Shown piece after piece: positions 1 to 64,000 of a stretch of DNA of 64,000 nucleotides. Position numbers and translations under genes: made by a program. The stretch's first letter is position 1, and each line of letters starts with the position of its first letter. The stretch covers positions 511,001 through 575,000 of the forward strand of contig JAJLTO010000010.1 in assembly GCA_030568195.1 (NCBI GenBank), written 5' to 3'. Source of the DNA: Dipodascopsis uninucleata var. uninucleata (lineage: Eukaryota; Ascomycota; Lipomycetes; Lipomycetales; Lipomycetaceae). The notes under the pieces are model-generated. The model was not told where the DNA came from and searched no databases. It saw only the letters and a program-made list of their open reading frames with translations.

Positions 1-919
1 TGTCTACAATAACGGAGAGTTCTTTGGTGCGGCTGCAAATTCTGTTGCTATTGCTAACAGTCTCTCGGAGCCTGCTCAGATTTCTGATATTTCTGTATCT
101 GTCAGTGACGGTGTCACTGTTGCTATTCCATGGACTTCTTCTGAGGCTGCGATTCAGTACGACGTCACTGAAAGATATGCTCTCTGGGCTCATGCTCCCT
201 GCATTCCACTTGGCAACAATAAAGCCGTTCATTTTTGGGGTCTTTGCAAGTTTAACGGCAGTCTTGAGGCTACTGCTCTTGGCTATTCTTCTGTTACATA
301 CGAATATGAGGAGGATACCGGATCCTTGACAATCGTTCGCGATGAAGTGGTATCGAACTCTGGTAGTAACTATGTCTATGGTGGTTTTGCTTCTTTAGTC
401 GTCAACACTGTCATCTATCTTTATGCTTTGGATTCTGGTTACTCAGGAAAGTATGACATTCACTTGGCAAAGGTCCAGCGTATGCAGTACTATGATCAGT
501 CCAAATGGGAGTATTATGATGCTGCTACAAAAAGCTGGTCGGCTGAAAAGCCTGTACCAACTGGTCGACGACAGTCTGCTGCAGTTATTAGTGGACCAAT
601 GCCATTCTCAACTGGCAATATTTTCTATTCTCAGTATCACAATGCTTACTTGCTTGTGTTCTTCACAGAATGGGCTGACAATACATTTTATGCGTTAACT
701 GCTCAGTCACCTACAGGCCCCTGGAGTGATTCTGTTATCACTTTACAGAAGACTACACCTGGAGCCAATGGCTACAACTATGGCGGACAAGCTTCTCCTA
801 TATTTTTTGAGGGTGCCGAGGAATCTAATCAAGTTGGTAAGGAGCTTTTGCTTACCTACACATACCAGGATAGCACTACTAGCTGGTATAATAAAGTGGA
901 GAAATTGGTGTTTGAGTAA
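1..919 (+). CDS. DUF4185-like secreted beta-propeller protein, 5'-truncated by window edge
   Basis: The reading frame is open from base 2 to the TAA at 917-919, giving about 305 C-terminal residues; the start lies outside the window. The visible part has an aromatic-rich, beta-strand pattern with the blocks HFWG, YLYALDSG, WEYYD, GNIFYSQYHNAYL and SPTGPWSD. The last two resemble the blade motifs of five-bladed propellers in DUF4185 and GH43-like proteins, where one blade reports a contact surface and another ends in GPWS. That suggests a carbohydrate-active or carbohydrate-binding extracellular protein, but no catalytic residue can be assigned. No intron is needed in the visible part. A T-rich tract follows the stop and may serve 3' end formation. 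Family assignment is by pattern memory and is moderate. Confidence 0.6.
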   Translation, partial: VYNNGEFFGAAANSVAIANSLSEPAQISDISVSVSDGVTVAIPWTSSEAAIQYDVTERYALWAHAPCIPLGNNKAVHFWGLCKFNGSLEATALGYSSVTYEYEEDTGSLTIVRDEVVSNSGSNYVYGGFASLVVNTVIYLYALDSGYSGKYDIHLAKVQRMQYYDQSKWEYYDAATKSWSAEKPVPTGRRQSAAVISGPMPFSTGNIFYSQYHNAYLLVFFTEWADNTFYALTAQSPTGPWSDSVITLQKTTPGANGYNYGGQASPIFFEGAEESNQVGKELLLTYTYQDSTTSWYNKVEKLVFE

Positions 920-2723
920 ACTGGAGTTTTTTTTTTTTGATTTTTTTTTGATACTTTTCATTATTTTTCATGTCAACGTACTTTGTATTCTAATGTGTAT
1001 TTCTAATGCTATGTTATGAATTAAAACAATATAATCAATCTGCATATGCAAATATATTTGGTTTCACGATTGCTGATTGTTTGTTGGCTAGTAAATTTTT
1101 TCTTTTTGCTGTCATAGGACATTTTCATGACATAGTTTTAGAATTATGAATAGCAAAATATAATGGCCATGATGAGCATCGATAGGGTTTTCCTAGTCAT
1201 ATTATTGTCCTGGTATCTTTTTTATTACGAACATATAGCATTCCAGTTGCGGCTTTTTAGCTACGTTGATATAGGACTGTATTCCTTGTGTTATCATCAT
1301 AATAAGTATGGTAGCGTTTTGATATTAATGGCAATACTTTAGTTTCAAAGTAACTGTTTTTCCTATTCTCTGTGTGAGCGAGCTCTATTTTAGATTTTTC
1401 AAATATCAAGGCAAAGTTGCGTTTCTTCACGGTCTACATGTCTCTTATGTATAGATCAACCACGATATATTCTTTGTATAGTATCTACATTTGCCGTCAG
1501 CTCAAGACAGTCCCTAGACAGGGACTGCCTGCCCTAAATGTCTTTATAGTTTGTGGCATGCATAATTTCGACTAATAATGCACACTATTGTAAATAAATT
1601 AAAACATAGTTCCGCTTCTGAATAATACTAGAGGCGACCGCCTAGCTGACGGACGCTCATGGTTCCTGACTAATATTGCTAGACTGTTAATATATTGCTA
1701 ATATCCTGCTAACAATGACGTTCTAAAGAATCCCTGGGAGGCAAGGAATGTATCGGACGGACCGATGTATCTACTTTATCACTGTTTCATATTATTTGAC
1801 GCAAGGGTGAATGAGACCCTTGAAAAGGTTACGAAACATACCAGATTCAAACTTACTGACTTCTACAAACTAGGAAGCTACAATACCATCTTGCGATACC
1901 TTGGACCTTGCAGATTATATTCCTCTCATTTATCCCTTGCAAGACTGACGCAGCATCTTTAGCATGTTGTCTTTGTAGCACTAACAGTGTTATACTCAAG
2001 CCTCTTTTCTGATGACTACTTTAATAGTCTTCAAATACCACAAGCGTTGGTTACCGATGACGTTTGCTAGATATTACCGATTATCATTTTTCAAACTTAT
2101 GAGAGCTGTCACTATGGAGGAAGACATACCGCGTAGCGCTGTATGATTATGGAACGAGGACTGTCAAGATTTAGAGAACAAATTAATAAAAACTAGAGAC
2201 AAGCAATTTGCAGTGTTGGTTGAAGTTCAAAAATAAAGACCAATAATGTGAAATACTCCTATAATATATATAAATTCACAGTCCTTATAAAAAATATATT
2301 GCTATATCGACCGTAGTGATTTATTCGTTTCTGAGTTCTTATATAGATAAAACGATTTCCTCCTATTTGTTTCGTTACTCTCGATGAAGCACGATCATTT
2401 GAGCTTACTTCTTACACGATGGCAATGGCAACCAATTGTTATTCTCTAGCTAAATGTAATAATCGACCGCGGTTTTCTTTCGCTTGCATTTACTTCATCA
2501 TTGGTTAGTTGCAGGTTTGAGTAGTAACGGCGGCGTAAGTCCGTAGTATACCAGCCCGTTTCAACTTCGAAGAGTAGCAGACGCGACCCTGTGTAGCCTG
2601 TGATTATGTATAGGCTGCGTTTCGGATTTTTAGCTCTAGTTTCAAATCGGGTTTCAGTATTAGGGCACTGGCCAGAAAAGAGAGCACACCAGGAGGCCAA
2701 ATGAATTACTTAATGATATCGTT
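920..2723. other. AT-rich spacer, no gene seen
   Basis: This 1.8 kb stretch begins with T-rich 3' flank of the preceding gene and is otherwise AT-rich. Reading frames reach at most about 85 codons, lack recognisable motifs and have no convincing splice signals. I see no RNA gene or repeat before the tRNA. Confidence 0.6.
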
Positions 2724-2815
2724 GCGGGGTTAGCTCAGTTGGGAGAGCGTCAGACTGAAGTTAGACTTTAGTTCTTGACATCTGAAGGTCCTGTGTTCGA
2801 TCCACAGACATCGCA
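2724..2815 (+). tRNA. tRNA-Phe (anticodon GAA) with a 19-nt intron
   Basis: The cloverleaf can be drawn directly. The acceptor arm GCGGGGT pairs with ACATCGC with one G-A mismatch and one G-U. The D arm is GCTC/GAGC, the anticodon stem is TCAGA/TCTGA around loop CTGAAGA, the T arm is CTGTG-TTCGATC-CACAG, and the discriminator is A at 2815. The intron at 2761-2779 follows base 37, the canonical position, and contains TTC, which can pair with the anticodon in the precursor. The body closely matches yeast tRNA-Phe. A T run at 2819-2823 would terminate RNA polymerase III. A and B boxes are intact. Confidence 0.95.
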
Positions 2816-4615
2816 ATTAATTTTTGGCAGTTTTTTTAATGCTCTTATCTCATAAGGGTTAGCTGGTGCTTAAGACACAATTAGGGCAAAATATTGAATA
2901 TAGTAGTAATTAGAAGACTCAATCTGTGCGCAGCGTCATAGCTATCAGTGCGGTGCACCGTGCTGTGTCCGGATGTCAGGGTAATCGATAAGCAGAGATA
3001 AGGACTAGTGCATTGGCTAATTAGCTATTGGTTTAGTTTTATTATCTAGTTGTACTATCTCCCAATCCTCCTGATAGTGCGTGTTTCCAAAGTCTTGGCT
3101 CTACGTAAATCTGCTGTTTATTCGCTATCAGCAGATTTCAGATTCAAGTAATGACTCAAATGAGTGAAAGAATCGCAGAACTGGTGACATGATATGCGCG
3201 TACAAGTGTATTGTATGCGATATCACTATTCTTTAGTGTATTCTATTGAAGCACTATTTGGTACTATCAGGTGTGCTTCTAAAGCACGGCTGCCTGAAAC
3301 GGAGCTAAAATGTAATAAGCCTGTTGGGCAGATAGGGAAATTATAATATTTTATGCTATTAGACTAGTGCTCTGCATCAGTGGTCAGACGACTGGCTCTG
3401 ACTCAATGCCTAATAAGTTATCATGATGTGCATCGAAAATTGAATCATCCTTGACATCTGCTGGCAACGCCGAAGAAGCCATCAAGTCTTAGTCACTCGG
3501 GCGCCGACAGCACACGAAAGTCTAATGGGCGGCTTTATCATCAGATTAATTCGACGACTTTTGTGGTTGTAGTAAGCTAGCTTTATCTGTGAAGTTGCGA
3601 GTTTGGGCGGGCGGAAGTGGCTGTTTAAAATTTATCCTACTCAATCAGCGCGATAAATTTTGGCTCGCTGCAAGCCATGGCCAGGCAGCCAGTAATTTCA
3701 TACGCACAAAGTAAAAAAATCGCACGTATAGTATCCCCCTGCCCACCTGCAGATGAACTTTGAATGCACCACGATGAAGTGGTCCCTCCTTTTACGCTAT
3801 AGCTTATCCGTAATATTATATTGATAGTCACTCGTTTCTCGTATCGAACGTAAGTGGAATGGAATCTAAGCTGTCAAGGTTATTTGCTGGGGGCGACATC
3901 TCGATAGCGAATTATCGGAAGACAAATAATCCGCCAAGCAACATCAAGATTTGAAGGCAATCGAAAATGCTTTACATTAGTGGGTATCCTATAATTCTGG
4001 GTGGAGCTGATGACTCTCTTTCAGTGGATAATACAACTGATAATAATTTGCCAAGTGTTACAAGGTAGAGACAAGTAAAACAGAATCATGCTGAACGTCC
4101 TTGGAGCATGAGTCTTAGGAGCAGAATCTTGACAGGCGGCTAGGATGGCAAATGGTGGCAATATCGGAAAAAATCTAATTTTAAAAGTCTTGATGCGTCT
4201 ATCAGCCAGTGCTAGAAATGATTCATGTGTTCTAAGTAAGTTCATCCGCTACTATTTCTTTGGGCAAACGAGTCGCCAAGCCATACGCATAAGCTTAATA
4301 TCGATAACGATAATGGCGATTAAGCTATAAAATTAAAAGGCTGTTAAAGTTGAAGCTAATTAGCACATACATGCTTTTCTTTCCTTTGGCCTGGGATGTC
4401 TAGTTTCTGAAAAAGTGGACATCGCGTCTCCTATAATAGCCAGAAAGTAGAGATACTAGTCAAACTTAGTATACGAATTTCGTACGCAAGATAGTAAACA
4501 GTCAACCCAAATACGTCTCTTCCCGTGGATATAAATATGTCAGCGAATTTCCCGGTTTCTGTGAAAAGGATTAGAAGGTCCATTAGCTTCGTACCGGTTT
4601 CATAATAAGGCAGAA
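2816..4615. other. Spacer between tRNA-Phe and NCS1 permease
   Basis: Apart from a TATA-like element listed separately, no gene is visible in this 1.8 kb stretch. The short reading frames (under 75 codons) lack starts, motifs or splice partners that would support them. Confidence 0.55.
4530..4536 (+). promoter_or_regulatory. TATA box of the NCS1 permease gene
   Basis: TATAAAT lies 86 bases before the ATG at 4616, a usual distance for a yeast TATA element. Confidence 0.45.
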
Positions 4616-6386
4616 ATGGAGTCCGAAAGCAAGACTTATCCGTCCAATGTCACGGCGATAGATGCTGGATATGGTGTTGTTCAGGATGTAGCACCTACAT
4701 CGGTGTTTGGAAAAATCGCCAAGTTCTTTGAGCTTGATTCTGCTCATAAAGATAGAAATAGTAATGATGGTATGTATAGCCAAGGTCTTGTTTCTCTTTT
4801 ATGTTTTTAAGATTGTATGTCTCATTAACGTCAATTTTATGTGACTAGATTTGGATCCTGTTCCTCCTGAGAAGCGTACCTGGCATTCTCGACACTATGC
4901 TCTCTTCTGGATTTCCGATCATTTGTCAGTCTCCGGTTTCCGTGCTGCTGCTTCTGTCATCCAAGTTGGTCTTTCATGGAAGTTGGCGTTGGTCTGTATT
5001 GCCTTGGCTAATGTAATCCAAGGTGTTTGGATTACATGGAATGGTATTGTGGGTGCTAGATATCATATTCCCTTCTCCATTCAGAGTCGTGCATCTTTTG
5101 GCATGTATTTCTCATATGTTATGATTCTTATGCGTATGATTGTCGGTATTTTCTGGTATGGTATTCAAGCATATACTGGAGCAGAGTGTGTACGATCTAT
5201 GATATACGCCATCTGGCCTTCATTTCACAACGTCAAAAATACACTTCCCGCGAGTGCACATATTGACACCCAAATGATGACAGCTTATGTTATATATTTC
5301 TTGTTCTGTCTCCCTTTGCATTACGTTGGTATCCAGAAAATCAAATGGCTCTTCTTGGTAAAGTCTATTACTACTCCAATTGTTTGCTTTGCTTTACTTG
5401 GATGGACTATTAGAGAGGCTGGATTCGGCAAGTCTTCTCTCTTTAGCACTGGAAATACTGTTCATGGCTCGAAACTTGGCTGGGCATTCATGGGTAGTTT
5501 GTACTCTAATATTGGTGGCGGTGTTACTCTTATGGTCAACGCTCCAGATTATAGTAGATACGCAACCAAGGTGTCATCGACTTTCGCTACTGCTTGGGCT
5601 GTACCAGTCACTGCAACAGTTATGGCCTTCATTGGTTGCGTCGTTGCTGCCGGATCTAAGGTTCTTTATGGTGCAATTCTCTGGGATCCTTTGTTAATCA
5701 TTGATCACTGGACTTCTCGTGGTGGACGTGCCGCTGCTTTCTTCTGCGCCTTTAGCTTTTTCCTTTCACAGCTTGGTCTTAACGTTGCTGCAAACTCCCT
5801 TGCTGCCGCCAATGATATGAACTGTTTGTTTCCTCGTTATGTTAATCTTCGCCGAGGACAATTCATCGCCGCGTTCCTTGGTTCATGGGCTCTTACACCC
5901 TGGAATATTTTGACATCTGCTCCAGCATTCTTGAACTTCATGTCTGGATACTCTGTCTGGCTTGGACCTCTCTGTGGTATTTTGATCTCCGACTACTATT
6001 TCGTTCATCATGGAAAGTACAATACTTTTGAATTATATAACAGAAATGGTATCTACAGATACTTTTATGGTTTTAACTGGAGAGCTGCTCTAGCTTTTAC
6101 CATTGGTTGGGTTCCGCTTTTGCCAGGTTTCTTACCCACTGTGTCTAGCATTCAGGTCAGCATTCAAATGGTGCATTTATATAATCTCGGCTTCTTTTAT
6201 GGATTTGGTGCTGCGTGTCTTTCATATGCTGTCATCTGTTACTTCTTTCCTGCTAAGGAGACTTATCTTGAAAAGGGCGTGTTTGTCGATGATGTCGTTT
6301 ACTCTGAGGAGTCCAACAGTTCTTACGATATCGAGCTAAGGGCTAATCAGCCTAAGCCAGAATACAGTCAGGAGAAGGTATACTAG
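4616..6386 (+). CDS. NCS1-family permease (uracil/allantoin/thiamine-type), one intron
   Basis: Plasma-membrane symporter of the nucleobase:cation symporter-1 family. Joining exons 4616-4769 and 4849-6386 (intron 4770-4848, GTATGT donor, CTAG acceptor, ATTAACG upstream) gives 563 aa, normal for fungal Fur/Thi/Dal4 proteins. The splice restores DLDPVPPEKRTW, the conserved cytosolic segment before TM1. Further family blocks are FWISDHLSVSGFRAAAS, SRASFGMY, NIGGGVTLMVNAPDYSRYA and the C-terminal DYYFVHHGKY. About twelve hydrophobic segments follow. The acidic tail is rich in Ser and Glu. The substrate cannot be told from sequence alone; uracil, allantoin, uridine, thiamine and nicotinamide riboside carriers all share these blocks. 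Neighbouring genes do not narrow it down. Confidence 0.9.
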
Positions 6387-7397
6387 ATAGTATTATAACT
6401 ACAAGAATGTGTATAGACTAGTATTTGATAATGTATTTTATGATTCTTTTATTTGATTATGATTTCATTTCCTATGGCTGAAGAAAGCTTTGTGGTTATA
6501 ATACCTTCGTAGTATTTTTTACACTTAAAAAGCCTACATTCACAAAGATACATTTACATTTTTCACATTAAGAGTCGTTCATTAACTTAACAGCATATCA
6601 AGTATGTGCAGTCCTCTAAGTGTGTATTGGGCTCGTGAAGAGTGATGTGTCTGAACATTAGCCGGCTTAGATCTTACCACTTCTGACGTTATACAGACTG
6701 TTTATGTAATTTATGCACACTTACAAATAACACTGCATTTCTAACAAGCCCTCTATTACCAGTTCAGAGACATGAGAAGTATATGTTGCATTTCTTAGCA
6801 ATATAGTTGTATGACTGCTAGTAACTTCATAAGTATGGATCTGTCATTAGGATAATATGCCTTCGAAATCAGGTCTTCCTGAACCAGGTGATGCGGATAG
6901 CGTTTTGCGATCTTGTTTTAGTAAGGTAACAGCATGAAAAAATCCAGGTAATGGTCACAATTCTTACTGGCGGTGGACTTTTTAAGAAGCTCCCGAGTGC
7001 TGAGTAACGTGATCTTATCTTGCTGGATTAAGAACCTCCTGAGTTCGCAGTAGGGTAAAACCTATATCAGGTTTTGTAACCTTGGGGTTCATTGATAAGG
7101 GAGCAAGCTAATACTAAATAGGAAAATTTATTCCACATTGCAAGTAATACTGACCCGACGACCCTGAACAAATGGACCGCTCTCTTCTCGAAGAGTACAG
7201 GCGCCATTGGCCCACATTGATAGCCTTCGAGATTGATTATAGCCTTTCTTGAGTCGTATTTATATGTATCTCACCCAGGCGCACTTTTTTGTTCCTCTTT
7301 CTTTTCTTTGTTCAGGTTGCATATCGTTTCATCACGCATAACAGACTATCTGGGACTATCAATTGAGCTCAATTGACACCATACCGCATCTTTAATA
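6387..7397. other. Spacer and promoter region upstream of the MetX-like gene
   Basis: This 1.0 kb stretch has no supported reading frame. The last 140 bases carry a TATTTATATG element and a pyrimidine-rich tract near 7287-7310, typical of a yeast core promoter feeding the gene at 7398. Confidence 0.5.
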
Positions 7398-8387
7398 ATG
7401 GCCCAATATAACAAATTCGATTTGGAGCTTCCTCTCAAGTGCGGAGCTACACTCCCAGCATTCTTGACCTACAAGACTCTTGGTGATCCTAGTAACCCAG
7501 CTGTCATGATCCCAACTTGTTATACTGGTCGTATCGCTGGTACTATGAACTACCTTACTGGTGAAGATAATGCTGTCTCACCAAAAAAGTTCTTCGTTAT
7601 CATTGTTGGTTTGCTTGGTGGTTCGGAGTCTTCTTCCCCGTCTAATCAGCCTGCTCCATTCAACGGCAAGAACTTTCCAGAGACTGTCTACGAAGACAAC
7701 ATCAATGCCCAGGTTAAGTTGTTAGAGCACCTTGGAATTAAGAAGTTGTACGCTTACATTGGTTATTCTATGGGTGGTCAGCAAGCTTACTATTTCGCTA
7801 CCATGTACCCTGACTTGGTTCAGAAGATTGTTCCAGTTGCTTCCTCGGCGAAAACTTCTGGATTCAACTGGAACTTCTTAGAGGGTGTCAAGTCTACTGT
7901 TAAGGCTTCCTCTGATTTCTACACTGGTGACTATAAGGAGCCAGTTATTGTTGGAACTAAGGCTTTCGGCCGCGTCTACTCGAACTGGGCTCTTTCATAT
8001 GAATGGTTCGAGACTGAGGCCTGGAAGGAGGTTGGATTTGAGTCTTCGGAAGCTTACATGCTCGAAGACTGGGAGAAGCGTTTGACTACTTGGGACGCTA
8101 ATGACCTCCTCCAGATGGCTGTTACTTGGCAGAAGGGTGATATCTCCTCCTTCTTCGATGGTGATCTCAACAAAGCTTTGGCTTCCATCAAGGCTGATGT
8201 TTTAGTTATGCCATCCCGAACCGATCAGTACTTCAGATGGGAGGCTAGTGTCAAGGAGGCTGAGGGACTGAAGTCTGGTACTCTAGCTATCATTGAGACT
8301 GTCTGGGGTCATATTGCTGGTGGTGGTGCTGATGCAAAGGCTAACGTCTGGATTAACGAGCAAGTCAACAAACTTTTCTCATTTTAA
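7398..8387 (+). CDS. Alpha/beta hydrolase, homoserine O-acetyltransferase (MetX)-like
   Basis: Uninterrupted 329-aa protein of the MetX-like branch of alpha/beta hydrolases. The nucleophile elbow is GYSMGG with Ser124. Asp276 (SRTDQYF) and His305 (WGHIAGG) lie at the spacing expected for the other triad members. The N-terminal block with YKTLGDPSNPAVMIP, and the oxyanion-side segment GLLGGSESSSPSNQP, are typical of this branch. It is shorter than true fungal Met2 (about 480 aa) and lacks its long lid, so a housekeeping homoserine acetyltransferase is unlikely. Fungal relatives are generic acyltransferases or esterases. There is no signal peptide, so it is probably cytosolic. The acyl donor and acceptor are unknown. 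Confidence 0.8.
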   Translation: MAQYNKFDLELPLKCGATLPAFLTYKTLGDPSNPAVMIPTCYTGRIAGTMNYLTGEDNAVSPKKFFVIIVGLLGGSESSSPSNQPAPFNGKNFPETVYEDNINAQVKLLEHLGIKKLYAYIGYSMGGQQAYYFATMYPDLVQKIVPVASSAKTSGFNWNFLEGVKSTVKASSDFYTGDYKEPVIVGTKAFGRVYSNWALSYEWFETEAWKEVGFESSEAYMLEDWEKRLTTWDANDLLQMAVTWQKGDISSFFDGDLNKALASIKADVLVMPSRTDQYFRWEASVKEAEGLKSGTLAIIETVWGHIAGGGADAKANVWINEQVNKLFSF

Positions 8388-8554
8388 ATGTAATCTCTTT
8401 TATAATCTTTTTACATAGTACTTAATGACGATTTTATGTAACCATTTATTAGTAACATGAGTTCAATTGAGAGACACTTAACAATGATTATGGGACATCG
8501 AATTCAATATTATCTACTAATTCGAACTAACAGTTCAAGCCGGAAAAAAGAGCT

Positions 8555-10394
8555 TTAAAATTTACCTGGATACCGGACTAGCAAGATTTGAAGAGCGAGA
8601 AAAACAAAGATTCCCAAGAACGACAAAGCAGATATCAGAGAGAACGCCATTAAATACTTTGGACTATCCTTAGCAGGGAAGAGGAACGCACCATAAATCG
8701 TTGCTGATGTACCAAAGCCATTTGTGAATGCAAGAGCGATGGCTCTGGCCTCATGTGGCATGTACGAATATGAGGAGGACGCATAAGCCAACGTAGCGGC
8801 TGTTGTGGACCAAACTGCTGATGTCATGAACACTAGGAGAACATATCGGGCGGTGTTATTATATACACACGTGAAGATTATGCTACACACAGTCAATACC
8901 ACCAACCAAGCTAAAGAGTTGAGATCATTGTTAGATAAATTGTTAAGCTATATAAAAGAATTACTGGAATAATCTTACCTGCGGTAACATAACCACGATA
9001 TGGTCTCAATTTTCGGTCACTGAAATAACTAGTACAAAGATTACAGACGAAAGCAACAGCATAGAGGGGCACAGTCTAGAATACCATTGTTAGTTCACGG
9101 TTTCGAGTTCCAGTTATTTGTTTTAATGTCATAGTTCGTTACCATATACTGAACTCTATTGCCAGTGTAGCCAAGACCCCCCATCAGGGTCGGATAGAAA
9201 TAGGACATGGAAGATGTTCCAGTGATGATGGCATAGCCGGTAGCAAATAATAGTGTTCTCCAGTTCCAGAGAGCGATTTTAAGAGCTTGCAAATGGGTTA
9301 CGTCAGGTTCACCTTCCCTGCGATTGACAATGCTATCATATTGAAGTCTTGCAATAGCGAGCTTCCTCTCGCGCTCATTCATATGTCTGGTCTTTGTCGG
9401 AAAGTCTAGCAATACAAGCAAAGCAACGAAAGCCTATATTATAATATAATAGTTAGTATAGAATATAAGGAAAGGTAAGAGATAGACATACAAATCCGAT
9501 TGTCATTGATCCTTCAACGATCTAAATATATGACTAGTTAGTATATACTTTCACTACAGTGCTACTAATAATGGTGTATACATACAAACAACCATCTCCA
9601 ACCAGGAATACCATGTGCGTCTTCGAGATTAGTGGTAATAGCTCCTGCTAACAAGCCTCCAAATGCACCAGCAAGGACGGGTGCAGAGATATATATACCA
9701 AATCTCATGGATTGTTCGTTTCTCTTGTACCATGACGAGAACATAAGAAGAACGCCAGGAGCGAAACCAGCTTCCGCGAGACCAACAAGAACTCTCATGC
9801 CAACTAGTTCTGGATATGTCTTAACCTTCCATATGAGAAGGGTGATAAGACCCCATGTGATCATAATTACTCCTAAGAAAATCGACGGTCTGGTCTTGGA
9901 CAGAATCATACTTTTGAAGTCATCGTGGTCAGCACTTACATTAGCGAAATTCGAGAAATTAACCAATATACTTACTTCGTAGGTATTTCAAAGCTAACAT
10001 AGAAGATAATTGCGACAATAAGGACAATAGAATATTGACCTGACGACAAATGGAGGTCTGCAGCCATTCCTGCAACTTTTGCGTTACCGACGCTAGAATT
10101 TTGTTATTAGACAGTAATTAACTAAATACTGAACGGCTGGTCTACTCACTTAATACGGTCCAAATAAGACAAAAAATACATAATGAAGATACATGGCAGA
10201 AGCAGCAAGTCAATTTTCCTAACCAACTTTTTCTCTTCGTCAGTTCCTGGTCGATAATCAGGAACTTCGAGAACGCTCTCTATCTGATGTTCAGTCTCCT
10301 TTTCATTGGTGATACCAGATTCAGCTGCCGTCGCAGCTAGCTCAGAGGCATTTTTTGTCTCGCTTGAATTTGATTTTGAAAGAAAATTAAGCAT
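8555..10394 (-). CDS. Dal5/Tna1-type anion:cation symporter (MFS), seven exons
   Basis: Major-facilitator transporter of the allantoate-permease/ACS family, 486 aa. Exons, in order of transcription: 10394-10150, 10092-9976, 9910-9586, 9521-9492, 9433-9143, 9075-8979, 8910-8555. All phases agree and each junction restores a family block: FLSYLDRINVGNAKVAGM, FEIPTNMILSKTRPS, GWRWLFIVEGSMTIGF. The fourth exon is only 30 nt. RVLVGLAEAGFAPGVLL and SMRFGIYISAP are ACS signatures. The ATG at 10394 is the first in frame. The family carries organic anions such as allantoate, nicotinate, pantothenate and, in bacteria, sugar acids. The gene is divergent from the DAK kinase, 1.7 kb away, so import of a sugar acid for the adjacent cluster is a reasonable inference, not shown. 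Confidence 0.88.
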
Positions 10395-12129
10395 TTTCAA
10401 GTTTTTCTCAGCAATAGCAAGCACTTTGTTAAACTACCAAATGGTTACTGATATCTAGCTATGGTTGAAAAGAAACAAAACATTCACACGCTTCGTGGTA
10501 GTAGTGGGTGACCAGATACATTTATATAATTTGAGGTAGTATTTTACAACACGTCACTATTAAACATTTAAACTGCGTATCGGTGCCATTTTCCCCGTGT
10601 CATCTAAACAGGACGTAGTCCCGAACGTCGAGGCTTGCGATATGTGGGGGGTGGATCAAAGCAGAATGGGTCCCGAAATGGCATCTTGGAGAGTCAACAA
10701 GGAATATCATGGTTCTTGGCGAGATACTAGCAGAAATGACTATGATATTTAAAAGTATACTTAGTACATACTTTATGGGCTTAAGCTTTCGGTAACGCCT
10801 TCCATCACTGCTGCTCGAGAGACAGAAGCTAGCTGTAGTTCGCTCAGATGTCATACTAGCAGCTGGTCTTGCTAAAATCGTGATATCTAAGTCAGCGTAG
10901 CCGCTAGACCTTAGGAGCCTCCCAGACACCACACCGGTGCTATAGCTAGGAATGATGGGCCCAACTAGTGAGCACTGCTGGATATCAATATTTGAGGCTG
11001 TGTAGTGACTGGACGAGGACTTCGTTTATCGTCGCCATACAATAGATAGCTGGTAGTCGAGAGCGGAAGTCGAGACCTGTTCTGCGGCGAGGGGCATCAA
11101 TAACTCCCTCAGATGTCGCGCCACACGATTACAATTAACGCATAGATACCGGACGCCAACTACCTAGTCTGTATGTATAATAGTTTACGTATTCTTTGTC
11201 AAGCAGGCAAAGCGGGCGAGAAAACCCCAACAGCTGCTACATAAATAGTCTTTTTTTGACCAAACCCGCAGCCAGGATAAACCTGTCCTGCATTTGTTTG
11301 CAGAGATACAGACTTTGTCGACACAGTGTGGAACTGCAACGAGGGATCAGCGAGTATCGCATTGGTCCCGAATGCCGTGCCTTCCTCAAGACTTATCAGA
11401 AATCGGCCGAGATCATAGATTACGACGCAGCAGCTATGCAGAAGAGGAGAGTGTCAGACGACAGCTACTAGCTCACTAGCTCCCTTAATCCTTATATCTT
11501 GTGTAGTCGTTGATGATGCCGACCGGGCCAAGTAGAATACAGTGCTACCCCAATTCGCGGGGGAAAGTTCAGTGTGGGGTAGCGAGACAACATGCCACAC
11601 CTTATTAGGCACAAGGTTTATGCAGCAACACGTGCGGCTTAAATTTTCGGCTTAAGATCCGGGAAGGAGAGTCTGTTTGGGAAGCATGGTAAGTACACTA
11701 GATATATTATCGGGTCACGGGCCGAAATATGCAGACATATCATCCTTATCCCACAAACATAACGCACTATTGAGCTTGGGATTAGCTTCCCCACCTTTGG
11801 CTACATTGGCAGGCACTGCGTCATAAGTACCGATTATCGGACTTGTAGTTAGTGGCGCTCTGCCTGGGCTTTAAGGACTGTAGCTGGCCAAATGGTCGTA
11901 GTTATCCCTAATGGAGTAAGAACTCTGCAAGCTTCGAGGTATTCAAAAGAGTATGATGCTGCTCTGTGAGCATTCTCTTGTGCCCATTCTATATTGTATG
12001 CCGATACATTTTGCTAGCTGCGGAGTGTGTGTATTATATTGTATGGTCAACTGAAATTATTGTCACTATAGCATACATCCGAGACCCCAGACTACCCCCC
12101 TTCAGCACTTAGCCTTCCAAAGAACAAGC
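10395..12129. other. Divergent promoter between ACS transporter and DAK kinase
   Basis: This 1.7 kb region separates two genes transcribed outward. It holds no supported reading frame; frames of 90-110 codons lack motifs. It is richer in GC than other spacers and contains two direct copies of CGGCTTAA at 11635 and 11648, the second forming half of a CGG-N8-CCG site. Regulation of both flanking genes by the nearby Zn2Cys6 protein is plausible. Confidence 0.5.
11648..11661. promoter_or_regulatory. CGG-N8-CCG site in the DAK promoter
   Basis: Inverted CGG half-sites with an 8-base spacer (CGG-CTTAAGAT-CCG), 469 bases upstream of the DAK ATG. A further direct CGGCTTAA copy lies 13 bases upstream. 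Inverted CGG triplets of fixed spacing are the usual target of dimeric Zn2Cys6 proteins. The same N8 spacing recurs twice in the RpiB/dehydrogenase promoter. Confidence 0.45.
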
Positions 12130-13911
12130 ATGTCTACTAAACACTTCTTCGCGGACGCTCCCAGCCTCGTCAGCCAGAACTTGAAGGCGCTCGTCGAAAG
12201 CTATCCCGGACTCGGCCTTATCGAGGATCAACGTGTCATATATAATAAAAACCACAACTCCAACAACGTTGCTGTCATCTCTGGCGGCGGAAGCGGCCAC
12301 GAACCTGCGTGGTCAGGACTAGTTGGCGATGGTCTTCTCGCTGCTGCTGTCAACGGGCCGATCTTCGGTAGCCCTAGTGCTAAGCAGATTTTGAAGGGAA
12401 TCGACTCGGTCCCGTCAAAGAAAGGTGTCATTCTCGCAATCACCAACTACACCGGCGACAAGCTGCATTTTGGACTGGCTTGCGAAAAGGCAAAAGCAAA
12501 GTACGCAAGTAAAAATATCCCGTTCATCGTCCTTCCAGTTACAGATGACGTCGCTCTGGGCCGTAGCCGTGAAGGCTCGGTCGGCCGCCGCGGTTTGGCA
12601 GGAAACTTGCTGGTTCTCAAAGCAATGGGCGCTGCTGCGGCTCAGTCCCTCGAGTTAGACCAAGTCGTGTCTATCGGCTCGTCTGTCAACGCCAATCTTG
12701 TTACTATCGGCTCCTCACTTGATCACTGCCATGTTCCTGGCAGGCAGAACCATGAGACGCTTCCCGACGATACCTGTGTGATCGGTATGGGCATCCACAA
12801 TGAGCCCGGATTCAAGAAGCTGTCGCCCATGCCTGCTACGGACGTGCTCTTGACAGAGATGATTCGATATCTCGTTGACCCTACAGATGCAGAGCGAGCA
12901 TACGTCAAGTTTGAACCTACGGACTCTGTTGTTATGCTGGTTAATAACTTTGGGGGTCTCTCGGGTTTGGAGCTTGGTGCTCTCACGTATCAGTCCTTCA
13001 CTGCCTTGCGAAAGGCTTGGAAGATAGATCCCTCTCGAGTTTTCTACGGAAGCTTCGAGTCATCTCTCAATGCACCTGGTTTCTCTGTTTCGTTGTTGAA
13101 TGTAACGAAGGCTGCTGCTGAGGCTGAAATCTCTGAGGCAGAGCTCTTTGCTTTCCTGGACGACCCTACATCCGCTCCGTCGTGGCCCAATGTTGTGCGC
13201 ACGCCAGTCGGAGGCAGCTACTTGAATGCCGATGCCGGTAACGCATCAGAGGCAGATGACGCTGTGTCATACAGCGCCGACCTGTACGTTGATCCTACCA
13301 AGGCTGCTAAGGTTGTTGAAACCGGATTTCAGCGAGCAGTAGAAGCAGAACCAAATTTGACTAAATGGGACATGATCATGGGAGACGGTGATTGCGGAGA
13401 CGGTGTCAAGAGCATGTCACTCGCCGTTCTGGAAGGTCTCAAGTCGGATGAGTCTAAGAAGGAGTCTATGATGAAAATCCTTGATACTATTTCAACCGCT
13501 GTTGATGACATGGGAGGTACTCTTGGTGCCATTCTTGGTATCTTCGTTGCATCGTATACTAGCTCCATGGCGAAGCGCATTCAGCGTGGCGGCCTCTTGG
13601 ACGAAGGCATTTTCGCTGAGTGCTGCAGTGAGGCACTCGACAGTCTGGAGCTGCACACTAGCGCTCGTGTAGGCGACCGTACAGTTATGGATGTCATTAT
13701 TCCGTTCTGTAACATTTTCAGCGCTACGAAGAGCCTTGAGCAGGCTGTTCTTGCTGCGGAGCAGGCAGCCAACAGCACGCGTAATATGAAGCCAAAGTTT
13801 GGCCGCGCCACGTATGTCACCACGTCAGAAGACGAGGAGATGCCCCCAGATCCAGGTGCCTGGGCCATCTACGAGATTGTCAAGGGCTTTTATGATGGAA
13901 CTGTAATGTGA
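12130..13911 (+). CDS. Dihydroxyacetone/erythrulose kinase, DAK family (DhaK+DhaL fusion)
   Basis: ATP-dependent ketose kinase, 593 aa, intronless. The N-terminal DhaK domain (about 1-335) carries SGGGSGHEPA at 51-60 and GIHNEPG with His223, the residue that forms a hemiaminal with the ketone substrate in this family. The C-terminal DhaL ATP-binding domain (about 385-593) carries GDGDCGD at 418-424, whose aspartates hold Mg2+, plus MGGTLGAI at 461-468 and VGDRTVMD. Length and two-domain order match yeast Dak1/Dak2 and Yarrowia erythrulose kinase. Sequence alone does not separate dihydroxyacetone from L-/D-erythrulose as substrate. The neighbours (RpiB-type isomerase, C4-acid dehydrogenase types, Zn2Cys6 protein) favour a role in C4 metabolism over glycerol use. 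The ATG at 12130 is the first in frame. Convergent with the RpiB gene. Confidence 0.93.
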   Translation: MSTKHFFADAPSLVSQNLKALVESYPGLGLIEDQRVIYNKNHNSNNVAVISGGGSGHEPAWSGLVGDGLLAAAVNGPIFGSPSAKQILKGIDSVPSKKGVILAITNYTGDKLHFGLACEKAKAKYASKNIPFIVLPVTDDVALGRSREGSVGRRGLAGNLLVLKAMGAAAAQSLELDQVVSIGSSVNANLVTIGSSLDHCHVPGRQNHETLPDDTCVIGMGIHNEPGFKKLSPMPATDVLLTEMIRYLVDPTDAERAYVKFEPTDSVVMLVNNFGGLSGLELGALTYQSFTALRKAWKIDPSRVFYGSFESSLNAPGFSVSLLNVTKAAAEAEISEAELFAFLDDPTSAPSWPNVVRTPVGGSYLNADAGNASEADDAVSYSADLYVDPTKAAKVVETGFQRAVEAEPNLTKWDMIMGDGDCGDGVKSMSLAVLEGLKSDESKKESMMKILDTISTAVDDMGGTLGAILGIFVASYTSSMAKRIQRGGLLDEGIFAECCSEALDSLELHTSARVGDRTVMDVIIPFCNIFSATKSLEQAVLAAEQAANSTRNMKPKFGRATYVTTSEDEEMPPDPGAWAIYEIVKGFYDGTVM

Positions 13912-14267
13912 AGCTATCGATGTAATGAATGCACTTATGTGCCGTGCCATAGGGACGGAGATATATATCAGGTTGGAGTTTTTAGTAGCTTTATATTTAA
14001 TCTTAATATATTACCAAATTCAAATTAACCACACAATAAAGTGAACGACGTAGTATTTTATATAGTACGATGAAAAGAATGTAGTACCGACCATGGACTA
14101 ACTAGGATCACAGTGATTAATTATTATTATTTTCCTGATCTCATGACCTACAGCGGCCAGACAGGTTTGCATGAGAGTAAACAACAAACAAAAAAGCGCG
14201 ACATTATGGATGTAAAAAGGCAAGCATGGGAGGAGGAGACAAGGCAAAAGGGAAGACGCTTCGCTGT
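13912..14267. terminator. Convergent 3' region between DAK and RpiB genes
   Basis: This 356-base gap lies between two convergent genes. It holds AT-rich tracts (TATATTTAATCTTAATATAT near 13990) suitable for 3' end formation of both transcripts and no supported reading frame. Confidence 0.4.
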
Positions 14268-14747
14268 CTATGCAGTCAAAACTTTGGTTTTTTCATACTG
14301 CTCGATCACCGAGACCTTAGCGGCACTCGCGGATGTAGTGTCGAAGGTGTAGCTCAGCCACTCCTTAGCCAGGCGTCGCATGAGCTCACGTCCAATGACG
14401 CGCTCGCCCATACAGAGAATTTGGCAATTGTTACTGAGGATAGATCGTTCGACAGAGAAGCTGTCGTGAGCAGTGACGGCGCGGATGCCTGGCACTTTGT
14501 TGGCGGAGATGGCAACACCGAGACCTGTGCCGCAGATGAGGATACCACGGTCAGCCTTACCTTCGGCAATGAGCTCAGCAGCGCGGATAGCAACGCTTCC
14601 GTAGGACTGATTTGTGTTGTCGACGACAATCACCTCAGAGACCATTGGGTTCTTTTCGAGGTCCTCCTTCAAGACGGCTCTGTATGAGTTTCCTGCATCG
14701 TCGCTACCGATGACAACTCTGTACTTCTTTGACGAATCGAGAGTCAT
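14268..14747 (-). CDS. RpiB/LacAB-family sugar-phosphate isomerase (erythrulose-4-P isomerase type)
   Basis: Aldose-ketose isomerase of the RpiB family, 159 aa, intronless, full length. The substrate-site motif GSDDAG (14-19) replaces the GSDHAG of classical RpiB. ICGTGLG has the catalytic-type Cys72. [19 protein letters not shown] resembles the branch of EryI/DerI isomerases that convert D-erythrulose 4-phosphate to D-erythrose 4-phosphate, and the Yarrowia erythritol-cluster member, more than housekeeping ribose-5-phosphate isomerase, which in yeasts is the unrelated RpiA (Rki1). It shares an 864-base divergent promoter with the dehydrogenase at 15612 and is convergent with the DAK kinase. 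Role in C4 sugar phosphate metabolism is inferred from this and its neighbours. Confidence 0.88.
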
Positions 14748-15039
14748 TTTGTTGTAAATTGAGTATCCAGGAGAGCCCTTAGTAGTGTTTTTTAAAGATA
14801 ACCGACAGATATAGGGCAGATGCTGATCTATTGCTTGAGACCTGAGCTATGTGCTAGTAAGTATGGAGCAACTTTCTTGCGATGATATACGGTATAATGG
14901 GTCAAGTTGCTGCTACATAGCTAGACTCAATATATAAACCCCCGCTCTATCGCAATAGGCCCCCATTTTTTTCTTCCTCAAAGATACCTGGAGAAAGTCC
15001 GTAGTTTCTACTGCTGCTTTTTTGCCTGCTTTCCATCTT

Positions 15040-15053
15040 CGGCTTCGTATCCG
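15040..15053. promoter_or_regulatory. CGG-N8-CCG site, RpiB-proximal
   Basis: CGG-CTTCGTAT-CCG, 293 bases from the RpiB start and 559 from the dehydrogenase start. It shares the extended half TCGGCTT with the DAK promoter site. Confidence 0.45.
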
Positions 15054-15220
15054 AGATCAGTTTCGCCCAAGTTCTTAAACGCCTATCCCACATGAGTAGC
15101 TTTGCCCACAAGAACCTAGTCCAACCCTAAAGTCTGCTTGCGCTACGTCACGGTTTCGTTAGGGCATTATGTGCAGCTAGTATAAACCTTAATCAGCAGC
15201 AAAACTCTGTCTGTCGAGGT

Positions 15221-15234
15221 CGGCGCTATGTCCG
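15221..15234. promoter_or_regulatory. CGG-N8-CCG site, dehydrogenase-proximal
   Basis: CGG-CGCTATGT-CCG, 378 bases upstream of the dehydrogenase ATG, framed by two AAACCTTAAT repeats. Same half-site orientation and spacing as the two other sites. Confidence 0.45.
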
Positions 15235-15507
15235 ATATACCCTAAACCTTAATGGATGCTGGCCTTAGTCCGAGAAATGCGGAAAAGGCATTTCAGGGCT
15301 CAACGCTACTTGAGATGGAACAGCTGCAAGCTGTTGTTGGAGTAGCTTATATATGAAGATAGAAATGGTTTTAAATGTTTCCGTATGCTGATTTACATCA
15401 TACGAAACACATTACTTCAGATCAAGTAAAGACAATTACACAGGTCAAGAGGCGATCGATCTACTGGAAACAAAGTCTGATCGTTTTCAAAGCACCCGCA
15501 CGAGACA

Positions 15508-15514
15508 TATAAAT
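15508..15514 (+). promoter_or_regulatory. TATA box of the threonate-dehydrogenase-like gene
   Basis: TATAAAT 98 bases upstream of the ATG at 15612. Confidence 0.4.
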
Positions 15515-15611
15515 CTACCTCTAGATCCTTCATTCTGTTCACGAGAACAGTCGTTTATCAGTCTATTAGCAGTCTTCTCTGCTATATTATATATCGGATA
15601 TACTAAGCAAA

Positions 15612-16874
15612 ATGGTGTCTGAAAATCCAAAGATCGGGTTCTGCGGTCTTGGTGCCATGGGCGGCGGTATGGCTCGCAACCTTGTCAAGCTTGGCTTCTC
15701 TGTCACTGGTTACGATGTCTACCCACCTGCGATCCAGAAGTTCGTTGATGCTGGAGGCGTTGCCGGCAATACGCCTGCCGCTGCTGCGCAAGATGCTGAG
15801 TTTTTTATTCTTATGGTTGTGAACGATGTCCAAGCAGACCAAGTCCTTTTTGGAGAGAATGGTGGTGTTAGCGCACTGAACAATGGCTCTACCATCATTC
15901 TTTGTTCCACTACCCCGCCTCACTATCTCCTTGATCTCAGAGAGAAGCTCGACGCAACGAGACCGGATCTCAAGTTGCTTGACTGCCCTGTTTCCGGGGG
16001 ATCTATCAGAGCAGGCAACGGAACTCTTTCGATCTTCTCGTCTGGTTCCGATGAGGATCTCGATAATGCTGATGTTGTCCTTAAGGCCATGTCAGATCCA
16101 TTATATAGGATTCCAGGTGGGATCAGCATGGGCTCCATTGCTAAAATGTGCCATCAGCACCAGGCTGTTACTAATATTATTACGGCCTCTGAGGCCATGG
16201 GACTTGCCGCTGCCGCCGGTCTCAACACACAGGAAGTTTACGATAAGGTCATGGCTAGCACTGGAGCGAGTTGGATGTTTGGTAACCGTGTTCCACATAT
16301 GCTTAAGAACGATTATCTGACTGTACATTCTGCCGTCAGCATCATCAACAAGGATGCAGGAATTGTTACTGCACACGCCAAGCGCACTTGCTTTCCTCTT
16401 ATCTTGGCTAACACTGCAGAGCAACTTTACATTCAGGGGTCATTCGCTGGTCTTACCAAGGAGGATGATGCAGGACTTGTTCGAATTTTCTTACCAAAAG
16501 ATCAAGGCGATCTCGTTGGAAACTTGACCACGTCGACTACTACTACCGGCAAGGCAGATATTACTGTTGACACTATTATTGACGTCATGTCTGCAATTCA
16601 TCTTGCATCTACCAGAGAGTGTATGGCATTTGCTGAGCACGTTGGCATGGATATTGAATTGCTCAAGGACATTATTATTAAGGGCGCTGGTCACAGTGCT
16701 ATGTTTGAATCATCGGTTTCTGAGCTCCAGAAGACAAAGTGGAACCTTAAGAGTTATGAGCCATCATATGGCGTTCTGTCCCATGCCGAGCAGGCTCTTG
16801 AGAAAGCCAGAGAGTTCAAACAGGCGTTACCGATGACTGCTGCTGCTGTCGAGCAGTTACATTTTTACTTATAA
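15612..16874 (+). CDS. Beta-hydroxyacid dehydrogenase, L-threonate dehydrogenase (LtnD/YgbJ)-like
   Basis: NAD(P)-dependent oxidation of a 2- or 3-hydroxy acid, probably a four-carbon sugar acid. 420 aa, intronless. The Rossmann motif GLGAMGGGMA (12-21) opens the protein. DCPVSGG at 124-130 is the substrate-binding block. Lys178 in AKMCHQHQ is the catalytic lysine of the family, with His at +3 where 3-hydroxyisobutyrate dehydrogenases have Asn. After the usual end near residue 300 there is a further helical segment of about 110 residues (ECMAFAEHVGMDIELLKDII) that looks like a second copy of the C-terminal NAD_binding_11 domain. This explains the length against the usual 290-310 aa. From memory, such a duplicated layout also heads large fungal fusions with kinase and aldolase modules; here it stands alone. 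Divergent from RpiB; convergent with the Zn2Cys6 gene. Confidence 0.87.
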   Translation: MVSENPKIGFCGLGAMGGGMARNLVKLGFSVTGYDVYPPAIQKFVDAGGVAGNTPAAAAQDAEFFILMVVNDVQADQVLFGENGGVSALNNGSTIILCSTTPPHYLLDLREKLDATRPDLKLLDCPVSGGSIRAGNGTLSIFSSGSDEDLDNADVVLKAMSDPLYRIPGGISMGSIAKMCHQHQAVTNIITASEAMGLAAAAGLNTQEVYDKVMASTGASWMFGNRVPHMLKNDYLTVHSAVSIINKDAGIVTAHAKRTCFPLILANTAEQLYIQGSFAGLTKEDDAGLVRIFLPKDQGDLVGNLTTSTTTTGKADITVDTIIDVMSAIHLASTRECMAFAEHVGMDIELLKDIIIKGAGHSAMFESSVSELQKTKWNLKSYEPSYGVLSHAEQALEKAREFKQALPMTAAAVEQLHFYL

Positions 16875-17150
16875 ATTTGCGATAGCCCTTAATACGTCTT
16901 TACAAACTACAACTATTTAATACTTATAAGGAATAAATAATATCTAAATGGAGATTACATGAAGTCATTGGTTTGGAGCATTATTACTTAGTACTTTTCT
17001 GATGGACAAATAAAACCAATTTGAAGTAAACAGTTTTATATTACAAAAAACTTAAATTATCCAATCATGATTCTTAAACATGTCAAAACGAACAAAAAAA
17101 TAAATTTAAAAACCTCAACCTCTCAAGAACAAGACACTCATTAAATACAT

Positions 17151-19778
17151 TTACATTCCCGTAAGATCAGTCGCCCAATTAGGAGGGAAGGATGACAAAA
17201 AATCAAAATTTTCTAGATCAAGAGGTTGCTGGAGTACCTCAGAAAGACTAGTGTTAAGAGCGGCATGTACATGACGATATCCAGTGGCATCATTATCTAT
17301 CAGTGCTCCGTTAGATCTACTTATGCTATTAGGCACTTGCATCGCTGATATAGAAGATTGTGTCGCAATTCTCGTGGAGCTAACTCTTTGATTGGCGTCA
17401 GGCTGATTGCCAAAACACTGGTTGTCACTTAGTTCGCACATCACGGTGCAATGCCGGAGCATTTCTTTCAAACCGCGGGTGATACGATTCACCAGATGCT
17501 GACGAGCACATGGTGAGCTAGCAAACACTTCCACTACTTCATTAATAGTCTGAAAGACGAGGTCTCGATCAACATCTACATGCTGTCGATATCTAGTGGC
17601 AATTTTAAGTAAAAAGACGGCAGCAAACGCGTACATGGTGTGAAAGTAGTGTGGCACGCCCACAAGAGAAGATTTTAGCTCGTCAGAATTCAGTAGTGAT
17701 CGAAGAATCGCAAATGCTGTCGCTATTGCGCAATCAGCAATGTCTTTCAAATCTCTAGACAGAGCCACACCTGTGTCCTGACTAGTATTCAGCCCTCTGA
17801 ATGCGTGAGAACAGAGATAGAATTTGGCAAACCTATAATGTAGCTTTACAGCTTCAGAAGGATAGTTCCCAAGCAGATTATGTCGCTCAAGCTTTCCAGA
17901 CCAGAGTGCAGCCCAGCGATCGACTTGAAGATTAAACTCTCTAAGCTGCGGAATAAACATGGCTGGTATCGGCTTGGTGGTGTCGAGACCATAAAGTTCT
18001 CTTGCACGACTTAAAATTAGTAGGAGATCAATATGCGAACAACATCTAAGGTCTGCATGGGTAGAAAAAGTAGATTGCATATGCTGCTCCCATTTCACAA
18101 AGTCCCTGGTGTAACCAGAGGGCGGTACTCCCTGAATAAGAGATATTTGTTCGTGCGAAAGATAAAGGAAGAGCCAGAGCTGCGACTTGACAAACCCTTC
18201 GCGACCAGTATTAGGTTGATTGAAGTGGTCGCGGTGGTACTGCATAGACATGGCCTTATGCATTCCAATTCCGCTTAGCATCCAAGTCATATCTGAGAGC
18301 CAATACGAACCAACACAAAACGCACGTATATCTTCAACGCCGATTTGTGGGCGGAAAATATACAAAGACACAAGACTGCGGAGCTCCCGACTAAGTTTCT
18401 CGTACAAGTCACTTCCATTAGGATCGTGAGCTGCTGCTACGGTACAAATACATAGCGCCAGAAGTGTAGATGTGTTTCTAACAGACTGGAAGTCTTGATA
18501 TTTCTCAAAATGACCGTAGAAGTAATGATCTAACCAAGTCATGTACGAATTGCCCAATCGCTCAGCATCTACAGGCTTTATCACTCCCCGTGCGACAAAG
18601 TCAGGTTGAATAACAATTCCTGCAGACTGTAGATCTGCACTGTCACCATTATTTCGGTATGATTTTAATCGTGTAATCTCATACAAAGACCTAATTGGAG
18701 CAGATGCCAGACTCTCAGGCGTAGGCATAGTTACACTTCCTTCAGTAACATCGTAGTCATCGTCACTAGCCTCAGTATCGCGACTACGATTATCTTCGTC
18801 AAGTGGAATTTCTGCATCCACGACAGATATAGGGCTCAGCGATAAAAGCACTCTTGTTTCATTGAGTGCCTTCTCCAGCTTCGCAATATGTTGTTTGATT
18901 GTGATATTCCACCTAATGCCGTTAGCTCTGCCACTAGGGAAAAAAAGAAAGGCAGAATAGTATAATACAAGTACTACTCAGTACAACTGCGTTATGGAAT
19001 GACTTACATTGCTTGGTCTTTGACTACACTTTGCAGTGTTTTGTTCTTGGAGCATGCTAAACCTCTATCCTGGCAACGTTTACATGGTGGCATGTCATTT
19101 TCCATGATACATTTTATCTGTAGAGCAAATAGACGTTAGACTACCAAGTCCACACAATGATCAGCATCAACATTTTCCACATACCTTCTGCTTTCTGCAT
19201 GCAGGACATGCTTTGGACTTTCTTGTAGTAAAAGAAATAAAGTCTGGATCATCGAGAACTGTGTCGTCGGGCGGCGTTCGCTCCTTAAGCAGCGTATGAC
19301 TAGAACCTGCTGCACATTTTGCAGGATTTCCGTTGGTAACCGTAGATAGATTATGTGTCTTCAGACCTTGCGATGCAGGCAGGCGTGTTAAAGAAGATAG
19401 AGCAGCCTGAACTGCGGGTTCCCCAGTGGCGATTGCGGATGACGAGAAATGTAAGGTATCGTCAGTATCGGCGTTATTCGCACTTAAAGACGCCTCGTTA
19501 ATGGACCTGACTGAATCGGCTCCGTTGCTGCTCCGTCTCTCCAGGGGCCGCATATTATCTACATCTTCGACAGAAATATCGGATCCACTGGGTTCCTTCT
19601 GGAAATGGCCTTGTACCATGTCCTGAGCTGCGTCTGTGTAGTCCTTATTTGCACGCTGCCGCTTGTTATCGCCTGTGTCTTCGTGGTCGGATGAGATTCC
19701 CACTATCCAATTTGGCGAATGTACGGCCGCACGCTCAGGGGGACTGAGCGACGTCACGTTCCAAGGACGCTTCTTCAT
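17151..19778 (-). CDS. Zn2Cys6 transcription factor, likely pathway-specific regulator
   Basis: Nuclear DNA-binding regulator, 828 aa from the first ATG. Exons 19778-19185, 19117-19008, 18933-17151; introns of 67 and 74 nt interrupt the zinc cluster region, as is common. The junction gives CPACRKQKIKC then an 8-residue loop and CKRCQDRGLAC: CX2CX6CX8CX2CX6C. A coiled-coil linker follows (IKQHIAKLEKALNE), suggesting a dimer. The rest fits the fungal middle-homology domain. The zinc cluster starts near residue 191, after a Ser/Asp-rich, probably disordered N-terminal arm; most relatives have it at the N-terminus. The frame remains open for 30 codons upstream of the ATG, so a further 5' exon cannot be excluded. 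Its place inside the C4 cluster points to control of those genes. Confidence 0.88.
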
Positions 19779-20766
19779 AGCTTCTTTAGATTGAGGGCGG
19801 AAGAAAATATGACAGAAATGCTTTACAGTACTTGTTGGCGATTTCGGTTCAGATCCGGCTCGTCCCACGCCCTTAGTAAATAAGAGTGAAGTGTACGTCG
19901 CAGACTGAATCTAAGTCTGCCTACGTTACTAATTGGGAAACTAAGCAGAAGTGCTTATAGAGAAGATTGTTCCAGGAAGAATTCAGTTGTTGATAATACT
20001 GTTCGTATGTAACACCGGGAGTTCGACGATTTTATTTCAAAGGAAAATTTGTGAAGGTGCGGTTTGCGAGACCGCTTTTAGGCTACTTGTTTTAGTTCGC
20101 CCGCCTGACCTAGGATAGGCTGTAAAAAGGCATGCACTGTCGTGAAGAGTTTGGTAGCGTAGTTGTTGTTTTGCGGGGAAGTTAACACTATGCGTGGGGA
20201 GCTTTCAGTCCTAAAGTGGGAATAGTGTACCATAGTCTCGAACCTTATTCATAACACTGCAATTTATACGCACAGTCAAAGTCTAGCTACAGTACAGTTT
20301 GTTACGCATTAGCCTGCATAGGCGCTAGAGCTAAATGCTATATACTTCCATTCAGGGCAGTGTAAGATGGCAAGGTCGGCGGAACACCGAGGTCATTACC
20401 CCAGGCGGGGCTCCCGCAGCGGAAAAGAGGTCGAGAAAACAGCGATTGCTTCATCTAAGAGTTCCTGCTCAAAAGTTATAAAGTGGAGGATGATCTTCTA
20501 GGAGTCTGCTGTGGCATAAGTTCTGAGATATCACTCTATCTGCTGGTTCATAAGAGCATCACTCACGATCTAATTCTGAAATCATAGAGCTAGAATTGAG
20601 TCTGGTCGAAAAAAGGACACGTTCTGACGCAAATACAAAATACTCCTAACTATTTATTGTTAACTACACGCTCAGTAACCATAGCTTGTGGCCGCATATA
20701 CAGGAAAGACAAACCTGTAACTACTTCTTACTACGAAAATAACTGAACTTCTGTTAACACCGCGCA
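19779..20766. other. Divergent promoter between the regulator and the SDR gene
   Basis: About 1 kb. It contains two perfect short inverted repeats: GCGGT-N7-ACCGC at 20059-20075 and GCGGG-GCT-CCCGC at 20405-20417, and CGG-N7-CCG at 20377-20389. None has the N8 spacing seen in the other cluster promoters. No supported reading frame. Confidence 0.45.
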
Positions 20767-21723
20767 ATGCCTAATATTCTCATCACCGGTGCCGCTGGTC
20801 TGGTTGGCCAGCTTATGACTGAGGAGCTCCTCTCCAAGGAAGGTTACAAGCTCACTTTGGTTGACATCGTCGAAACCCCGATCCCGAAGAAGGCCAAGTA
20901 CCCAGAGAACGCGACGTGCATTAAGGCTGATCTTGTTAAGGACGCAAAGGCTCTCGTGACTAAGGACTTGGATGCTATGTTCGTCTTTCACGGAATCATG
21001 TCGGCTGGCTCGGAAGCCAATTTCGAGCTCGGCATGGCAGTCAACCTTGACTCCACCAGAGCAATTCTCGAGGCGGTTCGTTTGCAGCGTCCTGGGCTCC
21101 GTATCGTTTACGCCTCCAGTCAGGCAGTCTTCGGTCAGCCATTTCCAGAGGTCACTGATGAGAGTGTTGTAGCTCTGCCACAGTCTTCCTACGGTGCCGA
21201 GAAGCTCGTGTGTGAGACCCTGATCAATGACTACAATCGACGTGGATTCATTGACGCCTTTGCCCTCCGCTTTCCTACAATTTGTGTTCGACCAGGAAAG
21301 CCCACTCAGGCACTCTCATCTTTTGTTTCTGGTATCATCCGAGAGCCTATGACAGGAATTCCATGCGAAGTTCCGGTCGCTGACCCTAGCTTCATTTCAT
21401 GGATCTGCTCACCACGAACTCTGGTTACCAATCTGTTGATTGCTCTGGAGTTACCGTCTGATGCCGCTCCTCCACACATTCGTGCTGTCAACCTTCCTGG
21501 CATTGGCGTTACTGTCCAGGATCAGCTTGATGCTCTTCGTGCCGTTGCTGGTGAGAGTGCTGTCGAGCTTGTCACCCTGAATGAGAGACCCGAGGTCAAG
21601 AAGATTCTTGATACTTGGCCGCCAAAGTTCGACAATTCGCTCGCTTACAAAATGGGATTCAAGCCAGATCAGCCATTTATTGATACTGTTCGCGACTTCA
21701 AGGCTATTCTTGAGTCGTCTTAG
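20767..21723 (+). CDS. Extended SDR, D-erythronate dehydrogenase (DenD)-like
   Basis: NAD-dependent oxidoreductase of the epimerase/dehydratase superfamily, 318 aa, intronless. TGAAGLVG (7-14) is the nucleotide-binding loop, Asp33 in LVDIV suits NAD specificity, SS at 117-118 and YGAEK with Tyr142/Lys146 are the catalytic residues. The segment HGIMSAGSEANFELGMAVN, followed by LDSTRAILEA, matches the substrate-side region that marks DenD-type enzymes, which oxidise D-erythronate to 2-oxo-tetronate in bacteria. Assignment to DenD rests on pattern memory and cluster context; relatives include UDP-sugar epimerases, which lack that segment. The gene is divergent from the Zn2Cys6 regulator and closes the cluster. 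Codon use is GC-rich compared with the downstream genes. Confidence 0.85.
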   Translation: MPNILITGAAGLVGQLMTEELLSKEGYKLTLVDIVETPIPKKAKYPENATCIKADLVKDAKALVTKDLDAMFVFHGIMSAGSEANFELGMAVNLDSTRAILEAVRLQRPGLRIVYASSQAVFGQPFPEVTDESVVALPQSSYGAEKLVCETLINDYNRRGFIDAFALRFPTICVRPGKPTQALSSFVSGIIREPMTGIPCEVPVADPSFISWICSPRTLVTNLLIALELPSDAAPPHIRAVNLPGIGVTVQDQLDALRAVAGESAVELVTLNERPEVKKILDTWPPKFDNSLAYKMGFKPDQPFIDTVRDFKAILESS

Positions 21724-23811
21724 ATCTAGGAGTGCGAGGCTGAGGGCTACATTTTGATGTATTCGTTTTTGGGCGCTCTTTTCCAGTACTTTTTATCCTC
21801 ATTTTTCATCCTTTTTCGGTACATCTATATTAAAACTACTACATGATACAATATGTCATTGATCCAAATGTCATTCTTGTTTATTGATTGACTGTATAGC
21901 TGAATCAATAATTTAATTTAGAAACTTCAAATTCTTATGCCACTTCTGTCTCCTGTTATTCCTTCCTCATTTATTTAACTCCCCACATTACTCCTCAGTT
22001 ACGTCAATTTGGACCTAATATACTGATTTCAAGAATACAAATAAGTATGCAAAACCAGTTAGCGCAACGACTTCGGGTGTTGTCCTGAACTATTACCCTG
22101 CTTTAAACTTGCTCTAGATTCTTAGTCATGAATGCTCCAATATTACAAACCATGTTTCTGGCGCTGCATATAAGTTAATCTTCAGCAAAGCCAGAATGGT
22201 CTTAGCACACTTTGACCACTTCATTTTCCAGCTAACTTTCTAATCTTTTTTGCTTTCGCTGTTTCTCCGATACTTGCAGTATCTTAAGAAGTTGTAAGTG
22301 GGATTTTTAGTGGCTTACTGCAAAGTGACTGGAAGACATTTGTCGGACTTAGCTCCGTCGTCTACGGCTAAAGCCCTTGCTGGGTTTACCCTTTCCCTTG
22401 AGTACACCAAGTCGATTAGTTTAGCTTTGGTCACGAGAAACTCTTCGGTCGCACAAAGGAAATTAAGGGTGCCAGCAGATAAGTAGTCTGGCTCTAGGCA
22501 GGAAAGGGCCCAGAGAATCAATATCTTGGACTACAACCAACCTCCTAGTGAAATATTTCGTATTCAGCAATTTGCGTACAAAACAAGAAAAATCATTGCT
22601 GTGGAGAGGCATTGCAATTCCATAAGAATGTCCACTTCACGCAAGTATACTTAAAAGCCCTCCGCGTTGGTCGACAAGACCACTGAACATCTCAAGTAAG
22701 GCAGTAGAGCCTATTACGTCTATGCGAAGGTAACGATACCAGCAATGCTGGGAATACTACTAAAATGCCACAATAACAATCCAGATGCGTGAGGAGGCAT
22801 AAAAAGGGATATATAGCGCTACCTGTGTGATAGTAGTAGTAACTGTACTCGAGAGGCTTATTGGCACTTAACTTCCTCTGACGTTTGCGAAGACTACTTC
22901 ATGTTTTAATACTGAATGAATTTAAGCAATATAAGAATACTAGGTTCAACAAGTGCCAGTGCGAATGCTGCTTTCTACATGGATTCGCGTTCCTGTCGCT
23001 GATTCACCGGTGCCCAAGTCAACTACAGAAGGGAGCCGTAGTTCCTGCCACATTACACTATATCAGTCAGTAAGTGAGAATTCTACGAAGCTATTTGTAG
23101 ATAGGCCAAACTATCCTAAATTTGTTGTAATCTACGTATTATGTTACTTAAAGGATGACGTTCCCATAGAGGATAGAAATAGATGCTGTGCTCGAAGTAT
23201 TGCTGCTTAGACCGAGTAGAGTAAAGACTGCGAACAAAGTGTGAGAAATGTTAGCGTACATATCAAACTTCTCAAGCAATTCAATGCATTCAACACTCTT
23301 CTTGTCTTCTACAGAGTCTCTGATATTCATTGACTTAAATTTGACCTTCTTACTAGCACCGCCGAAGCTTAAGGCGAAAGTTTCCTCATTCACTAATTTC
23401 GCATGGACGCGATATCCTGACTCTGCAACTGAACATACTACACAGTACTCAAAATAAAATGGTAAGGGTAGCCTTTTAAATATAGTTCGAATATTGCCGC
23501 TATATATCTCTCTAACTGGGTTCTGGAGGAAAATATGATGTTAACTCAAGAATATGCGAAATGTAAAATCTGCATAAGGTGCGGCGCTAGCAGTAGACGA
23601 TTTTTGACAGTTCACACAAGCGAATCTATGATTTAGACACGATACCAACCGTAATATTCGTAAAGTGTATAGCATGGTTCCTTATAAGTTCTCAGAAACA
23701 AGGTGTTATTTTGCAACTTAATTTCTCAATTTCGTTATTTCATTACTCAATACTAAAAAGCTAGATAGCGTACAATCGGAATACATTACTAGTGACTACT
23801 AGCGGCATCAT
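21724..23811. other. 2.1-kb spacer, no confident gene
   Basis: T-rich 3' flank follows the SDR gene. Two reading frames on the minus strand attract attention (about 22315-22521 and 23148-23540) and are discussed under rejected items; neither has a start, motif or splice pattern that would support a gene. Confidence 0.45.
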
Positions 23812-25595
23812 CTAGAAAAACCACTTTATAAATCTTCGAACACCACTCCTGGGCTTTTCCTCGTCAATACTGGTGAGTGGCGGGATATTCGAGTGCATAT
23901 CAATTTCATCGGCACGCGGAAATCGCTTATGTCCGGTAAATATCCAATGGCCGATAAAAAGAGCAGCTACTATGGGAATATTGATATATGCGATCAAGAA
24001 ATCTGATACATTCCACATTCCGTGTATGAAAACTTGATAGCCGTTGAACAGAACTACGACGCAACACCAAAAAATTGCCCAGTATGCTGGGAATGGCTGT
24101 AGGAAATTATGAAAAAGTCTGGGATCTTTTCGGTTGATTCCCTGCGACTCACACGCAGCTTTATATCTCAAGAACGCAACACAAATCGTTCCCCAGCAAA
24201 TGAATGTAGCAATTGATGTCAGGTTAGAGAGCCAGTTTAGAACTGTTTGTGCGCCATCAGAAAGAGACATATAAGCTAGCAGTATAAACAGGTTACTCAT
24301 CATGAGAGCGAGTAATGGGAGCCCGTTCTTTAATGTCTTGCAGAATATTTCCGGGGCCTGACCACGAACTGAGAGGCCGTAAAGCATTCTAGACGTACTG
24401 TACAGAACAGAATCTGCAGCAGAAAAGGCTGAACTCAAGATACCAGCATTAATAATGGATGGAAGCGCTTTGATTCCTGCTCTATTAAATGCAATGACAA
24501 AAGGTGAAGTCGCAGCACCATTGCCGGTAGGCTTCAACAAATGGGTATCATTGGATGGTACCAGCATCCCTACAACTAGAATACCAAGGATATAGAAGAT
24601 AAGAATACGATAAAACAGCAATCTACTCGCTTTCTTAATATTTGGAACAGGGTTCTTGACCTCAGCACAAGCCATTGCCAGAGATTCAACTCCAGAGAAG
24701 GAGAAAGCTGCCTGGAGAAGAGTCGTGAACCATCCAGTAAACTTTCCAATATCACCAGACACAGGATATTCAGCGAACGGACCAGGAATATTCCAATCTA
24801 GTAGAAATACGTTGTTAGCTGAAGGATAATAAAGGACAATATGAATTCAAACAGCAGCAGCACTTACATCTGAAGCCTATTCTGTCGTGAGTAGGACTAC
24901 CTCCAAGATCGACGACGACTCCAGCAATAATCAAGCCTATGATTAACGTGATCTTTATGACAGCGAAAACAAACTCTGCCTCACCAAACCAACGAGCACC
25001 GAAATAATTAATTGCAGAACACAAAATACCAAGCGAAGTAATATATGCAATCATGTGCGACCGTGGTACATCGCCTGTCACTGGGTCCGTATCCCAGAAT
25101 CCAATAATCACAGATGCAGATACAATTTCGATGGGTAAGGAAATAATTCCGGAATACCACTGCATCCAACCGATAGCAAATCCTGCTGATGGATGGAGAA
25201 AGCGTGAGGTATAATGAATATAACCACCAGATATTGGTGCGTAGCACATCATCTCAGCCTAATTATAATTAGCAAAAATTATTTTTTTGTCAGTTTTAGT
25301 AGTGAAGACTACTCACTAGACTCTGAATCATAGCCCAGACGATTGATCCGACAAGAAGATATGCGATGAGGGCACCCGCCGGTCCAGCATACATAATCGC
25401 CTTTCCCGAAGCCAGGAATAGACCAGTTCCAAGTGTACCAGCGAGAGCAATCATCTGAATATGGCGCTGGTTCATCTTACGCTGGACGCCATCAGATCGA
25501 TTGGTATTAATATCAACCTTCAGCTCGTCAAATGATGGACTTTCTTCCAGGGTGTGTACACCAACTGGTGGTCTCTTCTTCTCTATATCATCCAT
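23812..25595 (-). CDS. YAT-family amino-acid permease, three exons
   Basis: Plasma-membrane amino acid/H+ symporter, 551 aa. Exons 25595-25317, 25258-24868, 24797-23812; introns of 58 and 70 nt. Junctions rebuild MIQSLAEMMCYAP and IGFRYWNIPGPF. The first membrane segment carries the hallmark MIALAGTLGTGLFLASG, TM2-3 has GPAGALIAY, and the central block FSGVESLAMACAEVKNP is the YAT signature. The N-terminal 45 residues are cytosolic and lysine-containing, fitting ubiquitin-controlled turnover. The fungal family includes Dip5, Agp, Gap1 and Can1 types; substrate is not assignable. There is no clustered biosynthetic or catabolic partner. Confidence 0.92.
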
Positions 25596-27000
25596 GTCTT
25601 CTATACTAACTACTAACTACTATAGCTTGAGCAGTTGAGAATATTAAAGACTTGAGAAACGTATATTTCGGCTCCTTTTATATTTGCCATACATACATAC
25701 AGTCCACCATAACGGATAGCTTTTTTCGTTATGGATATCACGACAACTATACTCTGCGTGATTAAACTTCTCTACAGGATGGGAGACTATAGTTTTTCTG
25801 ATAACGTACTGGTACTTGAAAATATCAGTTGTTAGTAGGAGTCAAAACGTAATTTTGGTATGTAACTGTGCTTTTCCTTTAAGTCATTGTATCAGCACAT
25901 CTCAACAATTCAGCAAAAATATGAGCTCTATGTACGAGTATCAGGTGTCCGCAAAAGACCGATAATTGGCGCTATATACTATAAAAGGCATTACGTTTGC
26001 AGCAGAGAGACAATACCATTACGCCTCAGATACTAGCGTAAAATAAGCATCCAAGCTTCACAGAGCGGTTTCTTGGAAATTCTTCGTCGTTTGTGATTAG
26101 GTTGTCTCATTAGCAAGAAGTACATGAAAACAATCTTTCCAGTTATGATTTCTCAACCTCATTGTCAAGCTAAGAACGATAGCTTGACGTCACTGTATAC
26201 CTAATGTCTGTAGTAAAAGTGTCCAAAAAGAGATTTCTTAGATAGCCGGCAACTTTCTGGCAAGCTCGATAAGTCATATTATTCATTTGTTGGAAGCCGG
26301 GTCGTACATTTTGAAACGTCATACACAATTTATGCGATTCCCCTTGCTCTATCCACGCCATACTCCGCTCTTTCCTTGTTCTCTCTATGAGGACAGTTAT
26401 GATGAAGTTTTGAAGAGCTTATAAGAAACTGGAAGAATCCGGGCTCAGGTACAAGTTTGACAAACGAGTCTATAACAGCCAGATGATTAACTTACCCAAT
26501 TAGCCTTTAATAAAATGCAACTTTAAACTTTAATTAACATTTTAAGTGTTGGAACGTGCGCGAATTTGTAACGCTAACACAGTATCGGTAATCAGCCGCA
26601 TAGGCGCCGTTTGCTAACTGCTAAATACGAAAATCATCGAAAATCAGTAGATGTGATAGGTACAAAGCGATTGTTAAACTGTATGCTAGTGATGTTACAG
26701 AGCATATTCTTATCTTTGCAAAATATCCGAAGGCATCATTTATTGAATACGGTGCATTGGAGTTATCCGATGAAACGGCAAAGTAATAATAATATAGGGG
26801 AAATTGACACTGCGTAGAAAGATCAAAAATATATCCCAATGATAACACGAGCTCTATTACACATTACTAACTATCATCGATAAAAATCAAGATAAAACAC
26901 ATTTCCTCTAAAAGCCTGATACAAGAGATATCGTCAAACTAAAATCATTCATAAAAACAAACAGCAGGAAGTTAATACGATCAAATCAATATTAACACAA
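25596..27000. other. Spacer between YAT permease and Hol1-like MFS gene
   Basis: This 1.4 kb stretch is AT-rich. It includes the permease promoter side. Frames up to 75 codons have no supporting features. Confidence 0.5.
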
Positions 27001-28575
27001 TTAGAGACGGAAATACTTAAGGAACTGATCCATAGGCAGATATGCTCGGACGAGCTTGCCAACACTCCAGTAGAGCATTGTCACCACAGAAAGTACAACC
27101 TGAACAATACCAATAATCACAAAACACTTTCTTACATCCAACGTAATAAGCCAATCGTAACACCGGTCAATAAACACAAATGAAAGAATGTTCTTGAACA
27201 CAGTGAGACAAAGGAAAGCCTCTAGTTGATGATTGGCAAATGCATCCGTGATGTATGCTGCGGCACCAATAGCGCCAAACATCATAGCAGCTGTTTCAAA
27301 ACCAAAGAATACCGCTGGGACATATTTGGAGTAGTTATATACATCAGATGCAGTGTATCCAAAGCCCCATAGTCCAATTGCAGCACATATAAGCTGAGGA
27401 ACTAATAGTATAGACCGGTATTCTGGTTCAAAAGTATTGTTGCTCCGTTTGGATAATAGTTTGGAAATGGTGTCTACTAGCACACCTGAAATAATGTAGC
27501 CTAACAAGGCACCGACCAAGCCACCCGCGTACATATCTCCCACATCTTCCTCAGTAAACCATAAAGGTGGGCCAAGGAAAATCGCAGCAAGCACGACACC
27601 AATCATCACAGTCCATGCGACCATTGGTCCCTGACTCAAGCAAGCCCACAAGATAGAGGGATGAAGAAACAACGGTAAAGGCCGCACGACGAGTTTCCAC
27701 AGAGGCTCAGGGTCTATAAAACCAGAGTATGGACTCAGTCTACTGAGAAAACTAGTGCTGGCCGATGTACTATTACTGGTAGTTTGCATCGGGCTACTTT
27801 CCTCGGACTTTTCCTGGTCATCCTGGTCGTCACTGGCCCGGATATATGCAGTTTCTGGAACCAAAATTATGAATAAAACAAGTGATATCGCAGAAAAAAT
27901 CAAAGAGATCCAGAACATCCAATGCCAGCCAAGATTGGCTGCCACATGGCCAGAAATAATAGGAGTCAGGAATGAAGCACCGAAAATCGACAAGTTCGCA
28001 ATAGCAACTCTGGTGCCTCGCTCGTGGACAAAATAGAGATCAGCTACGGACGAGTTGATGATGGTTTCGAATGGCGCGATGGCAATGCCTTGTAGAATGC
28101 GCGCTCCCAACAGAGAGCTGTACGACGTCGCCAGACCGCCCCAGAGATTTCCAGCAACCTGCATTACCAACGCGAACAAGTACACAGGCCGCTTTCCAAA
28201 TTTTCTGGAGAACGCAGTGAGAAAAATAGCTGCAATCGCCGCCGCGAGCATATGGTATCCTGTGAGAAGCGCAACCGACGTGAATGATTTGATGAAGGTG
28301 AGAACGAGAAGCTCAGTGCACGAAGCCAGCAACGGCGTAGCCACAGTTGTAGTTATTGCCGACAGGCATATTATTGCGAGCGCGGTATCTTTCTTGAGGG
28401 CCGACCAGTTGAGAGGATCGTTGGGATCGTCTGAGGGCTGCGGGACGAGGACAATATTACCTCTCGTCTTAAGGCCGGTGGGAGGAGCTTGGTCGGCGTC
28501 GTGCTCCAGTAGCAGTCTTTTTGTGCCAGACGCATATCTGGAGGGATTAGGCTGGATTATTCCTAGCACAATCAT
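27001..28575 (-). CDS. MFS transporter, Hol1-like DHA1 branch
   Basis: Twelve-TM major-facilitator protein of 524 aa, intronless. The cytosolic N-terminus ends in DDPNDPLNWS, the stretch that precedes TM1 in this fungal branch. TM4 region GARILQGIAIAPFETIINSSVADLYF and the loop LVPETAY fit the drug:H+ antiporter-1 (12-spanner) subfamily related to Hol1, which moves polyamines and other cations. A large Ser/Asp-rich loop (about 245-285) separates the two halves. The ATG at 28575 is the only early start. Substrate unknown. It is intronless, unlike the preceding permease. Confidence 0.87.
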   Translation of the reverse strand: MIVLGIIQPNPSRYASGTKRLLLEHDADQAPPTGLKTRGNIVLVPQPSDDPNDPLNWSALKKDTALAIICLSAITTTVATPLLASCTELLVLTFIKSFTSVALLTGYHMLAAAIAAIFLTAFSRKFGKRPVYLFALVMQVAGNLWGGLATSYSSLLGARILQGIAIAPFETIINSSVADLYFVHERGTRVAIANLSIFGASFLTPIISGHVAANLGWHWMFWISLIFSAISLVLFIILVPETAYIRASDDQDDQEKSEESSPMQTTSNSTSASTSFLSRLSPYSGFIDPEPLWKLVVRPLPLFLHPSILWACLSQGPMVAWTVMIGVVLAAIFLGPPLWFTEEDVGDMYAGGLVGALLGYIISGVLVDTISKLLSKRSNNTFEPEYRSILLVPQLICAAIGLWGFGYTASDVYNYSKYVPAVFFGFETAAMMFGAIGAAAYITDAFANHQLEAFLCLTVFKNILSFVFIDRCYDWLITLDVRKCFVIIGIVQVVLSVVTMLYWSVGKLVRAYLPMDQFLKYFRL

Positions 28576-30331
28576 TGCTGAGGGCGATTTAGGGAAGTTC
28601 TGCAGTAGCAGCGCGGGCCAGGAATTTTAAATGTCGAATAGCGCAGCGGCAGGAGCGACACATATGTCGACTAGACTACAGCTCAGATGCAACAGACAAC
28701 TTACATAAAGCAGCGAGCCCAGGGCTAATCTATACCACACGCTGAGAACCAAGTAGCATCCTATTTTTATTTATTTTATGTATTACTCTTGTTTTCTGTT
28801 AAGATTTCCAGTCTATTCCTACGATCAGCTGTAATGTGAGTGCTCGTGCAGCTCATGGATGACCTATAGAGAAGAAGCACCAGAGCTGCTTGTCGTATCA
28901 GCGGCTGATTAGTATAGGAGAACACTGCCATCAAGGAGGCTTAAAGCGCTGCCTGCCAAGCTGTCACTAATAGTATAGCTAAGCGTAGAATGAGGCGCTT
29001 GGCGAGCCATGCTATGCAACATGCGATTAGTGCTATGCGAACTAGCGCTAGCTTGCTTGCCTTACTAGAATCTGGAAACTTGCACTTACCAGAATTTAGC
29101 CCAAAGCAGCAGCCCTTTCTGTTAGAGCTAAGCAAAGCAATGGCTTGGCCTTATTATTGTTTGTTTGCTTAGTGGGGCAATCAGGAGTCCTGGATTACTA
29201 CAAACGGGAATCCAGTTTCTCGAGATATGAGAATGCGTCTCAGTGAGCGGCGCAGACGGTGTTCCACCTTGCACAAGCAAGGCCGAATAGCGTCCTGAAC
29301 GCAACAAGGTCACGAGACTGCGCTGTTGGATTTGGTCGCACTTGAAAGTAAGAGTCAAGCCACAATTTCAAGGGGTTAGGTGTTCCTGGCGAGCTAGGAT
29401 CGGTCATATGTGGCAAGCTCCACCAGGTAGAACTCTATCTGATGTGCCTTCAGGCGCTTTGTACTAGGACTGGTATTCTTTCAGCAGACTAGCAGCTCGC
29501 ATGCTGCAGCTGCAAAGTCTAAAATTAGTGTCGTAGCTGTGTGCCCTCAATACGGACGAACAGAAGAAATAGGGGGGCTGCGAGCAAGCTACAGGGATAT
29601 CGCACGTATAACGCGCTTGTTCCGACTTCTAGCGTATTCCATAGATGATTACTATGGCAACGTGTCTGTTGCTGCAGCAACGTTGGAACTATTGTGCGCG
29701 GTTAATGCTGCAGCTGATGAAGGCAGAGAGACAAGCGGTCTGCAGCGGCTGTGGACTTACTAGGAGGGAAAGAGTGAGAGCCGCTTTGCCTCCTTCGATC
29801 TTGGTCGCGCTATCTGCGGTAGTCCTGAAGAGCAGTGATAGCGTCCTCTTCACAGGAGCCAGAAAATGGAAGAGGTCGTGAATGGGAAGTTGACACAAAT
29901 AACTGTACCTACCAAATGGCTGTGTGAATCGTGAATCTCTTAGCGCTGAATCCAGCCAAAATCAAGCTTTTTGTCCATTCTAAAGATGACATTTCTCCGC
30001 CTAGCCTAGCTGCTCTTCTTTTGACCAAACGAAGGTAGTCTGTGGAAAACAAAGCACTGAAGCGCCACATTCGCCGCAGAGATTGGCTGGCGTAGAAGTG
30101 GAATTTGTGAGTAAACATCGCATAATGGAATGTGCGAACTGCAGCTCAGAAATGAGCACTCTATATCCGGGATCATGATATATCGCTAGCGGGTCTATAT
30201 CAAGATTTCTATATTTACAAATCTAGCTGCTTCGTATCCTGCCCGGAACTTTTCCCTGTCCCTTATAAAACACTTCTCTTGTCTTTCTCGTGCTCGAATC
30301 AGACACTAATACACTACCACATTCAATCGCA
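28576..30331. other. 1.75-kb spacer with GC-rich islands
   Basis: The part at 28900-29900 is noticeably richer in GC than other spacers and has overlapping open frames (for example 28981-29172 on plus), with coding-like composition but no recognised motif. The last 70 bases form the CFEM promoter with a TATA box at 30264. Confidence 0.45.
30264..30270 (+). promoter_or_regulatory. TATA box of the CFEM gene
   Basis: TATAAAA 62 bases upstream of the ATG at 30332, after a pyrimidine-rich tract. Confidence 0.5.
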
Positions 30332-31303
30332 ATGGTCCGAATTGCCCGCTGCCTCGTCGCTCTCTCAGCATTCGCCGGTGTCATCTCTGCTGCAACCTCC
30401 GGGTCTCTCCCCACTTGCGCCCAGACTTGCGTTGCTGAGGGCATCAGCGCTGCTGGGTGCTCTCTTACTGATGTTGCGTGCTTCTGCTCGGCGACAAGCT
30501 TTCTCGAGACCATCGCGGCATGTCTTCTTAAGGTGTGCGACACTGCCGATCAGGAGGCTAGTTTGGAGTATGCCCAAAGTCTTTGCGCTTCCAGCGGCGT
30601 CACTCTCAGCAACCCTGAGGCTCTCTTGACAGAGCTTGCCGCAGGTGCTACGAGCTCTGCTATTGCTTCCACTACATCTGACGAGTCTTCCGCTTCTACT
30701 ACTGAAGCTAGTACTATCGCTTCGTCAACGCTCGCCCCCTCTTCGTCCACTGTTGCGCCCTCAAAGACTAGCTCGGCTCCTAGCACAACCAGTGCCGTAA
30801 TTTCAACAGCTATCCCCAGCTGTGCCGTGGTGTGCATTGAGGACTACATTGCTTCTACTACTTGCACTTCTAGTGACATTGAGTGCTTCTGCTCCGACTC
30901 CGCCTTCTTATCGGATATTGCTTCGTGCTTGACCAACGGCTGCACTGCTGAGGAGCAAGAGACAAGTTTGCAATTCGCGGAGGCATTCTGTGCTAGTAAC
31001 GGCGTGACTCTTACCAATGCCCAGACCCTGCTGTCTGCTACACATAATGGTACTTCCCTGTCAATGTCTAGTGGTGCTTCTATGAGCATGAGCATGAGTA
31101 TGGGCGCGGAGCCGACCTCGAAAGGGAACAGTACTATCATAACTGCCTCAAATACCTTTGCCACTATTACTAGTAGTGTTTTGTCTTCTACAACTTCTGC
31201 CTCTGCCAGTTCGACCACTTCATCTAGTGACGCCTCTGTCATGTCTGCTAGCAGTTTGTCTCTCTTTATTACTCTTCTCGTTGCCGCCTATTCGCTCTTC
31301 TAA
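30332..31303 (+). CDS. GPI-anchored protein with two CFEM domains
   Basis: Cell-surface protein of 323 aa. Residues 1-20 form a signal peptide. CFEM 1 has eight cysteines at 29, 33, 43, 50, 52, 64, 69 and 85; CFEM 2 has eight at 164, 168, 178, 185, 187, 199, 204 and 220. The spacing is identical in both. Asp47 and Asp182 occupy the place of the axial haem-iron ligand in Candida CFEM proteins, so haem binding and haem-iron scavenging are likely. Ser/Thr-rich stretches separate and follow the domains, including a Met-Ser run near 244-257. The hydrophobic C-terminus (SLFITLLVAAYSLF) after small residues is a GPI signal. The first ATG before a good signal peptide sets the start. No iron-uptake partner is adjacent. 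Confidence 0.92.
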   Translation: MVRIARCLVALSAFAGVISAATSGSLPTCAQTCVAEGISAAGCSLTDVACFCSATSFLETIAACLLKVCDTADQEASLEYAQSLCASSGVTLSNPEALLTELAAGATSSAIASTTSDESSASTTEASTIASSTLAPSSSTVAPSKTSSAPSTTSAVISTAIPSCAVVCIEDYIASTTCTSSDIECFCSDSAFLSDIASCLTNGCTAEEQETSLQFAEAFCASNGVTLTNAQTLLSATHNGTSLSMSSGASMSMSMSMGAEPTSKGNSTIITASNTFATITSSVLSSTTSASASSTTSSSDASVMSASSLSLFITLLVAAYSLF

Positions 31304-31563
31304 GGCAGAGGAGAGCCTTATAGAAGTCCTGGGGCATTTCATTGTATTTACATATGACTCTTGGTCGCTTTTCTGGTGATATGAACTTAGCTTAAAATGA
31401 AGTCGATTAATTATTTCAAAGAAGTATTATATTTTATTATATGGTTTGTATCTGATGTGTACGTGATGCGTATAGTACTTTATCATTCCCGCACACAGTA
31501 AATGTACTAGTAGCTGGTCATAGCAATATATGTAAAACACAAAAACAAACAGAACTAAGTAGT

Positions 31564-32310
31564 TCAGGCCTTTATAGCCTTTTCTAGATCACTGTAGTTG
31601 GTAATAATTCCATAAAGTCGCTTAATCAGAAAGTTTACGGCATCCGTTATAGATTCTTCAGATGGTGTTCCACATGCATCTGCGACAAGCATGCAATCGT
31701 AGCCAATAAAGCTAGCATCTTGTAGCGATGACATCACACATCTGTCGGTGTTTACCCCAGCGAAAAGAAGGGTGGTAATATCCTTTGTTCGAAGAATTGT
31801 GTCAAGGTCATTATCCCAGAACGCACTCATCCTGTGCTTGTGAACGAAGATATCACCTTTTTCAATATTTAGTTCGTCGATAACCTTAGAGCCCCAGTCA
31901 CCTTTTACGAGAACTTGTCCTCGTCCAGGAACTTGCTGTTCCTCACAATAGCCGGGATGAGCAGCACCATATAGATCACTGCGGTCCATTACGCCTTGTG
32001 GAAGATTCAGACCGTCTCTTCGAAGACCCCAGTTAACCCAAACGACAGGCATTTTCGATTCTCTAGCTAACGCGGTGAGCTTATTAATTACTGGAATGCA
32101 TTCTGTGAGGCACGACGAGTCAAATCCTCGAGATCCAAACCATCCTTCCTTATGAAAGAAATCATTTTGCATGTCAATAACAATCAAAGCGGTCCTGGAG
32201 ACATCGAATTTGACAGGGTGTGGTTGTGCGTTTGCCTGAACGATTCTTGGAGGGGGCGGAGAACGGACGAAATTGATAACGCGCTGCTCGTTCTGTTCTT
32301 CAGCTGACAT
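31564..32310 (-). CDS. Isochorismatase-family cysteine hydrolase (RutB-like)
   Basis: Amidase-type hydrolase, 248 aa, intronless. Catalytic triad is visible: Asp46 (VIDMQNDFF), Lys158 (VHKHRMSAF) and Cys191 (GVNTDRCVMSS). A cis-peptide-type turn before the cysteine is as in the family. The 35-residue N-terminal arm (PPPPRIVQANAQPHPVKFD) and KGDWGSKVIDEL recall ureidoacrylate/biuret-type hydrolases more than nicotinamidases. The substrate is therefore likely an amide or ureido compound, though this is inference. The protein lacks a targeting signal and should be cytosolic. The gene is convergent with the CFEM gene, 260 bases away, with no functional link seen. Confidence 0.88.
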   Translation of the reverse strand: MSAEEQNEQRVINFVRSPPPPRIVQANAQPHPVKFDVSRTALIVIDMQNDFFHKEGWFGSRGFDSSCLTECIPVINKLTALARESKMPVVWVNWGLRRDGLNLPQGVMDRSDLYGAAHPGYCEEQQVPGRGQVLVKGDWGSKVIDELNIEKGDIFVHKHRMSAFWDNDLDTILRTKDITTLLFAGVNTDRCVMSSLQDASFIGYDCMLVADACGTPSEESITDAVNFLIKRLYGIITNYSDLEKAIKA

Positions 32311-32833
32311 TTTTGATTTCCTGGCGTGTCGACTATAAAATGCTTACAGATATGTGAGGCAGTTTATAAATATTTACGGGTTCGAATTGAGATTGTCCGG
32401 TGCTTATAAAATCTCTTGCTCCACCCGGATTAACATTTAGTCGTGTGCGTCGGCATCAATAGCAATCAGGTGTTATCGAGCCGCATGCGCGTTAAATGTC
32501 TGCGAAAAATTAAATACTTACAACCTTAAATTGGGAACAAGATATTTTCGTACGAGAGATTCAGGGTCAGCATAAATACTAGTCAAGCCGATTCGTGTTT
32601 TTATATATACTTATTTACTAGGTTACTAAATAAAGAGAGAGTACAGCATTAAAGAATCGTGATATTAGTATAATTACTTCGAATCATCTTGAAACTTCTT
32701 GATAATAAGTAGAATTGAACTAATTAGCCTTGAAATTGCTGTTCAAGTACTAGCTAACAAAGAATACAATATGCTATCAATGTAACAGAGTGTCGTTGGT
32801 GATACCGATCATTGAACTTGATAAATAATCTTT
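32311..32833. other. Spacer between isochorismatase gene and membrane protein gene
   Basis: AT-rich 523 bases comprising the isochorismatase promoter and the 3' flank of the next gene. No supported reading frame. Confidence 0.45.
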
Positions 32834-34864
32834 TCAATATAGAACGAAATCTTCAGTATGACCTGATACCTTGAAGATTGTGTAATTCGCTTGTTGACAA
32901 TAAATTGGATCCGGAATGGGTGGTACATAGTCGTCTGCTATAACTTCGAAACTGAATATATAAAAATCTGCTTCTTCAGCAGCAAAATAGCATCGCACGT
33001 TAATATCACCACTTTGTTCTACTAAGAAAGATACTTGATCTACATAGTTTTCGCCGTAAACCATCGAACTGTGGACATGACCCTGCCAGATAGTCTCTGT
33101 CGAGTTAGCCTTGATATGGCAGAAGTACGTGATCTCGGGTACTGACGGGGCACCTGATCGCGGCAGAAGCATATCAGATATTTGCAGAGTAAAGTTGTGG
33201 TTAGATAGTTCGGTTTCTACTGTAGTGACAATAGCTGTAGTAATGCCAGATTTAAACTGCTCTTCGGTCAAAGCATTAACAATCACGCCAGCGGCAGAAC
33301 CATCAGCAAAACGAGTCTGTTCTAAACTTCCATCATAAGCAACTTCAATGGTCCAATCATGAAGGTTCTCGAATAGTGGATCAGTAATAGTGTTTGTACT
33401 TGGAGTGCAAAGCAGTGATGACATATTCGGAGTACTGTACATGAACTCAATAGTATACTCTGGAGTCACATACGCGTCGCAAGAATTATCATATATCTCA
33501 TATATGATCACAGTATGAATAAAGATATCTGCCATAGTAGACTTTGCAAGAATGCTGATGGTAACATCGTAATCGGCATTCAGGTTGACTGACTGATATA
33601 GAGTATTCGTTGTATTAGTCGTAGCAGAATACAAGGTTGAATTTTTCCAGTCTAATGCTGTGATAGTATCTTGAGATGATTCCACAGTGATTGTAAGGTT
33701 CAAATTTGATTCTTTTTCCACGGAAGAATACACGGGAGCATCAGAAACTTGGTATATTGAATAAGTAACCTCAATAAAATAAGATCCCGTAGAATAAGTA
33801 TTCTTGGGAAGAATCTGTGTCAACGAAGACATATGAGTATTCGTGTAGTTGTACGCATGGCGCAGCACTGCGCCCATTGCAGTACCATCGCTCCAGGTAT
33901 TCATCTGAAATTCATCGGCTTCTAGTGACTGAACCCACGAGCTTAGATCAGTAAAGCGTGGGTCCCGAATTATATTAGTCGCAGGAACACAGAAGCTATC
34001 ACTCATAGTAGGAATCAGAGTGCTAGTAGTCTTAGCAACGTCGTAGCCTATGTCAGAACCGCATGATGTGTCTGATGTTGGAAACACGGTGATACTGTGG
34101 ATATATAAGATCGTAGATGATGATACTAGCGAAAGAGTAACAGTGACTTTACCAGTCTCAATAGGAACAATTGTGAAGCTGACAGTGCTTATAGTGTTGT
34201 TAGTGATATCAAAGCTGAAAGATTCACTATTCAGTGCACTGTGGTCTGCACTTGTTAAGCTACCAGTAATGAATACACCGTTGTCCACAGTGGAAGTCAA
34301 CATAACTGGTGTATACGAAAAGCGAACAGTATAATTTGTGCCCGCAACGAGATCTACAGGAACTTCTTCCTGTAGCTGAGATTGTATCTCGCTGGCTGTT
34401 TCATCCGTGTTCGAAATCAAGATACCAGCACCTGAATCATCGTCCCACTTTGTCATCTTCAGAGCAGTTTGAGAAATATTGAAAAATGAGCGACTCCACC
34501 CATCTGCATAGTTTTCGAAAGTTGGATTATATACATAGTTATGCTCCGGAATACAGAAGTATTGAGATTTAATTGTGGCTCCATTAGATCTTTTGTAAAT
34601 TTGTTTAACTAAATGCTCACTCGAGATGAAAGTGTACGTCGGACGAGCGTCACGGCCATTGTTCAAGATGATCGGACCACCCAGCTTTCTAGCGGTATAG
34701 AGCATGACAGCAATCACAGCTAGAGCAAGAGCGGCAACTCTAACAGTAAGCAAATTTCTTCTTTCCCCTCTTCTCTTGAGTAAGACTCTCTCTTCGTAGT
34801 CTGCTTCAAATAGAGAACCATTGGTAATCTTCCCTGAGGTGTGTAAATCCGTCAACGGCCACAT
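32834..34864 (-). CDS. Type II membrane protein with three tandem CBM-like repeats
   Basis: 676 aa, intronless. A 38-residue cytosolic head rich in Arg/Lys and Glu precedes one membrane segment (about 39-58), with the basic cluster on the N-terminal side, so the large part faces the ER/cell surface. Three repeats of about 190 residues follow, beginning at Cys104, Cys292 and Cys486. Each opens with a C-x-P-x-x-N pattern, then a DP/NP-x-F block, a tryptophan about eight residues on, and a W/F-x-DG-x-x-x-G block about 25 residues later. Many N-glycosylation sequons are present. The opening motif and beta-rich content recall CBM4/CBM9-like jelly-roll domains. There is no catalytic domain. A role in cell-wall glycan binding or assembly is inferred; the family is not recognised with certainty. 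Confidence 0.7.
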   Translation of the reverse strand: MWPLTDLHTSGKITNGSLFEADYEERVLLKRRGERRNLLTVRVAALALAVIAVMLYTARKLGGPIILNNGRDARPTYTFISSEHLVKQIYKRSNGATIKSQYFCIPEHNYVYNPTFENYADGWSRSFFNISQTALKMTKWDDDSGAGILISNTDETASEIQSQLQEEVPVDLVAGTNYTVRFSYTPVMLTSTVDNGVFITGSLTSADHSALNSESFSFDITNNTISTVSFTIVPIETGKVTVTLSLVSSSTILYIHSITVFPTSDTSCGSDIGYDVAKTTSTLIPTMSDSFCVPATNIIRDPRFTDLSSWVQSLEADEFQMNTWSDGTAMGAVLRHAYNYTNTHMSSLTQILPKNTYSTGSYFIEVTYSIYQVSDAPVYSSVEKESNLNLTITVESSQDTITALDWKNSTLYSATTNTTNTLYQSVNLNADYDVTISILAKSTMADIFIHTVIIYEIYDNSCDAYVTPEYTIEFMYSTPNMSSLLCTPSTNTITDPLFENLHDWTIEVAYDGSLEQTRFADGSAAGVIVNALTEEQFKSGITTAIVTTVETELSNHNFTLQISDMLLPRSGAPSVPEITYFCHIKANSTETIWQGHVHSSMVYGENYVDQVSFLVEQSGDINVRCYFAAEEADFYIFSFEVIADDYVPPIPDPIYCQQANYTIFKVSGHTEDFVLY

Positions 34865-36460
34865 TTTTGCAGTCAGATATCTTAATGTTAGCTATAAACG
34901 GCGTCTGACTTGATTAAAAATTGAACGGCTGGATTAGACCTTTTATAGACATGAAGGTATAGATATTAGAGACCATTAAAACTCCATGAGGTGAGAACAC
35001 GAGAACATGAAGAAGCATGAGAGAGAAAGTACGTCGCAAACTACAGAAACAGAAATAGAACATGCTATAGTAAGATACTATGAAACTAACGCGTAGCCGC
35101 ACTTGTAGAGACAAACTTTGCAAAAATAGCAACAAATTGGAATGCGGAGTACTTTTATGGAGGGCTCAGGACAATGTTACGTCATTTTCCTTTATTCGCC
35201 TCTCGTCGACTGGTAAGACTCGAGAGATTCATTTTTATGGGCGAATCTAACATAATCCCTGGGCCCTGACGAGCGGATCAGTATTCTTGGCTAGTGCTTA
35301 GCCCTTATGAATTTTAGTCAGGGTTCTCATACATCACCCTTGCAGAGCTATGCGGCATTAGTTATCCTTTGGCTAGCATGAGAGAAGTGAAACGTTATTT
35401 TATATAAAGTTATATCCAGCAACGTTAGGGTTATTAATTAAACGTTAAAAGAGAAAGGTTTTTAGTACTCTCATCAGCTTTAGTCTCACTTTCTTCAAAT
35501 CCACAGAATACTTGATGTCTTTAGCCATTAGATTGAGAATGAAGATCAATTTCTATAGAGCTATGCCCTTCACTTTTAATCATATGACAAGCATGATGAG
35601 TGAGATATGATGAGATTGGAGTGCATCAAAACTATTATCAAGGGGTTAAATAGCCCCTGGTACGTTTATACTACTCGAAACTGCTTGTTATTTAACTTCG
35701 CAAGCAATGGTAACAGGTATTTTATTACTGTCACAAACTGTAATAGTCGTCACTAATTAAGAACCCAGTTTGCCTTCTAACGTATATATTAAAAGCAGCC
35801 TAAATTGAGTAATGAATCTCTGGCGCTAGTGGTTGAAAGTGATACATGAAGAATCACAACTGATAGTTTCTAGGAATACAAAACCGTATTTCGTTCCATC
35901 GCGTGCTATTATAGAAGATATGATGTAAGACAGGATATTAAGTACCTCTACACTATACGTCCTTACAATAATGCCATAACTAATCTATACATATCTATGA
36001 TGTAATACACATCTCGTCGAGTTTATATCGCCTTTCACAGATGTGCCTATATATTTACGTTCGATAGCTGCAACCGCATACTCGCATTAAAACTTATTTC
36101 TTTCTCTTCGATAGCTCCAATAATACACCAATAACCCATAAAAATTACACCATGCCGAATATCATTCATATCTGAGTATCGACATGTGTGCATATCTGTT
36201 ACTATACTTCCTTCTTTGACTATCTCATTTAGAGCTTGACATTAATTGACTAGTTTACGTTGAGTAGCTAACGTGCTGTTTGAATGATACCTAAGAGACA
36301 CCGTAATACAGGACCTGATTTTACAAACCCACTCATGATAAAACGTCTGGTCCAATCGTACTTTCGTTCATATTATCCTTGAGGAAATATTTAATATTAG
36401 CATTGCATTCAGGTATGTAACCCATGACTAAAGAGTGGGAATAAAGTGAGGCTTTTGTTA
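34865..36460. other. AT-rich spacer upstream of the repeat protein
   Basis: This 1.6 kb stretch includes the promoter of the minus-strand gene at 34864. Reading frames reach about 75 codons without motifs. I see no RNA gene. Confidence 0.5.
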
Positions 36461-36999
36461 CTAGTGTTTACGCTTTAATGAAATAGCCATTACTATAAGG
36501 GTTGTTTTCAGGGCCTCGTGGCGTAACTGAACAGTCATCAATGGCGAGCAAGGGTCTAAGCAGTTTCTAGTGGTACATTGCACGAAGAGTGTGAAAGAAC
36601 AAGTAGCAGGACAATTATGGTTAGTAATGTCGAGATATAACCAGAGATGATCTTTATCGGATACTAAGCATTTGGTTGCTAACAGGTGAATTATTTCTGG
36701 ATAAAATTGAATGCGCTCTAGTTCATTCCGCAATGGCATGAGTTCGCATATTTGGTATTGCAACAGTGCCTCTTGACTAGAATTGATTAGCTATCGTGCA
36801 GAGCTTGAGTAATTTCCTTAGCATGTTTAGATCTTTGGCTTAGGGTATACTTATGCTTAATGTAATAGCATGTGGTAGTAGCTCTATCGTGCTTGGCTTC
36901 TGCCTTTTCATTAGCTGCTTCGCGACAACCAAAATTGAAGTCTCTCACCGGTATCTGGATTCTGGGGATCCTACAAGAGAAACTGTGCTCAGCTAAGCT
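36461..36999 (-). pseudogene. Decayed coding tract of unrecognised family
   Basis: Two long open stretches follow each other on the minus strand with coding-like composition (for example EKAEAKHDRATTTCYY in the upstream part and NELERIQFYPEIIHLLATK in the downstream part) but in different frames and without a usable start. At least one break separates them. No domain is recognised, so it could be an old host gene or an element remnant. Flanking DNA is ordinary AT-rich spacer. Confidence 0.35.
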
Positions 37000-37203
37000 T
37001 TATTTTCAACGAAGATAGCAGCTAGATATTGACTGATACTTTAAAAATGTCCCTCGCGCCGATGAAGATGGTCAATGCCGGCCAACTACGACTGTGGCCT
37101 GAGCCACATGCTCATATTTTACACTTGTGCTTCGCTATCTGTCCCTCTATGTATGCAGAGTTCCATACGTGACCCATGGAGCTTCAGTAATAATCTACCC
37201 CCC

Positions 37204-37210
37204 TATAAAT
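37204..37210 (+). promoter_or_regulatory. TATA box of the Vps62-like gene
   Basis: TATAAAT 111 bases upstream of the ATG at 37315, in a locally C-rich context. Confidence 0.4.
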
Positions 37211-37314
37211 TGAAGTCCTTCGCCTCAATTACGAGACGCTCTTGCTTGATAGGTAAGCAGCGCCTATATGAATTCTTGTTATCACAGTGAAGTGCTATTC
37301 CGGTGCTATAACAA

Positions 37315-38490
37315 ATGCACAAATCGGTATTTTTGAACTCTTTGATCTTTGCTATTGCTTCTGCTGCTGCAGTTAGTGCGCAATGCTCTGCACTGCCTGA
37401 CTATGCCCTGGTTTATGCCCCTTACTCGTACTTGCTCTCTACAGAGGCGTACTTCCAGAGCGATATTGCCACCCATATGAAATATGTCGTTCCAGAAGAT
37501 AGCAGCGGCAATGTTTTGGCCACTTCAGTTACTGTTAATGATGTCTCGCAGTACAATTCCGACGTTTACTTGACATCTACCAGTAATGTAAATAGTAACC
37601 CAGGCTGGCTCTACTCTTCGTACGGGATTCCTGACTCCAGCGGTTACTCTAAGGCACCAGCCACTATTATCGCCGTTCCAAAGGATAATGATATCGTCGA
37701 TATCTTTTACTTTTACTTTTATTCTTTCAATCGTGGAAATTAGTAAGTTATCCATATATATTTTGTTTGGGAACATCCAAATTTCTTAGCCGGCATGACG
37801 TTCCTTACACATCCTTATTTTTGATAGCGTTCTAGACCTTATCTGGGGAGACCATGTGGGTGACTGGGAACACTCAATGATTCGATTTACCTCTGGAACG
37901 CCAACTTATATCTATTTGTCTGAGCATGACAGTGGTGCGGCATACGACTGGTCTGCCATGAATATTACTGACGGCCGTCCTAACATCTACATTGCAAATG
38001 GAACTCACGCTGTCTATGCTACTGTCGGAAAACAGGACTATGAGCACACTCTAGGAATCTTGACGGACGTTACTGATCCTGGCATTCTATGGGACGTTAC
38101 CCTCAATTACCGTGGATTCTTCTATGATAACTCTACAGGAATATTCTCATGTGCCACAGGCGCTGATATTGGTGGAAATGAACAGGTTGACGAAGGTGTA
38201 TCTTGGCTATCATTCTCTGGACTATGGGGAGACGAGCAATACGCTCTTGACGACATTGAAGAAGAGCAATACTGTATTAGTTCCGAATGTCATTACGTTA
38301 CTGGACCTACTGGTAAGTGAATTTATAATAATTTACTACTATTTTATTATTATTTTATTACTATCATAGTGGTTTTTGAACAAAGTTTGTCTAACAACAC
38401 CAATAAATATTAGGACCTGCTTTCAAGAATCTTGGCCGCAACGCAGTCTGTGAAGACGAGACTGATTGTACTATCAATTCTAGCCTTTAA
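37315..38490 (+). CDS. Vps62-like secreted protein, three exons
   Basis: 329 aa from exons 37315-37742, 37828-38312 and 38414-38490. The introns are 85 and 101 nt, with GTAAGT donors and a CTAAC branch in the second. The N-terminus is a signal peptide (about 1-22, cut near SAQC). Exon junctions rebuild [26 protein letters not shown] and GPTGPAFKNLGRNAVC, both hallmarks of the fungal Vps62 family (DUF946-like), along with FYFYFYS and the ESEHD-equivalent LSEHDSGAAYDW. Yeast Vps62 is linked to cytoplasm-to-vacuole traffic, but the biochemical role of this family is unknown. Proteins with a signal peptide, as here, are common in filamentous ascomycetes and often secreted. Start is the only ATG before the signal peptide. 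Confidence 0.88.
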
Positions 38491-39886
38491 TGGTACGTCT
38501 AGGTTGTGGAAGATAATAGTCTGTCATTTTAAATATAGAAAAGGAATTTTCTTTTCCAAAATCGTCCTATATCATTTATTGCTGCAAGATCAGTAGCGAC
38601 CATTAACTATTCAGTAAATAATGTTTCTTGTAAGCTTGTATTCACTCTTGCAGAGACAACTAGACGTCATAAATATGCGTTCTATTGTAGAAATAATAAT
38701 GCCTGTCACACTGAACGGAATGCATAAAATTAGCCGCTGAATAGTATGATGGATTGTGCAGTGTTTTAGTCAAATCATATAACTGATCTATTATTATCTT
38801 CACGAAGCTCTTGCTAATAACTGGTACAATCAAGCAAAGAACATATAGTAATGCTGGGAACCTACTTTAAGTTGCAGTGGAGATTGTAAGAGATGTTACA
38901 AAACTTCAAGCTTTCAAATCTCAAATATATATATATATATATATATATCTATTAACTTCAGACTAAGGTTCGTCTTCCTCGTAGAGCTTACTGTATATTC
39001 TAAGTTTGTAAGCGACATTCAATTAATTATTTACTTTCGACATAATTTATCTACTCATACGTATAATTCGCTACATGCTTCTTGTTTCACCATTGATCGT
39101 TTAGTTGTCTATACGGTGAGCAATGTGCTGCCATGACACGACTTGGATTTAGCTAACAGCCGCTCCTAAGGATAAAATTTAGGTGTTATCAAATTCGCAT
39201 TATGCCTATTTCGAATAATATACCGTTGTTCATGAGCGGAAGCCATTGCGTAGCATTTATAGCTTAGCAGAACAGACTTCAATATGAACTAGAAAGTCAA
39301 TCGAAATTATTGTCCGTTATTCTGTAGAGCTTATCCCCTCTAGAGCACTGAAGAAAATATAAGCTAATAATAAGAGTTTTTTCTCTCATAACAAACTCCT
39401 TTGGAGTATTTTCGGCTTAGCAAGCTGTCATGCTACTTTCAACAGGAATTGTTTCTCATGGAGCTCTTCTCCTATTCTTGTTATATATTTATATCTTTTA
39501 GTTTCATATGATCTCCACAGGGATAGACTTTTTACTCCGAGAGGACTTCGAGAATCTATAGTAACATCGGATATTTTGTTTCAATACCAAGTAACTCAAT
39601 CCTGATAAGCGTTTAGTACTTTTAGAGATATTTTGGTGAAATAGTCATGAGAGCAGTAGTCTTAAAAACTACTATATTTAAACATATATAACGTATCGGA
39701 TAAGTTCACACTAAGAAGATTTTATAGGAAATGTTATGGACAGTTTCTTACTATCAGATTTACGTGCAACGCTTGCTACTTAAGCAGCTCAGTCTGTGCC
39801 ATATGCCATACTTTTAACATTTTGTTATGGTTGAAATTATCTACCTGCGAGATACAACCATCAGTTTTAATCCGTAACCGAGTAGT
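38491..39886. other. AT-rich spacer with a dinucleotide repeat
   Basis: This 1.4 kb stretch is very AT-rich and holds one AT microsatellite (listed separately). No supported reading frame is seen between the convergent Vps62-like and glutathione transferase genes. Confidence 0.5.
38925..38948. repeat. AT dinucleotide microsatellite
   Basis: About twelve uninterrupted AT units in a spacer. Length is likely polymorphic between strains. Confidence 0.95.
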
Positions 39887-40981
39887 TTATGGCCTCTCTG
39901 GAATCATAGGAAGAGGTCCTGCAGGAACAGGAATATCTTCTCTCAGACCGTTGTATCCCTTTTTGAGCTGCTCAAAGAAAGTAGTGACCTTGAATATATC
40001 AGGGAAGTCGTAGTATAAATGGAGATACCATTTCTGCAAATTTGGATATTCATAACGAATCATGCGAATATTGCATCTGAATAGTGTGAAATATGCGACG
40101 TCAAATCGAGCAATTGTTGGATACAAACGGATATCAACCTCGGTCATCTTAGAGCCCATGATAAACTCACGACCATCAGATAGAATCTTCTCAAGACGAT
40201 CCAGCGATTCAAATAAAGGGAAGACGTTTTCATTATCTGAAATATAGCTTTGTTAGGAATACATACTATGCAAAACCACACCAAAGTACTTACAAGCATC
40301 TTGAGTAGCTGCAAATCCGGTCTTATAAACACCATTGTTGACAGTATTATAAATCCAGTCATTAATTTCGTCAATTTCAGACCTAAGTTCTTTTGGATAT
40401 ACATCAATCTCCGCCTTTTCTTTTGTTAAGAGATGGTTGAATGCCGTATTGAAGATTCGGATTATTTCACTCGACTCATTGTTCACAATACTATGTGCAG
40501 TTGTAGTTAGATTAACTTCAGCCAATTGCATCATTAAACCACTATGTACTCACGTCTCGTATTTGCGATCCCAAAGCATAGGAACAGTAAATCGCTTACT
40601 GTAATTAGGATCAGCCTTGAAATAAAACTCCCGCAAATATTTGAAACCATAGTAAGGATCCTTGTCTACAGAATTGTCAACTGCCTCGAAGAACCATCCT
40701 TTCGGTCCCAATACCCAATGGAGCCAAATAACCTCAATAAAGTCTTCTAGACCTTTAAGCTTGACCATCAAAAGCGCTCTATGAGCCCAAGGGCACGTAG
40801 CACAAACATAGAGTACATATCTGCCTTTCTCAGGCAAGAACTTAGTATCGTCTTTAGAGATCACGTCTCTGAAAGCTGAGGCCTGACGATGAAATCTTCC
40901 GTCCTTGTCTGCCTGATTTCCTCTCTGGTCAGCGTCGATGCCAGGGCCGTTAATAGTTATATCGGTTGGAAGACCAGACAT
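39887..40981 (-). CDS. Glutathione transferase, Ecm4/Xi-class (glutathionyl-hydroquinone reductase), three exons
   Basis: 324 aa from exons 40981-40554, 40490-40294 and 40236-39887 (introns 63 and 57 nt). The catalytic motif CPWAHR has Cys63; Xi-class enzymes use it to reduce glutathionyl-hydroquinones. The GSH-site block RKYETIVNNESSEIIR, rebuilt across the first junction, is a class hallmark. The C-terminal helical domain has TQDAYNENVFPLFESLDRLE, MTEVDIRLYPTIARFD, and ends PEIPER-like. There is no targeting signal, so a cytosolic place is likely. The in-frame TTG two codons upstream is ignored in favour of the ATG at 40981. Yeast homologue Ecm4/Gto2 is nonessential and stress-related; the exact symbol cannot be fixed without a phylogeny. 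Confidence 0.92.
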
Positions 40982-41633
40982 ATCCAATTGACACTTTTGT
41001 GGTGTAGATACTTGCGTAAACAGCTATTTCTTGTAAAAGAGAAAGTTATAATTAATATTATGTGGTAAATTTATGTACGAAAATGATCTTCTTTCTAGTT
41101 TGCAAATCTATAATATGACGTGCGCATTATATAACATCTCTCATAAGATTTCGATTTATAAGTATTATAAATGCAATTTTATTATTGTAGTTACGTAGAG
41201 ATATCACGTGAATTTAACAACGTAAGACATACAACTAAATATTATATTTCAGTTGCGGCCATACCAAGAAGAAAACACAGTTCCCCGTCCGATCAACACC
41301 AGTTAAGCTTCTTTGGGCCTACTCAGTACTGCGGTGGGAGACCACGCTGGAATCGTAGGTGCTGCAATTCTTATATTTTTTTTTAAATTTCTCGTCTCCG
41401 TCTTTGAAATAGATGGTCTAGATATAATAAATATACTGATATAACAGAATGAAGGCGCCCGTCGTAGGACGTGATTTATGTTTGGTTAGCATCAATTTTT
41501 GAGCCTGCGGACCTGATGTTTTACTATCGTTGACAGAATTGGTGATGCCTCTGATTTAGGGTTTGTAGATATACTGGATGAAATTGTTGGGAGGTAAGTA
41601 TCATCTTCGGGCAACCGTGGAAGAACAGTAAGT
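40982..41633. other. Divergent promoter between glutathione transferase and aldo/keto reductase
   Basis: 652 AT-rich bases between two outward genes, both redox enzymes. No supported reading frame; no clear stress element could be fixed by eye. Confidence 0.4.
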
Positions 41634-42840
41634 ATGGCCAACATAGTCACTGGACCCAGGAAACGACTGAGATGTATTCTAATTCTACTTCCGATATTCG
41701 GAATCCTAGTTGGCCTCTATCTGACACATAAAAGAGACGAAGAACGAACATTGCATAATAAGGGGGACTTGGTACGAATAAAAGTTAGACCTAATTATGA
41801 CAAGGAAGACGACATCAAACCTAAGTCAAATTTACTGCAGGGCGCAAATCAGCTCCTGAGTCTACAGTCTAGAATACGACTGTCATCTGGTTATAGCATG
41901 CCAATACTTGGTTTTGGAGTATATATGGCATACGGAGAAGATGTCGTAAATTCAGTTCACCATGCTCTGAAAACTGGATACAGGCTAATCGGTGAGTTTA
42001 CTCAATTGTCTAGATCGCTATCCTTGAGCTCTTCTGACAGATATTTCGTTTACCTACAGATTCAGCAGCACTATATAGGAATGAGCGTGAAGCTGGACTT
42101 GGTATTAAAAATTGGCTGAGAGAGACGGCGGAAGCAAGGCGTGAAGATATCTTCTATACGAGCAAGATTTGGGACTCAGATCAGGGCTACAGCAGCACCA
42201 AGAAAGCTATAGAACGCTCTTTAAGCGAATGCGATCTAGGATATATCGACCTTTATTTAATTCATTCACCTTATCCTGGACGAAAACTTCGTTTGGAGAC
42301 GTGGAAAGCTATGGAGGAAGCCGTCGCAGAGGGGAAAGTAAGATCAATTGGCGTGTCTAACTACGGTGTCAAGCATCTTGAGGAGCTGGCTAGGGTAGCG
42401 AAGATTCTTCCTGCGGTCAATCAAATAGAAGCGCATCCCTTTATTTCTAGAATAGAGATCATTGAATATTGTCAGAAGCATAATATTACTGTGGAAGCAT
42501 TCTGTCCTATTACGCGCGGCCAGAAATTCAGTGATCCTCGAGTACAGTCTCTGGCCGCAAAACATGACAAGACACCTGCACAAGTTATGCTGAGATGGAG
42601 CATCCAAAAGGTATTGTTTGTACTTATGATTTTTCTTCTTCTATTGATCATAAAAACTTTCTAACAGCCTATTATTTTGCTATTTACCAGGGAATGGTAC
42701 CTCTACCCAAAAGTATCAGAGATGAAAGAATCGAGGAGAACTCAAGAATTTTCGATTTCAAGTTAGACGACGATGACATGGCTACTTTAACAACAGATGA
42801 GTATTATGTAGTTGATTGGGATCCAACAACTTCTATGTAA
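41634..42840 (+). CDS. Aldo/keto reductase with N-terminal membrane anchor, three exons
   Basis: NAD(P)H-dependent carbonyl reductase of the AKR superfamily, 352 aa. Exons 41634-41991, 42060-42610, 42691-42840; introns 68 and 80 nt. The tetrad is Asp120, Tyr125 (DSAALYRNE, rebuilt across the first junction), Lys155 and His188 (LIHSPYPG). GVSNYGVKHLEEL and KGMVPLPKSIRDERIEEN complete the barrel and coenzyme site. Unlike typical 280-320-aa yeast relatives, it has an extra 80 residues at the N-terminus, with a hydrophobic segment (about 13-30) flanked by basic residues, which should anchor it in a membrane. The orientation of the catalytic domain is unknown. The physiological carbonyl substrate is unknown. 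Confidence 0.9.
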
Positions 42841-44462
42841 AGATTATATCCAACGTTTCTCAGAAGTTAATTATCCTTAAATGGCACGACAATTAACGTC
42901 ATCTTTGATGCTTAGGGATCGGAAAGAGTTACAGATGTGACGTATTTAGTGCCAATAGAGTATAAAGGTAATAAGCTGTAAGATCTCATAGTGTTGCTAC
43001 TCGTCCCGTCAGTCAAATTGGTGATATACTCTATAACACGTGTTTCTATCTTTTTTTGCTCTGTCGTAATTCATAGTCTTTGACGCTCTTCTCTGAATAT
43101 TTTGTAAATTAGTTGGTGGTCCTTACAGTATGGGCCACTAGAGATATAAGAATATGAGCCACCTTGAGGCAATGTGGCCTGTGCCTTCACATATTTTACA
43201 AGGATAGTACTTTGTTAAGGGCACTTTACCGAAATGCATGCCCTCTAACTTCGTTTAGATATCATAATAGCGCCCCTCATGTTTCATTTAGAAATAGAGA
43301 TATCCATCTCTAGCTTACCATCTGTTTTACAATAAACGGCACTACACTCCAAAGGGTATCAAGAAGGGTAATAAGCGTATGGCAGCCGACATGCCTCTTG
43401 ACAGATGGTTCTATATTTGGATCCGTGGAGTGGTCATTGCTTAGTTTAGATAGCTAAACATAAGCGCGATCTTTAGTTTGCTTTGGGAGAGTCAAGGGCT
43501 CTTCAAGCAAATTGATAAACTGTATAATTCAATGACAACTGTTCCTTTGATTACCTATCGTATCCATAGTTGTAGACAAATAACTGGGCTTGTTCAGTAA
43601 GTACGCAGAGTTCGCTATAGTCGGACATGATAACTCGTCCGAATCGCGTTTGAGAATATAGGAATCGAGCTATTAGATTAATGAGTATATAACAGCCTAG
43701 ATATGAAAGATTTGCCTTTGGCTTGCAAATGGCGCAAGTCCGGCAGTATACGTTATTAGAATCCTCGTCATTAGAATCCTGCGAAATTAGAGTCCTACTA
43801 TGATTTAACTGATATTTGCTTGCAGCTAGACGACATCTAGATTGAGTGGGGGTTGTCCGCTTGACGTCTATAATATTGATGACGCCTCGGCGTTAAGACA
43901 ATAATATTATGGCACATTTATGCTATGCGACCGTCTCATGCCAGACAAACAGATCCGTTAATGACACCTAGCAAATAATCACTGTTTAATAAATTTACTT
44001 ACAAGGTTTTTTGTTGTTTATTTAGATATAAAAGTTAAATATTTGGCAGTTGTTTTTCTATTAGTGTGCTTTTTTTCCGTGAGAACGTCTGTGGGAGGAG
44101 AGGAAATAAAGCTTAACCGATTTAACCTTTACTGATTTAAGGGTATACCTAGTCAGGAGTATACATACTAAAGATTGGAGTATACAGGCTATAGAAACCA
44201 AGCTTTATACTTGTCCTAGCCTAATTCTACACCCACCCCGCTTTTTGCACGATTGCGTAGACGTCAAACCTAGAGGCGGCTCGGAGAAGGAAATTCCGTC
44301 AGGTGTCATCGGCCCGCAACGGTTATACATTACAATAGTAGTCTAATATGTTATTTATTTAAACATGCCACTCTATTGTTCTTTCGAAAGCACAAAGATT
44401 ATTCTCGCGGGACGTTCATTATCTCAAAAAAATAGTTGAAGGAGAGGGGAATATTATTCATA
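42841..44462. other. Spacer and GH115 promoter region
   Basis: This 1.6 kb stretch holds no supported frame. GC content rises slightly at 44200-44330, where CGGCTCGG and TCGGCCCG occur; these may be regulatory, but no repeated pattern is clear. Confidence 0.45.
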
Positions 44463-47400
44463 ATGAAGTCGTCGCTGTTGATTTTAGCACAGTTCATTTA
44501 CATAACTATCTTTTGCTTACCGCTGCATACGTTGGCAATAGGCCAGGAGAAGCTGATCGTCTTCCAAAAGACGCCCAATTCTTTCCAACTTGCTGGTAGT
44601 GGCACTCCTGGAGAGATTCTAGTAGACGGAAAAGATCACTGGGGAGTACTTCGTGCTGCTTCTGATCTAGCTATCGACTTTGGCCGTGTATCTGGCGATA
44701 ATCTAACTCTTCAGGTATCAAATGCTGATTATCACACTGGCAAATATGATTACTTCATCTCTGAAAACATGAAACAGTATGTCCCGGTTGGGCCTCGTAT
44801 TATCAATGGACCTCAATTCAAGACACACGGTGCTTCTTCAAAAACTGTGATAATTGCAGGTACTGCAGGAAAATCATTGTTAATTGATCAGCTCATTGCT
44901 ACCGGAAAGATTGATATTAGTCCAATTGTGGGAAAATGGGAAGCATATCTGATCCAAGTTGTAATAGATCCGCTGCCCAATGTTCCTCAGGCACTTGTCA
45001 TTGTCGGTAGTGACAAACGAGGTACTATATATGGAATTTATGAAATATCAGAGCAGATTGGCGTATCTCCGTTTTACTGGTGGGCAGATGTTCACCCCCA
45101 GAAGCACTTGAATATATATGCTATGGATTTATCTATTATTCGAGACTCGCCATCAGTCAAGTATAGGGGATTTTTTGTTAATGATGAAGCTCCAGCATTG
45201 ACTAATTGGATCTACGAAAAGTTTGCAACTTCTGAAAGCATTACTCCTTTTAACAGACATTTCTATAAGTATGTCTTTGAATTGCTACTTCGTCTTCGAG
45301 CCAACTACTTGTGGCCAGCAATGTGGGCAAGCAACTTTAATTCTGATGATCTCGAGAATCAGCCATTAGCAGATGCTTATGGTATTGTAATGGGTACCAG
45401 CCATACTGAGCCTTTGCTGCGTGCCTGTCACGAATGGCCAGTATATGGAGATGGTGTATGGCAGTGGGATAAGAATAAGGAAGGCATCGCTCCATATTTC
45501 GAATATGGAGTTCGTCGTGCAAAACATTATGAAGGCATTTACAATCTCGCGTAAGTAATTTTTCAAATAGCAATCACAAGACAATTATAGTCTCGCTAAC
45601 GGACGCTCTGTATAGCATGCGTGGCTATGATGATTTTGAAATGGACCTGAAAGGAGATGCTGCGATTAAAGTACTTCTTGATGTCGTGGATAACCAAAGA
45701 GAGATACTTTCGGACGTAATTAAGAAGCCTTTGGATACAATTCCGCAAATGTGGTGTATTTACAAGGAAGTTCAAGGATACTATGAAAATGGCATGTCGA
45801 TTCCTGATGATGTTATAATTCTCTGGAGTGATGACAACTGGGGAAACGTTAGAAGAGTTCCTCTAGAATCTGAGAGAGAAAGATCTGGGGGTGCGGGCTT
45901 GTACTATCACTTGTAAGTATTTGAAACTTTTCAAATACTAATTGACTCCTATAATTGCATAACTAACTCGATAAACAGCGATTACGTCGGTGACCCACGG
46001 GACTATAAATGGATTAACACTATTTCGTTACAGAGAACTTGGGAGCAGCTTAATCTGGCTCATCAGTACGGTGCTGATCAGGTGTGGATTGTCAATGTTG
46101 GTGATATAAAACCTTTGGAAATTCCTATCAGCTTTTATTTTGACGTGTATGTATTAATTTTTTTTTACTTGTTGCAGTCGTCTAATGAATGAATGTTTTA
46201 GTGCATATGACAAGTCAAGATGGAATCAGACCAATATTAGAGATTGGTTGCAGATGTGGGCTACCAGAGAATTCGGAGATGAGTTTGCTAAAGAGATCGC
46301 TTCAATTATCGACACTTATTCTCAATACTCTGCATGGCGAAAATATGAACTCGTTGATATGGAAACCTTGAGCATTATCAATTACGAAGAAGCTGACAAT
46401 GTTGAGAGGAAGTGGAACGAGCTGCTCTCTAGAGCTGAGGTGATATACGAACAGCTCCAGCCAGCTATGAAGCCATCATATTTTCAAATGATATTGCATC
46501 CAATAAAAGCTGGTAGCAATTTATACTCTATATACATTGATGCTGCCAGAAATCTACTATTTTCAGAGCAGAGACGAACATCTGCGAACAAAGCAGCTCG
46601 TAGAGTCCTTGATCTGTTCAAAAGAGACAAGCAGATCACTAATGAGTATCATTCGCTTTTGGGTGGAAAATGGAACCATATGATGGATCAGACACATCTT
46701 GGATATTCATATTGGCAGCAGCCGATGCGCGATGCGCTACCACCGTTACATTTTATACAGGAAGAGACTGATTGTGTTGCAGGTGGAATAGGAATTGGTG
46801 TTCCAGGTTCATATGCTGCAATTCCTGGAGACGATAGATTCCATGAACTTTCCGGCAGAGTACTTGATGTTCCTGTCATCAATCCGTTTGCTGTTCAAAA
46901 ACAGTACGTTGACATTTTCTCAAGAGAAACTGGATGCACGACTTGGGAACTGATTTCATCTGATGACTATGTCACTGTCTTTCCTTCTGCAGGTACTGCA
47001 TGTGGGTCAGATGAGCATGATACGAGATCGTATATTACTGTCGATTGGTTGCGTGCTCCTGCTGGTGCCTCTGTTTCATATATCACTTTATCTGTTACAA
47101 GTGATTCCTGCAGCCAGTGCCCCGATCATAGACGATATGGCGGCATTAAAATAAAAGTACCTCTCCAAAAGGATACGTTACCAGAAGGATTCGCAAATGG
47201 ATTCGCTGAATCTGATGGACATATCAGTATAGAAGCTGAACACATTAGCCGTAACTCATCTCTTAATGGACTTGGCTATATCACAATTCCTAACTTTGGA
47301 CATACGCTTTCTGGTGTGACTCTTTCACCAGTGGTGTGCCCGACCCAGGATTCGCCAAGTGCACCCACTCTCGAATATGATTTTGTGAGTTTTACGGATT

Positions 47401-47882
47401 CTCCAGCGAATATCACTATATATACTGCTCCTTCTCTTAACTTTCTAGGACGCGAGAGACCACTAAAATACCGTATATCAGTAGACGATAATTCGCCTTC
47501 TATTGTTCAAGTTGTACCTTTATCGTACGAGGGGACTTTACCAGAGGGCTGGGAAGAGGCGGTGGCTAACAATGTGTGGAAAACTAGTTCTATTCATGTT
47601 TTCCAACCAGGCAAACATACGCTGAAGCTGGCAGCAATCGAGCCTGGATTGACCTTCCAAAAAATTGTGTTAGATTTTGGAGGTGTACGCGCAAGCTACT
47701 TTGGACCTCCAGAAAGCATGAGAATATTGAAGCAAGACAGAGAGTCTGACCCTCTGTACGCAATTTCATCAGCAGTTGGCATTCCTATTGCTGAAACTCT
47801 CAATATTCCTGAAGGCTTAGATTTGGATGCACAGTGGACTGTTACAAGCGATACGGCTCTACTGGGAAGAATACAATCATAG
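44463..47882 (+). CDS. GH115 alpha-glucuronidase, secreted, four exons
   Basis: Removes (4-O-methyl-)glucuronic acid from xylan side chains in characterised fungal GH115 enzymes. 1077 aa from exons 44463-45550, 45616-45912, 45979-46146 and 46202-47882. Signal peptide about 1-26. Family blocks in order: GVSPFYWWADV (200-210), SPSVKYRGFFVNDEAPAL (229-246), NYLWPAMW (281-288), DAYGIVMGTSHTEPLL, MRGYDDFEMDLKGD, DDNWGNVRRVP, YYHFDYVGDPRDYKWIN and VWIVNVGDIKPLEIP. The C-terminal part is beta-rich, as in the family. The start is set by the signal peptide; a longer TTG-led frame is ignored. The third intron has two usable acceptors 24 bases apart. Convergent with the DUF2264 gene, which suggests joint use on glucuronic-acid-bearing glycans. 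Confidence 0.93.
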
Positions 47883-48266
47883 GCACGAGGCATTAATGAT
47901 GTGTCGTGTCTTAAGGGAATAAAAAATAGATAAAGTACGAGATGATAACCAAGTGTTTAGATTCAAATAAAAAATGGTCCATTAAAATCACTTTTTCATA
48001 GATCGTAGTAATTAATTGCATAATTTAAATTTACCCGTCTTCAAAGTGCCCTGGCTATTAAATGAGAGAAATATTGCTAAATCTATTCTGCATTTGCCTT
48101 GCACACGATTACAACGAATAACGGAATGTGCTACGCATATAGATATTCACAGAACACAAAATGTTAGAACAGTATTTCGATATTTCGTAGGATGCAAATT
48201 AAAATTAAACCAAATTAAATTATCTAGATGGACTATATCTATATAAATTCTGTCCCGAGGTACACT
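47883..48266. terminator. Convergent 3' region between GH115 and DUF2264 genes
   Basis: 384 AT-rich bases between convergent stops. No gene seen; AATAAAA-like tracts near 47920 and 47970 could serve 3' end formation. Confidence 0.4.
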
Positions 48267-50108
48267 CTAATCTGATAAAACTGGTGTCGAGGTATCCAAG
48301 TAGGCTTGAAGCTCTGTGTCTGTAGGCATATCAGGAACCGTTCGCCAATCATTTTCTAGAATAGATATATCGGGGTTTGCAATAACAGCACAAGCAAAAG
48401 TAGTCACTTCATTGGCTTTTATATCACCACGTAATTGAGGAACAGCTGTCTTTGCAAACATCATATTTGTGTTTGGTTCTGGAAAGTTGACCTTGACAGA
48501 TCTTGTCTCGGTCAAATCGACGATACCACTAAAGTCTTCCTCGCCGACGACACAAGACGAGTGAGCAGACGTATGGATCTTCATTAAATTTCTGGCGATC
48601 ATTGCAGGAATTGCAAATCCACCCTCAACCGAAATGAGATTACGCGCTGACGCGATTTTGTGGACCCTGATATGCCACTGACCTTTTGGAATAATCCATG
48701 TCTGAACTGAAACATCGGACCATGGGTACCACGACGAATAAAGAACTTTACCACTTATTCGTGCTTTAAGATCTGTTCTGATTCTAATTCCCATGCCATC
48801 TTCTGAAAATCCAATCATATTATCAAGTGTCGCATCATCGAAACTTCGATCGTTCACTTCAACACTAAAACCATATCTTGTACTATATGCAAATTTGCAG
48901 TACTTTTCGCCCTGGAATCGAACATAGGAGCCTTGTTGGTGAGGTCCTGAAACAAGAGCAATGGTGTTCTTCGGATACTGCGATATAACCATACCTGGAA
49001 CTTTAAGAATAGCATCCCTTTCCATAGGCATCGGAAGCTCTTTCGCAGTCCAAAAAGGATGATCTGCTCCGAGGGCCAGAGGCAAAAAGATTTTAAATCC
49101 CCAGTATGGAGAGCCAGGACAGTTGTATCGTTCACAGACTATTTGATTGGGGTAAGAAAAACCCATACTCATTATTCCAGTGTTTGCACGACTGAATGGC
49201 TGGTGTGCCCACCAGCGCAAATGCCGAAGGTAAAGGCCCTTGATCACACCCCAAGGCAAGAACTCGAGATCTGCAAATGCAAGTGCACCCCAGAAAGATC
49301 CACAACAGAACTTGTAAGTCAGACTTCTACCATATGGTAGAGCACCGCCGTCGTCGGCAAACCAATGCTTGAATTCTTTAGTAAATAGCCGAGCTCGCTC
49401 TACATAGAGATCACTACGCTCTGTGTCCTCGGGACAGAGCCTGCGATACATGATTCCATAAAAGTGAAACGCCCAAGGATTATAGTAATCAATCGTGTAC
49501 TTCTGAGGCCCATCGCCATACCAACCATCAGAGAGATAGTAAGTATCCATGTCGTGGAGGTTGCGCTCAGTGATATTATGATCATAGTTTGCATTAATTT
49601 TCCGTAGACCAGTAGTCAGAAAGACGTGGAACCACTTCCAATTAGTAACAGGATAACGTTTCTCGCTCACTTTTAGGAGATACTCTTTGATATGGACCTT
49701 CTCAGAGTCAGGTATAGGATCGTAAAACTGCTCTGGAATCCATGCTAACGCAAAACCTATAGCCGCAAACTCTACAAGTCGCTGTTCGAGGTCCTCAGGT
49801 TCACCCCAGTATTCGGAATGATCTGGATTGGTTCCATTGCTCAAACCCTTATGGTAAAGACTCCAGTGATCGAACTTACCACCACCAGCAGCGTATGGAA
49901 CTAGTCCCCACAATGGTCTCGAGAATCCCTCGAGATCTGCTGAAACAACGTCGCAAAATGATGCCGAGTGTTCGAGGCGTACCCTCGCGCAACCTTCAGA
50001 AAAGATGTCCGAAAGCGGATCGAACAGGCGACGAAACGCAGTTTCTACGTCATCTCGGTTCTCGAACGCTATGTCTGATATTGGACAGTATTTAGATAAT
50101 TCGGCCAT
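48267..50108 (-). CDS. DUF2264-domain protein, putative glycoside hydrolase
   Basis: 613 aa from the ATG at 50108, intronless and without a signal peptide. The whole protein fits DUF2264 (PF10022). Typical blocks are FSRPLWGLVPYAAGGG, NWKWFHVFLTTGLRK, YYLSDGWYGDGPQKYTIDYYNPWAFHFYG, FADDGGALPYGRSLTYKF and GDHP-like GADHPFWTAKE. The aromatic, Asp/Glu-rich N-terminal two thirds look like an (alpha/alpha)6 barrel and the C-terminal third a beta-sandwich, as in several polysaccharide lyase and hydrolase families. I recall that some DUF2264 proteins have been linked to beta-glucuronidase activity (GH154), but this is unverified. Position next to GH115 fits an intracellular step in uronic-acid glycan breakdown. 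Divergent from the SGNH esterase across 605 bases. Confidence 0.85.
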   Translation of the reverse strand: MAELSKYCPISDIAFENRDDVETAFRRLFDPLSDIFSEGCARVRLEHSASFCDVVSADLEGFSRPLWGLVPYAAGGGKFDHWSLYHKGLSNGTNPDHSEYWGEPEDLEQRLVEFAAIGFALAWIPEQFYDPIPDSEKVHIKEYLLKVSEKRYPVTNWKWFHVFLTTGLRKINANYDHNITERNLHDMDTYYLSDGWYGDGPQKYTIDYYNPWAFHFYGIMYRRLCPEDTERSDLYVERARLFTKEFKHWFADDGGALPYGRSLTYKFCCGSFWGALAFADLEFLPWGVIKGLYLRHLRWWAHQPFSRANTGIMSMGFSYPNQIVCERYNCPGSPYWGFKIFLPLALGADHPFWTAKELPMPMERDAILKVPGMVISQYPKNTIALVSGPHQQGSYVRFQGEKYCKFAYSTRYGFSVEVNDRSFDDATLDNMIGFSEDGMGIRIRTDLKARISGKVLYSSWYPWSDVSVQTWIIPKGQWHIRVHKIASARNLISVEGGFAIPAMIARNLMKIHTSAHSSCVVGEEDFSGIVDLTETRSVKVNFPEPNTNMMFAKTAVPQLRGDIKANEVTTFACAVIANPDISILENDWRTVPDMPTDTELQAYLDTSTPVLSD

Positions 50109-50713
50109 TTTTGACTCGAGCGCGTTATCTGAAATTGCAGATATTTTTGGACTTCCGCACTGCAAACAGCTGATCCCCTACTACATCTACGCAGACTATG
50201 TAAACCAGCCTGGGATCTCAGAGTTTATGTAGATATAGTAAGCTCAAAGTTTCAATAGTAGCACGCTATTTACACTTTATGGCGAGCGACTATTACCCTT
50301 TTGCGGTCAGTTTGCACCCGCTCTCCACATCTAATAGCGTATAAATATAGATATCACGGTCTTTATAGCCTTTTATCAGTATGCTTATGCCTATAAACTA
50401 ACAGATTCACACTCTTGGGCAGAAAGCGTGTTGAGTGTCATATCAAAGGTAGTTCGCTACGTCGCTACCCTTAATTGTGGACGTAAAGATGTTCGTGACC
50501 CTTGACAAGAAATTTGTGGGGGCGGGTTAAACTCTGGATGAAGGTTCTAATCACATTAATTTTATACACATCCGGTTAAATATAAAAGGTTGCAGGAACA
50601 TAGAATGGCATCGATTGACTGTGTGAATAGTATTCTGAAGCCAGTATCGTGATTCTAGTGTATTGCTGTATAATATAGATTTCATTACCCACGGAGAACG
50701 AATCCCAGTGAGA
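50109..50713. other. Divergent promoter of the DUF2264 and SGNH genes
   Basis: 605 bases shared by two outward genes. A GTATAAATA element lies near 50339-50347 and can serve the plus strand only at a distance. No frame is supported. Confidence 0.4.
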
Positions 50714-51740
50714 ATGACAGTCGACATGATGCTGGACAAGATTATTCTCTTCGGGGATTCGATTACGCGGAGATCATTCAATCAGGAGTTTGGTTTCAAT
50801 TTGGCACCAGCATTGCAAAATGGTACGAGAATTCAATGAATTTTCGAGGTATCGAGGGTGACTACGTGATGGCTTCTGCATAGAAATTGTAGCAGCGCGC
50901 TGCTATTATTGCTTGGAAATCTAGACACTAAAATCGTTCCTTAGATTATAGCAACAAATTAGACGTGGTTGTCCGTGGATTCGGTGGATACACCACCGAA
51001 ATGGCCAAACTGTTCTTTGAGAGTATCATCGAGACTGAAACTCACAATGGAGGAAAAATAAGGCTGATGGTAAGTAGGCGTAGTTTAGATGTACTGGCCA
51101 AACGGCGTGCTATACCGACATATTATTGTACTGACTAATCTGCCATCTTTTCGTTACTTTCTTTTTTTGGTGGACTTAACTGATACAGGTCATTTTCTTT
51201 GGGACAAATGATGCAGCTGAATCCCTTGGAGTGTCTGCAGAGCGATATGCATTCAACCTGAAAGAAATAGTGAATAGGGCTCAGAGTGAGGATATCAGAG
51301 TCATTATTGTCGGGCCAACCCTGCACCAGCGCAGCGGCTCGGACGATGACCGAAGCAGCGAGCGTAATATGCAGTATTCTAGGACTGCACAAGCTCTCAG
51401 TCAGTCTCTAGGAGTACCGTTCGTTGATTTATGGACTAAATTTGCTGATCATATAGGCTATGACAGGAGCGAAAATATCTATCCAGGCGAAATTGGTAGC
51501 AGTCATAGCAACCTGACAGCCCTGTTTGTAGATGGGATACACTTTACAGGTTTAGCTTACAAGTTGTTGTATGAGGAGCTAAAGCGGACCATACGGGCCG
51601 AATATCCGGAACTCGATTCTGATACTATTCCATACATGTATCCACCCATTGAGGAAGTTGACCCTTTAAGGCCGGTGGAAACAATAACTGCATGGAAACG
51701 GCCTGTATACGAGTTTAACCGAAAGCGAGAGGTCTCCTAA
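50714..51740 (+). CDS. SGNH-fold esterase, isoamyl-acetate-hydrolysing (Iah1) type, three exons
   Basis: GDSL-type esterase, 261 aa. Exons 50714-50822, 50945-51069, 51189-51740; introns 122 and 119 nt, longer than most others here. The blocks are: I, LFGDSIT with Ser16; II, VRGFGGYTT (the Gly of the oxyanion hole), rebuilt by the first splice; III, FFGTNDA with Asn; and V, DGIHFTG with Asp and His. This order and length match Iah1. There is no signal peptide, so it is likely cytosolic. Iah1 hydrolyses acetate esters; related enzymes deacetylate sugars. In this setting, removal of acetyl groups from xylan-derived oligosaccharides is conceivable but unproven. The 25 residues after block V are extended and proline-rich compared with Iah1. 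Confidence 0.87.
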
Positions 51741-52793
51741 GCGCGTTAATTATATTTATACATGTGCTGGTATTTTGTTTACACTATGGAATAGGTGGAC
51801 TACGAAGTCACTATTGCATAAACCTAGAAGTAGGACAATTAAAGTAGACGTATCTAGAGATATCATAGTAGTAATCGTAATTTGCATAGCAGTCGACTTG
51901 CATAGCAGTAGCTATCAGTCTTTCAGGATAAGAGAACACCAACGGTACGACCAAGACCGCAGTAGTAATAATAGTATGGTAGTAGTACTGGTGTAATATC
52001 AATGCTTTATTTGAAGCATATGCTATTTACGTAAGCGTTTATTAACCAGAGCCCATTATAAAACATAATTAAGCGGAGAGAATAGTTTAGTTAAAAATTG
52101 AGTACAGCCATTTTCCTCTATAATATAGAATATCGAGAATATCCACCATAAGGAATGTTTTTATGTAAACAGTTGTAGATTAGTACCACATACTAGAGTA
52201 TACGTCTTGGGCCTTCGACAACAGCGAAGTTGATATAGTAAGTCTAACTAAAGCATCTTTCTGAGTAGTCAGTATAGTAGCCCATCCCGCGGGCATTCGT
52301 TCTACTGGGAGAAGACAGAGACTGCGGGGAAGGCACAAAATTTAGCTATATAAACTCTAAATTTATTTAAAGTTCATATTTAAAGCTATATAACTAGCGT
52401 CGCTACTTGCCCGTAGCTGTGGTACGTACCAAGTGATGTAACTCAGGTATTTCTCCAGCATTGTCTCCAAGCAGGATTACGTCAGCTAGATCACGATCAA
52501 TTTTGTCACGATGAACAACGGCTAAATACAGCGCACCGCCACAGAGATTTTACCGCGACGTTAGCCAAAATGGTTACCGTTCCTGCTTTGATACTCCCAA
52601 GTCAGAGTCATCAAGGCAATGAGAAGGTGACTTGGACTGCGTTAAAAGAATTCGGTTTTCTGTTTCTTAGATCATAAGCCTGGAATTGCAAGACACTGAT
52701 AATAAAAATCTATATAAAGTCTGGTCGAGAGTCCTGAAAAAAAGAACGGGGTTAACAATACTCGACTTCAACAGATTAAAACATTATCTCAGA
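51741..52793. other. Spacer upstream of the GH5 gene
   Basis: About 1 kb. The GH5 reading frame is open for 36 codons before its first ATG, starting at 52686, so an upstream exon cannot be excluded, but no donor/acceptor pair with a coding start was found. Confidence 0.45.
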
Positions 52794-54230
52794 ATGGTTA
52801 ACTCAGGTTTCCTCAAGGTTAGTGGTACAAAGATTGTGGACAGTCAGGGTAACCCGGTTGTGCTGGTCGGCACAGCTACTGGTGGCCATCTTAATATGGA
52901 GAACTTCATCACTGGCTATCCAGGACACGAAACCGAGCACAAAGAACCTCTTCTCAAGGTCCTCGGCAAGGAGAAGTTCGATTTCTTCTTCGACAAGTTC
53001 TATGAATATTTTTGGACTGACAAGGATTCAGAGTTCTTGGCTTCTCTGAACCTGAACTGTCTCCGGATCCCATTCAACTACAGACACTTTCTTGACGATT
53101 CTGATCTCAAGACCGTGAAGCAAAGTGGATTCAAGTATCTAGATCGTATGATTGAAAGTTGTGCAAAGTATGGTGTCTACACAATCCTTGACTTGCACGC
53201 AGTCCCCGGTGGTCAGAATCAGGACTGGCATTCAGACTCCGGTATCCATAAAGCACTTTTTTGGCAGTTCCAAGAATTTCAGGACCGCATTGTTGATCTC
53301 TGGAAAGTTATTGCTGCTCACTATAAGGACAACACATGGGTTGCTGGATACAATCCCCTAAATGAACCGGGTGATTCTAAAAACTACCGTCTGATAAACT
53401 TCTATACTAATGTCGAGAGGGCTATTAGAGATGTTGATCCAAACCACATCCTGTTCTTGGATGGTAACACCTATGCCATGGATTTCTCTCAATTTCCATC
53501 CGAACCTTATCCTAACACGGTCTATGCTATCCATGATTATTCCAACTTTGGATTTCCAGGTAGCGGTACTTATGTTGGAAGTGAGGAACAGGTTTCCAAG
53601 CTGAAACGACAATATGAGAGGAAGATTGAGTACATGAAGAAGATCGGTGTACCTGTTTGGAATGGCGAATTTGGACCAGTGTACTCTGCAGAGACCCGTG
53701 GAGACACCAACATCGAAGCTACTAACTCTGCACGATATAAGGTGCTCAGAGATCAGCTAAGCATATACAAAACTGGTGACCCAAGTGGCGACGGAAGCCC
53801 AATCTCATGGTCTATCTGGGTTTACAAGGACATTGGTTATCAGGGCCTTACGTATGTTTCGCCAGATTCAAAGTGGTTCAAGGTATTGGGCGAATTTCTC
53901 TTGAAGAAGAAAAAACTTGGCCTCGATAAATGGGGTAGAGATGCTGATCCTAAGATTGAAAATCTGTATATTCAGATTTCAAGCCACTTCAAAGAGGCGA
54001 TCTCAGAGAAATTTCATCGAGCTGTTTATCCATATATCTGGGGTATTGATGGTTATGCGAACCGTGTATTGCGTGACATGCTATTTTCTCAATTTATGTC
54101 TTATGAGTTTGCCGAATGCTTTCGCGATCTTACATTTGAAGATTTAGATGAGATGGCTGCCTCATTTAAGTTCGAGAATGTGATCAAAAGAGAAGAGCTT
54201 AATAACTATTTGTCGGAATATTTCAAGTGA
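52794..54230 (+). CDS. GH5 beta-glucosidase/exo-beta-1,3-glucanase-like protein, intracellular
   Basis: Retaining glycosidase with a TIM barrel, 478 aa, intronless. Acid/base Glu191 sits in YNPLNEP and nucleophile Glu292 in VWNGEFGP. Other GH5 blocks are GTATGGHLNMENFITGYPGHE, LNLNCLRIPFNYRHF and TILDLHAVPGGQNQDWHSD. There is no signal peptide, unlike secreted Exg1, so the substrate may be an intracellular beta-glucoside or a glycolipid. Fungal relatives of this cytosolic type form their own GH5 subfamily. The C-terminal 80 residues (LYIQISSHFKEAISEKFH and on) are helical and outside the barrel, an extra often seen in these relatives. The ATG at 52794 precedes the first conserved residue closely. 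Confidence 0.9.
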   Translation: MVNSGFLKVSGTKIVDSQGNPVVLVGTATGGHLNMENFITGYPGHETEHKEPLLKVLGKEKFDFFFDKFYEYFWTDKDSEFLASLNLNCLRIPFNYRHFLDDSDLKTVKQSGFKYLDRMIESCAKYGVYTILDLHAVPGGQNQDWHSDSGIHKALFWQFQEFQDRIVDLWKVIAAHYKDNTWVAGYNPLNEPGDSKNYRLINFYTNVERAIRDVDPNHILFLDGNTYAMDFSQFPSEPYPNTVYAIHDYSNFGFPGSGTYVGSEEQVSKLKRQYERKIEYMKKIGVPVWNGEFGPVYSAETRGDTNIEATNSARYKVLRDQLSIYKTGDPSGDGSPISWSIWVYKDIGYQGLTYVSPDSKWFKVLGEFLLKKKKLGLDKWGRDADPKIENLYIQISSHFKEAISEKFHRAVYPYIWGIDGYANRVLRDMLFSQFMSYEFAECFRDLTFEDLDEMAASFKFENVIKREELNNYLSEYFK

Positions 54231-54869
54231 AGGGTAAAATATTCTATTATTTATTGATGTCATAGTCTAAGAGTAACAATAACAAGAGCAGTAATTGAGT
54301 GTGTAAATTACGAATTTTAATTTAGCTTTAGTGAGACGTGTACAAGAATTGTCCTCCAGTTTCGACCGCTATCTCGATAGCTGGTATTCCTGTGTTGCTA
54401 GAGCTAATTTCAAGTTCAATATTTTCGTCTGCAAGGATTATCTCCATCTTTTTTAACCGCTAAAATAAATATTAAAATAGCAGAAAGCATAGAGTTTATA
54501 AATGTGAGATAATGTTTGTTTCTCGTACTGCGCTCTAGTTATTGTGCATTTATGAGATTTCTCGAGTCGATGTATATTTGATCTAGACTTAAACTATGGG
54601 TGCGATCAATCGTGTCTAATTTGCATTAACTCCTATCGACGATACGTTATTCGTATCAGTCCAGACGAATTACCTACCTGATTTTAAGTAGAGTATGTCA
54701 TTAATCGATTTTATGGCCCTACATGCGCTAAAATCGTAGTTCGAATATCGCCTATTCCCGTCTCATGACCGATATTCGTGAGAGTCACCGTTCACAAATG
54801 AGCTGCAGCACATGAACCCAAATACTAGAAGATCTAGCTGTTGCAAAGATTCAGTCTTTAGTAGACACT
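54231..54869. other. Spacer with one possible orphan exon on the minus strand
   Basis: At 54334-54462 on the minus strand a TTTTAG acceptor-like site is followed by an open stretch of about 43 codons with an ATG (MEIILADENIELEI) ending in TAA. It has coding-like composition, but no upstream exon with a proper donor was found. Otherwise nothing is seen. Confidence 0.3.
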
Positions 54870-55604
54870 GTGACCCTAGTCTGCGCCGAGGCCCCTATGT
54901 TCCAGCACTTCACTATCGAGAACATGACAGCCGTTATTATATACCAAGGGAATAGTAAAATAGGGCAAGGAAATTTCCGGATTAGCACAAGTGACATATT
55001 TTCTGGAGATTGGACTGATCATGTATACATTGAGCTCAAAGGATCCCAATTTCTTTTTTGATAAGTAAAAAACATATATTCAAGGCTGTCATGTCATCGA
55101 TTATAGCTAGCAGCCATCTTGTGCAATTGTGCATTTGAAGTTGCGATGAAGGCTGAAGTGAGAAAAGATCTATCCATACTTTCACAGGATCTACTACTTT
55201 GCTGCTATTCGCTAGAAATTTAGCTGCAAACGCAAGTATGCATCTGGCCGCGATAGTTTTAAGCTTGCCGTCATTTTCAAATCCAGTATAATTTTGACAC
55301 TTATGAGACTGTTTATTGGCAACTTAATCAGGTTACTGAGATGAATGTCGAGAATTGTGCAGCCGTGGGACAGCCAAATTTTCTATATTTTCGAGTTTTG
55401 AGTAGCTTGAAGGAAAAACGAATTATACTACGCTGTTTCCAACCATATTGGAGAGCCATTTCAGTAGACTTTGATTGGCAAGCCGAAGACTATACTACAG
55501 ATGACGAATCGCGCGACTTTGACGGTCCTTGTTTGGAATTTTTGTTTGGCACCAATGGATCTAACATTGAATTTGCTATTGTAAAAATTGAAACGCACGA
55601 TTAG
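54870..55604 (+). pseudogene. Orphan coding tracts, possible decayed or multi-exon gene
   Basis: Two open stretches on the plus strand have protein-like composition: one ending at 55061 (FTIENMTAVIIYQG), the other about 55265-55604 with an ATG at 55341 (VDFDWQAEDYTTDD, then CLEFLFGTNGSNIEF). The second could be an 87-aa protein by itself. No splice pair joins them cleanly, and the part between is interrupted in all frames. Both look rich in beta strand. No family recognised. It may be a lineage-specific gene with missed introns or a relic. Confidence 0.3.
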
Positions 55605-55786
55605 TAAAATGTTGTCAAATTATCATTATTAAACCTCGCTTTTAGAAAAGTAGTATGTTCATAATCTACTGTGCAAAACTATTAATTCATATGGCAACTT
55701 ATTATAATCATTTATGATATGATTTTACCAAGGCGGCTTGGCATAAATTTAGAGTTTCGCTTATTCACAATATCATTGTCTTCAAC

Positions 55787-57427
55787 CTAAGAAGAGCTCG
55801 CAGAAGTTTTAGCGGCTTTTTGCGCAGCTTTTTGAGCAATCTTTTGAGCAGTCCTTTTTCGCCATTTCTGGCCTTTTTTAATTAAGACAATCGATGAACT
55901 CAGAGATGCTAGCCACAACAGCGCAAAGAAAGTAAAACACCAGCCAGCACCCGTGGCTTTAAGCATCGGAGATATTATAGCAGTTGCAGCTGCGCCTAAC
56001 TCACATCGGATAAAATTGGACGCAGCCGTGGATGTAGCAGCACGCGTCCGATTAAATTCCACTAATAATATGCTGAGACTACTAAATGATACAATAAGGG
56101 TATAGCCGATCACAGCAAGAAGTACACACGGTCCTGCAATTGATAGCCTATGCTCAAGTACCCATCCAAGGAGAATCATACAAATAATACCTAGAATTGA
56201 CGCCGGAATTGTTACTTCAAGTCTGGCACGCTCTATTGGAAATTCCAACAAGTTCTGTTGGCGTGTTTTGTCTATAATTAGTCCTATTTTCTGTGCATGT
56301 CTACGAAAATTCCAGTCCAATATACGGCCAGTAGTGAAGGTGGATATTATACCGCCTCCACCAATTGGTAGAAAGAGTAAACTGACTTTAATATCCGAAT
56401 ATCCGTAGAGCGTACTATATAATTGAGAAGCACTTGTAGTGATGGCATAAAATGCGATAAAAATAATACCGATTTGTACTAATAAGACTGCAGCTACTGG
56501 TTGAGAAATGATTTCCAGCACTGTCCATGGCCTGGGGATTCTAATTTTCACGTCTGCAATTGCGTTAACCTCTTCGTTGCTTTTATCGCGGCGATACTTT
56601 AGAAATTGCGGGAGAGTCATATTCCACTTCGGCGGGAGTATTGATCCATCGCCAGTAACGTTTCGACAAGTCTCCGGGAACAAAATAATGAATGGCACTG
56701 AGTATACCCCTGAAAGAATAACTAAGAACCAAAAAATCCAGTGCCAGTCGGTATAATTAGTCAATAGTCCGCCAATCACAGGAGATATAGATGGGCCCAG
56801 CAAGCTTGGAATAGAAACGTAACTGACATACGATCCACGCTCAGAGGACGTAATGATATCAGTAACAACAGCAGTTGCCAATGCCACAGTTCCACTACTC
56901 CCTGTACTCTGCACGGCACGAAGTACCATTAGAGCAGCATAGTTATTCTGCAGACCAAGTCCAATGTTTGCAGCAATATATATAATAAAGCAAGTGAGGT
57001 ATGCTGGACGTCTACCAGAATGATCGGAGAAATCTCCAATAAAGGTTGGGGCAATTCCTTGCATGATCAAGTATGTAGTTACTGATAAATTGATCTTCGA
57101 GTTAGATACACTAAGATCTTTCGCAATAGTAGTTAGACCAGGCATATAGATATTCGCAGTGAGCGGTGAAAAAAAAGCAGCGAGAGATGCCATGATCACA
57201 ATCACCCGCTTCTGTCTTCTTGACAAAATCGAATAAACACCTTCATTTGGATTATCTGAGCCAGGTTCCTTCCTTTGAGCTTCGGTGTCAGTATTATAAG
57301 GAGTCTCTTCATTGCATTCGGCTCTTTCTGACCGATCGGAAACCTGGCTTGCCAGTTCTATGGAGCTCTCCGACCTCTGATGGACTTTTTCTTCTTCTTT
57401 TTCCTTAGTTGTATTAGCTTCATTCAT
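55787..57427 (-). CDS. MFS drug:H+ antiporter, Qdr/Aqr1-like
   Basis: DHA1-type exporter, 546 aa, intronless. The cytosolic N-terminal 75 residues are Glu/Ser/Lys-rich. TM1 region SPLTANIYMPGLTTIAKDL, the motif GDFSDHSGRRPAYL between TM2 and TM3, and LRAVQSTGSSGTVALATAVVTDI in TM4 with the loop SERGSYV are signatures of the Qdr1-3/Aqr1/Dtr1 group. These proteins export drugs, weak acids and amino acids in yeasts. FPETCRNVTGDGSILPPKWN is the typical loop after TM6. The C-terminal tail is unusual, with repeated AQK-type units rich in Lys and Ala. The first ATG is at 57427; the frame extends 14 codons further without ATG. Confidence 0.9.
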   Translation of the reverse strand: MNEANTTKEKEEEKVHQRSESSIELASQVSDRSERAECNEETPYNTDTEAQRKEPGSDNPNEGVYSILSRRQKRVIVIMASLAAFFSPLTANIYMPGLTTIAKDLSVSNSKINLSVTTYLIMQGIAPTFIGDFSDHSGRRPAYLTCFIIYIAANIGLGLQNNYAALMVLRAVQSTGSSGTVALATAVVTDIITSSERGSYVSYVSIPSLLGPSISPVIGGLLTNYTDWHWIFWFLVILSGVYSVPFIILFPETCRNVTGDGSILPPKWNMTLPQFLKYRRDKSNEEVNAIADVKIRIPRPWTVLEIISQPVAAVLLVQIGIIFIAFYAITTSASQLYSTLYGYSDIKVSLLFLPIGGGGIISTFTTGRILDWNFRRHAQKIGLIIDKTRQQNLLEFPIERARLEVTIPASILGIICMILLGWVLEHRLSIAGPCVLLAVIGYTLIVSFSSLSILLVEFNRTRAATSTAASNFIRCELGAAATAIISPMLKATGAGWCFTFFALLWLASLSSSIVLIKKGQKWRKRTAQKIAQKAAQKAAKTSASSS

Positions 57428-58496
57428 TTCTCGAATGTGCGTAGACGAAATAGCTGTTGAGTCCGTCAATTTTAAGTAGTCACTCTATCAAGTCTATACA
57501 TCGCCAGGAAATGTATATGCAAAGGTCAAAATACGGAAAAGATGCATAACTGGTCTCTATCTTATTTTTTATAGATAATTACAATTTTAGGTACTTTACG
57601 CAGGTCGATATTGCATCACAACCGAATCTTAACATAATAAGGGTGAATCTACCTTGTAATTGTTTCGTGAAATTTAAAGTTATAGCATCTCGTAAAAATA
57701 CGACACATTTACATAGAAATAATCTTAGAAGTGTACGACAAAATATGATAACTTAACACATCCCAAGCGAGAAAACAGCCAGTTTCTGCACGAAACAGCC
57801 AATATTTCAATATTTCTCCTCGTATATATTAAGGAATTTTAAAAAGCTGAAAGAACTTAATTGGTCTATTAAACGGAGATACGGATGAAATAGGAATTTG
57901 AATGGAGCTAGAAAGGAGATTAAGAGTACTTCCGCCTGACGGCAAGCAGATTAGCTGAACATCACTTATTCAGTGAAATTAGTGCTTGTCTATACACTTT
58001 CCTGAAGGCTCCATGAATTAAGTCGATTTGCTCCAGTCGCACTGCATTCTACACATCTAAAATACATAATAAATATCGTTGTTGCTTATGGACTGAAAAT
58101 TCGAGGATGTTGCTGGCGAAGGGCGCACTCGAAAAGTAATTGTACTATTTTAATGACGGTAGAATTATTATCATAATCCATGGTAGCAATCTATAACAAT
58201 GGGCAAGTGTAGAACCTAATCCTCAGTAAGGATCTAAGTTATTAGGTGACGTTTGAGAAGAGTTATGTTCCGCAAAGAGAATAAAAATCGAGCTTAGATT
58301 GTAAATATTGTGTACGCTACTTATCTTCGAGTAGTAGCATAAATAGCTCGAGATTTCCTTTCTGTTAGTGCTAACCGCTCTCACACTATTGTACGTCAGC
58401 TCAACAATTATCTAATAGATATAAGCAATCCTCATTGTAGTTATACAAGAGAATTATCAAGCTAACATAACAACTTGAAAATTATTTCGTGACAAA
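57428..58496. other. Divergent spacer between Qdr-like and dienelactone hydrolase genes
   Basis: 1.07 kb, very AT-rich, with no supported reading frame or clear shared motif. Confidence 0.5.
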
Positions 58497-59558
58497 ATGA
58501 GCGAATATAGCAAGGCATGTTGTACACTTCCCCCGGTATATCCAGTTTCCCAGTATACGCTGAAGGGCAGATATATCGACATTGATGACATGAAAGTCTG
58601 TAAGTGCATTCTGGCTATGTTGTCAACATACCAATACACACATATGGATTTTGGATGAGTGCAGTGATTAATTGACATCTCTGGCACGGACTCAAGTGAA
58701 TATGCTCCGTCTGATCGTATACTAAAAATTTTACTCTAGATGTTACTGGAAATGAAGAATCTGAACGTGCTGTGATCGATGTTTATGACATCTTCGGATT
58801 GGCACCTTCTACACTCCAGGGTGCTGATATCATAGCATCTCTTTTGAATGCTGTTGTTTTCGTACCCGACTTTTTCAAGGGAGAGCCTATGGATTCCGCT
58901 TTGTTTCCACCGGACACCGATGAGAAGAAGGCAAAGGTTCAAAAGTTCATTACTGAGAAAGCACGAACACCAGACCTTGGCACTCATTTGCCAAAATTTG
59001 CTGAGATGATTAAGAGTAAATATAAGACAGTCAAGTCTTGGGGAGCTGTCGGTCTCTGTTGGGGAGGAAAGGTAGTTGTTAAAGTTATACTGTCCTGTGA
59101 ATGCTCTTCGTTAATATAGATCTCTAGGTCACTGCATTGGCATCGTACCGTTCTGATCTGTTCGCCGTTACTGGTCAGGTCCACCCAGGGTATGCTTATA
59201 TATTCTAAAGGCTTGTGGCATTTAAATACTTACTTGAATATAGGAGCTTGGATGCAAGCGATGCGGAGAAGATAACAATTCCACACATATGCCTGGGTTC
59301 GAAGGATGAAAATGCCGAGGTCTTGGCGAAATATAAGGAGATACTTGCTAGTAAAGGAGGAGTTGTGGATGTATACTCAAATATGCATCACGGCTGGATG
59401 GGCGCTAGAGCAAAGCTTGACGAGCCGGAGTTTTCGAAGGCATACCAACAAGGGTAAGTGAGCTGATTCACATGGTTTAAAGCATGTTGGACACTTTCTA
59501 ACAGGTTCGACTTACTAGATATAAGCAAGTTTGTGATTTTTTCGACAAGCACATGTGA
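58497..59558 (+). CDS. Dienelactone hydrolase family protein (Aim2-like), five exons
   Basis: Alpha/beta hydrolase of 248 aa. Exons 58497-58599, 58740-59071, 59128-59189, 59244-59453, 59519-59558; introns 140, 56, 54 and 65 nt. Phases agree and junctions rebuild KVYVTGN, GLCWGGKVTALASYR, QVHPGSLDASDAEK and AYQQGYKQVCDFFDKHM, the last being the canonical C-terminus. The triad is Cys141 (GLCWGGK), an Asp near SKDEN and His in NMHHGW. CCTLPPVYPV at the N-terminus is typical of fungal members. Enzymes of the family open lactones in aromatic catabolism, though yeast Aim2 has no proven substrate. The last intron uses the second AG after the CTAAC branch point; the first AG, 3 bases after it, would give a foreign C-terminus. 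Confidence 0.9.
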
Positions 59559-59652
59559 TCAATGATATTAGTCGACGTGTTATGATTCTACAGTTCTCTG
59601 GAAGGAAGGTACTTCACATGATAGATACAGTCACCATTGTAGCGTAAAAGTT

Positions 59653-59862
59653 TTATTCCAGCTGGGAAATGCCTGCAAAGTTATCTTGTATTCGCTGAGA
59701 CACATCAAACGAAGAAGATTTACTAGATAAAGAGATTTCTTCTAACAAAGCTATATCGGATTGTGCTTCAAGCCCAGAAATACCGAAGGAAATCAATACG
59801 TAATAAACTGTGACATTTAGTAATACTATAGACAGTATTGCGTAGGACGACTTGTATTCCAT
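59653..59862 (-). CDS. Possible small single-span membrane protein
   Basis: 69-aa frame with ATG at 59862. One hydrophobic segment (about residues 6-27, YAILSIVLLNVTVYYVLISFGI) is followed by a soluble Ser- and acidic-rich tail (EEISLSSKSSSFDV). There is no family match from memory. The frame is open 16 codons upstream of the ATG and a TTTGTAG acceptor-like site lies before it, so a 5' exon is possible. Composition is plausible for a real small protein, but chance cannot be excluded in AT-rich DNA. Confidence 0.3.
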   Translation of the reverse strand: MEYKSSYAILSIVLLNVTVYYVLISFGISGLEAQSDIALLEEISLSSKSSSFDVSQRIQDNFAGISQLE

Positions 59863-60088
59863 TCTTGGTATATTCAAAATTGGTAATAAAGAGAATTCCG
59901 TGCCACACAAATACTACAAATCAGATATAACAAGTATCGATGTTTGCCAGAAGAAGCCAAGAATTAAAGGATAAAATGATTATAGCTCGATTTTACTTTG
60001 ACTATTGTTTATGCATCTAGTTTGGCAAATGATGTAGATATTTTTCTGATTTATAAGACTAAAACTATGTTACAGCATATTGCGTTAC

Positions 60089-60766
60089 TTAGTATAACGT
60101 CTGAAATAAGATCAAAGCAGTTAAAAGCGAAAAGAGAGTAGTGAAATCCCAAGAAATGTTGGTGGCACCATTAGAATCAGCTGAAGGAGTAGGTGGAACA
60201 ACCGTACTATTAGTCGTTACAGTAGCATTAGACGCTGGACAGCTTGTGAAATTGGCACCTCCAAGATATGTACCAACCAATACTGCATGCTCCGTATGTA
60301 ATTCGTGGATAAGGCTAGTAAAGTAGTCTGCGTTGGTTGAACAGAAAGTGATCGTTTGATTTAGAACACTGGCAGTACCATCACATATGCTGGTGACAGT
60401 TAAGGCATCATACGGACAATCTGCAGTGATATTGAGACTAGGAGCAGTAAGACTAGCATAGAGATTTTGATAGTAGTAATCGGTGGTATATGTGCTAGCA
60501 AGTAGGGTTTCGGTAATATTAGCTCCTAACAAACTATATATACGAGCAGTTCCAACAGTGTTGTCAGTTCCGTTAAGAGCAACCGCGGAATAAGGAACTC
60601 CATTCCAAGTAATATTCTTAAAATCTCCAACAATAGAATAGACCTGAGATACAGAATAGGGCAGCGTAACAATAGACGTATCATTACCATAAGTCATACC
60701 TGGCGGACAGGTAATGGCGAAAGCCTGAACAGCAAAAAGGAGAACTGAGATATAGGCAATCATCAT
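60089..60766 (-). CDS. Secreted GPI-anchored protein with SRPBCC/START-like fold
   Basis: 225 aa from the ATG at 60766, chosen because a clean signal peptide (MMIAYISVLLFAVQAFA) starts there; the frame continues 53 codons further upstream without signal properties. The mature part has nine or more N-glycosylation sequons. VTLPYSVSQVYSIVGDFKNITWNG and GTDNTVGTARIYSLLGANITE resemble the first strand-helix-strand of Bet v 1/polyketide-cyclase-like (SRPBCC) proteins, with VGDF as the most telling piece; this fold call is inference. Cysteines are spaced for two or more disulphides. A Ser/Thr/Pro linker and a hydrophobic end (LFSLLTALILFQTLY) give a GPI anchor. Function is unknown; the fold often binds lipids or other small hydrophobic ligands. 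Confidence 0.7.
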   Translation of the reverse strand: MMIAYISVLLFAVQAFAITCPPGMTYGNDTSIVTLPYSVSQVYSIVGDFKNITWNGVPYSAVALNGTDNTVGTARIYSLLGANITETLLASTYTTDYYYQNLYASLTAPSLNITADCPYDALTVTSICDGTASVLNQTITFCSTNADYFTSLIHELHTEHAVLVGTYLGGANFTSCPASNATVTTNSTVVPPTPSADSNGATNISWDFTTLFSLLTALILFQTLY

Positions 60767-62343
60767 GAAGATTTGATTAGAATCGAAAAGAAAAGAATTT
60801 TGACGAGACGAGATAAAAAAACGAGTGTTCGTAGTGTTTTCAAAGATATAACCAAAGAGTGAATTGAATAAAACTGCAGAATAATTGAAGCGATGTCGCG
60901 ACTTCATATATACGCAGGACTTCAATATTGGCCTACAAAATTCTCATAGTATGCTTTTCTATTTTTACGCTAGGAAATCCGAAATCTACTAACCGAAGCT
61001 AAGTGTCTGGCGGAACAATAAATATGGTAAGGTCACATTCTACTACGTCTAAAAATGTATTATGTAAATATAGTTTAATACCTGGAAAGCAGAGGGAGAA
61101 AAAAGCGGATTAGACCACAACTTTACTGAACCGCCGGAAAGCAGCCCTATATCTACTAACAAATAGAACTATTATGAGTACTACTTAGCTATGCTCGAGA
61201 CAATCGCAAAGGTAGAATACTTATGGATAGGTAGTGGTGCGATGACATAGCTGGCGAAGTCGAAAATGAGTGACCAGACTGATAGGGCTCGGAGAAGTGT
61301 GCTGACCTCTAAAGCGAGCAAAATCAACTATAGAAATTATGTCTAACAATCATGCCGGGCAAGATATTGTTAAGTACTTTTACTGAAATTTTTCTAGTAA
61401 TGGCTAATTAGTTTCTGCTAGCTAAATGATAAATTGCGGTTTATATTTAGTATCACTAAAAGCAGCACTGTTAACCCAAAGCTGTTAACGTCAAATGACT
61501 AGACTGGTTTATCCTCGAGAGGAATTTTCGCATCTTTGCTAGGAGAAGGGTTTATAATTACGCTATTTTAGCTAGAAGAAGCTGCATATTGGCGGCTGTC
61601 AGGGAGTTCATTTATTTGCCCGCTTAATAATAGCGGCTCGTTAGCATTTATGCGAACATGGAGAAGCACTTTTTCAAACTAAATACTGTCCTAAAAAAGC
61701 TATTACGTACGCTATTGCTGATAAAATATGCATTGGTGTTCAGGATAATATTTTTTGCTGCCCCGCGTTATTTTCCAGGAGATTAATAAACCCCTTTTAG
61801 TGTTAAATAGAAATAGTTAATGCTGTATTTCTGATAAATAATGAAAGCTATATAAATTGTAGGCATGCTTAAAATGTTTACTATGTTTTCCGTAGTCGTA
61901 GAAAAAGCACATCCATCTGTTTTGCTGTTAGCTTTATTATTTTAGGCACCACTTTAGTTGGAGACTTTTACATAAAAGGCAATCCTGCTGGAAATATGTT
62001 CAAGAGTGTAGGAGATAAGACTGCTAAAAGTTAACTATTTGAGAAATGGTGTTGTGATTATTTATGGACGGCTCGAGGCAGACTAGTTCATATGGCACGC
62101 CAAAAATCGGTTTATTTATTTAACACATTAGCGGCTGACGCAATTATAGTATCGCTATTTAGTTAATTCTGGATCTGTTAACTCCGCAGCATTAACGGAG
62201 AACTTAATGGAAACAATGTGAGAAGCCATGCGACTACATATCGGAGGAAGGTCTTATGGGTCCTGTGGTGACATGTGAACTGAAGGAAGGATCATATCGA
62301 ATAATGTAAAATTCCAATCTCTGACAGAACAAAGATACTTTTG
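60767..62343. other. AT-rich spacer, no gene seen
   Basis: The first 160 bases include the open but unsupported upstream extension of the GPI protein. After that no frame above 60 codons, no RNA gene and no repeat are visible. Confidence 0.5.
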
Positions 62344-62640
62344 TTTGGGTTTAGTATTCATAATACTTCAGCAGCTGTAAAAGCAAACGTATGAGACACG
62401 ACGCTCGTTTCAGAGCAGAAGCACTCAGTCCTGAAAAGAGTGTGCCATGTGAGGTAGTAGAAGCAAAGGAGAGTGATTCTATGTATGAATAGCATCTTGG
62501 AGAGCATGTTCCTACAGGAAGATAAAAGACGAGAATGATCCTGTAGCTATTAAGAAGCTGGATAAGTATTTTATTAATTTGTCTGCATTCGAAAGATACA
62601 AACGGCATCGGACAATAATAAATGCTAGGCAAGACGTGAT
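62344..62640 (+). pseudogene. Decayed coding tract, family unknown
   Basis: The plus strand reads with protein-like composition (RHDARFRAEALSPEKSVPCEVVEAKESDSMYE in two halves, the first 16 residues arginine/alanine rich) for about 45 codons and then is interrupted more than once. There is no start codon context or motif that identifies it. It might equally be chance. It begins a 1.7 kb zone of similar degraded-looking frames running to the window end. Confidence 0.25.
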
Positions 62641-63405
62641 TGAAGATGATCCTTCATATACAAAGCATTCCGGTTAATGGTAAGCGCTGAATGATGTTAG
62701 CCTAATGATAATAACACACATACATCGATGGAAATATACGACGACACTCAGTGGATTTTTCGGCGATTGCAACATGCAATTCGTTTCGCTAATCTCGGTT
62801 GGATTTTTTGCTTTTCCTGATAGCGAGAGTGTGAATATGGAGGCTACATTACACTACTGTATGGCGGCAGCAATTTGCAGGCAGATAATATATTTTAATC
62901 GATGGTGCTGGATGTCTCAGTTGAAACTAGGAGAGAATTTTCAACGGTGGATGCTAACTGAAGGTCACGACATACGACTGATTGCATTTATAGAGCAAAC
63001 TGCAAAGTAAAGCATACATGTAGATCACTTGGAATACGTACTTAGTTTTTGTGAAGACACGTAAGTAATAGAGATGTACGCAATTCGGTTGTGTCAAAGG
63101 AAAGACATAGATTATGGGTGTATACCACTTCTTGATGACATTGAAGTGCAAGGCAGATGGGATCGACTCTCCAGAATATAAATAAATGCTATTTCTCGTG
63201 AGTTTTATGCATCTAGTTGGTCATTGCATGACAAAAATAATCATTCAGTGAAGATGTCATAGAGAATAGCAGATGCTTTGATAAGTTGCTTGCTTTGCAT
63301 GGACATTCACATTAATAATGTGACATTGGCTTATGGGCCAATATTGTAACTAGTGTTTTTCCCTCTGTCTGAGAATAGCTTATAAAAATAATTCATGTAG
63401 CGATT

Positions 63406-63531
63406 ATGTCTGAAGACAGTGAATCTAGTTATTGGCGATGCTTGAATGATGATGATATTTTACATCGTGTGCACGGCCGTACATTTTACGTGATATTGGA
63501 GTCATACAAGGATGATGCAGACTTCTATTGA
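63406..63531 (+). pseudogene. Possible relic of a LaeA-like methyltransferase N-terminus
   Basis: An ATG at 63406, with TATAAAA 25-30 bases upstream, opens 41 codons (MSEDSESSYWRCLNDDD, then HGRTFYVILESYKDDADFY) before a stop. HGR-x-F followed by a Tyr and an acidic AD pair is reminiscent of the HGR...Y-LPAD block before the SAM site of fungal LaeA-like methyltransferases, but the glycine-rich SAM motif is not found downstream. The resemblance is weak. Confidence 0.2.
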
Positions 63532-63858
63532 CTGAGTGTAGTAATGCATGAGATTACATCTGCACATGGGAATTTTCATACTTAAATAGCATATAATCTG
63601 TATATACAGTAAATTAGCATACTTCTACAAGAGTATAGAGTCTACCATGTCATCCTAGTATCATTAACTTTCTTGCTTTCGACAGGGTATAACTATTGTC
63701 CGACTTTTCAAAATATATGGTCCGGTAATCTGCAGCTACTGAAAACCTGTTGAAAATTTAGTAGAAAACGACGCCTATATCCTTTTAGCCTAATTCAAGC
63801 TCTGGTAGATCAGAAGTTGGAGTCGACAGCGAGATCTTGTGAGTGAATAGTACATATT

Positions 63859-63882
63859 ATATATATATATATATATATATAT
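63859..63882. repeat. AT dinucleotide microsatellite
   Basis: About eleven to twelve AT units with ATTAT at both edges, in non-coding DNA near the window end. Confidence 0.93.
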
Positions 63883-64000
63883 TATCCTGGCTGCGAAAAT
63901 CCTACTTCTTCCAGGCTCTAGGGTTCATTCGTCATTGGAATACGGTATTGAGATTACATCGTGCCCACGTGGAAAATGACCCATATTCGATGTACGGTGA

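Follow-up and report, generated by a model that had tools for sequence, protein, structure and literature searches.

Six neighbouring genes at positions 8555-21723 of the window, the 64,000-nucleotide stretch of Dipodascopsis uninucleata var. uninucleata DNA that was analyzed, encode an MFS transporter, a DAK-family kinase (DAK), an RpiB-type isomerase (RpiB), an LtnD-like dehydrogenase, a Zn2Cys6 transcription factor, and a DenD-like SDR. Tentatively, we read this cluster as one co-regulated fungal regulon for C4 sugar acids and tetruloses with two parallel arms, and we favor parallel arms over a linear route in which a sugar acid is decarboxylated to a tetrulose. An earlier note on this DNA had proposed a C4-acid/tetrulose catabolic cluster. 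Each half of that proposal gained support from sequence evidence beyond family names, but OtnI, OtnK, and OtnC, which the bacterial C4-acid route requires, had no match in the window. That both halves make up one C4 pathway is tentative, and DAK and RpiB have residues suited to tetruloses, compounds that cannot be reached from a C4 acid by oxidation.

Layout and shared promoters of the cluster

The identities and positions of the six genes, as the earlier note gave them, were borne out by gene models and by Pfam and family profile scores. The four enzymes (DAK, RpiB, LtnD-like, and DenD-like) are single open frames in which the principal catalytic residues of each family are retained. The gene order interleaves the two halves and forms three divergent gene pairs. 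The MFS transporter (8555..10394, minus strand, 479 aa; MFS_1, 109 bits) and DAK (12130..13911, plus strand, 593 aa; Dak1/Dak2 and TIGR02361) share the upstream region 10395..12129. RpiB (14268..14747, minus strand, 159 aa; PF02502), separated from DAK by 356 bases, shares the region 14748..15611 with the LtnD-like beta-hydroxyacid dehydrogenase (15612..16874, plus strand, 420 aa; placed by NF043037 and a tree). The transcription factor (17151..19778, minus strand, about 821 aa) and the DenD-like extended SDR (20767..21723, plus strand, 318 aa; NF043036) flank the third region, 19779..20766.

The transporter, which we take, as the earlier note did, to be of the anion:cation symporter type, scored 165 bits with the TIGR00893 D-galactonate transporter model, under its cut-off of 395. 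Its splice model is the longest open product, predicted without transcripts, and has six introns (10149-10093, 9975-9890, 9585-9522, 9491-9434, 9142-9076, and 8978-8911). The Zn2Cys6 protein scored 24.1 bits with Zn_clus (cut-off 21), and its model has two introns (19184-19118 and 19007-18913), the second chosen from several open alternatives.

Three copies of the palindrome TCGG-N8-CCGA lie in the window, all within two of the three shared promoters: at 11710-11725 in the MFS/DAK region, which also holds a CGG-N8-CCG palindrome at 11648-11661, and at 15039-15054 and 15220-15235 in the RpiB/LtnD region. The region between the transcription factor and DenD-like genes, when scanned, contained no TCGG-N8-CCGA at 0 or 1 mismatch. 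CGG-N8-CCG was found five times across the whole window against a shuffle mean of 3.17, which is not more frequent than in the shuffles. The weight of the palindrome, which emerged after many motifs were examined, lies in the locations of its sites. The CGG-N9-CGA half-site at the top of the promoter scan was set aside in favor of the palindrome alone because every perfect palindrome enters its count twice. Control of the cluster genes probably lies with the Zn2Cys6 protein, acting in part via the putative TCGG-N8-CCGA sites.

Enzymes of the two halves

DAK scored 310.5 bits (Dak1) and 124.9 bits (Dak2) with Pfam, and 615 bits with TIGR02361, the generic glycerone kinase model (cut-off 575). 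It retains His57, Asp110, and His223, the covalent-substrate histidine. Trp61 and Thr105 replace the His after HEPx and the Lys before the NYTGD stretch of 26vk, 1un9, 3ct4, and 2iu4, and the same two positions are altered in 86-87 of the 88 actinobacterial rows used (out of 100; identical rows and those outside a length of 500-640 were dropped). Position 80 was considered as a marker of D- or L-erythrulose, being Thr in 22/22 RpiB-linked DAKs without a TIM match and Ala or Ser in 59/61 with one; the fungal residue is Gly, which decides nothing.

RpiB scored 136 bits with PF02502 and 171.2 bits with RPI_actino, above the cut-off of 168.2, and 151.5 bits with the DerI model, under the cut-off of 240. 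Its best PDB match is Coccidioides immitis RpiB (3qd5, 3sdw; 183 bits over residues 9-154). The active site is altered, and all five residues are common to the 89/89 distinct actinobacterial relatives compared (89 of 92 rows, over-long or identical rows being dropped). The available part of the Coccidioides crystal study describes an altered active site, for which its authors suspected shorter substrates, and the loss of the ribose-5-phosphate residues is a published puzzle (PMC3212906).

In the best 80 actinobacterial loci, RpiB is 59-68% identical to that of the cluster, and a DAK lies within 4 kb of RpiB in 75; the DAKs of such loci are 27-44% identical to the fungal one over the matched stretch. 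Since this DAK neighbor is common to the actinobacterial relatives, tetrulose phosphates are plausible RpiB substrates, and we infer that short-chain active-site residues and DAK linkage together define an RpiB family. The tetrulose half of the earlier proposal thus drew support from active-site residues. The fungal DAK is a probable tetrulose (erythrulose) kinase and RpiB a probable D-erythrulose-4-phosphate isomerase. Because of the altered RpiB site, the DAK neighbor, and the DAK changes at the same two places as in Actinobacteria, the two most likely form a tetrulose-to-erythrose-4-phosphate module, as in Yarrowia.

The acid half was supported by tree placement and retained residues. As outlined in the available parts of three reports, LtnD acts on L-threonate and DenD on D-erythronate in one bacterial operon, and both supply a single pathway that also uses OtnI, OtnK, and OtnC (PMC12540250, PMC10580937, PMC10733421). 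The LtnD-like enzyme scored 305.6 bits with the curated model NF043037, under the cut-off of 350, and in the tree (56 of 64 rows, short or near-identical ones being dropped, plus the fungal enzyme as the sole fungal row) it is sister, on a long branch, to seven otn-operon-linked bacterial LtnDs with support 99/97. Actinobacterial LtnD-like proteins fall outside this fungal-plus-operon clade. It retains 22/42 LtnD-specific columns, the SWMF-x-NR region among them (of the 20 missed columns, two fall in gaps where the row had been truncated), and deviates from otherwise conserved residues adjoining the catalytic lysine. Rank 2 of a Foldseek search with its model was YgbJ (3g0o).

The LtnD-like enzyme also has its C-terminal domain duplicated, at about residues 319-419, a detail absent from the earlier note. 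The duplication is indicated by a second Pfam NAD_binding_11 match (41.2 bits) and by a repeated five-helix pattern in the structure model; when the two halves are simply aligned with each other, the similarity is weak, with a score of 48 that 5/2000 shuffles reached. A structural match of the duplicated protein to long-chain 6PGDH was rejected, as at most 301 columns were aligned among the 50 Foldseek matches listed. A decarboxylating 6PGDH was likewise rejected: Ala185 occupies what we take to be the 6PGDH glutamate position. The enzyme is a candidate NAD+-dependent oxidizer of an L-threonate-type C4 acid, and given the duplicated domain, the departures beside the lysine, and the 22/42 columns, its substrate may have changed.

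The DenD-like SDR scored 307.9 bits with the curated model NF043036, under the cut-off of 325; its best PDB match is 2hrz (194.5 bits), and it is 42% identical to Aeromonas DenD. It retains 64/92 columns invariant in six operon DenDs, together with the SDR pair Y142 and K146, which points to a putative NAD+-dependent oxidizer of a D-erythronate-type C4 acid. Relatives of the two dehydrogenases were looked for in viral contigs, and none were found.

Actinobacterial genomes repeatedly adjoin LtnD-like and DAK-RpiB genes, so this combination has bacterial parallels. An LtnD-like gene lies near DAK-RpiB in loci L019 and L133-L139, and within 5 kb of RpiB in 8/41 genomes that have both, compared with about 0.16 expected. 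Eight loci (L076, L135, L136, and L140-L144) combine OtnK and LtnD-like genes with DAK-RpiB-TIM in one stretch. Loci L019, L133, and L134 have the order TIM-barrel, LtnD-like, DAK, RpiB, and references for OtnK, OtnC, OtnI, and the TIM-type isomerase had no match in their examined stretch. None of the first 80 loci with RpiB contained DenD, and neither DAK nor RpiB was matched in four DenD loci from Actinobacteria. Nothing in the literature searched contradicted the earlier note, which knew of no described yeast cluster with both halves, but the tetrulose half is already known from Yarrowia, and the LtnD-like and DAK-RpiB combination from Actinobacteria.

Pathway models

With substrates and reaction directions as we infer them, the MFS symporter would import a sugar acid, and the LtnD-like and DenD-like enzymes would use NAD+ to oxidize two epimeric C4 acids, one like L-threonate and one like D-erythronate, to 2-oxo-tetronate; this arm would be completed by enzymes encoded outside the window. 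In the other arm, DAK would phosphorylate a tetrulose, either D-erythrulose or, if a LerI-type isomerase is encoded elsewhere in the genome, L-erythrulose, and RpiB would convert D-erythrulose-4-phosphate to D-erythrose-4-phosphate, which enters the pentose phosphate pathway. Both arms would answer to the Zn2Cys6 protein, in part through its putative sites.

This two-arm model draws on the grouping of both dehydrogenases with the bacterial L-threonate/D-erythronate operon pair, on the RpiB active site common to all 89 relatives and Coccidioides, and on a DAK that, like nearly all actinobacterial rows, is without the His and Lys of the four PDB family members. It draws also on the eight loci with OtnK, in which a two-arm arrangement is seen, on the LtnD-like-RpiB linkage, and on the palindromes common to the MFS/DAK and RpiB/LtnD regions. 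L-threonate, L-erythrulose, and C5 aldonic acids, moreover, are all named as products of ascorbate breakdown in the available part of PMC6191929.

Against the two-arm model stand several results. Searches of the window gave no match for OtnI, OtnK (DUF1537), or OtnC (tblastn, E 1e-3; Pfam-scanned frames), for TIM-barrel references (tblastn), or for one bacterial TIM-type isomerase used as query (tblastn; Pfam-scanned frames). Both dehydrogenases score under curated cut-offs, and the LtnD-like enzyme has the departures described above. DenD is missing from the 80 RpiB loci examined first, four actinobacterial DenD loci are without a DAK or RpiB match, the promoter region of the fungal DenD-like gene lacks the palindrome, and DAK scores above the cut-off of the generic glycerone kinase model.

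A linear route, possible though on the unlikely side, would have all cluster genes serve one line: two epimeric C5 aldonates (or branched acids, e.g., apionate) would give a beta-keto acid and, with loss of CO2, erythrulose, which DAK and RpiB would carry to D-erythrose-4-phosphate. Both downstream enzymes fit a tetrulose, the LtnD-like enzyme differs from LtnD around its catalytic lysine, and the gene order of L019, L133, and L134, without Otn or TIM-type isomerase matches, agrees with such a line. The product of the D-apionate route is an erythrulose phosphate. According to the available sections, D-apionate in a Rhodobacteraceae strain is assigned a route via a 3-oxo acid, a kinase, and a decarboxylase (PMC11747546), and ascorbate yields C5 aldonic acids (PMC6191929). 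However, the many LtnD- and DenD-specific residues retained favor C4 acids, and neither a decarboxylase nor a TIM-barrel was matched in the window by tblastn. To our knowledge, no LtnD or DenD acts on C5 acids. We regard as unlikely the stronger claim that this is an undescribed eukaryotic pathway: oxidation and decarboxylation of two epimeric sugar acids would yield a single tetrulose, and DAK with short-chain RpiB would carry it on to erythrose-4-phosphate. If true, the decarboxylative route would be a delayed-phosphorylation analogue of the oxidative part of the pentose phosphate pathway (from acid through beta-keto acid to ketose and then isomerase), with the actinobacterial TIM-barrel-LtnD-DAK-RpiB gene sets as its bacterial counterpart.

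It is quite improbable that the cluster converts C4 acids to dihydroxyacetone phosphate, with LtnD-like and DenD-like enzymes forming 2-oxo-tetronate, RpiB replacing OtnI, and DAK replacing OtnK or, in a variant that we place under the same judgment, phosphorylating dihydroxyacetone after spontaneous decarboxylation. This reading employs the cluster's own enzymes for the C4 acids to which LtnD and DenD point, and 3-oxo-tetronate carries HOCH2-CO-, the group targeted by DAK enzymes. However, the RpiB residues are those of DAK-linked actinobacterial enzymes, DAK is without the His and Lys of its PDB relatives, the Lys loss removes rather than adds positive charge for a carboxylate, and the window holds no decarboxylase match. 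That an erythritol/erythrulose module and acid dehydrogenases are adjacent by chance or otherwise employed is likewise quite improbable: neighboring genes in fungi may belong to different pathways, the DenD-like promoter region is without the palindrome, and DenD was not seen near DAK-RpiB in the actinobacterial loci, but the interleaved order with its divergent pairs, the exact palindromes across both halves, and the parallel actinobacterial linkage speak against it.

Comparison with known systems

No paper on fungal threonate, erythronate, or apionate catabolism was found in the literature searched, and the available part of a Neurospora sugar model paper contains neither erythritol nor erythrulose. 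The cluster supplies testable candidate genes for fungal use of C4 sugar acids and offers a possible answer to why Coccidioides RpiB lost its ribose-5-phosphate residues. The two RpiB proteins have the same altered active site.

Like the bacterial ltnD-otnK-otnC-otnI-denD operons, the cluster combines LtnD and DenD types, and genes for a transporter and a regulator lie close by. In contrast to them, it has DAK and RpiB and no OtnI, OtnK, or OtnC match, and its LtnD-like enzyme has a duplicated C-terminal domain. Arabidopsis LTD (AT1G18270), an LtnD-LtnD-OtnK-OtnC fusion according to the available part of PMC12540250, is likewise a eukaryotic LtnD-type enzyme with an internal duplication; there, the whole LtnD unit is repeated and OtnK and OtnC domains are added, whereas the fungal enzyme repeats the C-terminal domain only. 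Actinobacterial tetrulose loci share DAK-RpiB, often with a TIM-type isomerase and in some cases with LtnD-like and OtnK genes, but the first 80 are without DenD and their LtnD-like proteins lie outside the fungal-plus-operon clade.

The Yarrowia lipolytica erythritol cluster comprises, in the available descriptions by which it was compared, EUF1, EYD1, EYK1, and two isomerases, and it too brings together a transcription factor, an erythrulose kinase of the DAK type, and a D-erythrulose-4-phosphate isomerase of the RpiB type. The fungal window differs in having no TIM-type isomerase match and no recognized polyol dehydrogenase; instead it carries two dehydrogenases for sugar acids plus an MFS transporter of the anion type. 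The erythritol cluster of Yarrowia already represents the tetrulose half, and the enzyme sets mixed here are best known from bacteria and Yarrowia.

Cluster genes and their surroundings

Positions, splice models and family scans bore out the six adjacent genes and the identities proposed for them in the earlier note: an MFS transporter (8555-10394, minus strand), a DAK kinase (12130-13911, plus), an RpiB/LacAB isomerase (14268-14747, minus), a beta-hydroxyacid dehydrogenase (15612-16874, plus), a Zn2Cys6 protein (17151-19778, minus) and an extended SDR (20767-21723, plus). Each of the four enzymes is encoded in a single open frame. Introns in the gene models, together with the Zn2Cys6 domain, suggest a fungal source. 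The beta-hydroxyacid dehydrogenase was nearest to the L-threonate dehydrogenase family (LtnD; 305.6 bits, cut-off 350) and the SDR to the D-erythronate dehydrogenase family (DenD; 307.9 bits, cut-off 325); since both scores fell below the curated cut-offs, the two proteins are close relatives, short of curated equivalence. Among 16 frames compared, third-position G+C was highest in the DAK, RpiB and DenD-like genes (0.53-0.62 vs 0.34-0.51); the LtnD-like gene (0.47) was not among the high ones.

A MetX-like alpha/beta hydrolase gene (7398-8387; PRK07581, 312.6 bits, cut-off 332) is convergent with the transporter gene; its product could be a lactonase or esterase, outside the assigned cluster. 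Genes for GH115 (two exons), DUF2264, a GDSL lipase and GH5 lie close together at 44436-54230, a stretch for plant cell wall degradation; the GH115, GDSL lipase and GH5 genes, about 22-33 kb downstream of the cluster, are in keeping with a plant-associated life. At E 1e-4, Pfam gave no match for a 685-aa open frame (32834-34891).

Paired CGG palindromes are typical of Zn2Cys6 proteins. The palindrome TCGG-N8-CCGA occurred exactly three times in the 64 kb, once between the transporter and DAK genes (10395-12129) and twice between the RpiB and LtnD-like genes (14748-15611). For the shorter CGG-N8-CCG there were five sites: four fall in the same two intergenic stretches, and the fifth is at 22344, about 620 bases beyond the DenD-like gene. 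Because neither palindrome was found between the Zn2Cys6 and DenD-like genes (19779-20766), and because the motif was picked after a broad motif scan, the palindromes are support for shared regulation, not proof of it.

The two dehydrogenases

PMC12540250 and PMC10580937 describe oxidation of L-threonate and D-erythronate to 2-oxo-tetronate by LtnD and DenD, in agreement with the bacterial roles cited earlier. Records of Aeromonas, Salmonella and Azoarcus carried ltnD and denD alongside otnK and either an aldolase gene or otnC, with a further gene in the position of otnI; the Salmonella gene there is annotated as an HPr protein, yet it matched OtnI by tblastn. Two Rhizobium records and one Neorhizobium record, all unannotated, matched all five references, and a seventh locus, from Rhizobium ruizarguesonis, had ltnD, otnI, otnK and an OtnC match without a DenD match.

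The tree (57 rows) placed the window LtnD, the sole fungal row and on a long branch, as sister to the LtnDs of these seven loci (support 99/97). It retained 78 of the 129 columns conserved in them and 22 of the 42 by which they differ from other groups, among them the GxSWMFxNRxxHM..DY stretch. Beside the catalytic Lys178, where other rows are largely conserved, it has His183, Gln184, Val186 and Asn188, residues that count against its placement as an LtnD. The DenD-like protein retained 64 of 92 columns invariant in the six operon DenDs and was 42% identical to Aeromonas DenD.

The LtnD-like protein carries its C-terminal helical domain (NAD_binding_11) in tandem, without such a copy in the bacterial LtnDs aligned; the last 124 residues alone matched the family at 41.2 bits (cut-off 30). 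In a structure model predicted from six sequences (mean pLDDT 76.7, pTM 0.79), the five-helix pattern of residues 173-278 recurs at 319-419, there with lower confidence. Foldseek with this model ranked 3g0o, YgbJ, second, its 37% identity being the highest among the 50 matches listed. In long-chain 6-phosphogluconate dehydrogenase an extra domain stands in for the partner's domain, and by analogy we would guess that the extra bundle does so here. In plant LTD the whole LtnD unit is repeated, whereas the window protein has a copy of the C-terminal domain.

The probable tetrulose enzymes

At least 364 RpiB relatives were found in bacterial and archaeal genomes. The best 80 of these loci, Actinobacteria judging by the organisms in their titles, were 59-68% identical to the window RpiB. 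Of these 80, 75 had a DAK gene within 4 kb and 56 had a TIM-type isomerase within 6 kb; in L055 and L060, two of the five loci without a nearby DAK, one contig end lies less than 1.5 kb from RpiB. Edwards and colleagues (PMC3212906) report that RpiB of Coccidioides immitis has neither the ring-opening His nor most of the phosphate-binding charges, that it carries Asp17, Arg105, Ser109, Ser145 and Lys148, and that it may act as an isomerase on shorter substrates. All five residues were common to the fungal RpiB and all 89 distinct bacterial rows, which were selected by similarity to it. The control in the PDB alignment, 3he8 from Clostridium thermocellum, has His in place of both Asp17 and Ser109. 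Since an erythrose phosphate is unable to form a normal ring, an enzyme for a C4 substrate could sensibly do without the ring-opening His.

The covalent-substrate His and the Asp are conserved in the fungal DAK, but Trp61 and Thr105 stand where 26vk, 1un9, 3ct4 and 2iu4 (the last a non-enzymatic DhaQ) have His and Lys. In 88 bacterial DAK rows the first of these positions was Phe in 86, Tyr in 1 and a gap in 1, and the second was Gly in 87 and a gap in 1; for 83 of the 88, RpiB lies no more than 4 kb away. Fungal and bacterial DAKs thus differ from dihydroxyacetone kinases at two shared positions, each with its own residues; TIGR02361 nonetheless names the fungal protein glycerone kinase. At position 80 (window DAK numbering), actinobacterial RpiB-linked DAKs had Thr in 22/22 cases without a nearby TIM-type isomerase match and Ala or Ser in 59/61 with one, a feature that may mark D- versus L-erythrulose kinases, or two clades.

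The role in erythrulose use given to DAK and RpiB in the earlier note agrees with PMC10733421, in which LerK, LerI and DerI lead from tetruloses to erythrose-4-phosphate, and with the Yarrowia papers, in which EYK1 and an RpiB-type isomerase have this role under the regulator EUF1.

Linkage, pathway models and known systems

The LtnD-like protein of L019, an actinobacterial locus chosen as query because it is RpiB-linked, was searched in 297 genomes of Salinibacterium's order (Micrococcales, NCBI taxonomy). An LtnD-like gene was present in 48 and RpiB in 96. The two lay within 5 kb in 8 and within 15 kb in 13 of the 41 genomes with both, against chance expectations of about 0.16 and 0.47 (62 pairs, 4-Mb genomes); the 8 include the genome from which the query came, and genomes of related organisms do not count as independent. 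L019 (6413-10456), L133 (5090-9103) and L134 (4953-8979) have operon-like TIM-barrel, LtnD-like, DAK and RpiB genes with no match to the OtnK, OtnC, OtnI or TIM-type isomerase references, possibly an undescribed sugar-acid pathway. L137-L139 have DAK, RpiB, TIM-type isomerase, TIM-barrel and LtnD-like genes, and L076, L135, L136 and L140-L144 have OtnK additionally; domain checks covered L019, L076 and parts of L135 and L137. Of the best 80 RpiB loci, just five had an LtnD-like gene and three matched OtnK, and no DenD was found in any; DAK and RpiB matches were missing from four further actinobacterial loci that have DenD. An LtnD-like gene joined to DAK-RpiB is thus not peculiar to the fungus; none of the other loci examined combined these genes with DenD.

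The findings agree with a regulon that serves C4 acids and tetruloses. L-Threonate is a product of ascorbate breakdown, as the earlier note held, and so are L-erythrulose and C5 aldonic acids (PMC6191929); a single source of plant origin could therefore feed both halves. The reading we tentatively prefer, at somewhat less than even probability, has separate arms: acids would pass to dihydroxyacetone phosphate via enzymes encoded outside the window, and tetruloses to erythrose-4-phosphate via DAK and RpiB. The OtnI, OtnK, OtnC, TIM-barrel and TIM-type isomerase references had no match at E 1e-3 in the 64-kb window. A single route from a C5 or branched acid to erythrulose, by oxidation and decarboxylation, would explain why the dehydrogenases are accompanied by tetrulose enzymes only and why an OtnK match is missing from some bacterial loci; we consider it rather unlikely. 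Substitution of DAK for OtnK and RpiB for OtnI is improbable, the residue changes in both proteins counting against it.

Actinobacteria in which OtnK lies close to the tetrulose genes resemble the preferred arrangement of separate arms. No report of a fungal LtnD-DAK-RpiB combination that also has DenD, a Zn2Cys6 regulator and an anion-type transporter turned up in the literature searched; the claim that no described yeast cluster joins both halves stood to that extent, but the tetrulose half by itself matches a cluster type known from yeast. Each enzyme family is already known, and the LtnD-DAK-RpiB linkage exists in bacteria.
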